From Ruegeria intermedia (GTDB lineage Bacteria > Pseudomonadota > Alphaproteobacteria > Rhodobacterales > Rhodobacteraceae): 64,000 nt of DNA. Positions within the stretch are counted from its first letter, which is position 1, and each line of letters begins with the position of its first letter. Made by a program: the position numbers and the translations under genes. The stretch spans positions 1-64,000 of the forward strand of contig NZ_FQVK01000019.1 of assembly GCF_900129345.1 (NCBI RefSeq), given 5' to 3'. The notes beneath the pieces were generated by a model. The model saw only the letters and a program-made list of their open reading frames with translations, ran no database searches and had not been told where the DNA came from. Positions 1 through 64,000 of this stretch are shown here, piece by piece.

Positions 1-95
1 GTTAATTGGAGACTACGCAGCGTCGGGCCTGCTAACCACCAAAGGGGGTCAAAATTGGATGCCGATACAGGGTCAGTTTTGAATGCCGATTGACA
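1..95 (+). mobile_element. Right terminus of an IS21-family insertion sequence
   Basis: Two imperfect 20-bp direct repeats sit in tandem at 47-66 and 71-90 (both start GGTCA and end ATGCCGAT, 16 of 20 identical), and the segment ends in TGACA at 91-95. Multiple subterminal repeats and a terminal CA are the known architecture of IS21-family ends, so the body of the element, with istA and istB, should lie to the left of the window. No coding sequence of it is inside. The exact outer boundary is inferred. Confidence 0.6.
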
Positions 96-219
96 TGCTG
101 ACTTCAGACAATCAAGCGGAGAGTGCGATGCGACTCGGCGGCATTCGTTGACACGGGCTCGGAGCGCGAAAGGCCTCCCGTTCGGGGGCTCTTAAGCGGT
201 TGTATCTTGTTGGGAAGTT

Positions 220-270
220 TGGTTGCGGGGAGAGGATTTGAACCTCTGACCTTCAGGTTATGAGTCGTGT
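220..270 (-). other. 3' half of tRNA-Met(CAT), candidate attachment site
   Basis: Read on the minus strand this is the anticodon arm (CAT anticodon at 262-260, with its 3' stem), variable loop, T arm (GGTTCAAATCC), acceptor 3' strand and encoded CCA (TGG on the plus strand at 220-222) of an elongator-type tRNA-Met. The D arm and 5' acceptor strand are absent, so it is not a functional gene. A 3' tRNA fragment close to a tyrosine integrase is the usual scar left when an element integrates into a tRNA gene. Because the fragment is on the minus strand, the element should extend to the right of it and the restored full tRNA should be at the far right border, which is not seen in this window. Confidence 0.75.
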
Positions 271-286
271 CAAACGAAACACGATG

Positions 287-306
287 AAGCGCGACGAATC
301 GCGCTT
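287..306 (+). terminator. Hairpin with short T-rich tail, possible terminator
   Basis: An 8-bp perfect stem (AAGCGCGA / TCGCGCTT) with a CGAA tetraloop is followed on the plus strand by TCTTTC. The T tract is weak, so this may be an intrinsic terminator or just a stable hairpin beside the attachment scar. Confidence 0.35.
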
Positions 307-449
307 TCTTTCGCATATCTTGCCAATTGCGAGATAGGCCCACAAGCACAAACTGCGCGCGGATTGTCAGGATTGCGCAGCGGTTTTTCCCCTCGTGCTT
401 CCACCATGCTTCCACTGGGTCGCGGAATGATTTTCCGGTAGCACGTCCA

Positions 450-1889
450 TCATCCGTCCATCCGCGACCAGAAGCCGGTCTTCTTGCCATGCTCGGCCTT
501 CAGGCGCGCGGCATAGGCAGGGTGCGGCTCGACCAGTCCGAAGTCCTCGATCCGTCCGGCCAGGTCGGCACAGGTTGCCAAGTGCTGGGCAGCATAGCCA
601 TAGCGCTTCTGCCTCCCCTCGGTCAGCGTGAAATCGATCATCGCCCTCAGCGCCACCGTCGCGGCCAGCGGATGCTTCTCGGCCAATGTCTCGGCCGCCG
701 GGGCGAGGAATTCGTAGTGATCGCCGTCGACCTCGTCCTGCCTGTCGACCAGCAGGCGCGCGGCGTGTCCAAGCGATGGCCAGTTCAGAAAGAAGGCCAG
801 GGCGGTCAGCAGGTCGGGATGGGCAGCGGCATGCGCCATCGCGCGCTCCTCGGCCTCGATGTCTTCGAAGTCCGGTAGCCGCTTTAGATAGGCCCGCAGG
901 TGCTCTCCCGACAGGTCGCGCTCGAAACATGCCCAGCGGAACGCCTGCGCCTCATCCTTCCGGTCAAGCGCCTCCAGTACAGCCAACCGGGCGTCCTGCC
1001 ACTCGGGCGGGATCCAGCGCGCATTGTCCACTTCCGCCCGCTCGATGAAGCCAAGCGCGTCCCCTGCCCTGCCAGCCGCCAGCAGGCGCTGCGCGATCTC
1101 GGCCGCGATCTTCGGCACCTTGCGGGTCTTCGGGTCATATTGCGCTATGAAGCCATCCACATCGCCCTGCACGTCGGCGATGTCCTTCAGCGCCATTTCG
1201 ACCGTGCTCTGCCGCGCGCGTTCCTCCATCTCGTGGTCATAGCGCGTGCCGCCGCTGCCCCAGCCGACGGCTTGCCACTCACTCTTTGGCGGCACCGGCA
1301 CCGGCGTTCGGCCGAGGTCTTCGACCAGCGCCTTCAGATGAGCGACGCCGTCGGGGCCCAGCGCCGGGGCGATGATCGCGATCAAACCGTCATACTGACC
1401 AAAGCCGTTGTCCTGCAGCGCATCGAGAACCTGCCGGGCCAGTGCCTCGGGCGCGGCATCAGCCGCCTTGGCCACCTCGCCCAGATCGGCGCAGGCCTGG
1501 TGGAAGATGTCGATGACCGTGCCGCTGCTGTCGTCGCACCGTTCGAACACGGGCGTGGCCAGTCCCATGAACCGCCACAGGAGCGCCAGCGCCTCACCAG
1601 GATCATGCGGGGCAATCTGTTCCATTATCGCGCTGCGCTGAGTCTGAAGATCCTTCACCAGCGGCTTGCGGTTCTGCCAGTTCACGAAGGTCCGCGCCTT
1701 TGCAATGCTGGTCAGCCGCTTGGTGATCTCCCGCGCCGCCTCCCTCGGTCCCTCAGCTCCGGCGAGCGCCAGCCGCAGCTTGCGCTTGGCAGCGGCATCG
1801 CCTGTGCTGATCTCGATCAGCAGCTGCGCCAGACGCTCAGTGCCGAGCGCCTCCAGGTTCTTTGCATTGAGGGTGGATTTCGACGCCAT
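450..1889 (-). CDS. DUF6880 family protein
   Basis: A 479-residue protein recognised as the DUF6880 family from its N-terminus (MASKSTLNAKNLEALG) and its run of helical repeats. It is a soluble, alpha-helical, TPR-like protein with no signal peptide, membrane segment or visible catalytic motif. Members are common in alphaproteobacterial genomes and often lie in accessory DNA, but no biochemical role is established that I can name. Here it sits between the tRNA-Met scar and the integrase and is transcribed away from the integrase, so it is probably cargo at the element border. The 218-bp gap to the integrase start would hold both promoters. The start ATG gives the family's usual N-terminus and the length looks complete. 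Confidence 0.8.
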   Translation of the reverse strand: MASKSTLNAKNLEALGTERLAQLLIEISTGDAAAKRKLRLALAGAEGPREAAREITKRLTSIAKARTFVNWQNRKPLVKDLQTQRSAIMEQIAPHDPGEALALLWRFMGLATPVFERCDDSSGTVIDIFHQACADLGEVAKAADAAPEALARQVLDALQDNGFGQYDGLIAIIAPALGPDGVAHLKALVEDLGRTPVPVPPKSEWQAVGWGSGGTRYDHEMEERARQSTVEMALKDIADVQGDVDGFIAQYDPKTRKVPKIAAEIAQRLLAAGRAGDALGFIERAEVDNARWIPPEWQDARLAVLEALDRKDEAQAFRWACFERDLSGEHLRAYLKRLPDFEDIEAEERAMAHAAAHPDLLTALAFFLNWPSLGHAARLLVDRQDEVDGDHYEFLAPAAETLAEKHPLAATVALRAMIDFTLTEGRQKRYGYAAQHLATCADLAGRIEDFGLVEPHPAYAARLKAEHGKKTGFWSRMDG

Positions 1890-2107
1890 GTGGATTCCGT
1901 TTCTTTTCGTGGACCTTAGCAGCGCGACTGGGCGACCGGAACCTGCGTTCTGATTCGCGGCGACCAGAGTTTTCGCCCACGGCTGCGATTCACGCCCTGC
2001 GTGAGACTACGCTGATTTTCCTTTTTACACGCAATATCAATGTGTTCGTTGACTATCCATGCGCATTGCACACTGTGGAAGCCAGACAACCCGGAAGCCG
2101 ATCTCCC

Positions 2108-3262
2108 ATGCCCAGACTCACAAAGCGCATCATCGACGCCGCCGAGACCCAAGCCGCCGAATACTTCGTCTGGGACAGCGACATCCCCGGCTTCGGACTT
2201 CGGGTGCTGCCAAGCGGGCGGAAAGGCTATGTCGTGCAATACCGCGCCGGACGCCGATCCCGGAGGATCAGCCTCGGGCCCAGCACCGTGCTGACCTGCG
2301 AGCAGGCGCGCAACCGCGCCATCGCCATCATCGCCGCCGCGCGCAATGGCGAGGACCCCGCCGCCGCCCGCGACGCGGGACGCAAGGCTATCACGGTGAA
2401 GGAACTGGCGGAGAGGTTCGACCGGGAACACATCTCGGTGCGCCTGAAGGCCAGCACGGCGAAGGAATACCGGCGCAACCTGCGGCGCTTCATCCTGCCC
2501 GCGCTTGGGCAGCTTACGGTCACCGGAATCACCCGCGCGGACGTCGCGAAATTCCATCACGACCTGCGCCACATCCCCTATCAGGCGAACCGTTGTCTCG
2601 AGGTGATCTCGAAGATGTTCAGCCTCGCCGAGATGTGGGGCCTGCGTCCGGACGGCACCAATCCGCGAAAGCACATCCGGAAGTACCCAGAGGAGAAGCG
2701 CGAACGCTTCCTCAGCGCCGCCGAACTGCGCCGGATCGGCGAGGTGCTGCGCGAAATGGAAGCGGAAGGGGTGGAACTGCCCTCGGCCATCCTCGCCGCG
2801 CGCCTGCTGATCCTGACCGGATGCCGCCTGAACGAGATCATGACGCTGAAATGGTCATACGTCGATCTGGCCGAGCGCGTCTTGCGCCTGCCGGACTCCA
2901 AATCCGGCGCCAAGGTCGTCCATTTGGGCCAACCTGCTGTCGATCTGCTCCGCGACGCCCAGCGCATCGACGGGAACGCATGGGTCATCTTCGGCACCCT
3001 GCCGGGCAAACGCCTGAGCGATCTGCAGCCATTCTGGCAGCGCGTCCGCGCGCGCGCCGGCGTCAAGGACGTCCGCATCCACGACCTGCGCCACACCTTC
3101 GCGTCCACGGCCGTCGCATCGGGTCAGGGCCTGCCGATGATCGGCAAGCTCCTTGGCCACACGCAGGTTCAGACGACGGCTCGCTACGCGCACCTCGCTG
3201 CCGAGCCGGTGCGGATGGCTGCCGATGCAGTGGCGCAGAACCTCAGGCAATCCTTGGGATAA
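2108..3262 (+). CDS. Tyrosine-type site-specific integrase
   Basis: A 384-residue tyrosine recombinase of the phage/genomic-island type. Residues 1-90 form the arm-binding DUF4102-like domain (PRLTKRIIDAAE start, then GFGLRV), about 95-190 a SAM-like core-binding domain, and 200-370 the catalytic domain. The catalytic residues are visible: Arg near 240 in TGCRLNEI, His-x-x-Arg near 325 in HDLRHTF, and the nucleophile Tyr near 360 in TARYAHL after GHTQV. I chose the ATG at 2108 rather than the in-frame upstream GTG at 2042 because family members begin at this residue and a GGAAG lies about 11 bases upstream. It probably drove integration at the tRNA-Met scar 1.8 kb to the left. It is not adjacent to the prophage genes that start at 17.7 kb, so which element it serves is uncertain. 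Confidence 0.93.
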   Translation: MPRLTKRIIDAAETQAAEYFVWDSDIPGFGLRVLPSGRKGYVVQYRAGRRSRRISLGPSTVLTCEQARNRAIAIIAAARNGEDPAAARDAGRKAITVKELAERFDREHISVRLKASTAKEYRRNLRRFILPALGQLTVTGITRADVAKFHHDLRHIPYQANRCLEVISKMFSLAEMWGLRPDGTNPRKHIRKYPEEKRERFLSAAELRRIGEVLREMEAEGVELPSAILAARLLILTGCRLNEIMTLKWSYVDLAERVLRLPDSKSGAKVVHLGQPAVDLLRDAQRIDGNAWVIFGTLPGKRLSDLQPFWQRVRARAGVKDVRIHDLRHTFASTAVASGQGLPMIGKLLGHTQVQTTARYAHLAAEPVRMAADAVAQNLRQSLG

Positions 3263-3466
3263 TTGCTTGGCCTCCTAAGATCGAATGAACCCTCGCCAGC
3301 CGGCCCTGTTCATGGCAACATCGGTTTTCAGCGAGGGTCGGGAAGGAGTTTGAACGTGCACATAGTCGCTTTCGGCCCAAAGCGGCCGATCAGCCCTCCC
3401 GATTGCTGTGCCAATGACGCGCCAAAGTAGACACGTCAATAGTGGAGCGACCAAAACCGGTATGCG

Positions 3467-4768
3467 TCACCAGCCGGTAAACTCGGCAGGTGCCGTCTCG
3501 TCGATACGACCCGCCTCCAAGTCCAGAATGACATCATCCAGCAGGGATAAAGCCTGCCCGATGTCATGGTCTGTAATGGTCAGGGGTGGGGTCAGTTCGA
3601 GCACGTTGGAGGAAGGGCCGACGCAATAGACCACAAGGCCTCGCTCGTGAGCGCGGAACATTAGGCCAGCGGTGGCAGCGGCGTCACTGAGCAGTGTTGT
3701 TTCCGCACCCCGTATTTCAACACCGATCGCGAGGCCGCGCCCGCGTATCGCACGGATGCAAGGATGGCGCAGCGCAAGATCATTCAGACCTGCCATCAGG
3801 GTTTCGCCCTTGCGAGCGGCTTCTTCGGGTAGGGACTCGGCGACGATGGTGTCCAGCACCGCGAGACCCGCCGCGGCGCAGACCGGGTTGCCGTGCAATG
3901 TCTGCATCGCAAAGGAGGTTGCGCAATCCATCACCCATTGCGGCCCGATCACAGCAGAAAGCGGCAATCCTCCGCCCAACCCCTTGCCTAGAACAAGAAT
4001 ATCGGGCCGGAAGCCCTCATGCTCGAAGGCGTGCATGCGACCCGTGCGCCCCAGCCCAACCTTCACCTCGTCGCAGATCGTCAGGATGCCATGCTGGCGG
4101 CACAACGCATCCAGCCCGGCCAGAAAGCCCGTCGGCGGAACGACAAGCCCGCCATCCGACAGGATCGGCTCGAAGATGCAGGCCGCGATTGTGTCTGGCC
4201 CGGCCTCGGCCAGATTGCGTTCCAGCAGGGCAAGGATACCGCCGGCGTCGGGGCCATGGGGATCGGCGCCAGGATAGGGTAGCTGGATCAGGCCCGCCGC
4301 CTTGTCAGAGGCCAGCGTCGGATGGCCCGAAACCGCCATCGTGCCGAGGGTGCAGCCGTGATAGGCACCAGCAAAGCCAATAATCCCTTGCCGCCCGGTG
4401 GCACGGCGCACGGCGCGAATAGCCGTTTCATTGGCATCTGACCCGGAATGACCAAGCCAGACCCTTTGCGGCTGTTCCGATGGAAACAGCGCGATGAGTC
4501 GTTCCGCCAGCGCGGTGGCCTGGGAATTTGCCGCAGACAGGACCGAGGCCCCTGCCGGATCGGCAACGGCGGCGCTGACCGCTGCCACCAGCGCGGGGTG
4601 GCCATAGCCAAGGCTCGCCGCGCCCCAGGTCGCCGACAGGTCGATCAACGCGCGCCCGTCATCTGCGCGCAGCACCGCGCCCTTGCCGCCAACCACCGCC
4701 TGGGGAAAGAACCGCAGCTTCTGCAATCCCGCGACCGAGACCGCATCGCGGGCGTAAAGGCCGCTCAT
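3467..4768 (-). CDS. Class III PLP-dependent aminotransferase
   Basis: A 433-residue fold-type I, class III aminotransferase (ornithine/GABA/diamine group). The family signature is present: GYGHPALV early, HSGSDANETA for cofactor phosphate, the Asp of CDEVKVGLGRTG, and the Schiff-base lysine near 261 in LGKGLGGGLP. It should move an amino group from an amine or omega-amino acid to a 2-oxo acid in the cytoplasm. The ATG at 4768 was chosen because it overlaps the upstream stop as ATGA, indicating translational coupling; a longer in-frame start would sit inside the neighbouring gene. It is the last gene of a five-gene leftward operon with a glutamine synthetase-like ligase and hydrolases, which suggests amine or amino-acid degradation. 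The substrate is not predictable from the sequence. Confidence 0.9.
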   Translation of the reverse strand: MSGLYARDAVSVAGLQKLRFFPQAVVGGKGAVLRADDGRALIDLSATWGAASLGYGHPALVAAVSAAVADPAGASVLSAANSQATALAERLIALFPSEQPQRVWLGHSGSDANETAIRAVRRATGRQGIIGFAGAYHGCTLGTMAVSGHPTLASDKAAGLIQLPYPGADPHGPDAGGILALLERNLAEAGPDTIAACIFEPILSDGGLVVPPTGFLAGLDALCRQHGILTICDEVKVGLGRTGRMHAFEHEGFRPDILVLGKGLGGGLPLSAVIGPQWVMDCATSFAMQTLHGNPVCAAAGLAVLDTIVAESLPEEAARKGETLMAGLNDLALRHPCIRAIRGRGLAIGVEIRGAETTLLSDAAATAGLMFRAHERGLVVYCVGPSSNVLELTPPLTITDHDIGQALSLLDDVILDLEAGRIDETAPAEFTGW

Positions 4769-5550
4769 CTTCCGGCTTCCATCGACAGCCGTAGGCATCG
4801 CTCCAGCCGCACGGCCCATTCGGCAACGCCCTGCGCGTTGGAAATCAGGTCGTGCCGCACCTCGATCAGCAAGCCCGGCAGTCCACGAGCGTCACCATGC
4901 ACCGGCACGGTATAGTCGTCATGGTCGATCCGGTATGGCTCGTTGTCGCCGATCACCAGCCCCTCTTCCTGTGCAAGCGCGCGCATCATCCGGCCGGCAA
5001 ATTCAGTCGCTCCGGCATAGAGGATTCCCGCATGCCAAGGCCGCGCTACCCCCTTATAGACCGGCGTATAGCTGTGGATGCCGACGACAAAGGTCTGTTT
5101 GCTTGCGGCAGTGCGCAGGTCAAGTCGGCGGCTGATGGCAGAGTGAAACGGGTGGAAGAAGGTCTTCAGTCTCTCAGCCCGTTCGCTGGCACCAAGGTCG
5201 CGATTCCCCGGAATGGCGGTGGTTTCGCTGGTTTCCGGTATCAGTGACGGGTTGTCGAGCGGGCGGTTGCAATCCACCACCAGCCGCGAATAGCCAGTGT
5301 GAAAAAGCGGCGCGTCGAGCCGTGCCGACAGGTCGCGTGCCAGTGACAGTGCGCCGATGTCCCAGCCGATATGGCGCAGCCGTTCCGATTTCGGCAGGCC
5401 CAGATGCGCCAGCCGCCGGGGAATGCGCGGCAAGGCATGTTCGCACAACAGGAGCAGATCCGATGCGCCGTCCGGGTTGATGACGCCATAGGGTGGCGGC
5501 TCATCAAGATCCAGCATGGGTGCGGGGGCTGTCGAGGCTCGGTTCAGCAT
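4765..5550 (-). CDS. N-formylglutamate amidohydrolase family protein
   Basis: A 261-residue member of the N-formylglutamate amidohydrolase family (PF05013), zinc-dependent hydrolases that cleave N-formyl-L-glutamate to formate and glutamate in histidine breakdown. Visible family features are the CEHA motif near residue 42, HTGYSRLVVDCNRP with the substrate-binding Arg and Asp, and the later GIHSYTPV segment. The start at 5550 overlaps the glutamine synthetase stop as TGATG. No hut genes are nearby, so in this operon it more likely hydrolyses another N-acyl or gamma-glutamyl-type intermediate made by the adjacent ligase; that is inference from context only. Confidence 0.85.
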   Translation of the reverse strand: MLNRASTAPAPMLDLDEPPPYGVINPDGASDLLLLCEHALPRIPRRLAHLGLPKSERLRHIGWDIGALSLARDLSARLDAPLFHTGYSRLVVDCNRPLDNPSLIPETSETTAIPGNRDLGASERAERLKTFFHPFHSAISRRLDLRTAASKQTFVVGIHSYTPVYKGVARPWHAGILYAGATEFAGRMMRALAQEEGLVIGDNEPYRIDHDDYTVPVHGDARGLPGLLIEVRHDLISNAQGVAEWAVRLERCLRLSMEAGR

Positions 5551-6866
5551 CAGTAGACCCCGGCATAGCGGCGGCAAAGTGCTGCGTCATCCAGTCCGTC
5601 GACGATCTCCAGTTCTTTCAGGCGCATCCCCTTCCAGCAATCAAGAAACGTGGGCGACATCCATCCGCAAACCACCGTGTCGGCCTCCAGAGCGGCCAGT
5701 GCCTCGTGCAGGCTGGTCGGAAGGCGACGGATGCCAAGGCGGGCGCGTTCATCGGCCGACATCTCTTCCGGGTCGCCCTTCACGATCGGCGGAGTGCTCA
5801 GGCCGGCCTTCAAGCCCTCGATCCCGGCGCGGATCAGCATGGCCAGCGCCAGATGCGGGCTGGCGGTGGCATCAGCGGCGCGGAACTCCATATTGAAGGC
5901 GCGCGAAGGGTCATGCCCTGGCCGTTCCGAGGTCGGGCAGATTCGCAGGGTCGCCTCGCGGTCCTTTTCACCCAGCGTGTTCCATGAGGCCGACCAATGG
6001 TGCGGCTTCAGGCGCTGATATGAGACGGCACTTGGCGCTGCGAGTGCCGTCAGCGCCGCCATGTGGCGCACGATCCCGGCGGCAAAGGCTCCGGCCTGCG
6101 CCGACAGCCGCCCCGGCCGTGCGGCATCGAACGTGACCGGATTGCCTTGCAGGTCGGTCAGCGACAGATGGATATGAACGCCGTTGCCCACGCCGTTCGG
6201 GTCGGTCTTGGGGCAGAAGCTGGCCCGCCAGCCCATCGTGGCAGCCAGTTCCCGGGTGACTTCGCGGATCGTCACGGCGCGGTCCGCAGCCTGAACTGCA
6301 CCAGCGGGACCGCAGACGATTTCGAACTGGTCGCGGCCATACTCGGGCAGGAAACATTCCGGCGCGCAGCCCGCTGCGCCAAGTGCTGCCATAAGCATCG
6401 GCCCGAACGGATCGGCCCGCCGCTGAGCGGACAGCGCGAAGGACGGTGCCAGGGGCCAGCTGGCACCCAGTATTTGAAACTCCTGCTCAAAGGCCGCGAC
6501 CACGCGCAGGCCCAGCGCCTCCAGATCGGCCACCGCCGCCTTAAGCATGGAACGAACACAGCCTTCCCACGGGGTGCCGTCAAGATTGGTGATGTTTGAA
6601 TGGTAGAAGTGCAGCGGGGTCCGCCCGCCCAAGCCCTCGATACGCACCCCTGCCTCGGGATCAGGCATCAGCCGCAGATCGCCCGAGGATCCAAAGGGGT
6701 TGGGACTGGCAATCTCATCGAACGGGGTCAGCGACAGGTTTGCCGGCACCCATCCCACACCCTTGGACAATGCATCCGGCAGGTTGGCGGCAGCGACCGA
6801 CCGGCCCCGGGTGATGGCGGCGATGTCGGTGGTGACAAAGGTCACCAGTTCTTCGGCTTTGATCAT
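5550..6866 (-). CDS. Glutamine synthetase family ligase
   Basis: A 438-residue member of the glutamine synthetase superfamily, shorter than housekeeping GlnA (about 470) and closer in flavour to PuuA/GlnT-like gamma-glutamyl ligases. Conserved elements are the metal-binding Glu cluster (AAFEQEFQ near 118-125), the glycine-rich GNGVHIHLSL with its metal His near residue 230, and the HHWSASWNTLGEKDRE segment in place of the usual phosphate-binding region. There is no adenylylation-site tail that I can recognise. Such enzymes use ATP to join glutamate to ammonia or to an amine. The start at 6866 lies 7 bp after the upstream stop. Its place between a cysteine hydrolase and an amidohydrolase suggests a gamma-glutamylation route for an imported amine. 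Confidence 0.87.
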   Translation of the reverse strand: MIKAEELVTFVTTDIAAITRGRSVAAANLPDALSKGVGWVPANLSLTPFDEIASPNPFGSSGDLRLMPDPEAGVRIEGLGGRTPLHFYHSNITNLDGTPWEGCVRSMLKAAVADLEALGLRVVAAFEQEFQILGASWPLAPSFALSAQRRADPFGPMLMAALGAAGCAPECFLPEYGRDQFEIVCGPAGAVQAADRAVTIREVTRELAATMGWRASFCPKTDPNGVGNGVHIHLSLTDLQGNPVTFDAARPGRLSAQAGAFAAGIVRHMAALTALAAPSAVSYQRLKPHHWSASWNTLGEKDREATLRICPTSERPGHDPSRAFNMEFRAADATASPHLALAMLIRAGIEGLKAGLSTPPIVKGDPEEMSADERARLGIRRLPTSLHEALAALEADTVVCGWMSPTFLDCWKGMRLKELEIVDGLDDAALCRRYAGVY

Positions 6867-6873
6867 GATCCCC

Positions 6874-7536
6874 TCATGCACCAAGGGCCGCAAGGCGGGC
6901 CAGAACGGTTTCGGTATCGGTGATCCAGCAGTAGCCACCATAGGCGCGCAAGGCAGCCTCATGCCGTTCGGGCGTGTAGGTGGCGCAGGCATCCCTGACC
7001 ACCGTCACCAGATAGCCCCGGTCTGCCGCATCACGCACAGCCATGTCAACGCACTGGTCGGTAACGATCCCGGCGATGACCAGAAAGCGGGTATTCAGGT
7101 TGCGCAGCACATAATCGGCGTTGGTCGAATTGAAGAGACCCGACGATGTTTTCGGCAGCACCGGCTCGTTTTCTGTCGGCGTCAGGGGTGCGATGATGGC
7201 GCCCTCGGGTGCGCCCCTCGGCACATGCATGTTCGACAGCTTGTGATCGAGCGAGCGGTCCCGGCCGTCGGCGGTCAGGCTTTCGATGATGGTGTGGCAG
7301 ACGTTTTCCCCCGCCTTGCGGAAGGCATTCAGGATCTTCACCTGATTGGGGATGACCACTTCATGCACGCACTGCATGAAATAGCTGTCGGCGGGCATCG
7401 GATGGGTCGGGTCCATCATCGGCTCAACCCAGATGCGCTGCATGTCCACCAGCAGAAAGGTGCAGGCGCCCTTGGCGTAGGCGCTGTCCCGGCGGATGGT
7501 GTGGCCGCCATATTCGATGGAAATCAGGTCGCTCAT
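6874..7536 (-). CDS. Cysteine hydrolase (isochorismatase-like)
   Basis: A 220-residue isochorismatase-like hydrolase of the N-carbamoylsarcosine amidase/nicotinamidase group. The Asp-Lys-Cys catalytic triad can be read: Asp in LLVDMQ near residue 31, Lys in VLPKTSSGLF near 130, and Cys in IVTDQCVDMA near 165. The unusual conserved ending (YTPERHEAAL, then YCW) is typical of the subgroup. It would hydrolyse an amide or ureido bond in the cytoplasm. The gene begins 1 bp after the RpiR stop codon and is part of the leftward operon. The exact substrate is unknown. Confidence 0.88.
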   Translation of the reverse strand: MSDLISIEYGGHTIRRDSAYAKGACTFLLVDMQRIWVEPMMDPTHPMPADSYFMQCVHEVVIPNQVKILNAFRKAGENVCHTIIESLTADGRDRSLDHKLSNMHVPRGAPEGAIIAPLTPTENEPVLPKTSSGLFNSTNADYVLRNLNTRFLVIAGIVTDQCVDMAVRDAADRGYLVTVVRDACATYTPERHEAALRAYGGYCWITDTETVLARLAALGA

Positions 7537-7537
7537 C

Positions 7538-8446
7538 TCACTCTCCGGCTTGGTCCGCCTGGCGCGGCATTTTCATGGGGTTATCGACAGGTTGGTCGTC
7601 GGTGATGCCTGACAGACTGCGCAGCGCCTCGATCTCGGCGATGCGCGCGCGAGAGGTGGCCGACAGCCGCATGGTGACGGCGGCAATCAGCGCCTCGACC
7701 TGCGCAAGGGCGGGAACCATGGTGTCAAAGGGTGAGAGCCCTTCAACCGGGGCGGCCAGCACAACTTTTGCATGGGTCGCCAAGGGCGAGGCCCAGGGGT
7801 CGGTGAAGAGGATCACCTGCGCACCGCGCTCGGCCGCGGCGGTGACAAACTGGATCGTGTCGACCTGGTAGCGACGATAGTCAAAGGCAATTATCAGGTC
7901 ACGCCGCCCGATGTCGATCAGCGAATCAACCCTGTCTGGCCCATTGCCGTTGACCATCTGACAATCGCCGCGCAGTTGGCGCAGGTGCTGCCACAGCATC
8001 CCCGCCAGATAGCCTGAGAACCGCCCGCCGATGAAATGCAGCCGCAGGGCAGGGTCAGTGACCAGCCGTGCGGCGGTGTCAAAATCTGCCGCCGGCACCA
8101 TGCCCGAGGTCGCTTGCAGCATGACGACATAGGACCGGATCACTTCCCGATAGATCTGTTCCTGGGGCACCGCGGCGGCTTTGCCTGCGTCGATCATGGC
8201 AAGCGGAGAGTTCATCCGCGCCTGGACCTCTGACAGCAAAGCTTTCTGGAAATGGGGAAATCCGTCAAAACCAAGTCGCGAAACGAAACGCACAACCGTC
8301 GGCCCGGACACCCCGGCCAGCGCCGCCAGCTGCGCCACAGTATTCAGGCCTGCCGCCGGATAGTCCGCAAGCAAGGCTCGGGCAACCTTCAGCTCTGACG
8401 GGGTCAACTGAACGCTGCCATCGGTCAAGCGGTCGCGGATCGCCAT
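7538..8446 (-). CDS. RpiR/MurR family transcriptional regulator
   Basis: A 302-residue regulator with an N-terminal RpiR-type helix-turn-helix (about 1-77; AALAGVSGPTVVRFVSRLGF is the recognition region) and a C-terminal SIS sugar-phosphate-like sensing domain (about 125-260, with FIGGRFSGYLA). The ATG at 8446 matches the usual domain start; upstream in-frame codons run into the divergent promoter region. It heads the leftward catabolic operon and diverges from the transporter operon, so it probably controls both through the 160-bp intergenic region, where a near-palindrome is found. RpiR regulators of amino-acid and amine catabolism usually repress until an effector binds; the sign of regulation here is inferred. 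Confidence 0.9.
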   Translation of the reverse strand: MAIRDRLTDGSVQLTPSELKVARALLADYPAAGLNTVAQLAALAGVSGPTVVRFVSRLGFDGFPHFQKALLSEVQARMNSPLAMIDAGKAAAVPQEQIYREVIRSYVVMLQATSGMVPAADFDTAARLVTDPALRLHFIGGRFSGYLAGMLWQHLRQLRGDCQMVNGNGPDRVDSLIDIGRRDLIIAFDYRRYQVDTIQFVTAAAERGAQVILFTDPWASPLATHAKVVLAAPVEGLSPFDTMVPALAQVEALIAAVTMRLSATSRARIAEIEALRSLSGITDDQPVDNPMKMPRQADQAGE

Positions 8447-8487
8447 AGTTTCTTCCCTTGCACGGTCGCACCCTTTGTTGCTCACTA

Positions 8488-8517
8488 TGTAACATACGAT
8501 ACAAACGTCAATCGTTT
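8488..8517. promoter_or_regulatory. Candidate RpiR operator in divergent promoter region
   Basis: A 16-bp near-palindrome TGTAACATACGATACA (8488-8503, symmetrical at 12 of 16 positions) is immediately followed by the inverted repeat AAACG-N5-CGTTT (8503-8517). Both lie in the A/T-rich gap between the divergent regulator and transporter genes. Position and symmetry suggest the regulator's binding site; no experimental motif is claimed. Confidence 0.45.
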
Positions 8518-8605
8518 TGATGTTTATGGAATGATATTGACATGATGACCATGGGTGCACCATACTTTGTGCAGCACCGGGCTGTCGCCGTGTTTGGGAG
8601 GGATG

Positions 8606-10399
8606 ATGCCGCGAATTGGGATACAGGCTGTCAAGGGCACGATCACGCTGGCCCTGCCGCTGATCGCGCTTGCCTTCGTTGCCGAGTTTTTCTTGCCGGC
8701 GGCGTTGGCGCGGCTGGCAACCCTGTATTTGATTTATGTGACCGCCGTGGTCGGCATGCAGATCTACAGCGGCAATTCCGGGATCATCTCGTTCGGTCAC
8801 GCCGGTTTCATGGCAGTAGGAGCCTACGGCGCGTCGCTGCTCACCATCCAGCCTGCAGTGATGTCCACAAGCCTGCCCGATTTGCCGGTATGGCTGGCCG
8901 GAATTGCCGGGGGGCAGCCGCTGCTGGTGGGTATGTTGGGTGCCCTGCTGGTTGTCGGCGTTGTCGCAGCCCTTTTCGGCCTGCCTCTTTCGAGGCTGGG
9001 TGGAGCAGCGGCTTCAATCGCCACCTTGGGATTTCTGGTCATCATCCATGTCACGCTGGTTGCGTCGGCCGACATAACCCGCGGCACCCAGACCTTCTTC
9101 GGCGTCCCGCGCGGTGTATCGACCCTTACCGCGCTTCCGGTGGCGCTGATCGCGGTGGCGGTCGCACGGATCTATCGTGACACCAGAGGCGGACTATCCC
9201 TGCGCGCCGCGCGTGAGGACGAGATCGCCGCGCGGGCCAGCGGGGTGAACGTGGTGCGCCAGCGGTTCCTGGCTTGGGTGCTGGGCGGCCTGGTTTCCGG
9301 CGCGGCGGGTGTGCTTCTGGCGCATTTCCTTGGCGCCTTCTCGCCCAAGGATTTCCATTTCAACCTGACCTTCCTTCTGATGGCTATGCTGATCCTTGGC
9401 GGCATTTCCACGGTATCGGGGGCGGTTGGAGGCACGGCCTTGATCGTGGTGATGGTGGATCTACTGCGCCGTCTGGAAGGTGGGGCCGAAGTCTTTGGCC
9501 TTCAACTGCCCCAGGTCTTCGGGCTGACCGACATCGGTGTCGGCCTCGTCATCCTTGCCGTGATGTATCGCCTGCGTGACGGCTTGTTTGGCCTTCGCGA
9601 AGTGGATGAGCGTCTGTTCCCGGAACCTGTCGTCAAAGCAACGCCTCCCGCGCAATCGGGTGCCTCCGATAACGTTTCGCTGGCTATCGAAGGCGTCGGG
9701 TGCCGCTTTGCCGGGCTTGTTGCGCTGGATGATGTCAGCTTCGCCGTGCGCCCCGGTCTTGTTACCGGGCTGATCGGCCCGAACGGTGCGGGCAAATCCA
9801 CACTCATCAATGCGATCTCTGGCGTCGTCCCCCCTAGTTCCGGCCGTGTGCTGCTGAACGGCACCGATACCGCGCTTGTGCCGGTGCATGAGGTTCCCAC
9901 GCGCGGTCTGGGCCGCACCTTCCAGAACATCCGCCTGTTCCGCAACCTTACGGTCTTGGAAAATGTCATCGTCGCCGCCGATGCCGTTGCTGGCCCGGGT
10001 GAGGACAGCCGCGCCGCGGCCATGGCGGCGCTGGCTGTCGTGGGCATGCAGGATCTAGCCAGCCGGCCCGCCACCTCTTTGCCCTATGGCGCGCAACGTC
10101 GGCTGGAAATCGCGCGCGCCCTTGCCCTGCGCCCATCGTTCCTGCTTCTGGACGAGCCCGCCGCCGGCATGAACCCGGCCGAGACCGATGCGCTGATCTC
10201 TGTGTTGCGCCAGATCCAAGCTGCTCATCGGATTGGGCTTCTGGTGGTTGAGCATGACCTGAAACTGATCATGCGGCTTTGCGACCGCATCGTCGTGCTC
10301 AACAAGGGCCAGATGATCGCCGAAGGAACGCCGGAGGAGATCCGCGCCAATCCCGCGGTGATCGAAGCCTACATCGGCAAGCGCCGTGCTGCCGCATGA
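8606..10399 (+). CDS. Fused LivM-LivG: branched-chain amino-acid-type ABC permease and ATPase
   Basis: A 597-residue fusion. Residues 1-330 are a LivM-type permease with about eight to nine hydrophobic helices and the EAA-like region around SLRAAREDEIAARASGVNV. Residues 345-590 are a LivG-type ATPase with Walker A GPNGAGKST near 390, signature PYGAQRRLEIARAL, and Walker B LLLDEPAAG near 512. It forms half of an inner-membrane importer with LivH and LivF encoded downstream. I placed the start at the second of two adjacent ATGs, which follows GGGAGG. LivM-LivG fusions occur in alphaproteobacteria but separate genes are usual. It is the first gene of the rightward transporter operon opposite the regulator. 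Confidence 0.92.
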   Translation: MPRIGIQAVKGTITLALPLIALAFVAEFFLPAALARLATLYLIYVTAVVGMQIYSGNSGIISFGHAGFMAVGAYGASLLTIQPAVMSTSLPDLPVWLAGIAGGQPLLVGMLGALLVVGVVAALFGLPLSRLGGAAASIATLGFLVIIHVTLVASADITRGTQTFFGVPRGVSTLTALPVALIAVAVARIYRDTRGGLSLRAAREDEIAARASGVNVVRQRFLAWVLGGLVSGAAGVLLAHFLGAFSPKDFHFNLTFLLMAMLILGGISTVSGAVGGTALIVVMVDLLRRLEGGAEVFGLQLPQVFGLTDIGVGLVILAVMYRLRDGLFGLREVDERLFPEPVVKATPPAQSGASDNVSLAIEGVGCRFAGLVALDDVSFAVRPGLVTGLIGPNGAGKSTLINAISGVVPPSSGRVLLNGTDTALVPVHEVPTRGLGRTFQNIRLFRNLTVLENVIVAADAVAGPGEDSRAAAMAALAVVGMQDLASRPATSLPYGAQRRLEIARALALRPSFLLLDEPAAGMNPAETDALISVLRQIQAAHRIGLLVVEHDLKLIMRLCDRIVVLNKGQMIAEGTPEEIRANPAVIEAYIGKRRAAA

Positions 10400-10431
10400 C
10401 TCTTACGCCCACCAACAGAGGAAGACCGAAC

Positions 10432-11586
10432 ATGAAAAAGAACAAACTCTTGCTGATCTCTGGCGCCTTCGCGCTGCTGGCATCGGTGCCGGCGATGGCC
10501 GAGGATCTGGTCATCGGCCTTGCGACCGCGCAGACCGGCGGCCTTGCCCCCTATGACCAGCCGAACCTTGCCGGCCTGCAAATGAAGATCGACGAGATCA
10601 ATGCCGCAGGCGGCATTGCCGGGAAGTTTCCGATCAAGACCATCATCAAGGACACCCGGTCGGACTCGGCCCAGACCGCACTTGTGGCGCAAGAACTGGT
10701 GGATGCCGGAGCGCAACTCATCATCACGCCTTGCGACGCCGACCCGTCGATCGCGGCCGGCATGATCACCCAAGGTGCCGGCATCCCGGCGATTTCCTTC
10801 TGCGCCACCACGCCGACGCTGCCGCTAGCGGTGGGCGACTTCATGTTCTCGAACTATCCCGCCGACAACGTGCAGGCCGCGATGCTGGCCGCCCATGCCA
10901 TCGAAAGCGGCTACAAGACCGCCTATATCCTGACCTCGCCTGACAGCGCCTATACCCTGAAACTGCCGCAGTATTTCGGCGAGGCATTCACCGCCAAGGG
11001 CGGCACCGTGCTGGGCGAGGGCACCTTTTCGATGGGTCAGCAGGATTTCAGCGCCGAGGTGACCAAGATCGCCGCAATGGACCCCAAGCCTGATGTCATC
11101 ATGACCTCGGCCTATGAGCCCGATTTCCCCGCCTTTGTCCGCCAGCTGCGCGGCGCGGGCGTCATGACGCCGATCCTTGGATCAGACGGGATCGACAGCC
11201 CGACAACCTTCGGGCTGGGCGATCTGGTCGAGGGCGTCGTGTTCTCGACCGCAGGCCACGCCACCGCCGGCAGCCCGCTGGAAGCGTTCAATGCCAAGTG
11301 GACGGAAAAGACTGGTGCGGCCCCGGATACCATCTACATCGCCAACGGCTATGACCTAGGTAATATCATCGAGGCCGCCGTCACCGCCGCCGACAGCGTC
11401 GATCCGGCCGCCATCCGCGACGGCATCGCCAATCTTGAAAACCTTCAGGGTGTGACAGGGCCAATCACCTACAAAGGCACCATCGGCATGCCGCTGCGCT
11501 CGGTTTCTCTGGTGCGGATCAAGGCGGGCGATCGGGAACTGGTCGCTCAGGGTCAGCCCGATCCGGCTGACATCCCGGCCCCCTGA
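10432..11586 (+). CDS. Periplasmic substrate-binding protein of the amino-acid ABC transporter
   Basis: A 384-residue type I periplasmic binding protein (LivJ/LivK, PF13458 group). A classic signal peptide occupies residues 1-23 (MKKNK, hydrophobic core, cleavage after AMA). The mature protein starts with the family motif LVIGLATAQTGGLAPYD, followed by the GGIAGKFPI and later DGIDSP regions. It delivers the ligand to the LivM-LivG/LivH/LivF complex. The ATG at 10432 follows an AGGAAG site. The ligand cannot be read from the sequence; the linked enzymes suggest an amino acid or amine derivative. A strong hairpin directly follows its stop codon. Confidence 0.92.
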   Translation: MKKNKLLLISGAFALLASVPAMAEDLVIGLATAQTGGLAPYDQPNLAGLQMKIDEINAAGGIAGKFPIKTIIKDTRSDSAQTALVAQELVDAGAQLIITPCDADPSIAAGMITQGAGIPAISFCATTPTLPLAVGDFMFSNYPADNVQAAMLAAHAIESGYKTAYILTSPDSAYTLKLPQYFGEAFTAKGGTVLGEGTFSMGQQDFSAEVTKIAAMDPKPDVIMTSAYEPDFPAFVRQLRGAGVMTPILGSDGIDSPTTFGLGDLVEGVVFSTAGHATAGSPLEAFNAKWTEKTGAAPDTIYIANGYDLGNIIEAAVTAADSVDPAAIRDGIANLENLQGVTGPITYKGTIGMPLRSVSLVRIKAGDRELVAQGQPDPADIPAP

Positions 11587-11601
11587 GCCTGTTCATCGCA
11601 C

Positions 11602-11622
11602 GGCCCGGGCTCAGCCCGGGCC
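11602..11622 (+). terminator. Strong hairpin after the binding-protein gene (attenuator or mRNA stabiliser)
   Basis: A perfect 9-bp stem GGCCCGGGC / GCCCGGGCC with a 3-base loop lies 15 bp after the binding-protein stop and is followed by ATTTCC. Such hairpins commonly protect the binding-protein message or partly terminate transcription, so the binding protein is made in excess over LivF and LivH. The tail is too short for a full intrinsic terminator. Confidence 0.6.
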
Positions 11623-11654
11623 ATTTCCAAACCCGTCAGCCCCGCAGGATGCCC

Positions 11655-12380
11655 ATGACAACTTCGGATGAAATCCTTCTGTCGATCGAAGGCCTGACTG
11701 TCAGCTATGGCGCGGTCGAGGCGGTGCGCGGCATCGACCTGACGGTGAAACGGGGCGAGATCGTCACCCTTCTGGGCGCCAACGGGGCGGGCAAAAGCTC
11801 GACCCTGAACGCGCTGGTGGGGCTTGCGCCGCGCAAGGCAAGACGGATGCTGTTCGACGGCACCGACCTTCTGGCCTTACCGCCCGAAACCATTGTCCGG
11901 CGCGGAATGACTCTGGTTCCCGAAGGTCGCCGGGTGTTTTCCTCGCTGACGGTGGACGAAAACCTGATGCTGGGTGGCGCCAAGCATGCCGCCCGCGGCA
12001 ACCCTGCTGCAGTGAAGACCAACATGCTGGAGCTTTTTCCCATTCTGGCCGAACGGCTGCACCAGAAGGCGGGCTCCCTTTCGGGGGGTGAACAGCAGAT
12101 GCTGGCCATCGCGCGTGCACTTATGTCCTCACCGGATCTCTTGCTTCTGGACGAACCCTCGCTTGGCCTTGCACCGCAGGTCGTTGACCGAATCTTTGAT
12201 CTGATCGGCAATCTGCGCGATCGTGGGCTGACCATCCTTCTGGTCGAACAGAACGTGGTGCAATCGCTCGAAATCGCAGATCGCGGCTATGTGCTGGCCA
12301 ATGGCCGGGTTGAGCTGCAGGGCAGCGCAGCCGACCTGCGTGCTTCCCCGGAAATCCAAGACGCCTACCTCGGCGCATAA
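11655..12380 (+). CDS. livF: LivF-type ABC transporter ATPase
   Basis: A 241-residue ABC ATPase of the LivF group. Walker A GANGAGKSS lies near residue 40, signature SLSGGEQQMLAIARAL near 140, Walker B LLLLDEPSLGLAP near 160, and the switch His is replaced by the LLVEQN motif usual for LivF. I prefer the ATG at 11655 to the one at 11649 because a GCAGGA precedes it at workable spacing. With the ATPase half of the fused LivM-LivG protein it would form the nucleotide-binding dimer on the cytoplasmic face. Confidence 0.92.
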   Translation: MTTSDEILLSIEGLTVSYGAVEAVRGIDLTVKRGEIVTLLGANGAGKSSTLNALVGLAPRKARRMLFDGTDLLALPPETIVRRGMTLVPEGRRVFSSLTVDENLMLGGAKHAARGNPAAVKTNMLELFPILAERLHQKAGSLSGGEQQMLAIARALMSSPDLLLLDEPSLGLAPQVVDRIFDLIGNLRDRGLTILLVEQNVVQSLEIADRGYVLANGRVELQGSAADLRASPEIQDAYLGA

Positions 12381-12390
12381 GGCCACGGAC

Positions 12391-13284
12391 ATGAGCATGG
12401 ACATCTTCTTGCAGCAACTTCTCAACGCCCTCAGCCTCGGTGGGACTTACGCGCTTCTGGCGCTCGGGCTGGCGGTGGTGTTCTCGATCATCGGCCTGAT
12501 CAACTTCGCGCATGGCGAGTTGATGACAGTCACCGGCTATGCGATCTGCTTCGCGCTGATCTGGGGCTTGCCTTTCCCCTTGGCCGTTATTGCCGGACTG
12601 GTGGTCGCTATAGCTGCGGCCCTCTTGATGGAGCGCATCGCCTTTCGCCCGGTGCGAGGGGCATCCGGCACAACCCTGCTGCTGACCAGCTTTGCCGTCA
12701 GCGCCATCCTGCGCGTTCTGTTCCAGAACATCATATCGGCCCGCCCGATCCCGGTTTCCATTCCCTCTTCGATGTCAGGCGTTGTGACCATCGGACCGCT
12801 GCATCTGGGCATGATCCAGCTGATCTCGATCGTCGTGACACTGGTCATGCTTCTCGGGCTTAACCTGTTTCTGCACCGCACGATGGCGGGCAGGGCAATG
12901 CGCGCCGCTTCAGAGGATTTCGCGGTGCTGCGCCTGATGGGGATACGCGCCAATTTCGTCGTGGCCACCGCCTTTGCGATCTCGGGCCTCCTCGCAGGGG
13001 TGGCGGGCCTTCTCTGGGTGGCGCAGCGCGGCAGCGTCGATCCGCTGATGGGGGCGCTGCCGGTACTGAAAGCCTTCATCGCCGCGATCATCGGCGGGCT
13101 GGGCAGCCTGTCAGGAGCGGTTGCCGGAGGCTTCCTTCTGGGGTTCATCGAGGTGATACTGCAAGCTTACCTGCCCGACAGCCTGCTGCCTTACCGCGAT
13201 GCCTTCGCCATCCTTCTTGTGATCGCGGTCCTGCTGTTCCGACCTCAGGGCCTCCTGGCGCGCAAGACGCTGGTCAAGCTTTAA
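12391..13284 (+). CDS. livH: LivH-type ABC transporter permease
   Basis: A 297-residue membrane permease of the LivH family. The characteristic start LLNALSLGGTYALLALGLAVVF (positions about 7-28) and GLINFAHGELM are present, followed by seven to eight hydrophobic helices and the EAA-like loop AMRAASEDFAVLRLMGI near 165-185. It partners the permease half of the fused LivM-LivG protein in the inner membrane. The gene starts 10 bp after livF and the ATG gives the family N-terminus. No regulatory signal of its own is seen. Confidence 0.92.
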   Translation: MSMDIFLQQLLNALSLGGTYALLALGLAVVFSIIGLINFAHGELMTVTGYAICFALIWGLPFPLAVIAGLVVAIAAALLMERIAFRPVRGASGTTLLLTSFAVSAILRVLFQNIISARPIPVSIPSSMSGVVTIGPLHLGMIQLISIVVTLVMLLGLNLFLHRTMAGRAMRAASEDFAVLRLMGIRANFVVATAFAISGLLAGVAGLLWVAQRGSVDPLMGALPVLKAFIAAIIGGLGSLSGAVAGGFLLGFIEVILQAYLPDSLLPYRDAFAILLVIAVLLFRPQGLLARKTLVKL

Positions 13285-13315
13285 TCAGCCTATCACCTTG
13301 TCCAAAGGAACGCCC

Positions 13316-14368
13316 ATGAACGTCCAGACCCGTGCGCGGAACACGGTGCCCTTCGTCAGCGTCGAGAACATGATGAACCTTGTTCGCGACATCGGAGTGG
13401 AACGGTTCCTGACCGAACTGTCGCTCTTCATCGCCGAGGACTTTCGGCGCTGGCCGTTGTTTGACAAGACCCCCCGCGTCGCTGCGCATTCCCGCGACGG
13501 GGTGATCGAGCTGATGCCGACCTCTGACGGCATAGCCTATGGGTTCAAATATGTGAACGGTCATCCGAAGAATACCAAGATTGGGCTACAGACCGTCACC
13601 GCCTTCGGCGTCCTGTCCGATGTGGCGACCGGCTATCCCGTACTGATGACGGAAATGACCATCCTGACAGCGCTTCGCACTGCCTCTACCTCGGCGTTGG
13701 TGGCGCAATATCTGAAGTCTACTGGGGCGACGGTGATGGCGCTGATCGGCAACGGCGCCCAGTCGGAGTTCCAGGCGTTGGCCTTCAAAGCGATCTGCGG
13801 GATCGACGAGGTCCGGCTTTACGACATCGACCCCTCGGCTACTCGGCGTTGTGCGGCAAACCTTGCGGGCCGTGGCCTGAAGGTGACCGCCTGCAACAGT
13901 GCGCCAGAGGCTGTCCTAGGGGCGGACATCATCACCACGGTCACAGCGGACAAGACCAATGCCATGATCCTGACCGATAACATGGTTGGCGAGGGCGTGC
14001 ATATCAACGCGGTGGGCGGCGACTGTCCGGGCAAGACCGAGCTGCACCGCGATATCCTCACCCGGGCGCGCATCTTTGTCGAATACTCCCCGCAGACCCG
14101 GATCGAGGGTGAGATCCAGCAGCTTCCTGCCGATCATCCGGTCACCGAGTTCTGGCAGGTGGTGAACGGCACTGCCAAGGGGCGGACCTCGGACAAGGAG
14201 ATTACCCTGTTTGACAGCGTCGGGTTCGCCACAGAGGATTTCAGCGCACTTCGCTATGTGCAGGAATTGCTGCAGGATCACCCGCGATGCGAAGATCTTG
14301 ATCTGTTGGCCGACCCGGACGACCCGCGCGATCTGTTCGGAATGCTTCTGCGCGCAGGAGTTGCCTGA
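13316..14368 (+). CDS. Ornithine cyclodeaminase/mu-crystallin family protein
   Basis: A 350-residue NAD(P)-dependent member of the ornithine cyclodeaminase/mu-crystallin family. The Rossmann motif GNGAQSEFQ is near residue 145, and the conserved HINAVGGDCPGKTEL segment with the catalytic Asp is near 230. True ornithine cyclodeaminases convert ornithine to proline and ammonia; relatives act as ketimine reductases or amino-acid dehydrogenases. The ATG at 13316 follows AAAGGA; an upstream TTG in frame is less likely. It is the last gene of the transporter operon, which suggests the imported compound is ornithine-like or yields an imino acid, but this is inference. Confidence 0.88.
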   Translation: MNVQTRARNTVPFVSVENMMNLVRDIGVERFLTELSLFIAEDFRRWPLFDKTPRVAAHSRDGVIELMPTSDGIAYGFKYVNGHPKNTKIGLQTVTAFGVLSDVATGYPVLMTEMTILTALRTASTSALVAQYLKSTGATVMALIGNGAQSEFQALAFKAICGIDEVRLYDIDPSATRRCAANLAGRGLKVTACNSAPEAVLGADIITTVTADKTNAMILTDNMVGEGVHINAVGGDCPGKTELHRDILTRARIFVEYSPQTRIEGEIQQLPADHPVTEFWQVVNGTAKGRTSDKEITLFDSVGFATEDFSALRYVQELLQDHPRCEDLDLLADPDDPRDLFGMLLRAGVA

Positions 14369-14784
14369 CCGCACCACCAATCGGCACGTTCAGCCTTCGA
14401 GTGTCCGCTCTATCTCCCTCACGAAAACCTATTGCCTTGTGGTCAAGGACCGCTTGCCGCACAGATCGACGGAAACCCTCAACCGCCGTTCGCTTGCCAA
14501 ACCAAACAGTTCGACCGTCTCGCGCTGGCCGCTTCGCTTATCCACAGTTACATTTTCTTCACCCTCTTGCTCCGAATCGAGCGCCCGTGCAGGTTGTGCG
14601 AGTGGGGAGAGCAGTCCTCAACCAAAAGCAAAACAGGTCTATCGGAAAAGCAGTTTCGGCGGCTGAAGGCGCGACAGCGTCTCTTATGTCGTTGTGTCCG
14701 GTCACTTACCCCGCGCCGTCGTGGCGCGGGCTGCAGGCGGTTTGAGCACAGATCATCCTCGGTTCATTTGAGGATGTTGTAGAC
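14369..14784. other. Non-coding gap with two hairpins
   Basis: I see no convincing gene here. It holds an 8-bp GC hairpin (CCCGCGCC-GTCGT-GGCGCGGG, 14710-14730) without a T tract, and a 7-bp inverted repeat (CATCCTC / GAGGATG, 14754-14760 and 14770-14776) just upstream of the next small gene that may act as an operator or 5' hairpin. The mixed composition suggests a junction between the catabolic locus and IS-disrupted DNA. Confidence 0.5.
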
Positions 14785-15048
14785 ATGGCTTTACCCGCCC
14801 GCGTTTATCTGACCCTTCACGAAACCTCAGCGCGCTGGGGGTGCAACATCGCAGATATCGCGGGGTGGGCCGATGCAGGCAGGTTCCGAATCCTGACCGG
14901 CATTACCGCAGTCCGCTGTGGCGACGAGGTCATCGCAGGCAAGGTTACCTTGTCGCCAATGGAGTTGATGCCGCTTTTCCGGCGTGAGAACGGCGGTGAG
15001 AAATTAGGCCACGGAAGCGGCGGCATGGAGCTGCTGCGGGCGGCGTAA
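14785..15048 (+). pseudogene. Small conserved alphaproteobacterial protein, probably truncated
   Basis: An 87-residue reading frame starting PARVYLTLHETSARWGC, with a winged-helix or MerR-like look to the first 40 residues (a Trp-Gly-Cys pair followed by ADIAGWADAGRF). I associate this opening with longer conserved hypothetical proteins in Rhodobacterales that continue beyond the FRR segment reached here at about residue 68. The last 20 residues are low in conservation character and the stop falls just before the IS21 transposase gene, so the gene has probably lost its 3' end to the IS21 insertion. A function cannot be assigned. A GAGG about 11 bases upstream could serve as a ribosome site. 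Confidence 0.45.
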
Positions 15049-15104
15049 AAGTCGTCCACCCTTTCCCTTTCTGCGACAGCAGGGAGGGCGCGAGGATTTT
15101 CAGC

Positions 15105-16214
15105 GTGGAACTATATCTCAGGGTTCGCCAGGCCTGCGCGGCAGGCATGAGCCAGCGTCAGGCGGCGAAGGCCTTCAACATCTCCCGTGATACGGTTGCG
15201 AAGATGATGACGTTCTCGGTGCCACCGGGCTACCGGCGGACGGCCGAGGTCAGGCGGCCGAAGCTTGATCCCTTTATCCCGATCATTGAGGGCTGGCTTG
15301 AGGCGGATCGCTCCATGCCGCGGAAGCAGCGGCACACCGCGAAGCGGGTGTTCGACCGGCTGCGTGACGAATGCGGGTTCACCGGCGGCTACACGATCAT
15401 CAAGGACTACATTCGGGAGCGGGAACGGCGGGGCCAGGAAGTGTTCGTGCCGCTGGCGCATCCCCCGGGCCATGCGCAGGCTGACTTCGGCGAGGCGATG
15501 GTCAGGATCGGCGGTGTCGAGCAGAAGGCCCACTTCCTTGTTCTGGATCTGCCGCACAGCGACGCCTGTTACGTCCGCGCCTGTCCGGCGGCTGTGGCCG
15601 AGGCCTGGGTGGACGGCCATATCCACGCCTTTGCCTTCTTTGGGGCGGTCCCCCAGTCGATTGTCCATGACAACGACCGGTGCCTGGTGGCGAAGATCCT
15701 GCCCGATGGCACCCGCAAGCGGGCCGCCCTGTTCAGCGGGTTTCTATCCCATTACCTGATCCGGGATCGCTATGGCCGCCCCGGCAAAGGCAACGACAAG
15801 GGGAATGTCGAGGGCCTGGTGGGCTATTGCCGCCGCAACTTCATGGTGCCGCTCCCCGAGTTCGCGACCTGGGAGGCGTTCAACCTCTGGCTGGAGGAGC
15901 AATGCCGCAAGCGCCAGCAGGATGTCCTGCGCGGTGAGGGCGAAACGATCGGCGAGCGGCTGCAGCGCGATCTGGCAGAGATGCGATCCTTGCCTGCTTC
16001 ACCCTTTGACGCCTGCGATCAGGACACCGGCCGCGTCTCGTCGCAATCGCTCGTGCGCTACAAGACCAATGACTACTCGGTGCCGGTCGCCTTTGCCCAT
16101 CAGGATGTCTGGATCCGGGCTTATGTCCATGACGTGGTGATTGGCTGTCGGGGCGAAGTCATTGCCCGCCATCCCCGGTGCTGGGATCGCGATGAACTCA
16201 TCTTCAACCCGATC
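15105..16214 (+). pseudogene. istA: istA transposase of an IS21-family element, interrupted
   Basis: This encodes about 370 residues of an IS21 IstA transposase: an N-terminal HTH (AAKAFNISRDTVAKMM, about 20-36) and a DDE core with Asp near 125 (HAQADFGEAM), Asp near 188 (VHDND) and Glu near 235 (KGNVEGLVGY), then the C-terminal beta domain. Translation runs into an IS256-family element inserted after the residues NPI. Across that insertion the frame resumes as HYL at 17615-17622, exactly as intact IstA reads, then stops. The final part of istA and all of istB are missing, so a later deletion or rearrangement removed them. The start is a GTG at 15105. It is not functional. Confidence 0.85.
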
Positions 16215-16242
16215 GGTCGTGTCTCGGAAGTGGTAGAAATTG
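16215..16242 (+). repeat. IS256-family left inverted repeat
   Basis: It begins GGTCGTGTC and ends GAAATTG, matching the reverse complement of the right end at 24 of 28 positions. Confidence 0.85.
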
Positions 16243-16314
16243 GATGGCGGCGTAATCTCCGGGTGAACTGACACCCACCCAGCCGGCGGCTGCAACCGCC
16301 AGGGAGATCACGCC

Positions 16315-17541
16315 ATGAAGCAGATTACCGACAGCTCGTCCTTTTCGCTACTGCCCGACGCAGGCGGGTATGATCCGATCGAGGACCGCCTGCGGGCGAA
16401 TGTCCGGGCCACCATTGAGGCCATGTTCGAAGAGGAACTGGCCGACTTTCTTGGTCGGCTTCGTTACGGCCGCGGCAACGAGCGGGCCAAGGGCTACCGC
16501 CACGGGCATCGCGATCGGCAGCTGACCGGCACATTCGGCACTGAGACGGTGCGGGTTCCTCGTGCCCGGATCGAGAACGAAGCCGGCAAGATCACCGAAT
16601 GGCGCTCGAAGGCACTGCCCCGCTACAGGCGGCTGACAAAGAAGGCCGAGGCCCTGATCGCGGCGGTCTACCTGGCCGGCACCAACACGCGCCGGGTCAA
16701 GCGGGCGCTGTTCGGACTGTTCGAGGGGGCGGTGAGCAAGGACGTGGTCAGCCGGGCCTGGCGCAAGGTGAAGGTCGATTGGGACGCCTGGTCCACCCGC
16801 GACCTGGCCGAGGAGGATATCGTGCGGCTCATCCTCGACGGCACCGTCATAAAGACCCGGCTGGACCGCAAGGCCACCAACATCTCGGTGCTGGCGGCGA
16901 TCGGTGTTCGGCGCGACGGACAAAAGGTGCTCCTCTCAATCAGGAACATGGGCGGCGAAAGCACGGCTGCCTGGAGCCAATTCCTCGCCGATCTGGACGC
17001 GCGGGGCCTGAGGCGGCCCGAGTTCGTGATCGTTGACGGCGCCCCCGGCCTTGAAGCTGCGCTTGTGGCACTCTGGGGCGAGGAACTGGCCATTCAGCGC
17101 TGCACGGTTCACAAGCACCGCAACCTGCTTGGCCACGCGCCCAAGCGCCTGCATGACGAGCTGAGCGAAGATTACCGCGACATGATCTACGCCGACAGCG
17201 CCGCCGAGATCGAGACGCGCCGCAAGGCCTTCCTCCGCAAATGGAAGCTGAAGTGCCGGGCCGTGGCCGACAGCCTTGAAGAAGCGGGCGACCGGCTCTT
17301 CAGCTTCACCCGCCTCGACCCGTCGCAATGGAAGTCGGCAAGGACCACCAATGCCATCGAGCGTCTGAACGAGGAGTTCCGCCGCCGCATCAAGACCCAG
17401 ACCGTGCTGCCCTGCGCCGAAACCGTGCCGATGCTGCTCTGGGCGCTGCTGGCTTCCGGTCAGATCCAGATGCGAAAGGTCGATGGCTGGGAAACTCTGT
17501 CCCAGCCTCTCGAGCCAATGTCCCTTGACCTCGCGGCCTGA
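16315..17541 (+). CDS. IS256-family (Mutator-like) transposase
   Basis: A full-length 408-residue IS256-family transposase. The DDE residues are visible: Asp near 174 in LDGTVIKT, Asp near 240 in VDGAPGLE, and Glu near 347 in NAIERLNEEFRRR, together with the family CTVHKHRNLLGH motif (C/H signature) between the second Asp and the Glu. The length matches the family and both inverted repeats are present, so the element may still be active. The ATG follows AGGGAG at proper spacing. It is the intruder that split the IS21 transposase gene. Confidence 0.95.
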   Translation: MKQITDSSSFSLLPDAGGYDPIEDRLRANVRATIEAMFEEELADFLGRLRYGRGNERAKGYRHGHRDRQLTGTFGTETVRVPRARIENEAGKITEWRSKALPRYRRLTKKAEALIAAVYLAGTNTRRVKRALFGLFEGAVSKDVVSRAWRKVKVDWDAWSTRDLAEEDIVRLILDGTVIKTRLDRKATNISVLAAIGVRRDGQKVLLSIRNMGGESTAAWSQFLADLDARGLRRPEFVIVDGAPGLEAALVALWGEELAIQRCTVHKHRNLLGHAPKRLHDELSEDYRDMIYADSAAEIETRRKAFLRKWKLKCRAVADSLEEAGDRLFSFTRLDPSQWKSARTTNAIERLNEEFRRRIKTQTVLPCAETVPMLLWALLASGQIQMRKVDGWETLSQPLEPMSLDLAA

Positions 17542-17579
17542 CTGGAGCCATCGTTACATGCCCGGAGCCCGCTGCTCGG

Positions 17580-17607
17580 CAATTTCCACCACATTCGCGA
17601 CACGACC
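17580..17607 (-). repeat. IS256-family right inverted repeat
   Basis: The reverse complement begins GGTCGTGTC and ends GAAATTG, the partner of the left end. It is followed by the second CCCGATC copy and then the residual istA codons for HYL. Confidence 0.85.
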
Positions 17608-17736
17608 CCCGATCCACTACCTTTGAAACTCAATGAGTCCAGACCCTAGGGTACGAGCGGCAGGATGGCGGATCGGGTCTCGGCTAAGGCGAACCCCTGG
17701 TCGGATCGGGGGGGCTTCGACATCTCCCACCGCCGC

Positions 17737-18813
17737 TCACCCCACCTTCACGCCCCAGAAGGACGTATGGTCGGCGGCGAAATATCCATCTGCCGCCCGA
17801 AAGGTGCCCTGCAGCTCAACAGTGTCGCCTTGGGCGAGTGACGCCATGGTCTGCAGCCAGAGCGCCGTCGCCTCGGAGGTGTGCGCCCCGGATATCTCGC
17901 CGAACGATCCTCGGATCTCGGTCGAGCCGTTCAGCACGAGTCGTCCGCGCATCCGCGCCGTGGTGCTGGAATTGACCTTGTAGAGCAGCGTGGCGCCGAA
18001 GAGGTAGGTGCCGGCAACCGGTGCGACGAAGCGATTGTTGCCGGCATCGAATGCGCCCTGATCGTTATAGTCGGTGTTGTTGATGCCGATCTTCGTCCAG
18101 GTGTCGACAGCGACATAATTGTCGTAGTTCGTATACGCCTTGAAGCGCGGCAGCCGAGGCTGATCGACGATCCCGCTCGTGTTGTCGACAATGAAACCGT
18201 CGAAGAAGGTGCTGCCATCGGTCGAGACAGCGAGGCGAAAGCCGTCTGAGCCAAAAAGACCGAGTAGCGCCTTGGTCGTGAAACCTGTCTGCAGCGAGAG
18301 GCCGAGGTCGTCACCGGCCGCCTCCTTGTTCATCGTGTAGAACAGATTGCCGGTGCCGCCCTCGGCCTTGGGTCTAGCCGTCCAAAGCGCGGCGTTCAGC
18401 TTGGCCGAGAACGGGTTCGACGCATCCGCGGTCGTGCCGAGCCCCAGCAGCGCCATGTTCTGCAGCGCGTCCGGGGTCGTGCCGACCCAACCGGCGCCAT
18501 CGTGGACAAGCAACAAACCTTCGTCCTCGACCCAAGCCCGCCAGCCGATCCGCGGCGGAAGCCGCAGCCACGCGCCGTCCGTCCAGAGCGCGACGTTCAG
18601 GTCCCAGCCGGCCCAGTCGCCACTCGCACCCGAGGCGACGATGTAGCGGTCGCCGTCGGCGGGGCTTGCGGGCGGCGTGGCCAGGTCGCGGTCGAGGACG
18701 GAGAGCTGCACGAGCCCGTCGAGGATCCGCAGCGCCTCGTTGTGGGTGACGTGCTTCTGGGCCTGCGCCGCCAGGATGTAGGGCAGCAGGAGATGGGTCG
18801 TGGCGTCGGACAT
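17737..18813 (-). CDS. Prophage tail fibre-like protein with DUF2793 and C1q-like domains
   Basis: A 358-residue virion-type protein. Residues 1-110 match the DUF2793 pattern (LLLPYILAAQAQKHVTHNEA, then paired Trp-rich strands), a hallmark of Rhodobacterales prophage tails. The C-terminal 130 residues look like a C1q/TNF-like beta-jelly roll (FVAPVAGTYLFGA, then LVLNGSTEIRG), a fold often used for receptor binding. It lies last in the tail operon, 7 bp after the tail-tip gene, as expected for an adhesin or fibre. It marks the left end of recognisable phage DNA; the next 115 bp to the IS scar hold no gene. Confidence 0.85.
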   Translation of the reverse strand: MSDATTHLLLPYILAAQAQKHVTHNEALRILDGLVQLSVLDRDLATPPASPADGDRYIVASGASGDWAGWDLNVALWTDGAWLRLPPRIGWRAWVEDEGLLLVHDGAGWVGTTPDALQNMALLGLGTTADASNPFSAKLNAALWTARPKAEGGTGNLFYTMNKEAAGDDLGLSLQTGFTTKALLGLFGSDGFRLAVSTDGSTFFDGFIVDNTSGIVDQPRLPRFKAYTNYDNYVAVDTWTKIGINNTDYNDQGAFDAGNNRFVAPVAGTYLFGATLLYKVNSSTTARMRGRLVLNGSTEIRGSFGEISGAHTSEATALWLQTMASLAQGDTVELQGTFRAADGYFAADHTSFWGVKVG

Positions 18814-18820
18814 GGGGTCC

Positions 18821-21800
18821 TCACAAGGTCAGTGTGACGGTCTTGGGCGCGCCCCGCCCGACGAGGGCGGAGAGCTGGTAGATGCGGATGTCGAGGCTAT
18901 CGCCGGGGCCGAGCGGCGCGCCCCAGTCGGCGGTCTGCTGTGCGGCGGTGTAGACCACGCTGGTGGTTGCGGTGCTCAGCACCCGCTTTACGGTCGTGCC
19001 GTCGAGGATCTCGACCTCGTAGGCTTCCATTTCCTCGGCCAGCGGCACCTCGAGCCCGCCCCAGCTGTCGGCCGCGAGTGCGCGGGATCGGCGCGTCCAG
19101 CGAATGGTGAGGTCGCCGGGACTGCGCGCCTTGCGCCACGGCTGCTCGACATGGACGACCGAAAACGGCCGCAGCCCGACGCCCTCGGGCGTAAAGGCCT
19201 GCGCGACATAGGTCTCGTCGCTGACGGGGCGGCTCGCCGGGCCGATGCGCCAGTTCCACGGGATGCCGAGATCAGCCTCGGCGATGGGCAGCGATGCGAG
19301 GCTGTCGTCGAGCACCATGACCCGCGCGCCGGCGGGCGCCGGATTGCCCATTGCACCCTCGGTGCCGCGCTGGCCGCGGAGGAGCCGGGTGAGACGATAC
19401 CGGCCGGGAGCGATCAGTTCGGCCGCGCCTGCCTGCACGATCTCCCAGACTCCGGGCGCGCTCTCGATGGCCAGCGCGTTGGCGCCGCCGAACAGGGTCA
19501 AGTCGGTGACACTTTCGAGCGTGCCGGTCAGCAAGTCGACCACCAGCGCATTGCCGAGATCGAAGCGCGACGTCGGCCCGGCGTAGAAGTCCGAGATCAG
19601 CGTGCCGATCCGGGCGCGCGCGCCGAACGTGGTCAGCAGCTCGAAGCCATCGGTCGAGGGGCTGCGGAACACCGCCATCTCACCCGGCCAGGGAACCGCG
19701 TGCGCGGCGACCAGCGGTCGATGCGCGGGCTGGTCCTCAGTCAGCTGCGGCAGGTCCATCAGCACCGCATCCGGCGCGCCGAACACCACGGCGCGCGTCA
19801 GCGACGCCGCGCGGGGATCGCCGGGCGGCAGATCGTAGGTCGCCCGGTCCTGGCGCACCGCTTCGACGCCACGCGCCTCGGCGTCGGCGATGGAGACGAG
19901 CCGCAGATCGATCAGCCTCCCGTCATGCGCGAGCCGGATCGCATCGGCCGGGTCAAGCGCGAGGCGCGAGGGCGGCAGACGAAACGCCGCGGTCTCGCGC
20001 CCCACCCACGCCTCCATCAGGGCGCGGCGGCAGCGGCGTTCGGCCTCCTCGGGCGGCACGGCCATCGGGAAGGACTCGGACGCGATGCGCGTCGTGTCCA
20101 CCGTGATGCGCCGGGCCTCGACGAGGGCCGCGTCGTAATCCTCATCGGCCCGCGCGATCTGCCACTTCAGCGCCTGCGGCAGTTCGGTTTCCTGGCCGCG
20201 CGTCAGCTCCAGCACGTCGCCTTCGCGAGCGGCCACGAGATCGTCGGGCGCGAGGGTCGCGACGGAGGCCCGGCCGCGCATGACGAAACGGATCACCCCC
20301 TCGGTCTCGACCGCGTCGAAGCCGAAATGCCGCGACAGCGTGGTGATCGAGGCGCGCGGGCTTTCCAGCGCCGTGATGGCGTAGCCCTCGACCGCTCCCC
20401 AGAGGCCCGTGACGTCGATGCGACCCTCGGGCAACCCGGCGCGCAGGCAGAGGTGCCGGACTAGCGCGACCAGCGACACCGACCCGAGGCGGCCGGTCAG
20501 CCAATGGCCGAGGCGCCAGTTGGGGCCATCGGTCCAGACATCGGTCAGTTCGGGGAAAAACGGATACGGCCGCGCGTCCCAGGTCCAGGCGGCGCATTCA
20601 GGGACGTGCACCATCCGACCGCCGTAGACCGACGAAACCGGGTTGTTCGCCGCATCGCCCCAGAACAGGTAGGTCGCCTCGAGATAGGCGCGCTGGATGG
20701 CGTCGTCCCGCCAGCCCCGCGAGAAATACGGCGTGAAGCTTTCGGAGGACTTCGGATCGAAGAACACGTTCGGCTGGTTGGTGCCCCGGTCGATGGCGGG
20801 GCAGCCGAGTTCGGTGAACCGGATCGGCTTCGACTGCGGGACCCATGCCGTCGGCGTCGCGCTCTCCACCCCGCCCGGGCGGTCGTAATGCTGGTTCGAC
20901 CACCAGGCGCGCAGATCCTTGTAGCGGAAGACCCACGGCTTTCCCGCTGCACCATCGGTGATCGGCGTTCGCACCTGAGCCGACCGATCGGCGGCGCTGG
21001 CGTAGAACCAGTCGAAGCCTTCGCCACCCGCGATGTTCGCCTGCAGATACGCCCGATCGTAGATCGCGGGCCAGCTATCGGCGGCGTCGAGATGGTCGAA
21101 CCCGTCCCGCCAGTCCGACAGCGGCATGTAGTTGTCGATCCCGACAAAATCGATCTCCGGATCGGCCCAGAGCGGATCGAGGTGAAAGAACACGTCGCCG
21201 CTGCCATCGCTCGGCTGGTGCCCGAAATATTCCGACCAGTCGGCAGCGTAGCCAATCTTCGTTCCAGTGCCCAGAATGGACCGGACATCAGCTGCCAGAT
21301 CCCGATAGGCCTGCACGGCCGGATAGGTGGATACGCCCGAGCGGATGGTGGTGAGCCCCGGCATTTCCGAGCCGATCAGGAAGGCGTCCACACCGCCTGC
21401 GGCGGCGCAGAGATGGGCATAGTGCAGCACCATCCGCCGCAGGCCCCAATCGCCCGATGGGCCGGTCCAGACGACCGATTGGCCCGAGACGCTGAAATTC
21501 GCTGGCGTCGCCGTACCGAAAAGCGCCGAAACCTGTGCCGCGCCGGCGGCGGTCTTGTCGACCGATCCCACATAACCCGCTGCGGGGGAACAGGTGATCC
21601 GCCCCCGCCAGGGGAATGCGGGCTGGCCGGTCTCGGCAGCATTGTCGGAATACGGGTTCGGCAGCGCGTTGCCGGGCGGCACGTCCATCAGGATGAACGG
21701 ATAGAAAGTCACGCGAAGCCCGCGCGCCTTCATCTCCTGGATCGCCTGCACCACCGCGAAGTCGGACGGCGTCCCACCATAGACCGGGCGGTCCTCGTCG

Positions 21801-22786
21801 TCGCGGCTGACGAGGAAGGCATTGGCGCGGCTGACGCCATTGACCGACCAGCTGGTGGGCGTGGTCGACTTGGCGGACACCTCGACGCCGGGCCGCACCT
21901 TGCAGGATCCCGCACGCAGATCGTCGCCGAACCAGGCCACGACGAGGCTGACGCTTGTCACAGCCGGGGCCATCGCCTGCAGCCGGTCCAGCGCCTCGAC
22001 CATGTCGGTGGAGTCGGCCAGCGCATTCAGGTTCTCGGGCACCGTCGCGCCGCCATCGGTCTTGCGGATCGCCTGCGTCGCATAGGTGAACTCGCCCGAG
22101 GCCGGGATCATGGTGACAGCGCGGGTCAGCCCCTCGGCGGTGTCGGGGTCAGCCAGCGGCCGGAACACCTCGAAGGACAGCTGCGGCAGGCGGTTGCCAT
22201 AGGTCGAGAGCGCCAGTTCCTCGAAGACCACATAGGCGGTGCCGCGATATGCGGGCGTGCTGGCCGCGCCCATCCTGGCCGCGATGAACGGGTCCGCCGT
22301 CTGCGCCTCGTCGCCGGGATACCAGCGCCAGGTGACCCCGGAGAGGTCCATCGGCTTGCCGTCGGCCCAGATGCGGCCGATGCCGGTGATCGGGCCCTCG
22401 CACAAGGCCACGGCGAAACTGGCGTAGTAGAGATACTCGGTGGTCTTGACCTTGCCGCCCCCGCCACCCTTGCCGCCGCCCTGCGTGGTGGTCATCGTCT
22501 CCTCGCGGAAATCGGTCGCCCAGATGATGTTGCCGCCCATCCGCATGCGCCCATAGAGCCGCGGGATGACCGCGCCCTCGGTGGCCGACGTGATGCGCAG
22601 CGTGTCGAGCCGCGCGCCCTCGATGCGCTGCGTCGGCGCCAGCGACGAGATGATCCAGCTGTCGACGACAGAGCCGATGGTGGAGCCGATGAAGCCGCCG
22701 ATGGTCGCGGCGCTGACGCCGAGGATCGCACCGCCAATCGAACCGCCGATGGCGGCACCGGCAGCGCCGAGAATGAGGGTGGCCAT
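18821..22786 (-). CDS. Large GTA-type tail-tip/baseplate protein (megatron, Orfg15-like)
   Basis: A 1321-residue protein matching the multidomain tail-tip protein of gene transfer agents and related siphophages. It starts with a glycine-rich hydrophobic segment (about 1-50) followed by a baseplate core (EGAVIPRLYGRMRMGGN). The middle contains the GTA TIM-barrel, glycosidase-like domain (about 400-780; VDAFLIGSEMPGL, then DFVGIDNYMPLSDW), and the C-terminus carries the phage-tail-3 and Rcc01698-like regions. In gene transfer agents this protein forms the tip hub that opens the cell wall and carries receptor-binding parts. It follows the NlpC/P60 gene by 9 bp, the same order as in Rhodobacter capsulatus GTA. 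The length is normal for the family. Confidence 0.93.
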   Translation of the reverse strand: MATLILGAAGAAIGGSIGGAILGVSAATIGGFIGSTIGSVVDSWIISSLAPTQRIEGARLDTLRITSATEGAVIPRLYGRMRMGGNIIWATDFREETMTTTQGGGKGGGGGKVKTTEYLYYASFAVALCEGPITGIGRIWADGKPMDLSGVTWRWYPGDEAQTADPFIAARMGAASTPAYRGTAYVVFEELALSTYGNRLPQLSFEVFRPLADPDTAEGLTRAVTMIPASGEFTYATQAIRKTDGGATVPENLNALADSTDMVEALDRLQAMAPAVTSVSLVVAWFGDDLRAGSCKVRPGVEVSAKSTTPTSWSVNGVSRANAFLVSRDDEDRPVYGGTPSDFAVVQAIQEMKARGLRVTFYPFILMDVPPGNALPNPYSDNAAETGQPAFPWRGRITCSPAAGYVGSVDKTAAGAAQVSALFGTATPANFSVSGQSVVWTGPSGDWGLRRMVLHYAHLCAAAGGVDAFLIGSEMPGLTTIRSGVSTYPAVQAYRDLAADVRSILGTGTKIGYAADWSEYFGHQPSDGSGDVFFHLDPLWADPEIDFVGIDNYMPLSDWRDGFDHLDAADSWPAIYDRAYLQANIAGGEGFDWFYASAADRSAQVRTPITDGAAGKPWVFRYKDLRAWWSNQHYDRPGGVESATPTAWVPQSKPIRFTELGCPAIDRGTNQPNVFFDPKSSESFTPYFSRGWRDDAIQRAYLEATYLFWGDAANNPVSSVYGGRMVHVPECAAWTWDARPYPFFPELTDVWTDGPNWRLGHWLTGRLGSVSLVALVRHLCLRAGLPEGRIDVTGLWGAVEGYAITALESPRASITTLSRHFGFDAVETEGVIRFVMRGRASVATLAPDDLVAAREGDVLELTRGQETELPQALKWQIARADEDYDAALVEARRITVDTTRIASESFPMAVPPEEAERRCRRALMEAWVGRETAAFRLPPSRLALDPADAIRLAHDGRLIDLRLVSIADAEARGVEAVRQDRATYDLPPGDPRAASLTRAVVFGAPDAVLMDLPQLTEDQPAHRPLVAAHAVPWPGEMAVFRSPSTDGFELLTTFGARARIGTLISDFYAGPTSRFDLGNALVVDLLTGTLESVTDLTLFGGANALAIESAPGVWEIVQAGAAELIAPGRYRLTRLLRGQRGTEGAMGNPAPAGARVMVLDDSLASLPIAEADLGIPWNWRIGPASRPVSDETYVAQAFTPEGVGLRPFSVVHVEQPWRKARSPGDLTIRWTRRSRALAADSWGGLEVPLAEEMEAYEVEILDGTTVKRVLSTATTSVVYTAAQQTADWGAPLGPGDSLDIRIYQLSALVGRGAPKTVTLTL

Positions 22787-22795
22787 GTCGGGGTC

Positions 22796-23230
22796 TCAGC
22801 GTTGCGGGAACAGGAAGGCGAAGGCGATGCGCCGCCGCCAGGCTTGGGTGAGCGGTTCCTCGATCACGCCGAGCCGCTCATAGGCGTGGAGGAAGCTGTC
22901 GGGGCCGGTCAGGATCCCGACATGCTTTGCGATGGCGCGCGGCTTCATCCGGAAGAGGACGAGCGCGCCGGGCCCGGCCTTGGCAGGCGGCACCTCGATC
23001 ATCATCCGGCGTGCGCCCTCGGCCAGCACCTCGCGCGGGCCGGTCTCGCCCCAGTCGCGACTGTAGGCCGGGATCGGGAACGGCTCGGGGCCGACGACCT
23101 CGCGCCAGACGCCGCGGGCGAGCCCGAGGCAATCGCAGCCCACCCCCTTGAGGCTCGCCTGATCGTGGTAGGGCGTTCCCAGCCACGCGCGCGCCGCCAC
23201 GATCACCCTGCCATTATCGGCCGGCGTCAC
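22796..23230 (-). CDS. NlpC/P60 cell-wall peptidase of the tail (Orfg14-like)
   Basis: A 144-residue NlpC/P60 cysteine peptidase. The catalytic Cys is in GVGCDCLGLARG near residue 31, with the His near 103 in AKHVGIL and a following HAYE. In GTA-like tails this enzyme sits in the tail tip and cuts peptidoglycan stem peptides during DNA entry. It overlaps the DUF2163 gene upstream by 4 bp (ATGA), so the two are translationally coupled. The length is usual for the family. Confidence 0.93.
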   Translation of the reverse strand: MTPADNGRVIVAARAWLGTPYHDQASLKGVGCDCLGLARGVWREVVGPEPFPIPAYSRDWGETGPREVLAEGARRMMIEVPPAKAGPGALVLFRMKPRAIAKHVGILTGPDSFLHAYERLGVIEEPLTQAWRRRIAFAFLFPQR

Positions 23231-24111
23231 AGCACGCCCCCATCATGCCCGCCATCCTTGGTGGCGTAGCGCAGGATCGTGTCCTGGCCCGGGATGTGCG
23301 GGAAGCCGCGGAAGTTGGCCGTGTTGGCGAACTTCGCCCCGCAGGTCTCCATGCGCTTGTCGCAGCCCGCGCGGATGATGAAGGCGTCGCTTTCGGCGAT
23401 AGACCGCACCGGCGCTTCGAGCAGGGTCAGCACGGCGATGCCGTCCGTGACGTCATGGCCCAACACCTCGGCTTTGCGCCCCGCATTCGCGCCGCTGGTC
23501 CATTCGACCGTCCCGAAGGTGAACCAGCCGGAGGCGAACCCGCCAAGCCCGGAGGCGGTGAAGGCCCGGTCGCGCAGGAGATCGATGACGGCGCCCGTGC
23601 CCTTGAAGGCCGGGTCCTCGAGATCGACGCCGCAGCGCGCATCCCCAAGCGCGGCGTCGCAGGTCGCCTGAAACGTCCGCCCGACCGTCTGGCCGAGGAT
23701 ATGAGCGAGCGAGCGGACCTCGGCGACGAAGGCAAGCCGCCCGCGCCGGATCTGTCCGATGGCGCCGCGCCGCATCAGCACGCGATGGCTGGTGTCCGCC
23801 CAGTTCACGCGCCAGACCTCCACCTCCGCGTTGTCCCAGCGGCCATCGAGGATGTCGGTCTCGGTAATCCGGTCGGAGGTCAGCACGCCCTCGGCATCCT
23901 GAGCATCGACCGAGAGGTCCGAGCCGGAACGGACCTCGGACGCCGTGAGCCCGCTCTCGGGCTCGAACTCCGTGCCGTCGAAGCTCAGCGTCCTGTCGTG
24001 GTCGGTGAAGCCGAGGGTGACGCCGTCGGCGCGACTGATCCGCCAGCACCAGGCGAGCGTGGTCGTGCCCTCGTCGAGATGGGCCTGCAGGGCGGGAGCG
24101 AGGGTCTTCAT
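23227..24111 (-). CDS. DUF2163 tail protein (Orfg13-like)
   Basis: A 294-residue protein with an N-terminal DUF2163 domain (LGFTDHDRTLSFDG near 35) and the BR0599-like C-terminal region containing AGCDKRMETCGAKFANTANF with conserved Cys residues. It corresponds to the distal-tail hub component encoded as gene 13 in Rhodobacter GTA. The start at 24111 overlaps the preceding spanin gene as ATGA, so the lysis cassette has been spliced tightly into the tail operon. The conserved Cys pattern might hold an Fe-S cluster, as proposed for GTA relatives; that is inference. Confidence 0.92.
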   Translation of the reverse strand: MKTLAPALQAHLDEGTTTLAWCWRISRADGVTLGFTDHDRTLSFDGTEFEPESGLTASEVRSGSDLSVDAQDAEGVLTSDRITETDILDGRWDNAEVEVWRVNWADTSHRVLMRRGAIGQIRRGRLAFVAEVRSLAHILGQTVGRTFQATCDAALGDARCGVDLEDPAFKGTGAVIDLLRDRAFTASGLGGFASGWFTFGTVEWTSGANAGRKAEVLGHDVTDGIAVLTLLEAPVRSIAESDAFIIRAGCDKRMETCGAKFANTANFRGFPHIPGQDTILRYATKDGGHDGGVL

Positions 24112-24308
24112 CGGCAGGTTCCCGTCATGCGGTCGTCAAGATCGGCGATCCAGTCCGCCCAGTGCGGCGGCACGGCTGCGACAGTCTCGGCGGGCGGCCG
24201 GGCGAGCCGCGCCTCGGCATAGGAGGCGCAGCCGGCGTCACCAGCGCCCATCGTTGCGGCGCAGCCGGTCAGCAGGATTCCCGGCACCGCGGCCATCGCG
24301 AACCGCAT
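24108..24308 (-). CDS. Small outer-membrane lipoprotein, probable o-spanin (Rz1-like)
   Basis: A 66-residue lipoprotein: a short signal peptide with lipobox LTGC puts the lipidated Cys at residue 16, and the rest is a small periplasmic domain rich in Ala and Pro. The gene lies largely out of frame over the 3' end of the preceding membrane protein gene, the classic Rz/Rz1 overlapping arrangement of spanins that fuse the inner and outer membranes at the end of lysis. I chose the internal ATG because it begins the signal peptide directly. There is no sequence identity to named spanins that I can claim; the call rests on architecture and position. Confidence 0.65.
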   Translation of the reverse strand: MRFAMAAVPGILLTGCAATMGAGDAGCASYAEARLARPPAETVAAVPPHWADWIADLDDRMTGTCR

Positions 24309-24471
24309 CCCGCCCGCGCTCGATACGCTTGTTCTTGTCTTCCATCGCATCGCGTTCCGCCTCCCGTTTGCCCATGCGTTCACCTTCCGCACGCCCCCAG
24401 ACCCGTCCGAGGACGACGCCGCCGACCGCGCCCAGAGCTGCGACCAGCCAGATCAGGAGATCAGCCATCAT
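24238..24471 (-). CDS. Small membrane protein with charged helix, probable i-spanin (Rz-like)
   Basis: A 77-residue protein with one N-terminal transmembrane helix (about 4-22, LLIWLVAALGAVGGVVLG) followed by a strongly charged, helical periplasmic stretch rich in Arg and Glu. It overlaps the lipoprotein gene by 71 bp in another frame. Topology and overlap fit an inner-membrane spanin. Only the part after the MM start is considered real; longer in-frame readings upstream cover other genes. Confidence 0.62.
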   Translation of the reverse strand: MMADLLIWLVAALGAVGGVVLGRVWGRAEGERMGKREAERDAMEDKNKRIERGRDAVRDGRGAGNPADRLRRNDGRW

Positions 24472-24562
24472 CCCGCTCCCCGCGCGCGGCGGCGACGCAG
24501 AGGGCTGCGACGAAGACGCCGAGGCAGCCGCCCACGACCAGACCTGCGAGGAACTCAAGCAT
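24461..24562 (-). CDS. 33-residue membrane microprotein (DUF3789-like)
   Basis: A tiny gene encoding MLEFLAGLVVGGCLGVFV and about 15 more residues: a single glycine-rich transmembrane helix with a short charged tail. The pattern resembles DUF3789, phage-borne microproteins of about 30-35 residues. It overlaps the neighbouring genes at both ends (11 bp with the i-spanin gene, 8 bp with the next membrane protein), which supports it being translated. It may assist the holin or act as an antiholin; that is only inference. Confidence 0.5.
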   Translation of the reverse strand: MLEFLAGLVVGGCLGVFVAALCVAAARGERDDG

Positions 24563-24785
24563 CGCCGCGGAACCCGCGCTCGATCCGGTCGCGCAGGCCA
24601 ATGAGGCCGAGACCGAGGAACATCAGCCCGGCCGGCGAGGCATCGCCCGAGCCGGCGAGCAGCGCGACGAGCCGGGACACTTCCCCGAGCGGCCCGGTGG
24701 CGGGCAGCGCGAGGGAGGCGATGCCGGTGAGCATGGCGAGCAGGCCCGCCCACCACGTCATGGAGTTGGGTCGAACGTAGCGCAT
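24555..24785 (-). CDS. Small prophage membrane protein in lysis cassette
   Basis: A 76-residue protein with two hydrophobic segments (about 10-30 and 52-68, LMFLGLGLIGLRD) and a basic C-terminus. It sits between the endolysin and spanin genes, so a holin or antiholin role is plausible, but I do not recognise a named family. It starts 5 bp after the endolysin stop. Confidence 0.55.
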   Translation of the reverse strand: MRYVRPNSMTWWAGLLAMLTGIASLALPATGPLGEVSRLVALLAGSGDASPAGLMFLGLGLIGLRDRIERGFRGDA

Positions 24786-24790
24786 GGGGA

Positions 24791-25447
24791 TCAGGCCCTC
24801 CGGATCAGGGTGGAGAAGACGGCGGCCAGCCGGGCGAGCCAGCCGGTCGGCGCATTTGGTGCAGGCTCGAGGACCGGCGGCGACGGCGACGGCCCGCGAG
24901 CCAAGGCCAGAGCCTCATCCTCGGTCAGGCGACGGATCGGCCGCGAGAACTCCACCCGGCCCATGCGATCCACGGACCAGACCGGGATGGTTCCGCCGGG
25001 ATAGCGGCCATGGCGGAACAGGTCGCGCTCGGCCTCCCGGCGCGGAATGATCGAGGCCGGTCGCCGCCAGTTCAGAAACGCGTCGGCGGCTGCATCGCGA
25101 TTGCCGGCGTTGAGGTGCCGGGTCAGCGCAGCCTTGGCGATGCCGCCGGTGTTGTAGTGAAAGCTGACCAGCGCATCGAACTCGTGCGGTGCAAGCGGCA
25201 CCTTCACGGCGCGCAGGACGGCGGCCTCGTAACGCGCGAGGTCGGCCCGGAAGACCCGGAACGCCTCCCGGATCCCGGCGTCGAGATCGGCGGGCATGCC
25301 GCGCGGCATGGTGGCGGGATCGGGCGGCCCGGCCGCGGCCGTGTGGCCGATGCCGAAGGTCCAGACCTGTTTCACATCGAGATAGGGCCCGGGCACGAGT
25401 CCTTCGTGCCGGACGAGGGCCAGCAGGCCCCGGTCGGTCATGTGCAT
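24791..25447 (-). CDS. Phage lysozyme/endolysin (GH24 muramidase)
   Basis: A 218-residue T4-type lysozyme of glycoside hydrolase family 24. The catalytic Glu is in ALVRHEGL near residue 15, with the Asp/Thr-containing YLDVKQVWTFGIGHT about ten residues on. It continues with the ALVSFHYNTGG helix, and the C-terminal about 65 residues are an extension rich in Arg, Pro and Ala. It has no signal peptide, so export depends on a holin. Small membrane protein genes flank it on both sides, forming a compact lysis cassette within the tail operon. The alternative start two codons in makes little difference. Confidence 0.9.
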   Translation of the reverse strand: MHMTDRGLLALVRHEGLVPGPYLDVKQVWTFGIGHTAAAGPPDPATMPRGMPADLDAGIREAFRVFRADLARYEAAVLRAVKVPLAPHEFDALVSFHYNTGGIAKAALTRHLNAGNRDAAADAFLNWRRPASIIPRREAERDLFRHGRYPGGTIPVWSVDRMGRVEFSRPIRRLTEDEALALARGPSPSPPVLEPAPNAPTGWLARLAAVFSTLIRRA

Positions 25448-25451
25448 GGGA

Positions 25452-25583
25452 TTACCGGAGAAGAGAGAGGACGAGGATCAGCGCCGCGACGGCGAGGCCG
25501 ATGCGCAGGCGGTGGGTGAAGGCGTCGCGCGGGTCGTCGGTCAGCCGGCGAAGGCCACGCAGAACACGGACGAGCTCAGTCAT
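25452..25583 (-). CDS. 43-residue single-span membrane protein
   Basis: A short protein with a basic N-terminal half (MTELVRVLRGLRRL) and one transmembrane helix near the C-terminus (IGLAVAALILVLSLL). It overlaps the holin gene by 8 bp and ends 4 bp before the endolysin gene, so it is embedded in the lysis cassette. A role as antiholin or accessory holin is possible. I recognise no family. Confidence 0.5.
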   Translation of the reverse strand: MTELVRVLRGLRRLTDDPRDAFTHRLRIGLAVAALILVLSLLR

Positions 25584-25923
25584 CGCCGCCCTCCCGCGCA
25601 TCGCGCAGACGGGCGAGCACCAGCTCGATCACCGCCGGGCCGAAGACGCCGACCAGGTAGGCGGCCGACCCCGCGGCACCGCCCGCCGGGATCGCTTGCG
25701 GCGGCAGGCCGAGCCACGAGGTGATGACAGCCATCGAGAGGCTGCCCATCCCGGCCGCGATCAGCCCGCCCAAAAGGATGTGACGCAGCGCATCGCGCAG
25801 GCGCATCTTCGTGGTCAGCGCGTTCGTCGCCCCGCCAAGCGCGCCCCAGGCCGCGAGGATCACGGCCGTCGAGGTGGCAAGCTCGCGCAGCACGGCATCG
25901 AGGAAGCTGCCAGTGTCGTTCAT
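25576..25923 (-). CDS. Phage holin (LydA/holin superfamily III-like)
   Basis: A 115-residue membrane protein with about three hydrophobic helices (near 18-40, 48-70 and 76-100) and a charged C-terminus, in the manner of LydA/phage_holin_3_3 proteins. It would assemble in the inner membrane and release the endolysin. It starts inside the stop of the DUF2460 gene (ATGA) and ends overlapping the next small membrane gene. The family call rests on the DALRHILLGGLIAAGMGS segment and on position. Confidence 0.75.
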   Translation of the reverse strand: MNDTGSFLDAVLRELATSTAVILAAWGALGGATNALTTKMRLRDALRHILLGGLIAAGMGSLSMAVITSWLGLPPQAIPAGGAAGSAAYLVGVFGPAVIELVLARLRDAREGGDD

Positions 25924-26546
25924 CGCCGGATCTCCAGGAGCGGGATGGAGGTGATCGAGCCGAGCCGCTCGAGATCGAGCGTCACGTCGAGCGCGTCGGT
26001 GTCGAAGCGGACGGCCACGTCGAACTCGAAGCCCGCGGTGACGGCGACGCCCGTGGCGGGAGCCGTGTCGAAGGTCACGACGCCGGTGGTCGTGTCGATG
26101 GACCACCCATCCAGTTGCTCCGCGCCGTCAAGCGCGACACGCACCGTGCCGGCGACCGGCTTGGTGATCGTCCGCACCCATGTCTGGCTGCCCGAGGCAT
26201 AGCGCTTGACCAGCTGAAACGCCGTTGTCACCCCATCGCCGGTGCCGATCGCCTGGTCGGTCGGTGCAGGCGTGCCCGACGGCAGGCAGGACTTGTAATC
26301 GGCCCAATCCTTGAAGCGGAAGCCGTAGAGCCGCCCGTTGCGCGCCTCGAAGAAGGCGATGACGGCGGCGAGTTCGTCGGCGCGGCGAATGCCATAGGCC
26401 ACATCGTAGCGCCGTCGCGAGTTGGCCCAGCTGGCATTCCTCTCCTCGTCGCCGGAGGCGAGCTCGACGATCTGCGTGCGCCGCTCCGGCCCGCCGCGCG
26501 CACCCCGGCTGATGTTGTCGGGAAACCGGACCTCGTGAAACGCCAT
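25920..26546 (-). CDS. DUF2460 tail protein (GTA Orfg12-like)
   Basis: A 208-residue DUF2460 protein, the distal tail protein of GTA-like tails. The start MAFHEVRFPDNISRGARGGP is diagnostic, and the segment YGFRFKDWADYK near 90 is highly conserved in the family. It caps the tail tube and joins it to the tail-tip hub. In Rhodobacter GTA it is directly followed by the DUF2163 gene; here a lysis cassette intervenes. A longer in-frame start upstream was rejected because the family begins here. Confidence 0.93.
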   Translation of the reverse strand: MAFHEVRFPDNISRGARGGPERRTQIVELASGDEERNASWANSRRRYDVAYGIRRADELAAVIAFFEARNGRLYGFRFKDWADYKSCLPSGTPAPTDQAIGTGDGVTTAFQLVKRYASGSQTWVRTITKPVAGTVRVALDGAEQLDGWSIDTTTGVVTFDTAPATGVAVTAGFEFDVAVRFDTDALDVTLDLERLGSITSIPLLEIRR

Positions 26547-26607
26547 CAAGTTTCTCCATGGATCGTGCTCTGGCCCCCGCAACCGGTTCCCACTTGCGGG
26601 GTCGCAC

Positions 26608-29025
26608 TCATAGGCCCCTCCGCCCGAGCGAGACCGCGCGGGCAATGTCGGCCGCGATCTGCGTGCGCGACCGGCGGAAGCTTTCGGCATCGCGGGAATT
26701 GATGTTGATCGTGACGCCCCCGCCCGCGCCATAAGCCTGCGCCTCGCGGCGCGAGAGCACGCGCTCACCGCGTTGCAGGATGGCCGGCACCTCGTCAGGA
26801 CGCAGCCCGGCCCAGCCGCCGGAATGCATCCTTGGCGCGGCGGCGAAGGCCATGGCCGGAACCATGCGCGAGGGCCCGGCAGAGCCGACCATCCCGCCCG
26901 CATGCAGGACGTTGGCAAAAATACCGCCCGCGCCGGAGAACACGCCGGAGAGCGCATTGGCGATCGGCCCGAGGATGAAGCGCCGCGCCGCCAGCTGGGC
27001 GAGATCAGCCAGCAGCGAGGTGACGAGGTCGCGGAAGTTCAGCTTGCCTGTCTTCACGAACTGGCCCACCGCGTTCTCCGCCGACTGGAAGGCGCCGACG
27101 AGGCTCTGGCCGATATCGCCGCCGATGTCGCGGGCCTTGCTGGCATAGTCGGAGAGCGCAGACGTGACCGCCTGCCAGCCGGTGACGGCAGCCTCAGTCG
27201 CGGGCTCCGCTGCCGCAGCTGCAGCCCCTGCAGCCGCACCGGCTCCCGCGGCGGCACGTCTGGCATCGCCGAGCGCCGTTTCCAGCCGCTCGGCCGCACC
27301 GGTGGCCTCGGTCAGCGCATCCGCGCTCGCCCCGTCGGTGCTGCGCACGGCATCGCGCAGGGCCTGCCAGCTTTCGAGGGGCGCGCGGGCCCCTTCGGCC
27401 AGATCGCGCGCCGCGCCGCGATAAAGGTTCGCGGACTCGAGCGCCCTGCTCGCCGCCTCGGTCAGACCGAGATCGGGCGCAGTGAGCGGGTTGTCCTCGA
27501 AGGCCCGGTCGAACGCCGCCTGCGCAGCTGTCGTGGCGGCATTGGCCGCGCCCTCGAAGCGGTTCTCGATCTCGCCGAGGTCGAGGTCGGGCACCAGCGA
27601 GATGCGGCGCTCCGACCCGAGCGCTTCGAGCCCTTGATTGATGCCGCCGATGAAGCCGTTGATGCGCGAGACCACGCCGTTCAGCATCGCCTCGACGCCG
27701 TCGACCAGGCTGTTGGCCGCCTGGAACGCCAGATCGCCGATGGCGGCGGGCAGCAGGCCCCAGATCGCCTTGATCGCCTCATAGGCGCCCTCGAACGTGT
27801 TCGCGGCCGTGTTGCCGAAACCCACCATGCTCTCGATGGCGCTCTGCATGCCCGAGGCGGCGTCGGCCTTCAGGTCGAAGAACATCGCCGTGGCCGCAGC
27901 GCCCGCCGCCGCCGCGCCCATGCGGATCCGCTCCCAGACCTCGACCGCGAGGTCCTTCAGGAGCGACATCGCCTCGCCGAAACCGCCTGCGCCGGAGACG
28001 AGACGGGTGAACTGGTAGACGAGTTCGCCCGCGCCCACGATCAGCGCCCCGATGCCGGTCCGGATCAGCGCCCCGCGCAGCACGACGAGCGCGGTTGCGA
28101 ACCCACGGACCGAGAACGCGGCAGCTGCCAGCCCGGCGACCCAGCGACCGGCGAGGAAAGCTGCAAAGGTCGCGGCATAGGTGGTCAGGCGGCCGATGTT
28201 GTCGAAGAGCCCGCGGATCGCGATGCCCAGCGGCCCGGTGCGGCTTGCAACAGACGCCATCGCATCTGCGACCGCTTCCAGTGCGGGTGCCGCAGCGACG
28301 GCCAGCTGGTTCGAGAGACCGCGCCAGATGAGGCCGAGGCGCGAGATCGCGTCGTTGGTCCGCTCGATCTGGTCGGCGTCCTGCTCCGACACGACGACGC
28401 CGAAGGCAAGAACGTCCTCCGTCGCCTGGCGCAGCGTCGCGGTGTCGATCCGCGACATGGCGATGGAGCCTTCCTCGCCGAAAAGCTGGCCTGCGACAGC
28501 CGCGCGTTCGGCGGCAGGCACGAAGCTCTCGATGGCGGCGTTGATCGCGCCGACGCGCTGGTCCAGCGGCAGGGCGATCAGGTCGGTGGCGGAAAGCCCC
28601 AGCCGGTCGAGCGCGTCGGCGGCCGGTCCGGTCCCGGCGGCCGCCTGGCTGAGACGGCGGGTCAGATCCTTGGTGGCCTGTTCGATCCCGGACATGGAAA
28701 CACCCGCCAGTTCGCCCGCGCGCTCGAGCGTCTGGATCGAGGCGACCGTAGTGCCGAGCGACTGCGCGAGCTTCGCCTGCGCATCGACGGTCTGGAGTCC
28801 GGAGCGCACCATGGCCACCCCGGCGGCGGTGGCAGCGGCGACGGCGGCCGCGGCGGCCACGCGAACCCGGCGCGAGAAGGCCGCGAGCCGGGCATTAGCC
28901 GCCTCCATCTCGCGGCTGAGCCGTCCGAAGCCGCGCGACCCGGCCTCGCCCACGCCTTCCAACTCGGCGCGCACCTGCCGTCCGCCCACGGCCGCGAGGC
29001 GGACGCTAACCCGTTTTTCCGCCAT
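26608..29025 (-). CDS. Tail tape measure protein
   Basis: An 805-residue protein with the features of a tape measure: a coiled-coil N-terminus (LSREMEAANARLAAF), long Ala-rich helices, hydrophobic stretches (about 40-60 and 270-340) and a C-terminal segment with FRDLVTSLLADLAQLAARRF, typical of lambda-like phages. It fixes tail length and is injected with the DNA. It overlaps the end of the frameshifted chaperone reading frame by 20 bp, the standard layout in siphophages. Its size suggests a tail of roughly ordinary siphophage length. Confidence 0.9.
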   Translation of the reverse strand: MAEKRVSVRLAAVGGRQVRAELEGVGEAGSRGFGRLSREMEAANARLAAFSRRVRVAAAAAVAAATAAGVAMVRSGLQTVDAQAKLAQSLGTTVASIQTLERAGELAGVSMSGIEQATKDLTRRLSQAAAGTGPAADALDRLGLSATDLIALPLDQRVGAINAAIESFVPAAERAAVAGQLFGEEGSIAMSRIDTATLRQATEDVLAFGVVVSEQDADQIERTNDAISRLGLIWRGLSNQLAVAAAPALEAVADAMASVASRTGPLGIAIRGLFDNIGRLTTYAATFAAFLAGRWVAGLAAAAFSVRGFATALVVLRGALIRTGIGALIVGAGELVYQFTRLVSGAGGFGEAMSLLKDLAVEVWERIRMGAAAAGAAATAMFFDLKADAASGMQSAIESMVGFGNTAANTFEGAYEAIKAIWGLLPAAIGDLAFQAANSLVDGVEAMLNGVVSRINGFIGGINQGLEALGSERRISLVPDLDLGEIENRFEGAANAATTAAQAAFDRAFEDNPLTAPDLGLTEAASRALESANLYRGAARDLAEGARAPLESWQALRDAVRSTDGASADALTEATGAAERLETALGDARRAAAGAGAAAGAAAAAAEPATEAAVTGWQAVTSALSDYASKARDIGGDIGQSLVGAFQSAENAVGQFVKTGKLNFRDLVTSLLADLAQLAARRFILGPIANALSGVFSGAGGIFANVLHAGGMVGSAGPSRMVPAMAFAAAPRMHSGGWAGLRPDEVPAILQRGERVLSRREAQAYGAGGGVTININSRDAESFRRSRTQIAADIARAVSLGRRGL

Positions 29026-29682
29026 GAGAGTGATCCATCTGTTCGTTGAGTTTGGCGACCATCACCGCTTCGATGACGGGCAGCAGTTCGGCCATGGCGA
29101 GCGGCGGCACGCCGAGGGCGTCACCGAGCGCTAGTGCCGCCGACATGTCCCAGCCGATCACCGCACCGGGCAGGACGCGCAGTTGGCCGCCGAGACGGCC
29201 GACCAGGTCCCAGACCTGCCAACCCTCCGGTGTTTCCGGACGGTTCAGCCGCGCCGGGCAGTCCGGGCAGGCTTTCGCGCAGGCTTCGCAGTATCGGTCG
29301 CCCCCGCCGAAGGACCATTCGGCGAGGGCGCGGAGGCGTTTTTTTCCTGTTCCAGCAGCAGGCCCTTCGAGACATAGGTCAGCTGGAACGCCTCGAAGAT
29401 CGGCCAGACATCGAGAAGCGCGTCGATGGCCTCGGGGCTTGGCTCGATAGGTTTGCCGTCCGCGTCGCCGATGCCGTCCCAGGCGAGCACCGCCCGGCGC
29501 GCCAGCGCCTTGGCGAAGGCAACGGCGCGTTCCTCGTCGGAGGCGTCCTCGGGCACGGCTTCCACGGCCGGATCGCTGCGCGTCGCCACCATCAGCGCGG
29601 TGGTCAGCGGGCGCATCTGCACCCTCACGCCGGGCGAAAGCTCGTGCCAGCGCGGCGCGTTCGTCAGATCGAGCGTCAGCAT
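29006..29682 (-). CDS. Tail assembly chaperone, -1 frameshift product (GT-like)
   Basis: This is the long form made by a -1 ribosomal shift at the slippery heptamer at 29344-29338. Upstream it shares the first about 113 residues of the short chaperone; downstream it reads KKRLRALAEWSFGGGDRYC and continues for about 110 residues to a stop inside the tape-measure start. The extra domain has a Cys cluster (C-x2-C-x3-C-x2-C) that could bind metal, then a helical part (GWDMSAALALGDALG). In lambda the equivalent G/GT pair loads the tape measure with tail-tube subunits. The listed span has a one-base step at the shift, so a plain translation of it will not be in frame. Confidence 0.8.
29245..29682 (-). 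CDS. Tail assembly chaperone, short form (G-like)
   Basis: A 145-residue protein starting MLTLDLTNAPRWHELSPGV, a GTA/lambda G-like tail assembly chaperone located between the tail tube and tape-measure genes. The last 30 residues are low-complexity (Pro, Ala, Lys), as expected for the unshifted product past a frameshift site. The start overlaps the tail-tube stop as TGATG. It acts in the cytoplasm during tail assembly and is not part of the virion. Confidence 0.85.
   Translation of the reverse strand: MLTLDLTNAPRWHELSPGVRVQMRPLTTALMVATRSDPAVEAVPEDASDEERAVAFAKALARRAVLAWDGIGDADGKPIEPSPEAIDALLDVWPIFEAFQLTYVSKGLLLEQEKNASAPSPNGPSAGATDTAKPARKPARTARRG
29299..29344 (-). promoter_or_regulatory. Programmed -1 ribosomal frameshift signal
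   Basis: On the minus strand the heptamer A AAA AAC (29344-29338) lies in the correct frame of the chaperone gene. After a 7-base spacer comes a strong stem-loop: CGCCC and CGCCGAA pair with TTCGGCG and GGGCG around a 6-base loop (29299-29330). Heptamer, spacer and structure are all canonical, and the -1 frame is open to a stop overlapping the tape-measure gene. Confidence 0.85.
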
Positions 29683-30626
29683 CAATAAGTCTCCACATCG
29701 TTCACGAGGGTGGCGGTGCACATCCGGCCGACCACGCTGTCGCGCGCGGCCTGCCAGTCGAAGGTGGCCTGCACGCCCTGCGGCCCGGAAATCTCGATGC
29801 GCGGGCGCGGCAGGTAGACGGCGTGCACGGTGAAGGTGAAGCTCTCGCCCGAGGGCAGCACGTAGGCGAACTCCATCTCGCAGGCCTCGCCGTTGATGGC
29901 CTGCGTGACCAGCGTCTGGTCGGCGAAGCGGACCTCGATCCGGCCGGTCAGCGCGGCGATGGAGGGGTCCGCACCGTCGATCCTGCCATCACTCCGGATC
30001 GTCTCGATCCGGTCGAGGTTGTTGGCATAGGTGATCTCGGCCGAGACCACGTTGCCGAGGGCGGAGCCATTCCGCGTGATCGACCCGTTGAAATGGCCGA
30101 AGCGCTTCAGTTCCAGCGCGGCGGGTGTCCCGGCGCTGGTGGTCGTGCCCACCGTCTCGCCCTGCGCGACCAGTCGCGCAGTTGCCGTCAGCAGGCCGGA
30201 GCGCTGCATCTGCCAGGTGATCTGGTCGAGCACGCAGCCGGAATACATCGCATAGCGCGGCACCTCCGGCATGCCGGTTTCGATCGACATGCTGGGCAGC
30301 GTCCACGACCCCGACTGGAACTCGTGCGTGAACGGCCCCGGAGCCGTGCCTGTCGTTGCAGGTGGCCCGAACGCGGCTTTCAGCCAGAATCCGAAGGCCC
30401 CGGCGTCGAGCGGCACGACGACGTCGCCATCGGCGGTCACCGCGTCCCTCACCGGGGCCAGCGGATCGCGGCCATAGCCGAGAAGCTCCGAGTTGAGCAG
30501 CGGCTGCTCCGCGCCGAGCGAGGTGCTGGCGAAGGGCATGCGGGTGAAGCCGCTCACGGGCGGCGTTCCATAGGTCGTCTCGAACGCAAGCGCCATCTGC
30601 GCCCGCGCCCCCTGGGCTCGTGCCAT
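29682..30626 (-). CDS. Major tail tube protein
   Basis: A 314-residue protein of the phage_tube_2 type. It starts MARAQGARAQMALAFETTYGTPP, a common opening of this family, and is beta-rich with paired strands (FNGSITRNGSALGNVVSA) and a C-terminal EISGPQGVQATFDWQ region, as in tail-tube subunits. It would polymerise into the tail tube around the tape measure. Its place just upstream of the chaperone/tape-measure pair supports the call. The stop overlaps the chaperone start. Confidence 0.85.
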   Translation of the reverse strand: MARAQGARAQMALAFETTYGTPPVSGFTRMPFASTSLGAEQPLLNSELLGYGRDPLAPVRDAVTADGDVVVPLDAGAFGFWLKAAFGPPATTGTAPGPFTHEFQSGSWTLPSMSIETGMPEVPRYAMYSGCVLDQITWQMQRSGLLTATARLVAQGETVGTTTSAGTPAALELKRFGHFNGSITRNGSALGNVVSAEITYANNLDRIETIRSDGRIDGADPSIAALTGRIEVRFADQTLVTQAINGEACEMEFAYVLPSGESFTFTVHAVYLPRPRIEISGPQGVQATFDWQAARDSVVGRMCTATLVNDVETY

Positions 30627-30650
30627 GGTGTTCTCCTGGGGTTGTCGGGG

Positions 30651-31070
30651 TCAGGCCAGCGGATCGGCCGTGGAATAATGCAGGACCACCGGGATCACGG
30701 CGGCTTTCAGGCTCGCCGCGCCCTCGATGGGCAAATCGACTGGCCTCGGCGCTTCCGCCTCCACCCAGTCGCAGAGCCCGCCAAGAGTGCGATCGGTGGC
30801 GAGCGCCGCGCCGATGCTGGCGGTCAACGTGTCGAAGGCGGCGTCACGGTCGGCACCCTGCACGACCGCCTCGATCTCGGCGCGGTGCTGGTAGTGGTAG
30901 GCGAGCGGCGACAGCGTCACCTCCGGCTCCCCCGGAACCCCATCGCGCAGGATCAGCAGCCCCTCGGCCGGAACGCGCTCGGGCAGCACCTCGCCGCGGA
31001 GCGCAGTGGCGGGCAGCGCCGAGAGCCGCGCATGCAGCGCGGTGAGGATGGTTTCGCGAGGGGTTGGCAT
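30651..31070 (-). CDS. Tail terminator/completion-like protein
   Basis: A 139-residue protein starting MPTPRETILTALHARL, with the alpha-beta pattern of small tail-completion proteins (DUF3168/gpU-like): an N-terminal helix, a central set of strands (YHYQHRAEIEAVV) and a long helix (AFDTLTASIGAAL). It sits directly upstream of the tube gene, where tail terminator genes occur. Databases sometimes label relatives as acyl-CoA transferase; nothing here supports such an enzyme. The assignment is positional and structural inference. Confidence 0.6.
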   Translation of the reverse strand: MPTPRETILTALHARLSALPATALRGEVLPERVPAEGLLILRDGVPGEPEVTLSPLAYHYQHRAEIEAVVQGADRDAAFDTLTASIGAALATDRTLGGLCDWVEAEAPRPVDLPIEGAASLKAAVIPVVLHYSTADPLA

Positions 31071-31144
31071 GGCATATTTCTCGAGGCAGAGCGCTCAGCG
31101 CCAGTTCCGCAGATAGGCGACCGGAAACCAGAGCGAGCGCAGGA

Positions 31145-31753
31145 TCAATCGCTTTCGACAGCCTCGGGAAAATCCGTGGCGGAGCATCGGATGCCGTCAG
31201 CTCGCGTATAGAGCATGCTTCCCTCCACGCCCGCGAGGATGTCGCCATCCACCTCGAACTCGGGGAACTGACGCAGGAACGGCGTTGCACCGCAGCCCGG
31301 TACGGCGCATTCCGGCCGGGACTTCGGGCAACGATTGAAGTTACAGAGCCTGCCGAGATAGGCGTCGCTGCCCGGCTCGAACAGAAACACGTCGACCTGA
31401 TGGTCTGCCACGCCGAAATCCTGTTGACGTTCGTGCTCGGCCCTCAGCGCCGCCGCCTTCGCGCGCCTCAACTCGCCGAGGACGGTCAGGTCGTCGAGCC
31501 ACAGAGCGAGGTCGAGATCCTTGCACTCGTGCCAGAGTGGAATGCCACGGCGACGATACGGGGCGAAACGCGGCACCTCCTTCCACAGGGGCTTGGCAAC
31601 CGATCCGATGACCGCGATCGCGACAACCTGCGGGAAGCTGCACCAGGCATTCGTGATCGCGTCCGCCGCACGCCGGAAGTGCCGTTGCGTCCGTAACAGA
31701 TGGGCGTTGTCCTGTTTCAGTCGGTCGGTTGATGGCATTGCATAGCTCGGCAT
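31145..31753 (-). CDS. Nucleotidyltransferase-fold protein, cargo in the tail operon
   Basis: A protein of about 202 residues with a recognisable nucleotidyltransferase core: AIAVIGSVAKPLWKE supplies the Gly-Ser motif near 45, and KDLDLALWLDD near 78 gives the paired Asp residues, with a later metal-ligand Asp in HQVDVFLF. A Cys-rich stretch follows (CNFNRCPKSRPECAVPGC). It is unlike any virion protein and lies on the same strand between two connector/tail genes, so it looks like a moron. Possible roles are tRNA or protein modification, or an antitoxin-like or defence function; I cannot choose. The start is uncertain, as an ATG at 31738 is also in frame. The 75-bp gap after it may hold its own signals. 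Confidence 0.6.
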   Translation of the reverse strand: MPSYAMPSTDRLKQDNAHLLRTQRHFRRAADAITNAWCSFPQVVAIAVIGSVAKPLWKEVPRFAPYRRRGIPLWHECKDLDLALWLDDLTVLGELRRAKAAALRAEHERQQDFGVADHQVDVFLFEPGSDAYLGRLCNFNRCPKSRPECAVPGCGATPFLRQFPEFEVDGDILAGVEGSMLYTRADGIRCSATDFPEAVESD

Positions 31754-31814
31754 GGTTCGGCGCCCAGTCTGACCTTGTCCGGCTGCCGGCGCCAGCACGT
31801 TTGCTTTCAGGATC

Positions 31815-32447
31815 TCATCGAAGACGCCCCGCTATCCAGTTGGCCACGATCAACCCCGGCACGCTTTCCAACGCCCGGTCTGCATCCCGCGCGAGGTCCA
31901 GCCGCTTCGGCAACTTGACCTGCGGCACCAGCATGAAGATCGGCACCGTTGTGCGCCCACGGCCCGTCTTGGAGCGCGAAGCAACCCCGAGACCCCGACT
32001 GTTCAGTCGTCCCTCCGCGACAAGCAGGCTCGGGCCGCGGCGTCGGTAGACGAAGCGGAGGCGCAACCCACGGCGCCGCTCCCATTCGCCCGGGGTGATC
32101 CTGCCGCCGCGCATGCCCCGCCCGGCGGCTTCGGTCGGGATCGCCAGCCAGAACCCGTCCTTCGAGCGGATCAGCGGGCCGGTGTCGTGGGCGCCGACGA
32201 TGACCGGGGCCTTCGACCAGACCAGAGCCGCGGCGTTCAGGCTCTCGCCGGCCTTCGGGTAGGTCTGGCTGCGGATCGAGTTCGCCAGCCGCCGTCCGAG
32301 CCCTGCGCCGGTGATCTGACCCCGCCAGGCGGTCTTGAGCCCGGTGCCGGCCTCGCGCATGGCGGCAGTCACGGCCTTTTCGCCGGCCTTCACCTCGGCG
32401 GCCATGGCGGCGACGAGATCGGGGGTGATGTCGAGCTTCAGCTTCAT
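31815..32447 (-). CDS. DUF6441 phage protein (tail connector-like)
   Basis: A 210-residue DUF6441 protein starting MKLKLDITPDLVAAMAAEVKAG. The opening helix, the AWRGQITGAGLG segment and the conserved FVYRRRGPSLLVAEGRLN region are typical of this prophage family. Its position between the head-tail connector and the tail terminator resembles that of HK97 gp10-like proteins, so a role at the neck or tail start is likely. No enzymatic motif is visible. Confidence 0.8.
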   Translation of the reverse strand: MKLKLDITPDLVAAMAAEVKAGEKAVTAAMREAGTGLKTAWRGQITGAGLGRRLANSIRSQTYPKAGESLNAAALVWSKAPVIVGAHDTGPLIRSKDGFWLAIPTEAAGRGMRGGRITPGEWERRRGLRLRFVYRRRGPSLLVAEGRLNSRGLGVASRSKTGRGRTTVPIFMLVPQVKLPKRLDLARDADRALESVPGLIVANWIAGRLR

Positions 32448-32452
32448 CGCGA

Positions 32453-32764
32453 TCAGGCGGGGCGCAGGTCCACGGTCCAGACCAGCCGCTCGCGGTCACG
32501 GACAGGCTCGCCCTGGATGAGGAAGGCCTCGCCGTCGATCTCGATGCGATCGCCGGGGCGCGGGTTTGCGACCTCGGACACGCGCAAATCCAGTCGGGTG
32601 GTTTCCGACCAGATCCGCCCGTCGCCGAAGCCGGTGACATCGTCCGGCCGGCGCAGGATTGCGCGCACGAGCGACGGCGCCCCGCCCTCGGCGGTGTAGA
32701 CCACGTCGCGCGCAAGATGCGCGTCGGCGAAGAGCGCGTCGAGAGCGGCAGCGAAGGCGGTCAT
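32453..32764 (-). CDS. Head-tail connector/head closure-like protein
   Basis: A 103-residue protein that is mostly beta-strand (LRVSEVANPRPGDRIEIDGE, then ERLVWTVDLRPA), with the PGDxIxIDG pattern seen in phage head-tail joining proteins such as lambda FII. It lies between the DUF2190 protein and DUF6441 genes, and its start overlaps the preceding stop as TGATG. Family membership is inferred from pattern and order. Confidence 0.7.
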   Translation of the reverse strand: MTAFAAALDALFADAHLARDVVYTAEGGAPSLVRAILRRPDDVTGFGDGRIWSETTRLDLRVSEVANPRPGDRIEIDGEAFLIQGEPVRDRERLVWTVDLRPA

Positions 32765-33099
32765 CAGAACGCGCCGTTCAGCCGCACCCGGCCGATTGTG
32801 TCGCCTGCCCCGCCGGCGACCGCCTCGACCGCCACACCGATGAGCGTGTTGTCGGTGGCAACCGTGGTGCAGCGCTTGTTGGTGTCGTCCCAGTAGACCT
32901 TGTCGCCGACGGCCCATGCCTGGCTGCCGACCTTGGTGATGTCGAAGACGCCGACGAGCGCGGTCTCGATGGGATCGCCGAGGGCGGCGTCCCCGGCGGC
33001 GATGCCGAAGATGGAGCCGACGAGCAGGCCATCGCCGGAGGCGACGGCATAGGGCGCGGTCAGGGTGATGGTGTTGCCGGGCTGGACGTAGGTTTTCAT
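32764..33099 (-). CDS. DUF2190 head decoration-like protein
   Basis: A 111-residue DUF2190 protein starting MKTYVQPGNTITLTAPYAVASGD, with the conserved GDKVYWDDTNKRCTT segment near 75. DUF2190 proteins follow capsid genes in Mu-gpT and lambda-like phages and resemble capsid decoration/cement proteins. It lies 76 bp after the capsid gene, with a terminator-like hairpin in between, and overlaps the connector gene. Confidence 0.85.
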   Translation of the reverse strand: MKTYVQPGNTITLTAPYAVASGDGLLVGSIFGIAAGDAALGDPIETALVGVFDITKVGSQAWAVGDKVYWDDTNKRCTTVATDNTLIGVAVEAVAGGAGDTIGRVRLNGAF

Positions 33100-33124
33100 G
33101 ACGGGGTTCCTTTGGAAAGACGAA

Positions 33125-33146
33125 GGGCGGCCCGTCTGGACCGCCC
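33125..33146 (-). terminator. Hairpin after the capsid gene, partial terminator
   Basis: On the minus strand GGGCGGTCC pairs with GGGCCGCCC (8 of 9, loop AGAC) and is followed by TTCGTCTTTCC. It sits between the capsid and decoration genes, where attenuation would set the capsid-to-tail ratio. Confidence 0.45.
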
Positions 33147-33175
33147 GCGTGTCAGGGTTCAGCATTGGGTGCAGG

Positions 33176-35239
33176 TTACGCCCCAGGATTTTTGTAGAGG
33201 CCGCGCCAGTCGATGGCCTTGGCGCCGAAGTCGAGGCGGCACTTGATCTCGACGCCGTCGACGTCGAAACCGTTGCGGGTCTCGATATAGGCGCCCTGCT
33301 GGCCCTCGAGATAGGCGTATTCGATGGTGTCGATCTGGTTCGGCGAGGCCGCCAGGTACCAGGCCTTGTCGCTCGCCGCATCCAGCCGCGGCTCGGCAAT
33401 CGGCGTGAGCGTGCGGATCGATTGCGGCACCACGTTGCCGCTCTGGGCGGGCACGAGGTTCTGGGCCACCAGCTGCTCGGCCTTCAGTTCCAGCGCCGCC
33501 GGGACGATCAGGAAGGCGGGCCGGATGTTCAGCACCGTCTTCTTGTCGAGCCCGGTCTGCTTGCGCATTGCCGCGCGCGCCGCGCCCACGCTGTCGACCC
33601 CGAGCGCCGTGCCGCTGCCGGCGAGGTTCTTGTGGGTCGAATGGAACAGCGCCGTGCCATCCGCCATGGCAGGGTTCGACGTCACGATGTCCCAGACCAC
33701 GTCCGACTCCAGCTGGGCGATGGAGTTGCCGTACATCGCCGGGATCCGGGTGAAGGCGTCGAGGTCGTCGTTGATCAGCACCTGCCGGGTGATCGCGACG
33801 ACGCGGCCGTAGGTCTCGATGCGGTAGCTCTCCTTGCTCTCGCCGAGCGTGCCGCGCTTGAACTCGCCGCTCTCGCCGACCTTGAGGAGCTGCGGCGCTT
33901 CGCCCAGCTGGACGCGGTGCATCGCCTTGAAGTCGGTGGCCAGCACCTGCCGGCAGAAGAGCGGGAAGGTCCGCGGATAGGCCTCGTAGGCCTGGCGCAG
34001 CGTCTTGTTGGTGACGGCTGCGAGGATCTCGGGGAAGTCCGAGGTCGAATGCAGCGCCCGCGTCGCCACCTCGTCGCGGGAGAGGCCGCGGGTGCTGACG
34101 CCCGCCGTCTCGAGGCTTTCGCGGGCGAGTTCCATCAGTGTCATGCCGCGATACTCGCGAGCCGCGTCCTCCAGCGGGAACAGCGTCGGGCTGTAGCGGT
34201 GCAGCAGCGCGTTCGAGATCGCCTCGCGCCGCGTGACCGTGGCGTCGCGCCCGCCGAGCGGGATCGAGACATGGGGAAAGGTCCGCGTCTCGTCGGCCTT
34301 GGCCGCAACCTGGTCGAGGATCAGCCGGCGCGCTTCGTCGATGGAGACGCCGCGCTTGATCAGGTCGTCGGCAAAGCCGCGCTCGAGCTGGAGCTTGTCG
34401 GCGAGGCCATGGATCGTGGAGACGCGCTCGCGCTCCTGCGCGCGGGCCTCGCTGACCAGAGCGTCGGTGTCAGCGCTGCGGCTGCGGTCCGCCGGCGCCG
34501 GGTCGGCCGCGGGCTTCGTCGCCTTGGGCCTGGTGTCGGCGGCGCGGGTCTGCGTGTCGGCAGCGCCGGTCTTGTCGTCGGTCATGCTCGTCTCCTCGGG
34601 CACTGCGGTGTCACTCGTCTGTTCGGCCGTCTCGGCCGTGGTCGCGGTCCTGTCGGTCATCGGGGATGCTCCTTCGCTGGTGGGGGCGTCCCGGCGGTGG
34701 AGGACGCATGTCTGGTGTTCGCGGTGCGCACGGAAGCCGGCGGCGGGATCGGCGCCGACCGGCACGGCGGAGATCTCGAAGGGCGTCCAGTCCACCGCCC
34801 GCCAGAGTTCGCGCTGGCCGTCAGGCTTCGAGATCTCGAAGCGGTGGACCTGGTAGCCGATGGAGACCGCGCGGATGTGCCCGGCCTCGATGTCGCGCCA
34901 GATGTCGCCGACGGCGTCGCGCTCCGAGAGGCGGATGCGGGCGATGCCTTGTCCGTTCTCGATCCGGGCCGAGCCTGGGACGACCGAGCCGATCACCGCG
35001 TCGAGATCGTGCGCCTCGTGCACCTTCAGGAATGGCGCGCCCGCGTTCAGCCGCTCGAGCCGCACATGCTCGGGCGCCATGCTGAGTTCCTCGTCATGCG
35101 GCTCGCCGAAGAGCGCGGCGCGCCGCACGCGGGCGCCGGTCGACCAGATCACCTCGACGCTGCGGGTCTCCGGGTCGATGCTGGCAGGCCGCAGCTCCGC
35201 CGACCGGCGGAACGCCGGCAGTTCGATCGTCTGCTCCAT
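33176..35239 (-). CDS. Prohead protease-major capsid protein fusion
   Basis: A 687-residue single-chain fusion. Residues 1-160 resemble a U35-type HK97 prohead protease (VWSTGARVRR-like opening, FLKVHEAHDLDAVIGSV with the likely catalytic His, and AVSIGYQVHRFE). Residues 190-300 are a charged Thr/Ala/Asp-rich, scaffold-like linker with a coiled coil. Residues 330-680 are a Mu gpT-type major capsid domain (AYPRTFPLFCRQVLATDFK, then STHKNLAGSG). The protease domain would be freed and the delta segment removed during capsid maturation. The ATG at 35239 was chosen; in-frame sequence further upstream shadows the portal gene. Fused protease-capsid proteins are known but less common than separate genes. 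Confidence 0.9.
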   Translation of the reverse strand: MEQTIELPAFRRSAELRPASIDPETRSVEVIWSTGARVRRAALFGEPHDEELSMAPEHVRLERLNAGAPFLKVHEAHDLDAVIGSVVPGSARIENGQGIARIRLSERDAVGDIWRDIEAGHIRAVSIGYQVHRFEISKPDGQRELWRAVDWTPFEISAVPVGADPAAGFRAHREHQTCVLHRRDAPTSEGASPMTDRTATTAETAEQTSDTAVPEETSMTDDKTGAADTQTRAADTRPKATKPAADPAPADRSRSADTDALVSEARAQERERVSTIHGLADKLQLERGFADDLIKRGVSIDEARRLILDQVAAKADETRTFPHVSIPLGGRDATVTRREAISNALLHRYSPTLFPLEDAAREYRGMTLMELARESLETAGVSTRGLSRDEVATRALHSTSDFPEILAAVTNKTLRQAYEAYPRTFPLFCRQVLATDFKAMHRVQLGEAPQLLKVGESGEFKRGTLGESKESYRIETYGRVVAITRQVLINDDLDAFTRIPAMYGNSIAQLESDVVWDIVTSNPAMADGTALFHSTHKNLAGSGTALGVDSVGAARAAMRKQTGLDKKTVLNIRPAFLIVPAALELKAEQLVAQNLVPAQSGNVVPQSIRTLTPIAEPRLDAASDKAWYLAASPNQIDTIEYAYLEGQQGAYIETRNGFDVDGVEIKCRLDFGAKAIDWRGLYKNPGA

Positions 35240-35252
35240 GAATGAATCCTCG

Positions 35253-36764
35253 TCAGGCCGCGTCAGTTTCCGGATCGTCCGGATCGGTCGCGGGGTCGGC
35301 CGGCACATTCGACTGCGCGCTGCCAGTCTTGGTGACGCGGCGCGGGTCGCTGTCGAGCACGAGACCCAGCTCGTCGAGCTTGGCGTTCGTGGCCGCGATC
35401 TCGGCCAGCACCGCGTCGGGGTTGCGGCCCTGCCGGGCGATGGCCTCGGCAAGCGTCTTGGTGCCAGAACGGATGGCGAGCAGGTCGGCCATCGCGTCCT
35501 TCTGCGGATCGACCGCCTCGAACTTCGGCGGCGACCACTCGACCGGCACCTCGGGCGTGGGAATGCGCCCCGCCGCCCATGCGGCCTCGGTGAACCAGCG
35601 CCAGACCGGCGCACAGAACATCGGGATGAAGAGCTGCCACTGCACCGCGTCGATCATCCGGCGGAACTCCACGAGGCCCGCCCGGATCGAGGAATAGTTC
35701 ACCTGGCTGAGATCCCCGGTCAGCAGCTCGTAGGGCACGCGGAACCCGGCGGCGATGGTGTGCAGGCTGGCCCGCTTGTATTCGCCATAGCCGCCGGTGG
35801 CAGCCGGCTGGTTGAAGCGGATGTCCTTTCCGCCGCGTGCATAGGCGATGAGGCCGGGCTCAAACTGCTCGACCCGATTGCCGTCGGCATCGACCACCGC
35901 GGGCGCGATGCCCTGCTGCGCCTCCTCGTCGCCGAAGACGATGGCCGTGACGCAGGCTTCGGTCTTCTTGCGCACGATCTCCGCCACCTCGTAGTCGTCA
36001 AGGTCGCGCAGGGCCCGGATCACCGGCGCGCCCCAGGGCACGCCGCGCGCCTGCGTGCGCTGCTTCTCGTAGACATGGGCGATCTCGCTGGCCGGCACCG
36101 CGCGGCTGGTAAGCCCGCCCGTCAGGCTGAGCGTGGCATCGCCTGGATGGGCGCCGAAGAGCCAGTAGGCCCGGCGCCGGCCGAGTGCGTCGAACTCGAT
36201 CCCTTGCACCGCCTGTCCAGACCCGAGCGCGCCGTTGCAGGTGGCGTCGAGGAAGTCGGCCTCGAGCAGTTGCAGCTGCACGGGTGGCATGACGCCGTCC
36301 CCCGGGCGCCGCGGGCGGCGGCGCACCAGCACCTCGCCGGCCTCGACCATCTCGCGGCAGGCGAGCGTCTGCAGCCCGTAGAAGTCGAGCTGGCCGTCCG
36401 CGTCGCAGTCCGCTGTCCAGCGGGTGAACAGGGCGTCGGCCTTCCCGTCCAGCTTGTCGTCTCCGCTCGCGGCGCGCGGCATGATCCCCGCGCCGACGAT
36501 GTTGTTGACCAGCACCGACACCGCCTTGGCGGCGTGCGGGTTGTTGCGCACCAGATCCCGCATCCGGTCCCGCAGAAGCGCTCCGGCCCGGCCGATCTCG
36601 GCATCCGCCGAGGATCCCGGCGCGTGCCAGCCGTCGGTGCGCCGGCCGCGGGCCGCACCCTCGTAGGAGCGGGCGAGCCCCTCGAAGGCCTGCCGCGCAA
36701 GCACGCGCCGCGTGGCCGTGCGCGGGGCGACCGAGGCGATGGCCCTGTCGAGCCAGGAGACCAT
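35253..36764 (-). CDS. Phage portal protein (lambda family)
   Basis: A 503-residue lambda-type portal protein (PF05136). Family features are the DMRDLVRNNPHAAKAVSVLVNN-like helix near 68-88, the GVPWGAPVIRALRDLDDYE segment near 240-260, and the FVYELLTGDLSQVNYSS-type region near 350. Twelve copies would form the DNA channel at one capsid vertex. It overlaps the gpW-like gene by one base and is followed 13 bp later by the protease-capsid gene, matching the lambda order terminase-gpW-portal-protease. Confidence 0.92.
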   Translation of the reverse strand: MVSWLDRAIASVAPRTATRRVLARQAFEGLARSYEGAARGRRTDGWHAPGSSADAEIGRAGALLRDRMRDLVRNNPHAAKAVSVLVNNIVGAGIMPRAASGDDKLDGKADALFTRWTADCDADGQLDFYGLQTLACREMVEAGEVLVRRRPRRPGDGVMPPVQLQLLEADFLDATCNGALGSGQAVQGIEFDALGRRRAYWLFGAHPGDATLSLTGGLTSRAVPASEIAHVYEKQRTQARGVPWGAPVIRALRDLDDYEVAEIVRKKTEACVTAIVFGDEEAQQGIAPAVVDADGNRVEQFEPGLIAYARGGKDIRFNQPAATGGYGEYKRASLHTIAAGFRVPYELLTGDLSQVNYSSIRAGLVEFRRMIDAVQWQLFIPMFCAPVWRWFTEAAWAAGRIPTPEVPVEWSPPKFEAVDPQKDAMADLLAIRSGTKTLAEAIARQGRNPDAVLAEIAATNAKLDELGLVLDSDPRRVTKTGSAQSNVPADPATDPDDPETDAA

Positions 36765-36967
36765 CAGCGGTCCCCGCGCGAGAAGCCGGCGAAGCCCGCG
36801 ATGGGCCGCGCCGTGGCGCCGGCGATCTGTCGTTCGATGGTGCGGATGCGCCCGAGCAGGTCCTCGGCCGAGCCGTAGTCCACGGTCTTGCCGTCATAGC
36901 TCACCCGTGTCGTCCCGCTCGCATAAGCGCGCCGCAGCGCCGCCAGTTCCGCTTCCGTCCAGGTCAT
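36764..36967 (-). CDS. gpW-like head-tail joining protein
   Basis: A 67-residue protein starting MTWTEAELAALRRAYASGTTRV; the first half is the gpW/phage_GPW helix-strand pattern and the conserved TVDYGSAEDLLGRIRTIE follows. Such small proteins plug the head-tail junction in lambda. The gene lies between terminase and portal, as expected. Confidence 0.85.
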   Translation of the reverse strand: MTWTEAELAALRRAYASGTTRVSYDGKTVDYGSAEDLLGRIRTIERQIAGATARPIAGFAGFSRGDR

Positions 36968-37050
36968 GCCCTTCGCTCCCGCTCAGTGCGTTCGTCCCTC
37001 GCGACGCTCCACTGGAGCCTCGCGTCCGCTGCGCGGACCGGTCCTCACCA

Positions 37051-39045
37051 TCAAAACCATCCTTCCCGCCGCCCGAGCCAATCGGAGCGGCGCTTGCCTT
37101 GCATGCACTGATCGGGCCGCCCGATCCGACCGGCCGGGCTGTCCATTCCACTCGGCACGCCGAGCTGCGCTTCCAGATCGGCCCATGTCGCCTCGGGCCA
37201 GCGGTCCGCCCCCGCGATCCAGGCCGCGGCACGAGCATAGACCCGGCAGTCCAGCGCCTCGTTACGCTCGCGGATCTTCTGCCATTCGAGCTTCGCGAAG
37301 CCGCGGCGATTGCGCACCGTCACCAGCTGCTCGGCCGTCAGCTGCCGGATCCACTCGGTGTCGGCCCAGCCGGGCAGATGCAACGTGCCCGGCGGGAACG
37401 CAGCACCTTCCTCCAGCTCTTCCGCGGTCGGCCGCGCCAGCCGCAGGAAGCGATAGGTCTCGGCCTTGAAGGTCGAGGTGGCCACGGTCCAGAGCCGGGC
37501 CCCACGGCGCAGGCGCTTCCCGCCGGCGGTCGCGTCCACGAAAGTCGGCCCCGAAACCGGGCTGGCCCGGTTGAAGCCCTCGAGCCCCTTCACGGGCGCC
37601 ACCTGCGCGAAACCAACCGAGCGCGACCAGGCGTAAACGGCGGCCGTCTCATAGCCGGTGTCGATGGCCAGCTTTGCCAGGCCCAGTTCCGCGCCGCCGG
37701 CATGTCGCCAGTTGCGGCCCAGCAGATCGGTCAGCGCCTCCCAAGCCTCGGGCTGGGCCGGCCCGCCCTCGATCACGACATGATCGACGAGCCAGCTTTC
37801 CAGCCCACGACCCCAGGCCCAGACATCGACCTCGATCCGATCCTTCTGCACGTCGGCGCCGGCGGTCAGGAACAACCCACCAGCGGGAACTGTGCCCGCC
37901 GGCCAGTCCTCGCGCCGTTCGGCGATCCGCTGCCAGTCCGGCGCGTCGCCGGTCTCGATCCAGGTCTCGCCGAGCACGGTGTTGCGGAACACGCGCTCGG
38001 CCTCGTCGGACCCCGTCGCCGCCTCCTTGTCGCGCGCGATGTCGGCCCAGCTCTTCCACCCCGGCGGCGAATAGAGCGCCGAGAGATGAAACCCCACCGT
38101 CCGCGCATCACGAGCCTCGGCAGTCGCGCGCCATTCGCCTGCCGCCAGCATCGCCGGCTTGTGGTGTTCCTCGATCGCGGTCTCGCAGGCATCGCAATGA
38201 TAGGCCGCCGTCTCCGGTTTGCCCTTCTGCCAGCGCAGCCGCTCGAACCGCAGCCACTGCATCGCGCCGCAATGCGGGCACGGCACGAAGAAGCGGCGCT
38301 GGTCGCTCGCCTCGTACTCCCGCTCGATCCGGCTGACGCCGCGGATCGTCGGCGTCGAGACCAGGAACACCTTCCGGCGGTGCGCGAAGGTCAGCGAGCG
38401 CGCCTCGGCGAGCCCGACCGGGTCGCCTTCCTCGTCGGCCGAGGCCGGATAGGCGTCGACCTCGTCGAGGAAGACGTAGCGCGCCGGCATCGAGCGCAGG
38501 CCCACGGCCGAGTTCGCGCCGGTCATCACCAGCACGCCGCCGGGGAAATCCTTCGACAGCTGCGTGTTGCCGCTGTCGCGCGCCCGCGCCGGGCGGACAC
38601 GCTCCTTCAGCGCCGGGCTCTCCTCGATCAGCGGGTCGATCCGCTGGCGCGAGTTGCGCTTGGCCAGTTCCACCGTCGGCTGGACCGCGAGCATCGGCCC
38701 GGGCGCATGGTGAATCACGAAGCCGATCCAGTTGTTGCCGGCCTCCGTCGCGCCGACCTGCGCGGCCTTCATGAACACGACCCGCTGCGCAGGATGGCCG
38801 GGCGAGAGCGCATCCATGATCGCCCGCATGTAGGGCGTGCGCTCGGTGCGATAGCGGCCGGGCTCGGCGCTCGCGCGCGAACTCAGCCAGCGGTGCCTGT
38901 CCGACCATTCCGAGACGGTCAGCCAGGGATCGGGCGTGAGCCCGTGGCCCCAGGCCCGGAGCAGCGCCTCCGCCCCGTCAAAGGTCGCGATATCCTCAGA
39001 GGGCGATCCGGGGCTGGGCGAGTTCCTCGAGATGGGCGCGGACAT
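37051..39045 (-). CDS. terL: Terminase large subunit (GpA family)
   Basis: A 664-residue GpA-type terminase large subunit. The N-terminal ATPase shows a Walker A-like segment in the KAAQVGATEAGNNWIG region near 95 and Walker B/catalytic carboxylates in YVFLDEVDAYP near 195. A zinc-like Cys pair set (CPHCG, then CDACE) lies near 255-285, and the C-terminal nuclease domain carries acidic residues (AGADVQKDRIEVDVW near 390; LAIDTGYET near 465). It packages DNA into proheads and makes cos-like cuts. It overlaps the small subunit gene by 50 bp. The length is normal for the family. Confidence 0.93.
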   Translation of the reverse strand: MSAPISRNSPSPGSPSEDIATFDGAEALLRAWGHGLTPDPWLTVSEWSDRHRWLSSRASAEPGRYRTERTPYMRAIMDALSPGHPAQRVVFMKAAQVGATEAGNNWIGFVIHHAPGPMLAVQPTVELAKRNSRQRIDPLIEESPALKERVRPARARDSGNTQLSKDFPGGVLVMTGANSAVGLRSMPARYVFLDEVDAYPASADEEGDPVGLAEARSLTFAHRRKVFLVSTPTIRGVSRIEREYEASDQRRFFVPCPHCGAMQWLRFERLRWQKGKPETAAYHCDACETAIEEHHKPAMLAAGEWRATAEARDARTVGFHLSALYSPPGWKSWADIARDKEAATGSDEAERVFRNTVLGETWIETGDAPDWQRIAERREDWPAGTVPAGGLFLTAGADVQKDRIEVDVWAWGRGLESWLVDHVVIEGGPAQPEAWEALTDLLGRNWRHAGGAELGLAKLAIDTGYETAAVYAWSRSVGFAQVAPVKGLEGFNRASPVSGPTFVDATAGGKRLRRGARLWTVATSTFKAETYRFLRLARPTAEELEEGAAFPPGTLHLPGWADTEWIRQLTAEQLVTVRNRRGFAKLEWQKIRERNEALDCRVYARAAAWIAGADRWPEATWADLEAQLGVPSGMDSPAGRIGRPDQCMQGKRRSDWLGRREGWF

Positions 39046-39553
39046 GGGCCTCCAGAACCTTCTGCATGGCCGCCGTCTCCGTTCCCAACTCCGCCGCCAT
39101 CAGCGCAGCCACCCGCGCCGGCCAGTTGACCCACGCATCGCGTTCCTCGCGCGCGAGCCGGAAGACCAGCGCCGTGGCGCGGTCGCGGTCGACGAGCTCG
39201 CCCTTCAGCTTCGCGAGCCGGATGCGCCGCTCCTGCGCCTTCAGCACCTCATGCGCCGTCTTCGCCTGCAGGAAGGTCGTGCCACCGCCGGTGACCGGCG
39301 CGGCCATGCCCTGTTCCCGCAGCGTGTCGCCAACCGCCGAGACCGCCGCCTCGGGCACGGGTTTCATCTTGGGCGCCGGCGCCTTCCTGGTCTTCGACGG
39401 GTCGGTTGCGTCCGCCCGCCGCTTGTCGGAGGCCGCGGCGTCGATGCTGCCGTCCTCGTGCAGGACGAGCCGGCCGGCGGCCTTCGCCTTCTGGATCGCG
39501 CCCCGCGACAGCCCGACATGGGCGGCATACTGGCGCTCGCTCATGCCCTGCAT
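38996..39553 (-). CDS. terS: Terminase small subunit-like DNA-packaging protein
   Basis: A 185-residue protein with an N-terminal winged-helix/HTH (MSERQYAAHVGLSRGAIQKAK), a Lys/Pro-rich linker, and a C-terminal helical part with RLAREERDAWVNWPARVAA, the pattern of Nu1-type small terminases. It recognises packaging sites and directs the large subunit. It is the first gene of the structural operon, divergent from two rightward genes. Confidence 0.88.
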   Translation of the reverse strand: MQGMSERQYAAHVGLSRGAIQKAKAAGRLVLHEDGSIDAAASDKRRADATDPSKTRKAPAPKMKPVPEAAVSAVGDTLREQGMAAPVTGGGTTFLQAKTAHEVLKAQERRIRLAKLKGELVDRDRATALVFRLAREERDAWVNWPARVAALMAAELGTETAAMQKVLEAHVRAHLEELAQPRIAL

Positions 39554-39584
39554 CGCCAGCCCCGATTATCATTCAAAGTCAGTC

Positions 39585-39603
39585 GCTTATCGAGTTGATA
39601 AGC
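39585..39603. promoter_or_regulatory. Palindrome in the divergent promoter region
   Basis: A perfect 7-bp inverted repeat GCTTATC-GAGTT-GATAAGC lies in the 110-bp gap between the leftward terminase operon and a rightward gene. It is A/T-rich against its surroundings and is a reasonable operator for late-gene control. Confidence 0.4.
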
Positions 39604-39663
39604 TGGACGCGTGGAGCGAACGTCCGATCACAAGGACGATGTAACTCACCCGGAGCCACCACG

Positions 39664-39936
39664 ATGACCACCCGCCTGAACCCGATCACCACCCCGCGCT
39701 TTGAGGCCCGCGCCGAGAAGGCGCGCCGGAACAAGGAAGCGGCACTCGCCGCCTTCATCGGCAAGAAGGCCGAGATCGACGAGATGCTCGCCCGCCTGCA
39801 GGCGCTCAGCGACAATCATTTCAACTGCCACCCTGACGAGGTGGGCTGGGCCATGGTCGGCACCCTCGAACACTACGCCAGCCTCCTCAAGCGCATCACC
39901 GACAGCGCCTTCGGCGAGGGCGAACACGCCCGCTGA
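39664..39936 (+). CDS. Small conserved prophage protein, rightward
   Basis: A 90-residue helical protein starting MTTRLNPITTPRFEARAEKARR, with a central coiled-coil stretch and CHPDEVGWAMVGTLEHYASLL. It has no membrane segment or motif I can name. It is one of only two rightward genes inside the phage block and is preceded by GGAG. The ATG at 39664 was chosen because upstream in-frame sequence overlaps the small terminase. The orientation suggests separate, perhaps constitutive, expression. Confidence 0.65.
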   Translation: MTTRLNPITTPRFEARAEKARRNKEAALAAFIGKKAEIDEMLARLQALSDNHFNCHPDEVGWAMVGTLEHYASLLKRITDSAFGEGEHAR

Positions 39937-40031
39937 TCTCCGGCCCAGCCGGAACTCCTGCCGCGCGCCCTGCGCGGCTCGGGGTCGTAGAAGGCGCCGC
40001 ATGACGCGGGCCCGAATACGGAGACGACCCC

Positions 40032-40550
40032 ATGACACAGATCCAGCTTTCCGACGCCCAAGCCGTCATCCTGTCCACTGCCTGCGCGCGCGAGGACGGA
40101 GCGGTGTTTCCCGTCACCGCCAGCCTCAAGGGCGGCGCGGTCGGCAACGTCTGCAAGAGCCTCCTCAAGCAGGGCCTGATCGAGGAAATCGCCGCCACGG
40201 ACCTCAACACGGTCTGGCGGCACGACGAGGAGCGCGGCCCGATCACGCTGCGCGCCACCCCGCTCGCCTACAGCACCCTCGGGATCACGGACGAGCAGGA
40301 TGAGACGCCGCCGGTGGAAACGCCGACCGCCCCGATCCAGCGCCGGAAGGGCACCAAGCAGGAAACCCTGATCGAGATGCTCCGCGCCGAGGGCGGCGCG
40401 ACCATCGATGAGATCGCCACGGCCCTCGACTGGAGGCCGCACACCATTCGCGGGGCCATGTCCGGCGCGCTCAAGAAGAAGCTCGGCCTGACCATCACCT
40501 CGGAGAAGGTCGAGGGGCGGGGAAGGGCCTACATGATCGCCGACGACTGA
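40032..40550 (+). CDS. DUF3489 domain protein
   Basis: A 172-residue protein with an N-terminal region of winged-helix character (LSDAQAVILSTACARED) and a C-terminal DUF3489 domain (GTKQETLIEMLRAEGGATID, then WRPHTIRGAMSGALKKK), a DNA-binding-like winged-helix repeat. It might regulate phage genes. It follows the previous rightward gene by 95 bp and converges with the leftward methyltransferase operon. Confidence 0.85.
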   Translation: MTQIQLSDAQAVILSTACAREDGAVFPVTASLKGGAVGNVCKSLLKQGLIEEIAATDLNTVWRHDEERGPITLRATPLAYSTLGITDEQDETPPVETPTAPIQRRKGTKQETLIEMLRAEGGATIDEIATALDWRPHTIRGAMSGALKKKLGLTITSEKVEGRGRAYMIADD

Positions 40551-40604
40551 CGCCGCACACCAGCACGGACCCGATGTCGCCGTCCCACATGGGGCGGCGG
40601 CATG

Positions 40605-40829
40605 TCATCGTGCCCCGCGCACCCGGATCGCCTCGAAAAGCCGCCGCAGGGCGAAGGAGCGTGCGATCGACACGATGGTGAAGATGCCGCCCATCTTCAG
40701 GTTCTGCGCCAGCGTCGTGTGCAGCCCGAAGACCGGGAATATCAGTATCTGCGTCATGACGGCGACGCTGTAGCCCACAGCGACGTTGGCGATGGCCTCG
40801 ACCAGCGACATGAAGCGGGATTGCTTCAT
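40605..40829 (-). CDS. Small prophage membrane protein (DUF7220-like)
   Basis: A 74-residue protein with two hydrophobic segments; the opening MKQSRFMSLVEAIANVAVGY and the conserved QNLKMGGIFTIVSIARSFALRR-type ending match DUF7220 proteins found beside phage replication and methyltransferase genes. The basic C-terminus (RRLFEAIRVRGAR) should be cytoplasmic. The function is unknown. It ends the replication/modification operon. Confidence 0.65.
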   Translation of the reverse strand: MKQSRFMSLVEAIANVAVGYSVAVMTQILIFPVFGLHTTLAQNLKMGGIFTIVSIARSFALRRLFEAIRVRGAR

Positions 40830-40838
40830 CTCGCCACC

Positions 40839-41831
40839 TCATCCATCGGCCAGCAATTCAGCTGCCAGAGTTCGCAGCGCATGCGCCGCGACCAGCGGGA
40901 CCACTCCGTTGCCACATAGCCGAAGCCGGTCCACCCGGTGGGCCAGCCCATCAGCGCCTCGACGAATAGCGGGTTCAAGGTCCGGGGCGTGTCGCAGGAA
41001 CGCCCGCCAGCCATCGGCGTCGCGAGGACCTGGCGGCCAAGCAGGCCGTTCACCGGCGTGTTCGCAAGGCTCGTCGCCCCGTCCTTGTGATCCCGCGCTG
41101 TTGGCGTCATCCACATCCGGCTCACCCCGGTCAGATCGGCCGCCTTGCGCTTGCCCGCACTCGGCTTGTGGCCATCGCCCGCCAGCGGCGTCGGCCAGAG
41201 GCGCAGCATCTCGGTCCGGTTCCCGCCGCTCGACCGCGTCCCGGAGCAGGCGCGCGGGGTCGGCCAGTTCGCAGCCTTCTCGGTGGGCGAGGATGAACAG
41301 CCGCTCACGCTTGTGGGGCGCACCGACTTCCGCCGCCGTGAAGAGGCCCGCCGCAAGGCGGTAGCCCATGTTGACCAGTCCTCCGGCGACTTCGGGAAAG
41401 CCGAGGCGGAGATGATGGGCGACATTCTCGAGGAACACGAAGGGCGGCTCGACCTCGCCGACGATGCGGGCGACATGCGGCCAGAGGTGGCGCGGGTCGT
41501 CCGCCCCACGCCGCTTGCCTGCAACGGAAAACGGCTGGCACGGATAGCCCGCTGTGACGATGTCCACCGCGCCGCGCCACGGGCGGCCGTCAAAGGTGGC
41601 AACGTCGTCCCAGACAGGCGCCGGATCCAGGGCCGTGTCTTCCATCCGCGCCACGAGGATGGCCGCGGCGTAGGCGTCCCGCTCGACGTGACCCACAGTG
41701 CGATATCCGGGGCATGCGAGGTGCAGCCCGAGGTCGAGCCCGCCGGCGCCGGAGCAGAGCGAGAGGCCGAACAGGCACGCGTCGCCGGCTCCGGCAGGCA
41801 GGCCGGAGGAAGGTAGAGCCACGCCATCCAC
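40839..41831 (-). CDS. DNA (cytosine-5) methyltransferase
   Basis: A 330-residue C5-cytosine methyltransferase. Motif I LSLCSGAGGLDLGL is near 23-36, motif IV with the catalytic Cys GYPCQPF near 97, motif VI ENVAHH near 137, motif VIII KRERLFIL near 178, and motif X GNGVVPL near 308. The start is a GTG at 41831. The target-recognition stretch (about 185-300) is short and rich in Asp, Gly and Arg, unlike most C5 enzymes. The same DNA read in another frame gives a second family-like sequence (see findings), so the 3' third may have been frameshifted. No restriction enzyme is adjacent, so protection of phage DNA from host restriction is the likely job. Confidence 0.85.
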   Translation of the reverse strand: MDGVALPSSGLPAGAGDACLFGLSLCSGAGGLDLGLHLACPGYRTVGHVERDAYAAAILVARMEDTALDPAPVWDDVATFDGRPWRGAVDIVTAGYPCQPFSVAGKRRGADDPRHLWPHVARIVGEVEPPFVFLENVAHHLRLGFPEVAGGLVNMGYRLAAGLFTAAEVGAPHKRERLFILAHREGCELADPARLLRDAVERREPDRDAAPLADAAGGRWPQAECGQAQGGRSDRGEPDVDDANSAGSQGRGDEPCEHAGERPAWPPGPRDADGWRAFLRHAPDLEPAIRRGADGLAHRVDRLRLCGNGVVPLVAAHALRTLAAELLADG

Positions 41832-41835
41832 GACA

Positions 41836-43170
41836 TCAGGCCGCGTGGGCCCCCTCGGCCGCCGCCGGGGGCTCGCCCAGCCGCTCGGCCTTCACTTTGG
41901 CGAAGGTCCGGCCGTCGCCGTCGAGTATCGCCTCCTTGCCGGTCTCCGCCTGCCAGCGTTCGACGGCGACATCGACATAGGCGGGGCTGATTTCCATCGC
42001 AAAGACGCGGCGGCCGTTTGCCTCGCCCGCCATGATCTGCGAGCCCGAGCCCGAGAACGGCTCGTAGCAGAGTCCGCCGCGCGCGACGTGCTGGCGCATC
42101 GGGATGCCGAAGGCGTCCAGCGGTTTCGGCGTCGGATGGTCGGGCCGCTCGTCCTTGGCGAAGCTCGGCATCTCCCAGGTCGAGGGCAGCGTTTCCTCGG
42201 CCACCTTTGGCGGGCGGTGCGGCCGGCGCCAGCCCATGAAGCAGGGCTCGTGCTTCCACAGGTAGTGCGAGCGGGTCAGAACACCTCGGTCCTTCACCCA
42301 GATGATCTGCTGGTGCACGAAGGCGCCCGCCCTTTCCCAGCACTCTTCCAGCATCGCCTGGCGGCGCGAGGCGTGCCAGCAATACCAGGCGGCATCCTCG
42401 GTGATCGCCTCGGCCACGGCAGCGGCGATGAAGCCGTCATAGAGCTCGGCCCCCTGAGAACTGTCGTCCCAGGTGGTGCCGTAGGACGCGGACCAATCCT
42501 TGTTGCGGGTCGGATGGTTCGAGCCGTCGTAGTCGACGAGATACGGCGGATCGGTGGCGAAGAGGATCGCGCGCTCACCGTTCATCAGGCGGCGGACATC
42601 CTTGTGGTTGGTGGCGTCGCCGCAGAGCAGCCGGTGATCCCCAAGAAGCCACAGATCGCCCGTGCGCGACGCTGGATTGCGCGGCGGCTCGGGGATGGTC
42701 ACCGGCGGCACGGAGCCCCCGGCGCCGCCCTCTTCTTCACCGCCCTCGTCCGCGTCGAAGGCCAGCAGCTTGTCGAGTTCGCCATCGGAGAAGCCGACCA
42801 GCGACAGGTCGTAGTCGTCGGCGAGCAGATCCTTCAACTCGGCCGACAGCAGCGCGTCGTCCCACGGCGCCTCGGTCAGCTTGTTGTCCGCGATCCGGTA
42901 CGCCCGCCGCTGCGCCTCGCTCAGGTGCCCGAGCACGATCACCGGTGCCTCGGTCAGTCCGAGCTGCGTTGCCGCCAGCACGCGCCCATGGCCTGCGATC
43001 AGTTCGCCGTCCTCGCCGACGAGGCAGGGCACGGTCCAGCCGAACTCGGCCATGCTGGCGGCGATCTTCGCGACCTGGTCGGCCCCGTGCACCTTCGCGT
43101 TCTTCGCGTAGGGCTGGAGCTTGGCCAGCGGCCAGGTTTCGATCCGCTCGGGGGCGAAGCTCAACGTCAT
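41836..43170 (-). CDS. ParB-like nuclease domain fused to N6-adenine/N4-cytosine DNA methyltransferase
   Basis: A 444-residue fusion. Residues 1-165 form a ParB/Srx-like domain (LKAKLQPYAKNAKVH-type opening, then ELIAGHGRVLAA with the GxxR box, and RIADNKLTE). Residues 185-430 are an amino-methyltransferase with the catalytic DPPY near 207 and a motif I region FEPFSGSGSQI-like near 370 (beta-class order). Such ParB-methyltransferase fusions are common in phages and may modify phage DNA against host restriction. The start at 43170 was chosen over an upstream in-frame one as the domain begins there. A 460-bp gap precedes it. Confidence 0.9.
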   Translation of the reverse strand: MTLSFAPERIETWPLAKLQPYAKNAKVHGADQVAKIAASMAEFGWTVPCLVGEDGELIAGHGRVLAATQLGLTEAPVIVLGHLSEAQRRAYRIADNKLTEAPWDDALLSAELKDLLADDYDLSLVGFSDGELDKLLAFDADEGGEEEGGAGGSVPPVTIPEPPRNPASRTGDLWLLGDHRLLCGDATNHKDVRRLMNGERAILFATDPPYLVDYDGSNHPTRNKDWSASYGTTWDDSSQGAELYDGFIAAAVAEAITEDAAWYCWHASRRQAMLEECWERAGAFVHQQIIWVKDRGVLTRSHYLWKHEPCFMGWRRPHRPPKVAEETLPSTWEMPSFAKDERPDHPTPKPLDAFGIPMRQHVARGGLCYEPFSGSGSQIMAGEANGRRVFAMEISPAYVDVAVERWQAETGKEAILDGDGRTFAKVKAERLGEPPAAAEGAHAA

Positions 43171-43631
43171 GGGCGTGCGGTTTCCGGTGTTCAGATGGAT
43201 GCTGGCCGGACTCCGGACACTGGATGCCGCGCTGGACTCCACGCAGGGTCCACCGGCATCCGGGGTATCCGGCTCGAGGGCCAGCGTTCATTGGGGTTTG
43301 CGCGGGTGGCGGGTGGCTCCGGCTTCCGGGTGGCTTCTCAAAAATCCGGCCCTGACGCTGGCGAAATGCCGAGCCAAGCCCGCCAGCATACGCAGGTCGC
43401 GGAGAAGGAACCGCGAACTCGGCCGGGGAGCTTGCAAGCGGCGGACAGCGACCCTCAAGGAAAGGATCAGCGCCTTTCCTTTTGTAACGGCCCTCGCCAA
43501 CGAAAGGATGGTTTCGTTCGGGGCTGCGCCGCGCGCGCCTCTCCCGAGCTTATCCCGAACCTAGCCCCTGAACCGGTTTTCTGTCCCGTCGAAAACTGTC
43601 CGCCGCACACCTTCCCCTCTGGCGCGCAGGG
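43171..43631. other. Non-coding gap with a palindromic hairpin
   Basis: I see no convincing gene in this stretch. It holds a perfect 9-bp inverted repeat AAGGAAAGG / CCTTTCCTT (43457-43465 and 43473-43481, 7-base loop), followed 20 bp later by CGAAA-N6-TTTCG. These may be operators or a leader of the methyltransferase operon. The hairpin is followed by only two more T residues, so a terminator role is weak. Confidence 0.45.
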
Positions 43632-44060
43632 TTACGCGCCACCGGCCAGCTCGATCACCTTCCGCTTCGACAGGTTACGGTTGAACCGCCGCCGGTTGAG
43701 CCTCAGCGAGATGACGCAGAGCCCGTAGAGCCAGTGCTGGTGCGCGGCCGAGCGCTGGAGACCGACCGTCCAGCAGATGGTCTTCCACCGCTCGCCATGG
43801 GCGCGCATCCAGACGATCTTGCCGTCGACGGGGTCGAGGCACGCGGTCCAGGTCAGCGTCTCCTCCATCCGGCTGATTGCCTGCGGCGAGGGCAGCACCC
43901 GCATGGGCTTGGGCTCCTGGCCCACCTTGTCGGCGAAGCTGTGGATGATCTCGGGCCACGTGCTGAAATAGCCCTGCCGTCGCGGCTCGGGCAGCCGCTT
44001 GAGCACGAAGGCCGCTTCCGCGAGACGGGCCTCGACGAGGGACGGGGTCCACTTATCCAT
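43632..44060 (-). CDS. DUF6362 prophage protein
   Basis: A 142-residue DUF6362 protein starting MDKWTPSLVEARLAEAAFVLKRLP. The central ISRMEETLTWTACLDP and the C-terminal HTH-like stretch (GLQRSAAHQHWLYGLCVISLRL) suggest DNA binding, similar to small regulatory or packaging-linked phage proteins. It overlaps the next upstream gene by 8 bp. The role is unknown. Confidence 0.75.
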   Translation of the reverse strand: MDKWTPSLVEARLAEAAFVLKRLPEPRRQGYFSTWPEIIHSFADKVGQEPKPMRVLPSPQAISRMEETLTWTACLDPVDGKIVWMRAHGERWKTICWTVGLQRSAAHQHWLYGLCVISLRLNRRRFNRNLSKRKVIELAGGA

Positions 44061-44253
44061 GGCGCCCTCCTTCCTCGGAGGGGCGTGGGCCATAGAGCTT
44101 TTCGCCGAGCTGGCGGACGAGTTCGCGTTCCGGCCAGGTCAGCCGCGTGTCCTCGAGCGAGACGGCAAGCAGACCCTGCTCGCGCCAGCCGTCGCGCTTC
44201 ACCTGGTCCGGATCCCGGCGCTGGCCGCCGTAGCCCTTGGGATGCCACCTCAT
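44053..44253 (-). CDS. Small basic prophage protein
   Basis: A 66-residue protein starting MRWHPKGYGGQRRDPDQVKRDG, then LAVSLEDTRLTWPERELVRQ. It is basic and soluble, recurrent in alphaproteobacterial prophage replication modules, but without a named function. Start and end overlap the neighbours (ATGA with the RuvC-like gene), which supports translation. Confidence 0.65.
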   Translation of the reverse strand: MRWHPKGYGGQRRDPDQVKRDGWREQGLLAVSLEDTRLTWPERELVRQLGEKLYGPRPSEEGGRHG

Positions 44254-44771
44254 GCGACACCCCCATTCGTCTCGATCGCCCAGAGCAGGATGGCGATGGC
44301 GTCGGCCTCGTTGTCGTCGACGGGGCTGAAGCCCCGCGCCCGCGCGGCTGCGATCATCGCCTCCTTCGGCGCGTTGCCCTTGCCCGTGGCGTGGCGCTTG
44401 ATCGTGCCGACAGGAACACCGGCATAGGGCACGCCCCGCAGTTCCGCCCATGCGGTCAGCGTGGCCATGAGCCCGCCATAGACATGGGCAGCATCGGTTC
44501 CGGCGTGGCGGCGCACCTCCTCGAACCAGATCGCCGCGATCGGCCCCGAAAGCCTGTCGATCTCGGTAAGCCAGTTGGTGAAGCGCAGGTAGCGCATGCC
44601 GCCACCGTCATAGCGGCCGGGGCGGAAGCTCGCGGTCCCGCTGGTGATCAGCCCGTCCGGGGCGCGCAACGCCCAGCCGGTGCTGGTGCCGAGATCCAGC
44701 GCGAGAATGCAGCGGTCGAGAGTGCCGGCAGCCGTGAGGGACGCCGGGGCGATGTGTGGGGAACGGTCCAT
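44250..44771 (-). CDS. RuvC-like Holliday-junction resolvase
   Basis: A 173-residue RNase H-fold resolvase of the phage RuvC group. Acidic active-site residues can be followed: Asp near 25 in ILALDLGTSTGW, Glu near 84 in IWFEEVRRH, and the C-terminal pair in DDNEADAIAILLW near 155. It would cut branched DNA formed during replication and recombination before packaging. A 390-bp non-coding gap with inverted repeats lies upstream. Translation coupling links it to the small downstream gene. Confidence 0.88.
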   Translation of the reverse strand: MDRSPHIAPASLTAAGTLDRCILALDLGTSTGWALRAPDGLITSGTASFRPGRYDGGGMRYLRFTNWLTEIDRLSGPIAAIWFEEVRRHAGTDAAHVYGGLMATLTAWAELRGVPYAGVPVGTIKRHATGKGNAPKEAMIAAARARGFSPVDDNEADAIAILLWAIETNGGVA

Positions 44772-44896
44772 GACGACCTCCTCTTCGATTGAGAGGCCGG
44801 GGCGGCACGGTTGCCTGGTGAGGGCAGGACGCGCGCCCGGGCCGGGATCGCGAGGTCTGGTCAGGGTCACGTTGTCATTGCCGGGAGCGCCCGGCG

Positions 44897-45149
44897 CTTC
44901 CTTCAATGGCTTCATCCCTTCCGCTTGAAGGAAGTGGGGCCGCAAGCCATTGGCAGAATGAGGATAAATCTCTTCTTTCAATATTTCAGTTACTTCATGG
45001 GGTATGTGTCTGGCTTCCATCCCCACCCACGCGCGCGAGGGTCTCTGCGTGAAATATTGAAAGAAGCCCCGCGCGCCGGATTTCCGTTGCGGGACGGAGG
45101 CTTGGGCGCGAACTTCCTTCAAATGAAGGATTGGGGCCTTTGAAGGAAG
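44897..45149. repeat. Three inverted repeats with shared arms (candidate phage replication origin or control region)
   Basis: Within 250 non-coding bases there are three perfect inverted repeats. The first is CTTCCTTCAA/TTGAAGGAAG (44897-44906, 44925-44934). The second is a 17-bp pair built on CTTCTTTCAATATTTCA (44972-44988, 45050-45066). The third is CTTCCTTCAAA/TTTGAAGGAAG (45113-45123, 45139-45149). All arms share CTTCYTTCAA, alternate in orientation, and flank an A/T-rich patch. They lie between the resolvase and primase genes of the replication module. An origin with initiator sites, or a multi-operator control region, would explain them. Confidence 0.7.
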
Positions 45150-45163
45150 CATCGTCCCGGCCC

Positions 45164-47449
45164 TCACCGCATCGCCCGGAAGCGCATGGCCTTCCGCCCC
45201 CCGGTCTCCTGCTCGACCGTGGCGATGTCGCCGCTCTCGACGAGCGTGAGCAGGATGTCGTCGCGGTCGCGCGCCCGGAGCCATTGCGAGGCGCGGGTCA
45301 GCTCGGACTTGGTGACGCCGGTCGCCCCTGCCTTGCGGATGATTTCGCGCACGCGTTTCAGATGCGCCTCGGTCTCGGTGTCGGCGACGTGGCGCTCGAC
45401 GGCGTCGATGGTGCGTCGGGCAAAGTGGCGCACGAAGTCGATGGCCCATGCGGCCTCTTCAAGCCCGATGACGGGCTGAACCGGATCCCTCCCCACGGAC
45501 AGGACAAGCGCGACCTTGGCCGCGTTCTCCGCGATCCGGGCGAGGATCGGCGTCTGAAACGTGCCCGCCGCAGCCCTGAGCTCCGCGGTGGTCTCCTCGC
45601 CGAGTGCATCGAAGCGCGCCTGCGCCGCATCGTCCATCGGCACGGTCATCGGGTCCACGGCAGTCTCGGGTCCGGAGGTCCGACCGGCCAGGTTGCCGCT
45701 GGCCCGGCCACCCCCTTCTGCGAGCCGCTGCAGCCCCGCGATCAGCCCGGGCGGAGACCGGCGCAATCCGACGGACCGGTTCTCGTCCGGGTAGTCGTCG
45801 TCCGTCACGAGGATGATGAACCGGGCGAGCGAGCCGTCCACCACGTTGGCGCCCTGCAGCGACCCCCAGAAATGCAGCGGCGTCGTGGTTCCATAAACGC
45901 ACAGACAGGGCTGGACGATGTCGCGCCGCTCATTCGAGCCATCACGGTTGGCGTATTCCGCGCCGAGAAACACCCCGCTCGCCGCGCTGTAAAGCTCGGT
46001 CATGTTGTCGAGAATCTCGGTCACATGGCGCGGGCTGCGCTTGCGGTCGGCCGCCGCCGAGAGGAACATCCCGAACTCGTCGATCTGGAACAGGATCGCG
46101 GGCTGACGGTGGAGCGCGGTCAGGAGCCCCGCGCCGGAGGCGATCTTGTTGCCGCCCAGGTGGTGCGCCAGCCCCGCCGCGAAGAACAGCTCGTTGACGA
46201 CCTCGCGGGCGTGGTTCTTGCCCGATCCGCTGTCCGCGATGCCGACGATGTAGAGGTTCGTGCGCAGGTCGGTCGTCGTGCGGTAGCGCCGCCCCATCAG
46301 CGCGCCGAGCGCGCAGAGGCTGGCGCCCACCGCCAGAAGCGGCTGCGGCCTGCGCGCGGTGTCGATCATGTAGCGCGCGAGATCGCCCACGAGCCCACCC
46401 GGGATCGTCATCGTGAACGACGGTGAAGGCGCGAGGATCGGGATCGGGGCTTCGGGCTGGGCGAGCCGCGCCAGGAGGCCCGCCGCGGGATGCTCGTCGG
46501 CCGCACAAGCCTTCTGGCTGCCGTCGAGCAGGAGGTCGGGATCGGGGCGCCAGCCCTTCTCCATGGCGAGGTGATAGATCGTGCCGGCGCCGATCCGCGC
46601 GGGCTTGAAGCTCTTCCACGCCTTCTCCGTCGCTGCCGGGTCGTTCTTGGCCGCCTGCGCCGACCAGTCGGCAAAGAGCGTCGCGCCCTCCTCGCCAAGC
46701 GCGCCCTTCAGCGCCATGCCGATGCGCATCCAGCTGTCGTAGTCGAGCTCGGCGTTCGGCAGCCACGCTAGCGCGCTCCGGATCGCGGCCAGCGTGCCAG
46801 CCTGTGCATGGGCCGGCAGACACGGATGTCCGGACCCGTTCGCCCCCTTTCCGCCGAGGCTCTTTGGGCGCAGCTCGGGCGGGATCAGCGCCAACGCCTC
46901 GTCGAGGAAGGCCGCTGCCTGTTCGGCGTCGATAGCCGGCAGGCTCTCGATGTCGAGGTCCGCGAGCCCCTCGTCCGGCCAGGCATAGGGCTGGCCGGTG
47001 TCGGGATGCTCGGCATAGGCCACGAACTGCTGTCCGAGGCAGAGCACTTCCAGCGGCGCGCGCCGGATCCCGGCGAAGGGCTCTTGCGTGCGATAGACCA
47101 GCACCCGCTTCGGTGCCTTGCCGATCCTGAGCGCGGGCGTGTCGCCCAGCCGTTCGCGGGCGAGCCGCTCGATGCGCAGCGCCAACTCGCCGTCCTCGGC
47201 GATGTCGATGTCGAGCGCGGCGACCGCGCCGCCGACGATCCCGACCCCGCAGTCGGGCCAGCTGGACCAGGTCGCGACCTCGAGTTCGGTCGTGGCGCGG
47301 CTCGCATGCCGGTTCCACTGCGGGTAGTCGTGCCAGGCCGCGCGGGCGAACTGGCCGGGCTTCTTGGTGCCGGGCGCGATCGGCAGGATCGCGTAGCCGT
47401 TGGTCACGAGACGCGCGCCCACGCGCGCCATCCACGAGGTGTCCGCCAT
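45164..47449 (-). CDS. Primase-polymerase/helicase-like replication protein
   Basis: A 761-residue multidomain phage replication protein. Residues 1-195 form a bifunctional primase-polymerase (prim-pol) domain (LPIAPGTKKP near 22, then ALDIDIAEDGELA with metal-binding Asp residues near 80). About 225-300 is a PriCT-like region (YDSWMRIGMALKGALGEEG). From about 350 on is a P-loop ATPase with Walker A GIADSGSGKNH near 408, Walker B FQIDEFGMFLSA near 460, and sensor parts, resembling DUF3987 helicase domains. It should prime and unwind DNA at the phage origin. It overlaps the upstream gene as TGATG. Confidence 0.87.
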   Translation of the reverse strand: MADTSWMARVGARLVTNGYAILPIAPGTKKPGQFARAAWHDYPQWNRHASRATTELEVATWSSWPDCGVGIVGGAVAALDIDIAEDGELALRIERLARERLGDTPALRIGKAPKRVLVYRTQEPFAGIRRAPLEVLCLGQQFVAYAEHPDTGQPYAWPDEGLADLDIESLPAIDAEQAAAFLDEALALIPPELRPKSLGGKGANGSGHPCLPAHAQAGTLAAIRSALAWLPNAELDYDSWMRIGMALKGALGEEGATLFADWSAQAAKNDPAATEKAWKSFKPARIGAGTIYHLAMEKGWRPDPDLLLDGSQKACAADEHPAAGLLARLAQPEAPIPILAPSPSFTMTIPGGLVGDLARYMIDTARRPQPLLAVGASLCALGALMGRRYRTTTDLRTNLYIVGIADSGSGKNHAREVVNELFFAAGLAHHLGGNKIASGAGLLTALHRQPAILFQIDEFGMFLSAAADRKRSPRHVTEILDNMTELYSAASGVFLGAEYANRDGSNERRDIVQPCLCVYGTTTPLHFWGSLQGANVVDGSLARFIILVTDDDYPDENRSVGLRRSPPGLIAGLQRLAEGGGRASGNLAGRTSGPETAVDPMTVPMDDAAQARFDALGEETTAELRAAAGTFQTPILARIAENAAKVALVLSVGRDPVQPVIGLEEAAWAIDFVRHFARRTIDAVERHVADTETEAHLKRVREIIRKAGATGVTKSELTRASQWLRARDRDDILLTLVESGDIATVEQETGGRKAMRFRAMR

Positions 47450-47835
47450 CAGAAGGGCACCTCCGGGATCATGCCGTCGAGCCGCGCGCGGTCCTTCGCC
47501 GCCAGGTCACGCAAGGCATCGCAGTAGCCGGTGACGATCACCTCGACGAAGGTGTCCCACTCGTGCTCGGTCAGCTGGGCGAGATCGGTCCGGCCGAGGC
47601 TGTCGAGATAGGCGCCGCCGGCCTTGCCGCCCTCGACCATGGCCGCCGTCTCATTGGGGGTCGGATCGATCATGCCCGACCTCCGGTGGCAGATGTCCTG
47701 GCAAACCCGGCTGCAGAGGTCTCGGCGGCTCGTGTCGCGCCGCGGGTCGGAGACGCGGAAGCGCGCGTCGAACCAGCCCCAGCCGCGGGGTTCTCGGTGG
47801 CAGACGGCGCAGAGCCCGGCACGGCTGTAAGGCAT
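47449..47835 (-). CDS. DUF6511 zinc-finger-like prophage protein
   Basis: A 128-residue DUF6511 protein. The N-terminus holds a Cys cluster (CAVCHREPRGWGWFDARF near 9-26, then LCSRVCQDIC near 40-50) likely to bind zinc, and the second half starts MIDPTPNETAAMVEGG and contains LTEHEWDTFVEVIVTGYCDA. I chose the ATG at 47835 to include the Cys cluster, which gives a 166-bp out-of-frame overlap with the helicase gene. It may be a small DNA-binding partner of the replication proteins. Confidence 0.7.
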   Translation of the reverse strand: MPYSRAGLCAVCHREPRGWGWFDARFRVSDPRRDTSRRDLCSRVCQDICHRRSGMIDPTPNETAAMVEGGKAGGAYLDSLGRTDLAQLTEHEWDTFVEVIVTGYCDALRDLAAKDRARLDGMIPEVPF

Positions 47836-49409
47836 GGGGCGAACCTGTAGGCGGTGATTTCGGTGAAGCGGCCCGCGGGGCGGACGGCGATCTCGGTGGG
47901 GCGGCGCAGCCGGTCCGCCAGCAGGAGCGCCTCGTCGATGGAGTCGGGCACGTCCATCTCGGGCGCCCGTTCGCGCCACCAGCTCGCGGCCTTGCGGCGC
48001 GGATAGCCCTCGTGCTCGAAGCAGACCCATTCCGTGTGGAAGGCGAGACCGCAGCGGTAGGTGACCTTCAGCGAGACCCGCCCGCCGCGCTTCTCGTGGC
48101 GGCTGTAGGTGACGTCCGTGACGCCGACCCATTGCGGCTTGCCGGTGGACAGCACCTCCAGCGTCGAGGCGGTCGGCTCGAGCTTCACCTCGCGGCCGGG
48201 GAACTCGAAGCCGCAGCCAGGGCATTCGAGCGCCGCGATGGCCACGATGGTCCCGCATTCGGGGCAGATCTTGGTGGGTGGCGGGCCGTCGCCGGGACCG
48301 CCTGGCCGCTTCGGCCGCACGAGATCGATGGGGCCGTGCCGACGGACGTTGCCCGCGAAATCGAGAACGAGGCAGTTCTCCTTGCCCTCGGCGAGCCGCG
48401 TGCCCCGACCGGCCATCTGGACATAGAGCCCGGCCGACTTGGTGGGCCGCAGCATCGCGATCAGGTCCACGGCCGGCGCGTTGAAGCCCGTCGTCAGTAC
48501 GCCCATCGAGGCCAGCGCCCTGATCTCGCCGCGCTTGAAGGCGGCGATGATCGCGTCGCGCTCGTCCTTCGGCGTCTTGCCGAAGATGGTGGCGCAGCTC
48601 ACCCCGCGGCGGCGGAACTCCTCGGCGACATGGGTGGCGTGGCGAACGCCGGAACAGAAGGCGAGCCAGGACCGGCGCCTCTCGCCATGGGCGATCACCT
48701 CGGCCACGGCCGCACGCGTGATGGCGTCCTGGTCGACCGCGTCCTCGAGGTCACGCGCGATGAACTCGCCGCCGCGCGATCCCACGCCGGTCACGTCGAG
48801 GCGGGTCTTCGTCTGCTTCGAGATCAGCGGGGAGAGATAGCCCTGATCGATCAGGTCGCGGACCGACACCTCGTAGGCGATGTCGGTGAAGAGCGCGTTC
48901 TCGCCCTCGTGCAGCATGCCGCTGTCGAGCCGGAAGGGCGTCGCCGTCAGACCGATCACCTTCAGCGTCGGGTTGATCGCCTGCAGATCGTTGAGGAAGC
49001 GGCGATACATGGTGTTCGACCGGCCGGGGATCAGATGGGCCTCGTCGATCAGCACCAGATCGGCATGGCCGATGCGCGTCGCCTTGTCGTGGATCGACTG
49101 GATGCCGGCGAAGAGGATCCGGGCCCGCGCGTCGCGGCGGCCGAGCCCGGCCGAGTAGATGCCGGCCGGCGCCTCGGGCCAGAGCCCCAGCATCTCGGCA
49201 TGGTTTTGCGCGATCAGTTCGCGGACATGGGTGACGACCAGCACGCGCTGGTCCGGCCAGGCCTTGAGCACGGCGTCGATGAAGGCGGCCATGACGAGGC
49301 TCTTGCCGCCGGCCGTGGGGATCACGACGAGCGGGTTGCCGCTCTCCTTCTCGAAATAGCCGTAGATCGAGGTGATCGCGGCCCGCTGGTAGGGGCGCAG
49401 GGTCAGCAT
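47670..49409 (-). CDS. SF2 DEAD/DEAH-box helicase
   Basis: A 579-residue superfamily 2 helicase. It starts MLTLRPYQRAAITSIYGYF (Q-motif-like), with Walker A PTAGGKS near 33, DEAH box near 130, the SAT-like GLTATPFR near 165, motif V TGFNAPAVD near 325, and arginine-finger motif VI QMAGRGTRL near 350. A zinc ribbon (CPECG, then CPGCG) follows near 380-405, and a C-terminal extension rich in Ala, Thr and Ser ends the protein. It is close to phage uvsW/RecG-like recombination helicases. It overlaps the nuclease gene by 7 bp. Confidence 0.9.
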   Translation of the reverse strand: MLTLRPYQRAAITSIYGYFEKESGNPLVVIPTAGGKSLVMAAFIDAVLKAWPDQRVLVVTHVRELIAQNHAEMLGLWPEAPAGIYSAGLGRRDARARILFAGIQSIHDKATRIGHADLVLIDEAHLIPGRSNTMYRRFLNDLQAINPTLKVIGLTATPFRLDSGMLHEGENALFTDIAYEVSVRDLIDQGYLSPLISKQTKTRLDVTGVGSRGGEFIARDLEDAVDQDAITRAAVAEVIAHGERRRSWLAFCSGVRHATHVAEEFRRRGVSCATIFGKTPKDERDAIIAAFKRGEIRALASMGVLTTGFNAPAVDLIAMLRPTKSAGLYVQMAGRGTRLAEGKENCLVLDFAGNVRRHGPIDLVRPKRPGGPGDGPPPTKICPECGTIVAIAALECPGCGFEFPGREVKLEPTASTLEVLSTGKPQWVGVTDVTYSRHEKRGGRVSLKVTYRCGLAFHTEWVCFEHEGYPRRKAASWWRERAPEMDVPDSIDEALLLADRLRRPTEIAVRPAGRFTEITAYRFAPCLTAVPGSAPSATENPAAGAGSTRASASPTRGATRAAETSAAGFARTSATGGRA

Positions 49410-50347
49410 GCGGCGGCCTCCTCTTGGCGGGCTTCGTTGGTCCAGACCGAGCCGTCGCGCATGCGGTAGGAGACGAAGTCCTCGCCTGCGTCGGTCACCT
49501 CGCCGGGGACGAGATCGGGGATGAACAGGTGCCGGGGGCAGGCTCGGCGCTGGTCGGCAGGGTCGAGCAACCGGTCGTGGCGCGCGCAGTGCCAGCCGCC
49601 TTCGATGGGCGTGGAATGCAGGCAGGACCGACAGGTGACAGCCGCGGCGTCCTCGCCGTGGCAGAGCCCGTGGTGGTCGCAGAACCGGCACTCGAACCAG
49701 GCGGGATCCGCGCTGATCCGCTCGGGCGGGTGCTGGGCGAAGATGATCCGCCGCGCCTTTTCCATCAGGCGCTCGCCCATCTCGGGGTCGGCCGGGACGC
49801 GCTCGATGTGCAGCGCGTCGGTGTCCTTGCAGACCGCGACGTACAGCGCCCGCGTGATGCCGGTCAGGTGCATGTACACCTGCATCTGCGCGGCGTGCTG
49901 GGGCTTGGCGAGCGCGACGCCCTTGGCGATCAGCTCGGCGAAGCTCTTCGCCGAATGCGTCTTGAACTCGACGACGTGCCAGGTCTTCGGCGCCTCGAGC
50001 AGACCGAGGGCGACGGCGTCGAGCGAGCCGCCGAAATGCCCGCCATGGGCCTCGACGCGGAACTGCCGCCCGGTCTCGGGATCGACCTCCAGCACCGTCG
50101 CGCCGGTGGCGCGCAGGTCGCGGACGAGCCGGGCCTCCTCCAGCTGGCCGGTCTCGAACAGCCGCAGGATGCGGCCGGTGTGCCGCGCGGGCGTCGCCCA
50201 GCGGAAGTCATACCAGAGCGCACGGGCACAGGACTTGCCGATCAGCGAGGCGCCAAGATGGTCGCGGAAGCCATCGCCCTGCCGGGCCTCGTAGGAGGCG
50301 TAGATCGCGGAGAGGGTCGGCGTCGGGGGTTCGGGGAGCTCGGCCAT
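49403..50347 (-). CDS. PD-(D/E)XK nuclease (Cas4/RecB-like exonuclease)
   Basis: A 314-residue nuclease. The PD-(D/E)XK core can be seen as GGSLDAVALG near 105-115 and VVEFKTHSAK near 125-135 with the catalytic Asp, Glu and Lys, followed by the QMQVYMHLTG helix. Near 215-260 two Cys groups (CRFCDHHGLCHGE, CRSCLHS) may bind a metal or Fe-S cluster, as in Cas4-like and AddB-like enzymes. It probably trims DNA ends for recombination by the phage annealing system. The ATG at 50347 lies 7 bases after GGAGG. Confidence 0.85.
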   Translation of the reverse strand: MAELPEPPTPTLSAIYASYEARQGDGFRDHLGASLIGKSCARALWYDFRWATPARHTGRILRLFETGQLEEARLVRDLRATGATVLEVDPETGRQFRVEAHGGHFGGSLDAVALGLLEAPKTWHVVEFKTHSAKSFAELIAKGVALAKPQHAAQMQVYMHLTGITRALYVAVCKDTDALHIERVPADPEMGERLMEKARRIIFAQHPPERISADPAWFECRFCDHHGLCHGEDAAAVTCRSCLHSTPIEGGWHCARHDRLLDPADQRRACPRHLFIPDLVPGEVTDAGEDFVSYRMRDGSVWTNEARQEEAAAC

Positions 50348-50712
50348 CAGCATGCCTCCTCCCGCTCGAGCCGCGCCCGCGCCTCAGCCAGCACCGCAGC
50401 CCAGGCGGCGACGTCATGGCGCTCGCGCAAGACGGCGATGATCATGTCCTTGAGCCGTTCGCGCCGGCGGCGGCCTCCCTGACGGGCGACGATCTCTGCG
50501 CGCTCGCGATTGAGGTGGCGCAACGCAGTGCGCGCGCGGTGAAACCAGTCGGGGTCGATCGGCTTCGCCGTCCGCTGCCGCGTCAGATCGGCGGTCGCGA
50601 TCTGCGTGCGGATCTTCGCAATGGCGTCCTCGATCTCGATCAGGCGCCGGGTGTCGTCGGGCAAGCCGGGTGCGTTCACGGCCGCGCAGGCCGCGTCGGT
50701 GGTATTGGTCAT
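50347..50712 (-). CDS. Coiled-coil prophage protein of unknown function
   Basis: A 121-residue, mostly helical and highly charged protein (RLIEIEDAIAKIRTQIATADL near 24-44; Arg/Glu-rich stretch 70-118) with coiled-coil character. No domain is recognised. It overlaps the nuclease gene as TGATG and lies in the recombination operon, so it may be a partner of the nuclease or the DUF669 protein. Confidence 0.6.
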   Translation of the reverse strand: MTNTTDAACAAVNAPGLPDDTRRLIEIEDAIAKIRTQIATADLTRQRTAKPIDPDWFHRARTALRHLNRERAEIVARQGGRRRRERLKDMIIAVLRERHDVAAWAAVLAEARARLEREEAC

Positions 50713-50778
50713 GGTCTGTCTCTCGGGTCTGCCGATGTCCGGGCCGCCGCAGGTTTCAGCCCGCGGCGGCCGAGGGCG

Positions 50779-51285
50779 TCAGCTCTTGCGGTTCCAGGGC
50801 GCAGTGGCCGGGCGGGCGGGCGCCGACTGAGCGGGCGCGCTGGCCAACTGCGTCGCGGCGGGCTTGGGCGGGGTCGCCTGCGCCGGGGCCTCCGGCACCA
50901 GGTAGCGGATCGTGTTGCGCTCGCCGTAGCCGTCCTTCGGGGGCTTCACGCCGACCTGGATCGTCATCGGGATCAGGTGCAATTCCTCGCTGTCGTTGAC
51001 CTGCAACTTGCCCGTGGCGTGGCAGATCGCCGACAGCGTGCGCTGCGCGATCTCGACCGTGGTCGGGTGGGCGTTCACCAGGTTCAGCTGGTCGAAGACC
51101 TTGCGCCCCTGCTGCGGCCCCTCGAGGATGTCGAGCATCAGCCAGAGATACTTCCCCATCCCGTTCTTGGTGACGCGCATCTCGCTCTCGACGATCTGGG
51201 CGCGGTACTTGCCCGCAGGCAGGATCTCGTAAGCGGTGGTGGGCTCGATGCCGGCGGCGTCAAAGGCGGTGTCGAAACGTGCCAT
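50779..51285 (-). CDS. DUF669 protein (phage ssDNA-binding-like)
   Basis: A 168-residue DUF669 protein. The family pattern AYEILPAGKYRAQIVESEMR near 18-37, GMGKYLWLMLDILEGPQQGR and VFDQLNLVN is clear; the last 40 residues are a Pro/Ala-rich tail with a conserved-looking end (APWNRKS). DUF669 proteins accompany Sak4-type recombinases and are thought to bind single-stranded DNA. The adjacent Sak4-like gene supports this. Confidence 0.85.
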   Translation of the reverse strand: MARFDTAFDAAGIEPTTAYEILPAGKYRAQIVESEMRVTKNGMGKYLWLMLDILEGPQQGRKVFDQLNLVNAHPTTVEIAQRTLSAICHATGKLQVNDSEELHLIPMTIQVGVKPPKDGYGERNTIRYLVPEAPAQATPPKPAATQLASAPAQSAPARPATAPWNRKS

Positions 51286-51307
51286 CGTGCTGTCCTTTCA
51301 GTCGTAA

Positions 51308-52054
51308 TCAGGCGGATTGGGGCATGGCGGCCAGGAACTCGGACCACTCGAGCGGGAGGGTTTCCGGAAGGCCGTAGCGGTTCTTCGCGAGGAAGGCGGG
51401 GCGCTCCTCGGTGTGCATGACGCGCGCACCGGACCCGAGCGCCCGGGTCACCTTCTTGTTGAAGCCGACGTCGGACTTGCTGACCGAGATCCGGTAGTTG
51501 GCGAACAGCACCACATCGGAGTGCTCCTGAAGCAGCGCGGACGCGCGGGCCTGCAGCTTGATCACGTACCGGTCGTAGGGTTCGTGCTCGGGGCTGTCGA
51601 AGCGCTTGATGTCGGTGTGGGCGATCTGGATGACCGCCATTCCTTTCTGGTCGCGGAGCGCGTTCAGCCTGTCGATGTATTCGCGCCAGATGGTCAGCGC
51701 CTCGGCATAGCCCTTGCCGAAACCGGGGCTTTCGATCGACTGCCAGCCGTTGCGCCGGCAGGCCTCGGCCCAGATCAGCGGCTCCAGCCAGTCCACGCTG
51801 TCGACCACCACCGTGGAATAGGGATGGTCCTCGTCAAGCAGGGCGTCGAGCGCCTCGGCGACCTCCGCGTAGCTCGTCGCCAGCGGGAAATGCGGCACCT
51901 GGAGCTTGCCGAGACCGTCCTCGGTGAGGACGAACACCGGCGCGTCGGCGGACGCGGCGAAGGTGGATTTGCCGATGCCGGCGACGCCGTGGATCAGCAC
52001 GCGCGGCGGCCGCAGTGACGTCGAGGTTTGCAGGGATGCGAGCGAGATGGCCAT
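51308..52054 (-). CDS. Sak4-like RecA-fold ATPase (phage recombinase)
   Basis: A 248-residue P-loop ATPase of the AAA_24/Sak4 group. Walker A HGVAGIGKST is near 22-31, Walker B STVVVDSVDWL near 80-90, and the conserved MAVIQIAHTDIKRFDSP near 140 is typical of these short RecA-like single-strand annealing proteins. With the DUF669 protein and the PD-(D/E)XK nuclease it would carry out phage recombination. It overlaps the upstream gene by one base. Confidence 0.85.
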   Translation of the reverse strand: MAISLASLQTSTSLRPPRVLIHGVAGIGKSTFAASADAPVFVLTEDGLGKLQVPHFPLATSYAEVAEALDALLDEDHPYSTVVVDSVDWLEPLIWAEACRRNGWQSIESPGFGKGYAEALTIWREYIDRLNALRDQKGMAVIQIAHTDIKRFDSPEHEPYDRYVIKLQARASALLQEHSDVVLFANYRISVSKSDVGFNKKVTRALGSGARVMHTEERPAFLAKNRYGLPETLPLEWSEFLAAMPQSA

Positions 52055-52539
52055 CAGCGCGCCTCCTCGCCGAGCAGCAGCCGGAACTTCGGCTTGGCCG
52101 TCCGAACCGTGCGCGCGGGCTCAAACTCCTGGCGGATGTCCGTGGGCCAGGCGGTGTACTTCCGCTCGGGGACGCTGAGCGCGATGTCCACGTACTCGGC
52201 GGGATCGGCGCCATCCGCCCGGATGCGCTCGACCAGACCGGCGAGCAACGCCTGATCCCAATCAACGCGCTTCGGCAGCTCGGCGACCACGGTGACCGGA
52301 CCATCCTGCAGCCGGACGGTGCCGGTGTCCTTGCCCTCCACGCGGCGGGCGTCCTGCGCTTGGTCGCCGTACTTCAGCGCGATGGCGCCATCGAGCCAGT
52401 CGCAGAGGGTCTTCGCAGCGCGCAGCCGCTCGTCGGCGTCCTGCTTCAGGAGCGCCAGCTGGTCGCCCGGCAGAGCGGCGATCTCGCCGACCGGCATGGT
52501 GGGCAGATCGTCGAGGGTGATGTGGTTGGGGATCGTCAT
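52054..52539 (-). CDS. Prophage protein of unknown function in recombination operon
   Basis: A 161-residue protein starting MTIPNHITLDDLPTMPVGEIA. A helical N-terminal half (LLKQDADERLRAAKTLCDWLDG) is followed by a beta-rich part (GTVRLQDGPVTVVAELPKRVDWD). No named domain is recognised. It lies between the HTH gene and the Sak4-like gene and overlaps the latter, so a role in recombination or its control is likely. Confidence 0.65.
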   Translation of the reverse strand: MTIPNHITLDDLPTMPVGEIAALPGDQLALLKQDADERLRAAKTLCDWLDGAIALKYGDQAQDARRVEGKDTGTVRLQDGPVTVVAELPKRVDWDQALLAGLVERIRADGADPAEYVDIALSVPERKYTAWPTDIRQEFEPARTVRTAKPKFRLLLGEEAR

Positions 52540-52549
52540 GGCCGCCCCC

Positions 52550-52759
52550 TCACGCCAGCTTCACTGCGGGCTTGTCGGCCGTGCTCGAGCAGTGCCGGTT
52601 GGCCTCGTAGGCCTCGACATCCTCGAGCCGGTACACGACCCGGCCGCCGATCTTGATGAAGGCGGGGCCCTCACCGGTCCAACGCCAGCGCTCCAAAGTG
52701 CGCGGGCTGATTTTCCATCGAGCCGCCAGCTCGACCTGGTTGAGATGTGTGACTGACAT
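52550..52759 (-). CDS. Small winged-helix DNA-binding protein (AlpA/excisionase-like)
   Basis: A 69-residue helix-turn-helix protein of the HTH_17 type: LNQVELAARWKISPRTLERWR is the DNA-binding helix pair, and FIKIGGRVVYRLEDVEAYE is the wing and third helix. Proteins like this act as excisionases or early regulators. It is the first gene of the leftward phage operon. A longer in-frame start upstream was rejected as it lacks the family N-terminus. Confidence 0.88.
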   Translation of the reverse strand: MSVTHLNQVELAARWKISPRTLERWRWTGEGPAFIKIGGRVVYRLEDVEAYEANRHCSSTADKPAVKLA

Positions 52760-52882
52760 CGTCGTCTCCTTCGCGATTGGCCGAATGCCTGCGAAGGACG
52801 ATGGGGGAGCGCCTAGGAGGGCAGCGGGAGGAGCCAAGGAGGAGAGACGGGAGGAATGCAAATCAAGGTGCCCGAAAACGAA

Positions 52883-52908
52883 AAAGGCCGCCCCGAAGGA
52901 CGGCCTTT
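52883..52908 (-). terminator. Intrinsic terminator of the unknown two-gene cluster
   Basis: On the minus strand an 8-bp stem AAAGGCCG / CGGCCTTT with a 10-base loop is followed by TTTTCGTTTTC. It lies 18 bp after the stop of the 314-residue gene, so it ends the XRE-ImmA cluster transcript and insulates the phage operon downstream. Confidence 0.8.
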
Positions 52909-52926
52909 CGCGTCACCCATTTGCGG

Positions 52927-53871
52927 TCAGCCTTCGATCCAGCAACTCGCGCCGCTTTCGAAGATGACCCGCTTCCAAGCGGGGTGTCCCTTGAAGAGCT
53001 CGGACAGTCTCCGAACGGTTCGACCGCAAGCGGCCGCCTCTAGAACTGCATCCGTCGAGAGCCGGTGTTCCCCCGCGATGAAGGCCTCGGCCATCATAAG
53101 CACTGCAGCCTTCTGCTTCGTGCCTTTGAACTCAAAGCGTTCACCGTGGACGATCAGGATCGCTCCGTCACCGGAGACCCAAACCGGCCCCTGATCAGAA
53201 GGACCCGTCAGCAGCCGCGCCGAAAGGATTCCGGGGTTCGCGGCGATCCCGTCTTCATGATCGACCACATCTTCAAGCGGCACGATCTCGTGGCCTTTCA
53301 GGGTCGAGCGGCAAGTCCGCTTGGCCGGATCAAGGGATATAATTAGCCGCAAGCCTTCGGACGGACGGCGCGCGGCGAGCTGGCGGAACTGGTCGAAGGC
53401 CCCTGGAACGCTCAAGCCGCGTACCACCCAGATCCCGACGCGCGCTGTACGGTTCGGTAGCCGCGCAGCTCCGAAATCCAACACCACGCCATCGAGATAC
53501 GGCACCGGGTCCTTGCCGAGTGAGCAATCGAGCCGGGCGACCACTCGCCGAGCTGCTGCCGCCATGTCCAGCGCATAGACTTGGCGGCGGGCGCTCGCCC
53601 GTTCGTCGTGCCAGACTGCGTTGCCGAGATGACCATGATGGCCAGTGATCGGGTGGGCGATGACTGACGTCGGGGTGTCGTCCAAGTCGTCATCGGCAAC
53701 GACGGACATCAAGCTGCCCCGCTGCACGATCAGTCCGGCGTCCATCAGCGTCTTGCCGGCGCCGCGCATGTGCGCCAGCGCCATGGCCGAAACCCGCGCG
53801 TCGCGGGTTCCGGCGATCGAAGAGAGCAGTCTGCGGGCGGCGGGATCAATCCTCGAAGAGCTGCAGGTCAT
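52927..53871 (-). CDS. Unknown protein, partner of the upstream 395-residue protein
   Basis: A 314-residue soluble protein with no recognised domain. It has a helical N-terminus (ARRLLSSIAGTRDARVSAMA), a middle part with alternating strands (YLDGVVLDFGAARLPNRTAR; RLIISLDPAKRTC), and a C-terminal region ending in a helix-rich segment and CWIEG. No signal peptide, membrane helix or obvious catalytic motif is visible. It overlaps the preceding gene by 26 bp, so the two proteins are probably made together and may interact. The cluster (XRE, ImmA, and these two) sits at the edge of the prophage and could be a defence, toxin or lysogeny module. Confidence 0.6.
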   Translation of the reverse strand: MTCSSSRIDPAARRLLSSIAGTRDARVSAMALAHMRGAGKTLMDAGLIVQRGSLMSVVADDDLDDTPTSVIAHPITGHHGHLGNAVWHDERASARRQVYALDMAAAARRVVARLDCSLGKDPVPYLDGVVLDFGAARLPNRTARVGIWVVRGLSVPGAFDQFRQLAARRPSEGLRLIISLDPAKRTCRSTLKGHEIVPLEDVVDHEDGIAANPGILSARLLTGPSDQGPVWVSGDGAILIVHGERFEFKGTKQKAAVLMMAEAFIAGEHRLSTDAVLEAAACGRTVRRLSELFKGHPAWKRVIFESGASCWIEG

Positions 53872-55033
53872 CGACCAGGGTCCCCCAGCGCCGCAGGTAC
53901 TTCTCGCCGATCATCTGCTCGGTCGCAGTGCGATCCTTCAGATCGCAACCATGCGGCCAGGTGATCGTCAGGGTCAGCGTGCGCCGCCTGTCGCCTCCCG
54001 GCCGGCGGGCGAGCTTCACGGCGATCTTGGCCCGCGTGACCACATACCCCTCGCTCAGGGGCGTGCGATCCCCGAACCTTTCCTCCGCCTTCGTCCAGAT
54101 CGTCTCGTCGGCGCGCGCGGGCTTCTCCAGCGTCACCCTGAAATCGCTGTCGTCGATCGGCATCAGGCGCAGCTCGCGCACCTCGACGCCCTCGATCCCG
54201 TCTTCCGGATCAACCGGGAAATCGTAGGGCGCCAGCAGCACGGACAGGTCGTAGCACCGCAGCGGCAGGCGGTTCTCCTTGAACTCGATGCCGAGGATGT
54301 GCGTGACCGTCGCCCTCACGATCTCGTTCCGCGTCGCCTTGTCGTTGGCGATCACCTCGATGCCGCCGGTCGCGGGCTCATAGGTAACGGCGGCCTCGAA
54401 CACGGGACGATAGGCCTGCCGGACAAGCAACCCCTTGTCGTCGAAGCGGAGCAGATCGTCGGGCCGTCCCTCTCGGTAGATCGTCACCTGCACTAGGTCG
54501 CATTCGTCGCCCTCATGGGTCGTCCTCACCCGGTCGAAGATGTCGACATGGGCATGGGCAGCGCCCGAGAACTCCTTGATCGCGGAAACGAAGGCGTGGC
54601 GGGCCGACGCGTCGCGCTGCACGACGCAACCGGGGTCGGTCATGTACCCCGCCCACATCCGACCGCGCCGGCGGTCCTCCGTAAACCGGACTTCCTCGGC
54701 ATGACGAAAACGGTCCTGCGCGTTGAGGAACATCCAGAGCGACCGCGCGTGCGGGTTCGCGAGCCCGTCGAGGAGGGCGGGATCCTCGGCCACGCTGTAG
54801 ATCGCGGCCTGCCCCGGCTCGTCGGACAGGGCATGGACGCGCTCGGCGTCGTTCGAGATCCGGTCGCGCTGGACGCGGGACATCTTCTCGATGGCCCCGA
54901 GAAGCGGCCCGGACAGATCGGCGTCCGATGCGGGCCAGTCGAACTCGGTGGGCAGGCCGATCTCCGGCCGGTCGAAGTATTCGCGCAGCGCCTCGCCGGG
55001 CGTCTTGCGAAGGAAGGCGGACAGTGCAGTCAC
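53846..55033 (-). CDS. Unknown protein downstream of ImmA-like peptidase
   Basis: A 395-residue soluble protein. I recognise no named family. The first 150 residues are helical (REYFDRPEIGLPTEFDWP; LWMFLNAQDRFRHAEEV), followed by alternating strands through 150-395 (CDLVQVTIYREGRPDDLLRF; TLTLTITWPHGC). A role as effector or sensor is possible. It follows the ImmA gene after 107 bp that contain a palindrome and a 13-mer repeated at the XRE promoter, so it may have its own promoter controlled by the same regulator. Confidence 0.6.
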   Translation of the reverse strand: MTALSAFLRKTPGEALREYFDRPEIGLPTEFDWPASDADLSGPLLGAIEKMSRVQRDRISNDAERVHALSDEPGQAAIYSVAEDPALLDGLANPHARSLWMFLNAQDRFRHAEEVRFTEDRRRGRMWAGYMTDPGCVVQRDASARHAFVSAIKEFSGAAHAHVDIFDRVRTTHEGDECDLVQVTIYREGRPDDLLRFDDKGLLVRQAYRPVFEAAVTYEPATGGIEVIANDKATRNEIVRATVTHILGIEFKENRLPLRCYDLSVLLAPYDFPVDPEDGIEGVEVRELRLMPIDDSDFRVTLEKPARADETIWTKAEERFGDRTPLSEGYVVTRAKIAVKLARRPGGDRRRTLTLTITWPHGCDLKDRTATEQMIGEKYLRRWGTLVDDLQLFED

Positions 55034-55065
55034 AGCGATCTCCTTTCTGGCGATTCCATGTATCG

Positions 55066-55140
55066 GCTGATCTGCTAATCAGCGTATATCGCGCCTAAAG
55101 GGAGTCAATCGAAAAAATACGCACTTCCGCGGATTCGCGA
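55066..55140 (-). promoter_or_regulatory. Palindrome and repeated 13-mer upstream of the unknown pair
   Basis: A perfect inverted repeat GCTGAT-N6-ATCAGC lies at 55066-55083, and CGCGGATTCGCGA at 55128-55140, which matches 12 of 13 bases of a site at the XRE promoter (56241-56253). A GTCAATC element occurs upstream of both 13-mers in the same orientation. This looks like a second site for the cluster's regulator and suggests an internal promoter for the two unknown genes. Confidence 0.5.
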
Positions 55141-55863
55141 TCAGCGCCCGAAGAGCGAGGGCTGCCCGTGCGTCGAAGTGATCAGGTTCAGCTTCAACAG
55201 TCTGATGCGGGCGGCCTCTTCGGAAACCGCGAACCGCTCCATGACCATCTGGATCAGCCGCACGGCATGTTCCGTCGAAACATGGATATCGCCATGCAGC
55301 TCGCGCGGTCTGCAATAGTCGGAAACGAGGCGACGGACCGGCGTGGCCGGCATCAGCAGTGCGCCGCTGATATAACCGGCTTGCCATTCCATCCAGTCGG
55401 ACTGCGGGGCGTCCAGGATGTTGTCGCGCTTGGAGATCGCCTTGTTGGCGTTCACGCCGCGCTCGAGCAGGTCCCCGTTGGCGAACTTCTGCGCCCAGAG
55501 AGGCCCGTGGAACTTCACGTGCCCGAACTCATGGGTGAGCGTGGTCCGGAAGCGATTCTCGCGCCGATCGTCGCCGGCGATTCTTTCCGAGATGGAGACC
55601 TTGGGCCCCCGGTCGGGAAAGAACTCCGTCACCCCTTCGACATCGGCGCCATACGCTGACAAGTCGGCGTAAGGGTCGAGGTCCGCATCGTGCATCTCGA
55701 TCAGCACGGTCAGGTCGTCGGTCGCGACGGGATAGTCGACCTTTCCGTGGCGCTTCATCAAAAGCTCACGGATCAGCCGCTCGCATTCATCGTCGAGATC
55801 CCGCTCGCGGTAGAAGGGTCGCTCGGCAAAGCGGCCCGTGTTGTCACGGATCATCTTCACCAT
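55141..55863 (-). CDS. ImmA/IrrE-type metallopeptidase
   Basis: A 240-residue ImmA/IrrE-family protein. The zinc site is HEFGH near residue 110 (TLTHEFGHVKFHG), with a downstream helical part that includes the third ligand region (QAGYISGALLMPATPVRRLV). These peptidases often cleave or relieve the partner XRE repressor, as in mobile-element and toxin-antitoxin switches. The ATG at 55863 follows AGGAG; a TTG two codons earlier is less likely. It follows the XRE gene by 10 bp and precedes two unknown genes. Confidence 0.88.
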   Translation of the reverse strand: MVKMIRDNTGRFAERPFYRERDLDDECERLIRELLMKRHGKVDYPVATDDLTVLIEMHDADLDPYADLSAYGADVEGVTEFFPDRGPKVSISERIAGDDRRENRFRTTLTHEFGHVKFHGPLWAQKFANGDLLERGVNANKAISKRDNILDAPQSDWMEWQAGYISGALLMPATPVRRLVSDYCRPRELHGDIHVSTEHAVRLIQMVMERFAVSEEAARIRLLKLNLITSTHGQPSLFGR

Positions 55864-55873
55864 GCGCAACTCC

Positions 55874-56200
55874 TTACTCTTTCAACGTCTTCCTGAAATT
55901 GGCGAAGGCCTCGACGACCTTGTCCGGGGTGGACGCATCCGGCCGCAGATCATCCGGAAGCCGGCCTGCAAGTGCGTACAGGTAGTCCTCCGGAATGTTT
56001 AGGATGCCGGAGAACTGGCGGATCAAGTGCCCCGAGCTGGGGCTGCGTCGGTCGTGCTCGATGTCGTTGAGGTACTGCGGGGATATCGACCCGCCGCCCT
56101 CTTCCTTCATCACGCGCGCTGCGAGCTCCTTTTGGCTGAGACCGAGTGCCTTGCGGGCCTTCGAAATCGCCTGGCCGAAGGTCACACCGTCCGCGGACAT
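55874..56200 (-). CDS. XRE-family helix-turn-helix regulator
   Basis: A 108-residue regulator with a Cro/CI-type HTH (FGQAISKARKALGLSQKELA, then GGSISPQYLNDIEHDRRSP) followed by a helical C-terminus. It probably represses its own promoter and its neighbours, with inactivation by the adjacent ImmA-type peptidase. It diverges from the YhaO-YhaN-helicase operon over a 124-bp gap that has a palindrome, so it could also control that operon; that is inference. Confidence 0.9.
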   Translation of the reverse strand: MSADGVTFGQAISKARKALGLSQKELAARVMKEEGGGSISPQYLNDIEHDRRSPSSGHLIRQFSGILNIPEDYLYALAGRLPDDLRPDASTPDKVVEAFANFRKTLKE

Positions 56201-56228
56201 GGCCGGTTCATCGCTTCATCTCCCTGTC

Positions 56229-56253
56229 AATCCGCTTGTTCGCGGATTTGCGA
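56229..56253. promoter_or_regulatory. Operator-like palindrome between XRE gene and nuclease operon
   Basis: A perfect 7-bp inverted repeat AATCCGC-TTGTTC-GCGGATT (56229-56248) runs into the 13-mer CGCGGATTTGCGA (56241-56253), which recurs with one change at 55128-55140. It is centred in the divergent intergenic region, about 75 bp from the nuclease start and 30 bp from the XRE start, an ideal place for autoregulation. Confidence 0.55.
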
Positions 56254-56324
56254 GTTGTTACTCCTTATCCACAAGGGGATCAACCGTGAAGCGGGATGTT
56301 ACGTTCGGAGCCGGGAGCAACTAA

Positions 56325-57551
56325 ATGATCAGGATCCTTCACACGGCCGACGTTCACCTCGACTCCCCGTTGAGGTCCCTAGCGCTGCGCGACCCCGAGC
56401 TGAGGGATCGGGTCCGGACATCGAGCCGAACCGCGCTAACCAGGATCGTCGACACCGCGCTTGCCGAGGAAGTAGCCGCCCTGCTGATTGCAGGCGATCT
56501 GTTCGACGGGGCAGAGCGTAGCGCGCGGACTGCCGCCTTCCTGACGCTGCAACTGGAGCGCCTGCGTGAACGCGGGATCCGCGCATTTTATATCAAGGGC
56601 AACCACGACGCCGAGAACCCTCTCACCGGCGAGTTGACCTTGCCTGATAACGTTCATGTCTTTGACGGGCGCGGCGGCAAGGTGCAGCTCGCGGAGAACG
56701 TCTGGATCCACGGCGTTAGCTTCGCCAACCGTCATGCCCCGGAAAGTCTGCTGCCAAGGTTCCCGGCGCCGGTCGCAGGCGCGGTCAACATCGCGATGCT
56801 GCATACCTCCCTCGCGGGCGCAGAGGGCCACGATCCCTACGCACCCTGCACGGTCGGTGAACTGACTGCTGCTGGCTTCGATTACTGGGCGCTCGGGCAT
56901 GTTCACCGCCGGCAAGTCCACTCCAAGGCGCCATGGATCGTGATGCCCGGAACGCCACAGGGACGCGATATGGGCGAGCCCGGTCCGAAATCCGCCACGC
57001 TGTTGACCATCGACAAGGCAATCGAGATCGAAGAAGTGCCGACCTCGGCCGTCGAGTTCCTGCACCTCCGGATCGACGCCACGGATACCGACAGCGACGA
57101 CGCGCTGCGCGATATGGTAAAGCGGACCCTGCGAGACACGGCGCGAAACCTGGTGTCGGAAAGCGCCGTGGTTCGCTTGGAGCTTACCGGTCGCACGCGC
57201 CGTCGTTGGCAGATCCTGCGTGATCAGGACGTCTGGAAAGAGACCGCGGCACAATATGCGCGGGAGACGGGCACGCTTTGGCTGGACAAGGTCGTGTTTG
57301 ACATGACCGACACTGCGGAGCGCGGGCACACCGCCACGGACGAGTTGGCCGGGATCATGAAGACCATCCGCGAGGAACCCGGGTTTTCCAAGACCTGCCG
57401 TGCTGAAATCGAAGGCATTCTGCAGGAGTTGGCGCCGCAGCGGCGTGCCGAGCTGTTGCCTGATGAACCGGCAATGGAGCAACTTGCGCGGCGTCTCGCA
57501 GAAGCCGGCGCGGAGCGGATCCTTGCGCGAATGAAGGGAGCCACGCCCTGA
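56325..57551 (+). CDS. YhaO/Mre11-like metallophosphoesterase (DNA repair nuclease)
   Basis: A 408-residue calcineurin-like nuclease of the SbcD/YhaO type. Metal-binding motifs are in order: DVHLDSP near 9-15, GDLFDGAE near 58-65, GNHDAEN near 93-99, MLHTS near 165 and GHVHRR near 193. The C-terminal 200 residues are the cap and Rad50-binding-like helical part. With the following ATPase it should form a Mre11-Rad50-like complex that opens and cuts DNA ends. The ATG follows GGGAG at 7 bases; the stop overlaps the next start as TGATG. The genes may serve repair or attack invading DNA. Confidence 0.92.
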   Translation: MIRILHTADVHLDSPLRSLALRDPELRDRVRTSSRTALTRIVDTALAEEVAALLIAGDLFDGAERSARTAAFLTLQLERLRERGIRAFYIKGNHDAENPLTGELTLPDNVHVFDGRGGKVQLAENVWIHGVSFANRHAPESLLPRFPAPVAGAVNIAMLHTSLAGAEGHDPYAPCTVGELTAAGFDYWALGHVHRRQVHSKAPWIVMPGTPQGRDMGEPGPKSATLLTIDKAIEIEEVPTSAVEFLHLRIDATDTDSDDALRDMVKRTLRDTARNLVSESAVVRLELTGRTRRRWQILRDQDVWKETAAQYARETGTLWLDKVVFDMTDTAERGHTATDELAGIMKTIREEPGFSKTCRAEIEGILQELAPQRRAELLPDEPAMEQLARRLAEAGAERILARMKGATP

Positions 57552-60500
57552 TGCGGATCGAGCGGCTCTCTCTCGACTTTTTTGGTCACTTCACGGGCAA
57601 GGTCCTCGATTTCGGAAAAGCCGGTCAGGCTTCGGATTTCCATGTGATCTACGGCTCGAACGAAGCCGGCAAAACCACAACAATGGAAGCCTACCTGCGT
57701 CTTCTCTACGGCTTTCCCCATCGGGAGCCCTACGGGTTCCAGCACCAGCGACAGAATCTTCGGGTCTCCGGTCTGCTCGACATCGGAGGCGAAACCCGTA
57801 TGTTCACGCGACTGCCTTCCCGCAGCGGCAACCTCAGGGGAGAGGCCGACGCGGCCCTGCCCGAGACCGCGATCGCCTCGCACCTCGGCGGACTTTCGCT
57901 CGACGACTACCGCAGTCTGCTTTGCCTCGACGACGACACCATCGAAAAAGGCGGTGAGGACATTGCCAGCGCGCGAGGCGATATCGGCCGATTACTATTC
58001 TCCGCGGCGGCTGGTGTCGCGGACCTCAATGCCGTTCTCGAACAGGCGCGGGCCGAGGCAAGCGACCTCTACAAGAAGCGCGCCAGCACCACTCGGGTCG
58101 CGGAACTGAAGCGCGACCTAAGTGAGGTGGAGACCAACATCCGTAACCTCGATGTCAGCGCCCACGCATGGCGAAAGCTGAAGGATGCGCTTCAGGCCGC
58201 CAGGGATGAAGAGGGGCAAGCTCGGCGCGCAAGGGACGAGCTTCGCGCCGAACAGGCCCGCATCGCTGCGCTGCGCCGGGCTCTGCCCAATCTGGGCGAG
58301 CTTGACCGCGTTGCGGACGAGATCGCCGACTGCGCCGACTATCCCGAGCGGATCGACATCAATCCCGAAGATCTGGTCACGATGAGGACCGACCGGGGGC
58401 AGGCGGATGCCGAGTTGCGGCGGCTGCTGGACGAACTTGACGGGGCTGAAAAGGCGCGCGTGGCGCTGGTGATCGACGCAGACCGCCTCGCCCTAGCCGA
58501 GCAGCTGGACGATCTCGACGAACTGCGCAGCCGGATGCAAACGGCGGTCTTGGACCTTCCCAGACGCGAACGGGCCCATGAGGAGGCTCTTTCGGACATG
58601 GCACGCATCGCCCGGGATCTGGGGGCACCCGAAGATTGCGATGTCACCGCACTTGTCGCGTCTCCGGGAGAAATTGCCATACTTGAAGACCTGCGTGACA
58701 AGATGCGAGACGCCGCCGCGGCTTGGGAGACCGAGCAACGCGAGATCGCAGGCTTGCAGACCCGAATCGAGCAGGCCCGGAAGGCACATCAATCATTGCA
58801 GGAAGCTCCGCCGCAGATGGGTTTGGTGGATCTGCTCAAGCGGTTCGACGCCGATGCCCTGGCACCAGAAGTCGCCACGGCGAAACAAGCCATCGGGTCC
58901 GCCGACACGGCGCTGGAGCAGGCGCTCGACTCGCTTTCCATCGGTGCATGCACCTTCAGCGCCCTCCCGGTCTGCCCGGTCGATCCATCGACAGCAGCAG
59001 ACACTGCCCAACGCCACGCCGATCTGGCGGAGAAGCTCGGACGCTTTGACGACAGGTTGGAGCGTTTGGACGAGGACATCGCCGCCGTGAAGGCGAAAAC
59101 CACCCGGCTCTCGGAAGACGCCAGGATTGCGAGCGACGAAGAGGAACAGGCGGCGCGGGCCCGACGTGACGCCCTTTGGCAAGCACATCGTGAAACCCTG
59201 ACATCAGAGAGCGCGGACAGCTTTGCACCGTCGATGAAAACGGTGGACGACATCAACGCCGCGCGTCTCGCCCACGCGAGCGAGCTCGGCGAACTGCGAA
59301 AGCTCCTGCAGGATCTGGCGGACGCGGAAGCACGCGCGACGACGGCTCGGGAACAGCACGATGGGCTCGCCGAACTGGCACGAGAGCTCGAGAGCCAAGT
59401 CCACGGTCTATGTTCGCAGATCGGACTTCCGGCGCTTTCCCCTTCAGCTTTTTCGGACTGGGTTGCGCTACACAGCAAAGCCATAGCCGCTGAGCGGCAA
59501 CGGAACAGGCTTGTCGAACACCACCGGGAGACGCTGGATCGGGCAGAGCAGCTTCGTCAGGCGCTCACGCCCCTCGTCGCTTTGGAGACCCCGACATTGG
59601 ATGCAGCGTTGCTTGCCGCGCGGCGTCTTGCCGAAAACGAACGGCGCCACCAGGAAGAGGTGCGGGCGGCCTCAGACAAGACCACCGCCCTCGAGGAGGA
59701 TCTCGAACGCCGGCAAGGCGAACAGGGAGTCCTTGAGGACACCGCCGAGAGGACTGCTGCAGCCTGGAGCGCAAAAATACACGAACTTTTCGGCGAGATG
59801 CTTTCACCCGACCAACTTGCCGCCGGTCTCGGGCAGCTGCGCGAACTACGCGAACACAACGAGAAGCGGCGACAAGCCGAACGTCAGGTTAACACGATGA
59901 AGGACGATCAACGCCGGTTCACGGAAGCCTCTGGCGCCCTTGGTGCACGTTTCGGCATCGGGGAGAGCGACCCTCTCGAGACATTCCGGCGCCTGCGGGA
60001 GCTCGCAGAGCAAGCGCAGGCTGACAAGTCACAGCACGAGAAGCTCGGCACTAAGCTTGAAGATGGTGAAAAACGGCGAACTGAACTCGAGGCGAAGCTC
60101 GAAGACATCGACAGGAAAGTCGCGGAACTTGGTGCGGTGTTCCCGGAGACGGTGGACACCAGCACAATCGACGCCCTTCGGGTCGCTGTGGGCAAAGGCC
60201 TTGACGTCATCGCAAAAAGAGAACGGGTCGCCGAGCTCGAACGGCAGATCCTCGACGACCTATCTCTGAGGAAATTGGAGGAAGCCCGCCAGCTACTTGC
60301 CGATGAAACCGCTACAACGCTCGAGGCGAAAGCGAAGTCCCTAGATACCGATCTCAACCTCGCAGAAGAGCGGATGTCCACCGCCACCGTGGCCCGAGCC
60401 AATGCCGAGCGGGACCTCGGCAGTGTTACCGGCGGCGCAGAGATCGCCGACCTGGTCGAACGGCGCGCCACGTTGCAGATTCAGATCGAAGAGGCGGTTC

Positions 60501-60976
60501 TTGACTATCTGGAGTTGGACTTCGGTCTACGCCTCGCCGAAGAGGCCATCCGCCGCTATCGCGATAGGCATCGGAGCGACATGATGGCATCCACAGAGCG
60601 CGCCTTTGCGGAGCTCACGAATGGCGCCTACCAGAAGCTGCTGACGCAACCGGACGGTGCGGCTGAAGTCTTGTTGGCGGTCGATGCGAACGGCACCCCC
60701 AAGCAGATCGGTGACATGTCGAAGGGGACGAGGTTCCAACTCTATCTGGCGCTGCGCGCCGCGGCCTATGAACAAATGGTAGCGCAGGGCGTTCAGCTCC
60801 CCTTCTTCTGCGACGATGTCTTTGAGACCTTCGATGAGGATCGAACGCGTGCCGCCTGCCGTCTCATGGAGCGGATCGGCCGGAGCGGTCAAGCGATCTA
60901 TCTGACTCATCACCGGCATGTTGTCGAAATTGCGAGGGATGTGTGTGATGCGCAGCCAAAAATTCATCAACTTTAA
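57551..60976 (+). CDS. YhaN/Rad50-like SMC-type ATPase
   Basis: A 1141-residue protein of the YhaN (AAA_27) type. The N-terminal ATPase half starts MRIERLSLDFFGHFTG, with Walker A GSNEAGKTTT near 35. Long coiled coils span about 170-1030. The C-terminal half has the signature MSKGTRFQLYLALRAAA near 1055, Walker B LPFFCDDVFETFDEDR near 1085 and a switch His (LTHHRH) near 1118. It pairs with the upstream nuclease as Rad50 does with Mre11. I do not see the CxxC zinc hook of true Rad50 in mid-protein. Gene coupling with the nuclease is tight. Confidence 0.92.
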   Translation: MRIERLSLDFFGHFTGKVLDFGKAGQASDFHVIYGSNEAGKTTTMEAYLRLLYGFPHREPYGFQHQRQNLRVSGLLDIGGETRMFTRLPSRSGNLRGEADAALPETAIASHLGGLSLDDYRSLLCLDDDTIEKGGEDIASARGDIGRLLFSAAAGVADLNAVLEQARAEASDLYKKRASTTRVAELKRDLSEVETNIRNLDVSAHAWRKLKDALQAARDEEGQARRARDELRAEQARIAALRRALPNLGELDRVADEIADCADYPERIDINPEDLVTMRTDRGQADAELRRLLDELDGAEKARVALVIDADRLALAEQLDDLDELRSRMQTAVLDLPRRERAHEEALSDMARIARDLGAPEDCDVTALVASPGEIAILEDLRDKMRDAAAAWETEQREIAGLQTRIEQARKAHQSLQEAPPQMGLVDLLKRFDADALAPEVATAKQAIGSADTALEQALDSLSIGACTFSALPVCPVDPSTAADTAQRHADLAEKLGRFDDRLERLDEDIAAVKAKTTRLSEDARIASDEEEQAARARRDALWQAHRETLTSESADSFAPSMKTVDDINAARLAHASELGELRKLLQDLADAEARATTAREQHDGLAELARELESQVHGLCSQIGLPALSPSAFSDWVALHSKAIAAERQRNRLVEHHRETLDRAEQLRQALTPLVALETPTLDAALLAARRLAENERRHQEEVRAASDKTTALEEDLERRQGEQGVLEDTAERTAAAWSAKIHELFGEMLSPDQLAAGLGQLRELREHNEKRRQAERQVNTMKDDQRRFTEASGALGARFGIGESDPLETFRRLRELAEQAQADKSQHEKLGTKLEDGEKRRTELEAKLEDIDRKVAELGAVFPETVDTSTIDALRVAVGKGLDVIAKRERVAELERQILDDLSLRKLEEARQLLADETATTLEAKAKSLDTDLNLAEERMSTATVARANAERDLGSVTGGAEIADLVERRATLQIQIEEAVLDYLELDFGLRLAEEAIRRYRDRHRSDMMASTERAFAELTNGAYQKLLTQPDGAAEVLLAVDANGTPKQIGDMSKGTRFQLYLALRAAAYEQMVAQGVQLPFFCDDVFETFDEDRTRAACRLMERIGRSGQAIYLTHHRHVVEIARDVCDAQPKIHQL

Positions 60977-61072
60977 TCGTGGAAGCAATTTATTGCTCGC
61001 ACCAATTACACCACGACCTTGCAGCGCTCTTATCGTGCGGCAGGTCACAATTCGAGATAGGCGGACAGGGAG

Positions 61073-63790
61073 ATGAACATAAACAATAAGGAGTCAGTCC
61101 TTGCCGACATCGCGAGAGACTCGCTCACATGCATTGAAAAGGTGGCCGCTGACGCAGAGGCGGCGCGGACATCGCACCGGAGGAGCGATGCCAGTGCATT
61201 TGCAAGCATCAATACACTCAACAGTCCGCAGCAGGTGAGCCGTCTCGGGAAGGTCGCAGATGCTGAAATGGATGCCCTTGCTGCGCTGATCGAGCAGCCT
61301 GTCATCGCCCGCATACACTTCATCGACGAGAACGATGAAGAAGACACCATCTTCATCACTCGCGGCACTCCCCGTTCAATACCCGGCTTCAAGATTGCGA
61401 GCTATAGGGCGCCACTGGGTCGCATCGCATCCCTGGCAGCTGGCGATGAAGGCACATTTCGCTTCGGCAGCACCGAGCGAGACCTTCTGGTCGATAGCTC
61501 TGCGCGCCTCAAGCCACAACGCGAGCAAGGACAGTGGGACGCTAAGGACTCGGAGATCGACATACGGGGCCTCGGGCGGTTCACCGTTGGGTCGCTGCGT
61601 GAGCTACTGGAACCGAGCGCCGACATCGAAGTGGGCGACCTCGAGGCGCTTTGGGACGACGAAACTGACGCGAACATCGTAGAGGGCGTGCGCCGCGCGA
61701 TCCTCACGCAAATGGGCCTGCGTGATCAGCCGATCCTTGATCGGCACCAGGACGAGATCTTTCGGATGCCCATCAACAGTCGCTGCTTCCTCTCCGGACC
61801 ACCAGGAACAGGAAAAACCACAACACTCATCCGGCGCCTCGGCCAGAAGACGGATCGGCAGGCCCTTGAAGAGTCCGGGGAAGAGATGCGACTCATCCGA
61901 CAAGTGGAGGAAGAAACAGGCAGGCCGCATGAGAGCAGCTGGATTCTGTTCTCTCCAACCGAGCTGCTTCGGCAGTACGTAAAAGAAGCGTTCAACAAGG
62001 AAGGTTTGGCCGCAAGTGACGGGCACATCCGGACTTGGGACGAGTTTCGCCGTGAGCTGGCGCGCGAAGAGCTTGGCTTGCTTCGAACGAGCGCGGGAAC
62101 TGGTCCGTTCGTCGAACGACGTACGCAGGACTACCTCAAGCCAGAAGTGCTGGACGAGGCTCAATGGTACGATGAATTTCGTGAGTACGTCGACGCCTCA
62201 GTTGCGGACGAACTGCGCGCAGATGCAGATCTCTTGGCGAAGAGTGACGCACCGGATCTGAGCGTAATTGGGGATTTGTTGGGGGAAGCATTCAAGAGGC
62301 CTGGGCGTGATTTCTATGCGCATACGATGCGGAGCGTCGCTGGACTTATTCCCGAAATCCGGGAGGCAATTTCCTCGCGAACCGACGCAATCAACCGCAT
62401 TCTCACACGAGCGCGCAACGCTCTCACTCATGCCGATCGCAACTTTCCCGACCTCCTTCGCCAAGAAATCTCCCGGCAGCTCGCCGCAGATCCGCAAGAA
62501 GCGGACGAGGATGACGAACTCGAAGCCGCGCTGGAGGACGAAGATGAACAGGCCAGTGCGCCGCAAGCCGGTCGCCCGGTAAGCCGGCAGCAAGCCTTGG
62601 TGCGTTTTGAACGTGCCTTGAAATCTTTGGCAAAGGCCCGGCGGGCGCGACGTCGCGTCTCGGAGAAATCTCAAGATGGCTTGCTTCTCGAGTGGCTGGG
62701 TCCGGAACGCATCCCAGCCGATAACGAGATTTCTGAGCTTGGGAAGCTGTTAGTCGAACAGTCACGACTGAGAAGGTTCGAGCGCCTTGAACGGCTTTTC
62801 CTTCGTGGGCTCCCGACAAGATACAAGCGCTTCCGCAGCGAAATGGCGAAGGCAGAGCGCTGGTACGAGGCGACGCCCGCCAAGGCGTCGGATATCCACT
62901 GGCAAGAGCTCGACCTTGTGATCCTGGCAACGCTCCAGATCGCCAACGAGCTGTTGAGCAACTATCGGAGCCGAACCGGGCTGGAACTTCCAGCAGCAGG
63001 GCCACTCGCATCCATGCTATACATTCAAAGGGCACAGGTTCTCGTCGATGAGGCAACCGACTTTTCGCGGGTACAGCTCGCTTGCATGAACGAGCTCGCG
63101 CATCCATTGACCGGCTCTCTCTTTCTTTGTGGGGACATAAATCAACGACTGACTTCTTGGGGCCTCAAATCGAATGAAGCGCTGAACTGGATAGGCGAGA
63201 ATATCGAACGCAGATCTATTACAGTTTCATACCGCCAAAGCCGACGCCTTGTTGATCTTGCAAAGCAAATTGCCACCATCGGCGGCTCTCAGGCAGATGA
63301 CATTATCCTGCCCGACCGCCTCGATGCTGAGGGATTGCCCCCAGTGTGGCATGCAAGCCTCGGCGACAACTCTGCCGTCGCAGAATGGCTAACCAAGCGT
63401 ATTCACGAGATCGATCGAATGGTTCAGAAGGCCACGACGATTGCCGTTTTGGTGAATGAGGAAGAGCAGGTGGAACCGCTGGCTCTGGAACTCAACGATC
63501 GGCTGGAAGAGATCAACCTTTCTGCTGTCGCCTGTAAGGATGGAAAGGTTGTCGGCAACGACCGGGATGTACGAGTATTCAACATTCGGCACATCAAAGG
63601 CTTGGAGTTTGAAGCCGTCTTTTTTGTCGACCTCGATCAAACGGTCTCCAAGCATCCAGACCTATTCTCAAAGTACCTCTATGTCGGGGCAACCCGCGCT
63701 GCAACCTATCTGGGGGTGACATTCAAGGGCAATGTGCCAAGGCAGATTGCGCCTCTGTCGCATCACTTCAGTGAGGATTGGTCGATATGA
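61073..63790 (+). CDS. HelD-like SF1 (UvrD-type) helicase
   Basis: A 905-residue SF1 helicase. The first 100 residues are a coiled-coil arm and the segment PVIARIHFIDENDEEDT with ASYRAPLGRIASLAAGD following resembles the N-terminal part of HelD, the ATPase that frees stalled RNA polymerase. Walker A SGPPGTGKTT lies near 241, Walker B-like VLVDEATDF near 658, and helicase motifs IV-VI (YRQSRRLVDLA, HIKGLEFEAVFFVD, YVGATRA near 869) follow. An acidic linker (about 475-500) splits the helicase domain. It is 130-200 residues longer than typical HelD. It sits 96 bp after the YhaN-like gene and overlaps the next gene as ATGA. Composition is visibly more A/T-rich than the prophage. A plain UvrD/Rep assignment is less likely because of the N-terminus. 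Confidence 0.82.
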   Translation: MNINNKESVLADIARDSLTCIEKVAADAEAARTSHRRSDASAFASINTLNSPQQVSRLGKVADAEMDALAALIEQPVIARIHFIDENDEEDTIFITRGTPRSIPGFKIASYRAPLGRIASLAAGDEGTFRFGSTERDLLVDSSARLKPQREQGQWDAKDSEIDIRGLGRFTVGSLRELLEPSADIEVGDLEALWDDETDANIVEGVRRAILTQMGLRDQPILDRHQDEIFRMPINSRCFLSGPPGTGKTTTLIRRLGQKTDRQALEESGEEMRLIRQVEEETGRPHESSWILFSPTELLRQYVKEAFNKEGLAASDGHIRTWDEFRRELAREELGLLRTSAGTGPFVERRTQDYLKPEVLDEAQWYDEFREYVDASVADELRADADLLAKSDAPDLSVIGDLLGEAFKRPGRDFYAHTMRSVAGLIPEIREAISSRTDAINRILTRARNALTHADRNFPDLLRQEISRQLAADPQEADEDDELEAALEDEDEQASAPQAGRPVSRQQALVRFERALKSLAKARRARRRVSEKSQDGLLLEWLGPERIPADNEISELGKLLVEQSRLRRFERLERLFLRGLPTRYKRFRSEMAKAERWYEATPAKASDIHWQELDLVILATLQIANELLSNYRSRTGLELPAAGPLASMLYIQRAQVLVDEATDFSRVQLACMNELAHPLTGSLFLCGDINQRLTSWGLKSNEALNWIGENIERRSITVSYRQSRRLVDLAKQIATIGGSQADDIILPDRLDAEGLPPVWHASLGDNSAVAEWLTKRIHEIDRMVQKATTIAVLVNEEEQVEPLALELNDRLEEINLSAVACKDGKVVGNDRDVRVFNIRHIKGLEFEAVFFVDLDQTVSKHPDLFSKYLYVGATRAATYLGVTFKGNVPRQIAPLSHHFSEDWSI

Positions 63791-64000
63791 GCCACCCAAA
63801 TTCCATGGTCCAGTGGTGGGATACGACGCCGATCCAAGCATTACATGAGAAGGGACGTGACTTGCAGTTCGAATTGTTGTGGAGCTTCAAGACCAAGGAT
63901 TTCGAGGTTGTTTGTGAAGCGTACGAGCCTGGCTTCATCGATCCATGGGCACACGACAAGGTAGTGATCGACGCTGTCGATCGCGGCGATGCCATGCTCA
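63787..64000 (+). CDS. Fourth gene of the nuclease-ATPase-helicase operon, partial
   Basis: The first 71 codons of a protein that runs off the window, starting MSHPNSMVQWWDTTPIQALHEKG. The stretch has a helix, a Trp-rich opening (QWWDTTP) and LQFELLWSFKTKDFEVVCEAYEP. No family is recognised in the part visible. The ATGA overlap with the helicase gene shows it belongs to the same operon, so its identity matters for interpreting the system. Confidence 0.7.
   Translation, partial: MSHPNSMVQWWDTTPIQALHEKGRDLQFELLWSFKTKDFEVVCEAYEPGFIDPWAHDKVVIDAVDRGDAML

Follow-up and report, generated by a model that had tools for sequence, protein, structure and literature searches.

A probable prophage-borne defence module of YhaO-YhaN and a HelD-fold helicase in a variable cargo slot at tRNA-Met

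Defence hotspots have been described in P2/P4, Vibrio and Bacillus prophages and in satellites (Rousset et al. 2022, PMC9122126). According to that paper, they hold short, swapped cargo between conserved phage genes near a repressor or integrase, including known anti-phage genes. In this they resemble a locus found in a stretch of DNA of 64,000 nucleotides, hereafter the window. Compared with those hotspots, the slot in the window belongs to another phage family, lies at tRNA-Met and holds larger cargo; it is also divergent from the repressor and bears the palindrome of the latter. SbcC, Mre11 and UvrD were not found by a search of the text consulted. The prophage defence hotspot is a known kind of locus; its occupant here, YhaO-YhaN-HelX, is new.

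YhaO (56325..57551, plus strand, 408 aa) is a Mre11/SbcD-type metallophosphoesterase nuclease by its matches to PF00149 (1.4e-13) and, below cut-off, TIGR00619 sbcd (2.8e-16) and by its motifs (DxH at 9, GDxxD at 57, GNHD at 92 and GHxH at 191). Its ORF shares one base (TGATG) with that of YhaN (57551..60976, plus strand, 1141 aa), a Rad50-like coiled-coil ATPase matching PF13514 AAA_27 (4.8e-61) and a SbcC-like PHROG (6e-14), with a P-loop at 35 and SKG at 1057. After a 96-base gap, with no overlap, follows an SF1A helicase of HelD fold, HelX (61073..63790, plus strand, 905 aa). It was assigned by matches to UvrD_C_2 (5.4e-13) and HelD_BACSU (9.4e-13), AlphaFold/Foldseek analysis, a 62-sequence alignment and the motifs GPPGTGKT at 242, DEATD at 659, GDxNQ at 687, GLEFE at 843 and ATRA at 873. 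An orphan ORF of 150 aa, gene 4 (plus strand, 63787..64000 and on to contig position 64239, outside the window), recognised only by its coding-like base pattern, starts at the HelX stop (ATGA, 63787). A preliminary description of this DNA had named the three genes, an XRE-ImmA pair, a prophage and an ATGA-coupled fourth gene leaving the window. All were confirmed: the three genes by ORFs, Pfam families and motifs (the helicase also at fold level), the pair and the prophage by Pfam and PHROG matches, and the fourth gene by an ORF at 63787-64239. As that description had also stated, no named system matching the YhaO-YhaN-HelX arrangement was found in the literature and databases searched.

SbcCD, of the Mre11-Rad50 family, engages DNA ends, hairpins or branched replication intermediates, and YhaN-type proteins form a branch separate from the Mre11-Rad50/SbcCD ATPases. 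The window pair is like SbcCD and other YhaO-YhaN pairs in its nuclease and ATPase motifs and its overlapping gene order. In contrast to SbcCD, a search of the YhaN sequence for a CxxC zinc hook found none, and the pair does not stand by itself but accompanies a helicase within a prophage. In Gabija, the UvrD-like helicase GajB has been reported to feed or license the OLD-TOPRIM nuclease GajA. A similar logic of nuclease/ATPase plus SF1 helicase is seen here, and the best PADLOC matches of HelX are GajB models, which cover only part of it, mostly motif stretches, at E 4e-10 and weaker; no PADLOC helicase model matched HelX over its full length. However, the nuclease at the window locus is of Mre11 type, HelX is preceded by Mre11/Rad50-like genes, and a PADLOC scan of five window proteins gave no GajA match. 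Lamassu likewise has an SMC/Rad50-like ATPase, and YhaN weakly matches LmuB (8.5e-5), but the nuclease partner in the window is Mre11-type and the same scan of five proteins gave no LmuA match.

All seven best PDB matches retrieved by Foldseek with the AlphaFold model of HelX (pLDDT 83.3) were HelD. The predicted fold follows that of HelD over nearly its whole length, with the N-terminal coiled coil and an SF1A core bearing a long helical insertion. The fold alignment comprised 62 sequences (61 of the 72 tree loci and the window), and the VIA-align of HelX mainly covered model residues 159-904. This predicted likeness, coiled coil included, would suit a HelX that displaces RNA polymerase as HelD does and so protects transcribing or replicating prophage DNA, not attacking foreign DNA. 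HelX differs from HelD in an identity of 14-16%, a HelD_BACSU (NCBIfam) score of 46.9 bits, far below the curated cut-off of 419, and the occurrence of its relatives in defence loci and mobile elements. We consider a HelD-like protective role very unlikely.

BrxU, a DUF262/DUF1524 nuclease of type IV (GmrSD), lies between brxC and pglX in the BREX island of pEFER (PMC8565348). HelX relatives occupy the same place as BrxU, in the order brxC-HelX-pglX, in 10 of 80 HelX loci (the best 80 of 189 candidates from a genome scan), although BrxU is a nuclease and HelX a helicase. A tblastn search of the whole contig with BrxC, PglX and PglZ at 1e-5 found nothing.

The body of the prophage (17737..55033, minus strand) was delimited by the PHROGs of the genes tested, which make up part of the stretch. 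It encodes a tail protein, tape measure, portal, terminase, ParB-methyltransferase and primase, and its early region a Cas4-domain exonuclease, a Sak4-like annealing protein and an early gene (53846-55033, minus strand). Sequence comparison identified the 3′ half of a tRNA-Met(CAT) (221..265, minus strand) as copy A of the attachment site. The adjoining tyrosine integrase (2042..3262, plus strand) shares 36% identity with a Pfam-confirmed integrase (L002:4628-5920) across 401 aligned positions. Copy B lies near contig 64410-64455, and contig 81772-81848 holds an intact tRNA-Met(CAT); scanning the window for Rfam families and tRNAs gave no hit. The phage marker had no match among INPHARED phage records at 1e-5. 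In six of seven loci, the window included, the cassette or its remnant ends 105-170 bp, measured from ORF ends, from a copy of the tRNA-Met 3′ end. The prophage proposed earlier is present, but the cassette lies at its end, not beside it.

The slot is bounded by conserved phage elements, XRE-ImmA and the early gene on one side and the tRNA-Met 3′ end on the other. The complete arrangement XRE-ImmA|YhaO-YhaN-HelX occurs in three genomes (the window, L060 and L063); in a fourth cassette genome, L059, the contig starts inside YhaO. What lies downstream of HelX is exchanged: gene 4 in the window, a GmrSD_N pair in L059, assigned by Pfam, and in L060, whose two proteins share 89% and 77% identity with those of L059, and McrB(EVE+AAA_5) with McrC in L063. 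Viral contig L193 has YhaO-YhaN in the slot with no HelX after it and, next, PADLOC matches to PD-T7-1 (1.1e-85), PD-T7-5 (2.8e-38) and Lit (3e-15); L065 has HelX without YhaO-YhaN. Some slots are filled by unknown genes. The PD-T7-1/PD-T7-5, Lit, GmrSD and McrBC families, to which some of the occupants belong, act against phage.

Twelve records show the slot, five of them fetched with YhaN or HelX as query and two (L170 and L195) cut inside the cargo; viral loci ending before the slot are not among them. YhaO-YhaN is present in five, HelX in four and other genes in the rest, so that cargo turnover among these related prophages is high. Among the seven slot records retrieved solely through the phage marker, YhaO-YhaN or HelX occurs only in the window's own phage (1/7), and the module is therefore rare in the slot.

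From these sequence comparisons we interpret the YhaO-YhaN-HelX operon as probably a prophage-borne defence module. It occupies a variable cargo slot between an immunity switch (XRE repressor, ImmA protease) and the attachment site in the tRNA-Met(CAT) 3′ end, in which YhaO-YhaN (nuclease-ATPase) and HelX (helicase) are separable modules. The exchanged neighbours, PD-T7-1/Lit in L193, the tRNA distance and, as described below, the contexts and clade of HelX and the palindromes count for the defence reading. The rarity of the module in the slot and the presence of a Cas4-domain exonuclease and Sak4 already in the early region count against it. So does the result of searching 50,697 phage records (INPHARED) at 1e-10, in which neither HelX nor YhaN had a match.

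XRE-ImmA is the phage's own switch. The XRE repressor (55874..56200, minus strand; HTH_3 1.3e-9, PADLOC capH 5.4e-4), divergent from YhaO, is 87% identical in L060 and 93% in L063. The second switch gene (55141..55869, minus strand) encodes an ImmA-like metalloprotease (Peptidase_M78, PF06114 4.8e-9; PADLOC capP 9.1e-9) with HExxH (HEFGH) at residue 113. The phage marker was found in 26 viral loci, nine of which end before the switch; ImmA or XRE-ImmA lies beside it in 14 of the 17 long enough to tell. The divergent gap between XRE and YhaO contains an operator-like palindrome, AATCCGCTTGTTCGCGGATT (AATCCGCn6GCGGATT, 56229..56248), and a copy with one mismatch lies upstream of the phage early operon (55116..55135); both are found in relatives too. 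Two sites at no more than one mismatch compare with 0.04 expected in the window from Markov sequences (at most one in any of 100), and all 12 records holding the stretch upstream of XRE, the window included, have the palindrome with 0-1 mismatch. Searches with three mismatches (6 vs 5.7) and for half-sites (3 vs 1.2) gave no excess over chance, nor did a promoter and terminator scan.

In CapP-CapH, protease-driven loss of the repressor upon DNA damage has been reported to raise expression. The palindrome in the YhaO promoter gap, to which XRE would bind, suggests that loss of XRE raises expression of the operon, by analogy through ImmA upon DNA damage. The shared palindrome suggests a tie between expression of the cargo and the decision for lysogeny. 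With an operator in this gap, the operon may also be off in the lysogen and on at induction, which would fit a role in phage replication better. HelX would then be a replication/recombination helicase of the phage's own DNA metabolism and YhaO-YhaN would act like T4 gp47/gp46, the phage counterpart invoked for this pair, both switched on with the early genes at XRE loss. This main rival agrees with the PHROG matches of YhaO and YhaN, which are SbcD/SbcC-like phage proteins, with the exact palindrome before the YhaO operon and its near-copy before the early operon, and with Sak4 and the Cas4-domain exonuclease next door. It is at odds with the restriction or PD-T7-1/Lit-like genes in the slots of relatives, with the frequent occurrence of the wider HelX family in defence loci, and with slot counts of 5/12 for YhaO-YhaN and 4/12 for HelX, though five of those 12 were fetched by them, and of 1/7 when found by the marker. 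On balance we regard such a metabolic role as unlikely.

The preliminary description had named an ordinary core repair locus as one outcome that would overturn its proposal. On such a reading YhaO-YhaN would serve DNA repair, with HelX a bystander and no link to phage, which accords with the surroundings of other copies. Five of five plasmid YhaO-YhaN loci (five of 133 plasmid YhaN records) are in ordinary surroundings, an Aminobacter plasmid reached via HelX, with YhaO-YhaN nearby, being the exception. Tested defence-type genes were near one of 18 other YhaN loci in family genomes and absent from 17. This control took 18 of the 42 genomes that matched YhaN but not HelX, picked at about 40% identity or more, leaving out contig-broken G226 and G010, and had shorter flanks, at most about 8 kb on each side. 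The window copy, however, is the single YhaN match in its genome (2/15 first-look candidates scored), lies in prophage cargo at the prophage end, is preceded by the repressor palindrome, and goes together with HelX and XRE-ImmA. Matches to YhaN are, moreover, patchy, and we find the repair explanation improbable for this copy. As to co-conservation, YhaO-YhaN and HelX proved separable: among 295 family genomes YhaN was found in 46, HelX in seven and both in four. A literature search on YhaO-YhaN with phage, thin on subscription journals, surfaced only oxidative-stress work. YhaO-YhaN pairs elsewhere, in the samples read, are mostly in ordinary surroundings, unlike the window copy.

Of the operon proposed earlier, the first three genes recur with XRE-ImmA in other genomes; the fourth is not part of a conserved set, being present in one of the 295 family genomes. 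Gene 4 matches no Pfam family and no PHROG; no relatives were found in plasmid records, the PDB or the 80 HelX loci, nor in INPHARED phage records at 0.1. Its single-sequence structure model (pLDDT 36.7) was useless. The ATGA overlap with HelX and the coding-like base pattern would favour a single four-gene defence system, but this candidate was rejected, and we hold it highly improbable, because of the distribution of gene 4 and because a GmrSD-like pair or McrBC takes its place in relatives.

Under the preferred defence reading, the most likely mechanism is that the lysogen turns YhaO-YhaN and HelX on invading DNA. By analogy with SbcCD, YhaO-YhaN would engage ends, hairpins or branched replication intermediates. 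HelX may translocate on the exposed single strand and clear bound proteins, perhaps RNA polymerase, and, as GajB does for GajA, could feed or license a nuclease, possibly in contact with YhaO-YhaN. In relatives, a GmrSD-like pair or McrBC (type IV restriction) would supply breaks in modified phage DNA. With known anti-phage and unknown genes swapping in a defined prophage slot, unknown occupants become predictable as defence genes.

The most interesting part is a helicase family common to several defence systems. HelX relatives are found repeatedly in loci of four kinds: BREX, SNF2/type III-like, Dnd and type IV restriction. For BREX, identity was confirmed by NCBIfam models in three loci. A tested defence-type gene lies within the fetched flank of 52 of the 80 HelX loci, compared with one of the 18 YhaN control loci. 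The figure for HelX leans upwards because the reference proteins came from HelX neighbourhoods, broad helicase/methyltransferase families among them. The remaining 28 have none, which counts against the defence reading, as does the fact that the association rests on few lineages. The literature searched, with subscription journals thinly covered, yielded no HelX-type helicase as a BREX/PglX accessory or with DUF4391-SNF2, and no HelD in defence islands. We tentatively propose, as a possibility we would not yet favour, that HelX serves bacterial DNA-targeting immunity in general as an accessory motor. Recruitment would have happened repeatedly, in BREX, SNF2/type III-like, Dnd and type IV restriction systems; in prophages of Rhodobacterales-type hosts, YhaO-YhaN would have recruited it into an undescribed defence module with an exchangeable restriction partner and expression wired to the prophage repressor. 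With one family across otherwise unrelated systems, its role (end sensing, protein removal or nuclease licensing) is testable in several hosts.

Scanning viral sequences with the HelX alignment added, among the matches listed, L139 as a long relative and two further matches that were weak and partial. On the HelX tree (72 of the 80 loci and the window, ORFs of 870-960 aa; L083 not included), Dnd-linked HelX did not cluster, and the YhaON-linked HelX of the window, L059, L060 and L063 form one clade with support 99. Plasmid contexts of HelX were read in eight of ten records, a ninth being unannotated, and of the eight the Aminobacter plasmid alone has YhaO-YhaN nearby.

The operon begins at 56325 and runs past the right end of the window (C19:1-64000; contig C19 is 81,894 bp long and belongs to a 3.86-Mb draft genome). 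Pfam, NCBIfam and PHROGs concordantly identified its first three products as a metallophosphoesterase nuclease (YhaO, 56325-57551), an AAA_27/SbcC-like ATPase (YhaN, 57551-60976) and a UvrD/HelD-like helicase (HelX, 61073-63790). The sequence motifs sought in the operon proteins were all found, with the exception of the CxxC hook, which was absent from YhaN. The YhaO and YhaN ORFs overlap by one base, a 96-base spacer separates YhaN from HelX, and the HelX stop overlaps the start of gene 4 (63787-64239, 150 aa, extending past the window end) in an ATGA. Gene 4 had no match in any family or relative search made. Its codon-position GC content (0.62/0.40/0.58) has the pattern of a gene in that frame; this base pattern and the ATGA overlap are the only two features that support its being a gene.

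An early gene of the window prophage (53846-55033) was used as a phage marker and retrieved 26 viral loci. The marker is adjoined by ImmA or XRE-ImmA, a phage immunity switch, in 14 of the 17 viral loci of sufficient length (exceptions L184, L185 and L189). The cargo slot, a variable stretch between this switch and the tRNA-Met attachment site, is shown by twelve records (the window, L060, L063, L065, L170, L172, L180, L184, L185, L189, L193 and L195), of which L170 and L195 end within the cargo and L184 and L185 are arranged alike. YhaO-YhaN is present in 5/12 of these slots and HelX in 4/12; five of the twelve records were retrieved with a HelX or YhaN query and the other seven by the phage marker, and only one of these seven, that of the window's own phage, contains YhaO-YhaN or HelX. 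In L193, YhaO-YhaN is followed by matches to PD-T7-1 (1.1e-85), PD-T7-5 (2.8e-38) and Lit (3e-15). M78 proteins occur beside a serine recombinase in the L185 slot and beside HelX, without YhaO-YhaN, in that of L065. Two slot proteins, L172:845-3598 (917 aa) and L170:3-1439 (478 aa, cut by the contig end), had no Pfam or PADLOC match and are candidates for unknown defence genes. From these varied contents we conclude that the slot exchanges modules, known defence families among them. It belongs to the kind of prophage defence hotspot described by Rousset et al. (PMC9122126); that kind is already known, and the new parts are the YhaO-YhaN-HelX occupant and a helicase shared across systems.

Among 295 family genomes, matches to YhaN were found in 46, to HelX in seven (four of them full length) and to gene 4 in one. 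HelX and YhaN co-occur in four genomes, in a single cluster each time (4/4; hypergeometric 0.013, a significance inflated by near-copies). The full XRE-ImmA|YhaO-YhaN-HelX cassette is present in L063 (Alterinioella) and L060 (a Roseovarius MAG); in L059 (Tabrizicola) the contig end cuts within YhaO. What follows HelX differs: McrB (EVE+AAA_5) and then McrC in L063, two GmrSD_N proteins in L059, and relatives of the latter (89% and 77%) in L060. On metagenome contig L006, a HelX fragment precedes ORFs that, compared by length (601 and 785 aa), are close to the GmrSD pair. HelX is found upstream of YhaO-YhaN as a remnant in genome G167 and as a partial gene in L083. The distance from the end of the cassette or remnant to the tRNA-Met 3′ end is 105-170 bp in the window, L059, L060, L063, L065 and L027 (G167); in L083 it is about 2.3 kb. 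The best-supported reading is that the operon is exchangeable prophage defence cargo whose modules are YhaO-YhaN and HelX, and that in the window genome the restriction partner is absent or replaced by an orphan ORF. On an Aminobacter plasmid (L012), YhaO-YhaN and a WYL gene are divergent from a gene row with HelX (TM0106, PD-(D/E)XK), a second, distant instance of both modules sharing one island.

The genomic contexts of HelX were surveyed in 80 loci, the best 80 of 189 candidates. A tested defence-type gene lay within the retrieved flanks, at most 10 kb per side, in 52/80, a count biased towards HelX because the references were themselves taken from genes neighbouring HelX and included broad enzyme families; the same references gave 1/18 on other YhaN loci with shorter flanks. 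Among these best 80, BREX genes occurred at 16 loci, SNF2/DUF4391/type III-like genes at 19, Dnd at five and GmrSD/DUF262 at seven; DUF4391 lay directly upstream of HelX in seven and a type III-like methyltransferase after it in seven. The order brxC-HelX-pglX, seen in 10/80, puts HelX in the place held in the pEFER BREX island by the type IV enzyme BrxU, between brxC and pglX (PMC8565348).

In the HelX tree the YhaON-linked proteins (window, L059, L060 and L063) form one clade with support of 99, nested within an alphaproteobacterial group of eight. The available DNA of the other four members (L061, L062 on a 7.7-kb contig, L064 and L065) contained no YhaO-YhaN. On this pattern the partnership looks recent and of one origin; L091 and, for YhaO, L077 stand apart as distant cases. 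In L061 the HelX relative (70%) is adjoined by a 709-aa GmrSD_N and Schlafen AlbA_2 fusion (7640-9769; PADLOC PDC-M55C, 7.7e-63).

The predicted HelX structure (pLDDT 83.3, from 62 sequences) combines an N-terminal coiled coil and a beta domain with an SF1A core that carries a long helical insert. HelD accounts for all of the top seven Foldseek matches in the PDB, whereas the core fits UvrD as well as or better than HelD by VIA-align. Judging from the protein families, YhaO-YhaN would recognise DNA ends and HelX would translocate and clear or license. Sensing of DNA ends is described for GajB (PMC10952713).

A palindrome, AATCCGCn6GCGGATT, lies within the XRE/YhaO gap (56229-56248), and a one-mismatch copy precedes the early gene (55116-55135). 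At no more than one mismatch, two sites were observed in the window versus 0.04 expected; at three mismatches the count in the window was not above chance. The gap site is found with 0-1 mismatch in 12/12 records covering the stretch upstream of XRE, whatever the cargo (the window, L060, L063, L170, L171, L172, L176, L180, L183, L190, L193 and L195; L183 was counted although no XRE gene was called there). The early-gene site is weaker, with 1-2 mismatches where present, and was not found in L179 and L183. The palindromes would fit one repressor, with binding predicted from sequence, over early genes and the cargo promoter; an operon kept silent during lysogeny would fit them equally well. Repressor cleavage by an ssDNA-activated metalloprotease of the ImmA type is described in PMC10904395, with CapP-CapH as a defence example. 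Since the palindrome is common to the early-gene and cargo promoters, an alternative explanation, that the operon serves the phage's own DNA metabolism, stays live beside that of defence cargo.

The minus-strand genes tested within 17737-55033 are tailed-prophage genes (tail protein, tape measure, portal, terminase, ParB-methyltransferase, primase, Cas4-domain exonuclease and Sak4-like protein). The ParB-like domain and DNA methyltransferase are joined in a single protein (41836-43242), followed by a second methyltransferase (40839-41831). The 3′ half of tRNA-Met is present at about 221-265 (left copy) and about contig 64410-64455 (middle copy), and the intact gene (anticodon CAT by ARAGORN), read as initiator type, at contig 81772-81848. 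One integrase (2042-3262) adjoins the left copy and another the middle copy. The tRNA-Met copies are the pattern of tandem integration of elements at that tRNA. The left element is composite, because the stretch from the first integrase to the prophage contains amino-acid transport and metabolism genes (3467-14368; ABC transporter, glutamine synthetase, aminotransferase, ornithine cyclodeaminase) and two adjoining transposases (15105-17541). A DUF6880 protein (450-1889, 6e-198) is encoded between the left tRNA-Met fragment and its integrase. To the right of the window, a second element of 17.4 kb (C19 about 64410-81772; L002, L003) lies in tandem at tRNA-Met. It encodes an integrase, a primase-like protein (DUF7146/Toprim_3/DUF5906), a GpA-type terminase, and HNH and AIPR proteins, and resembles a phage satellite or a reduced prophage.
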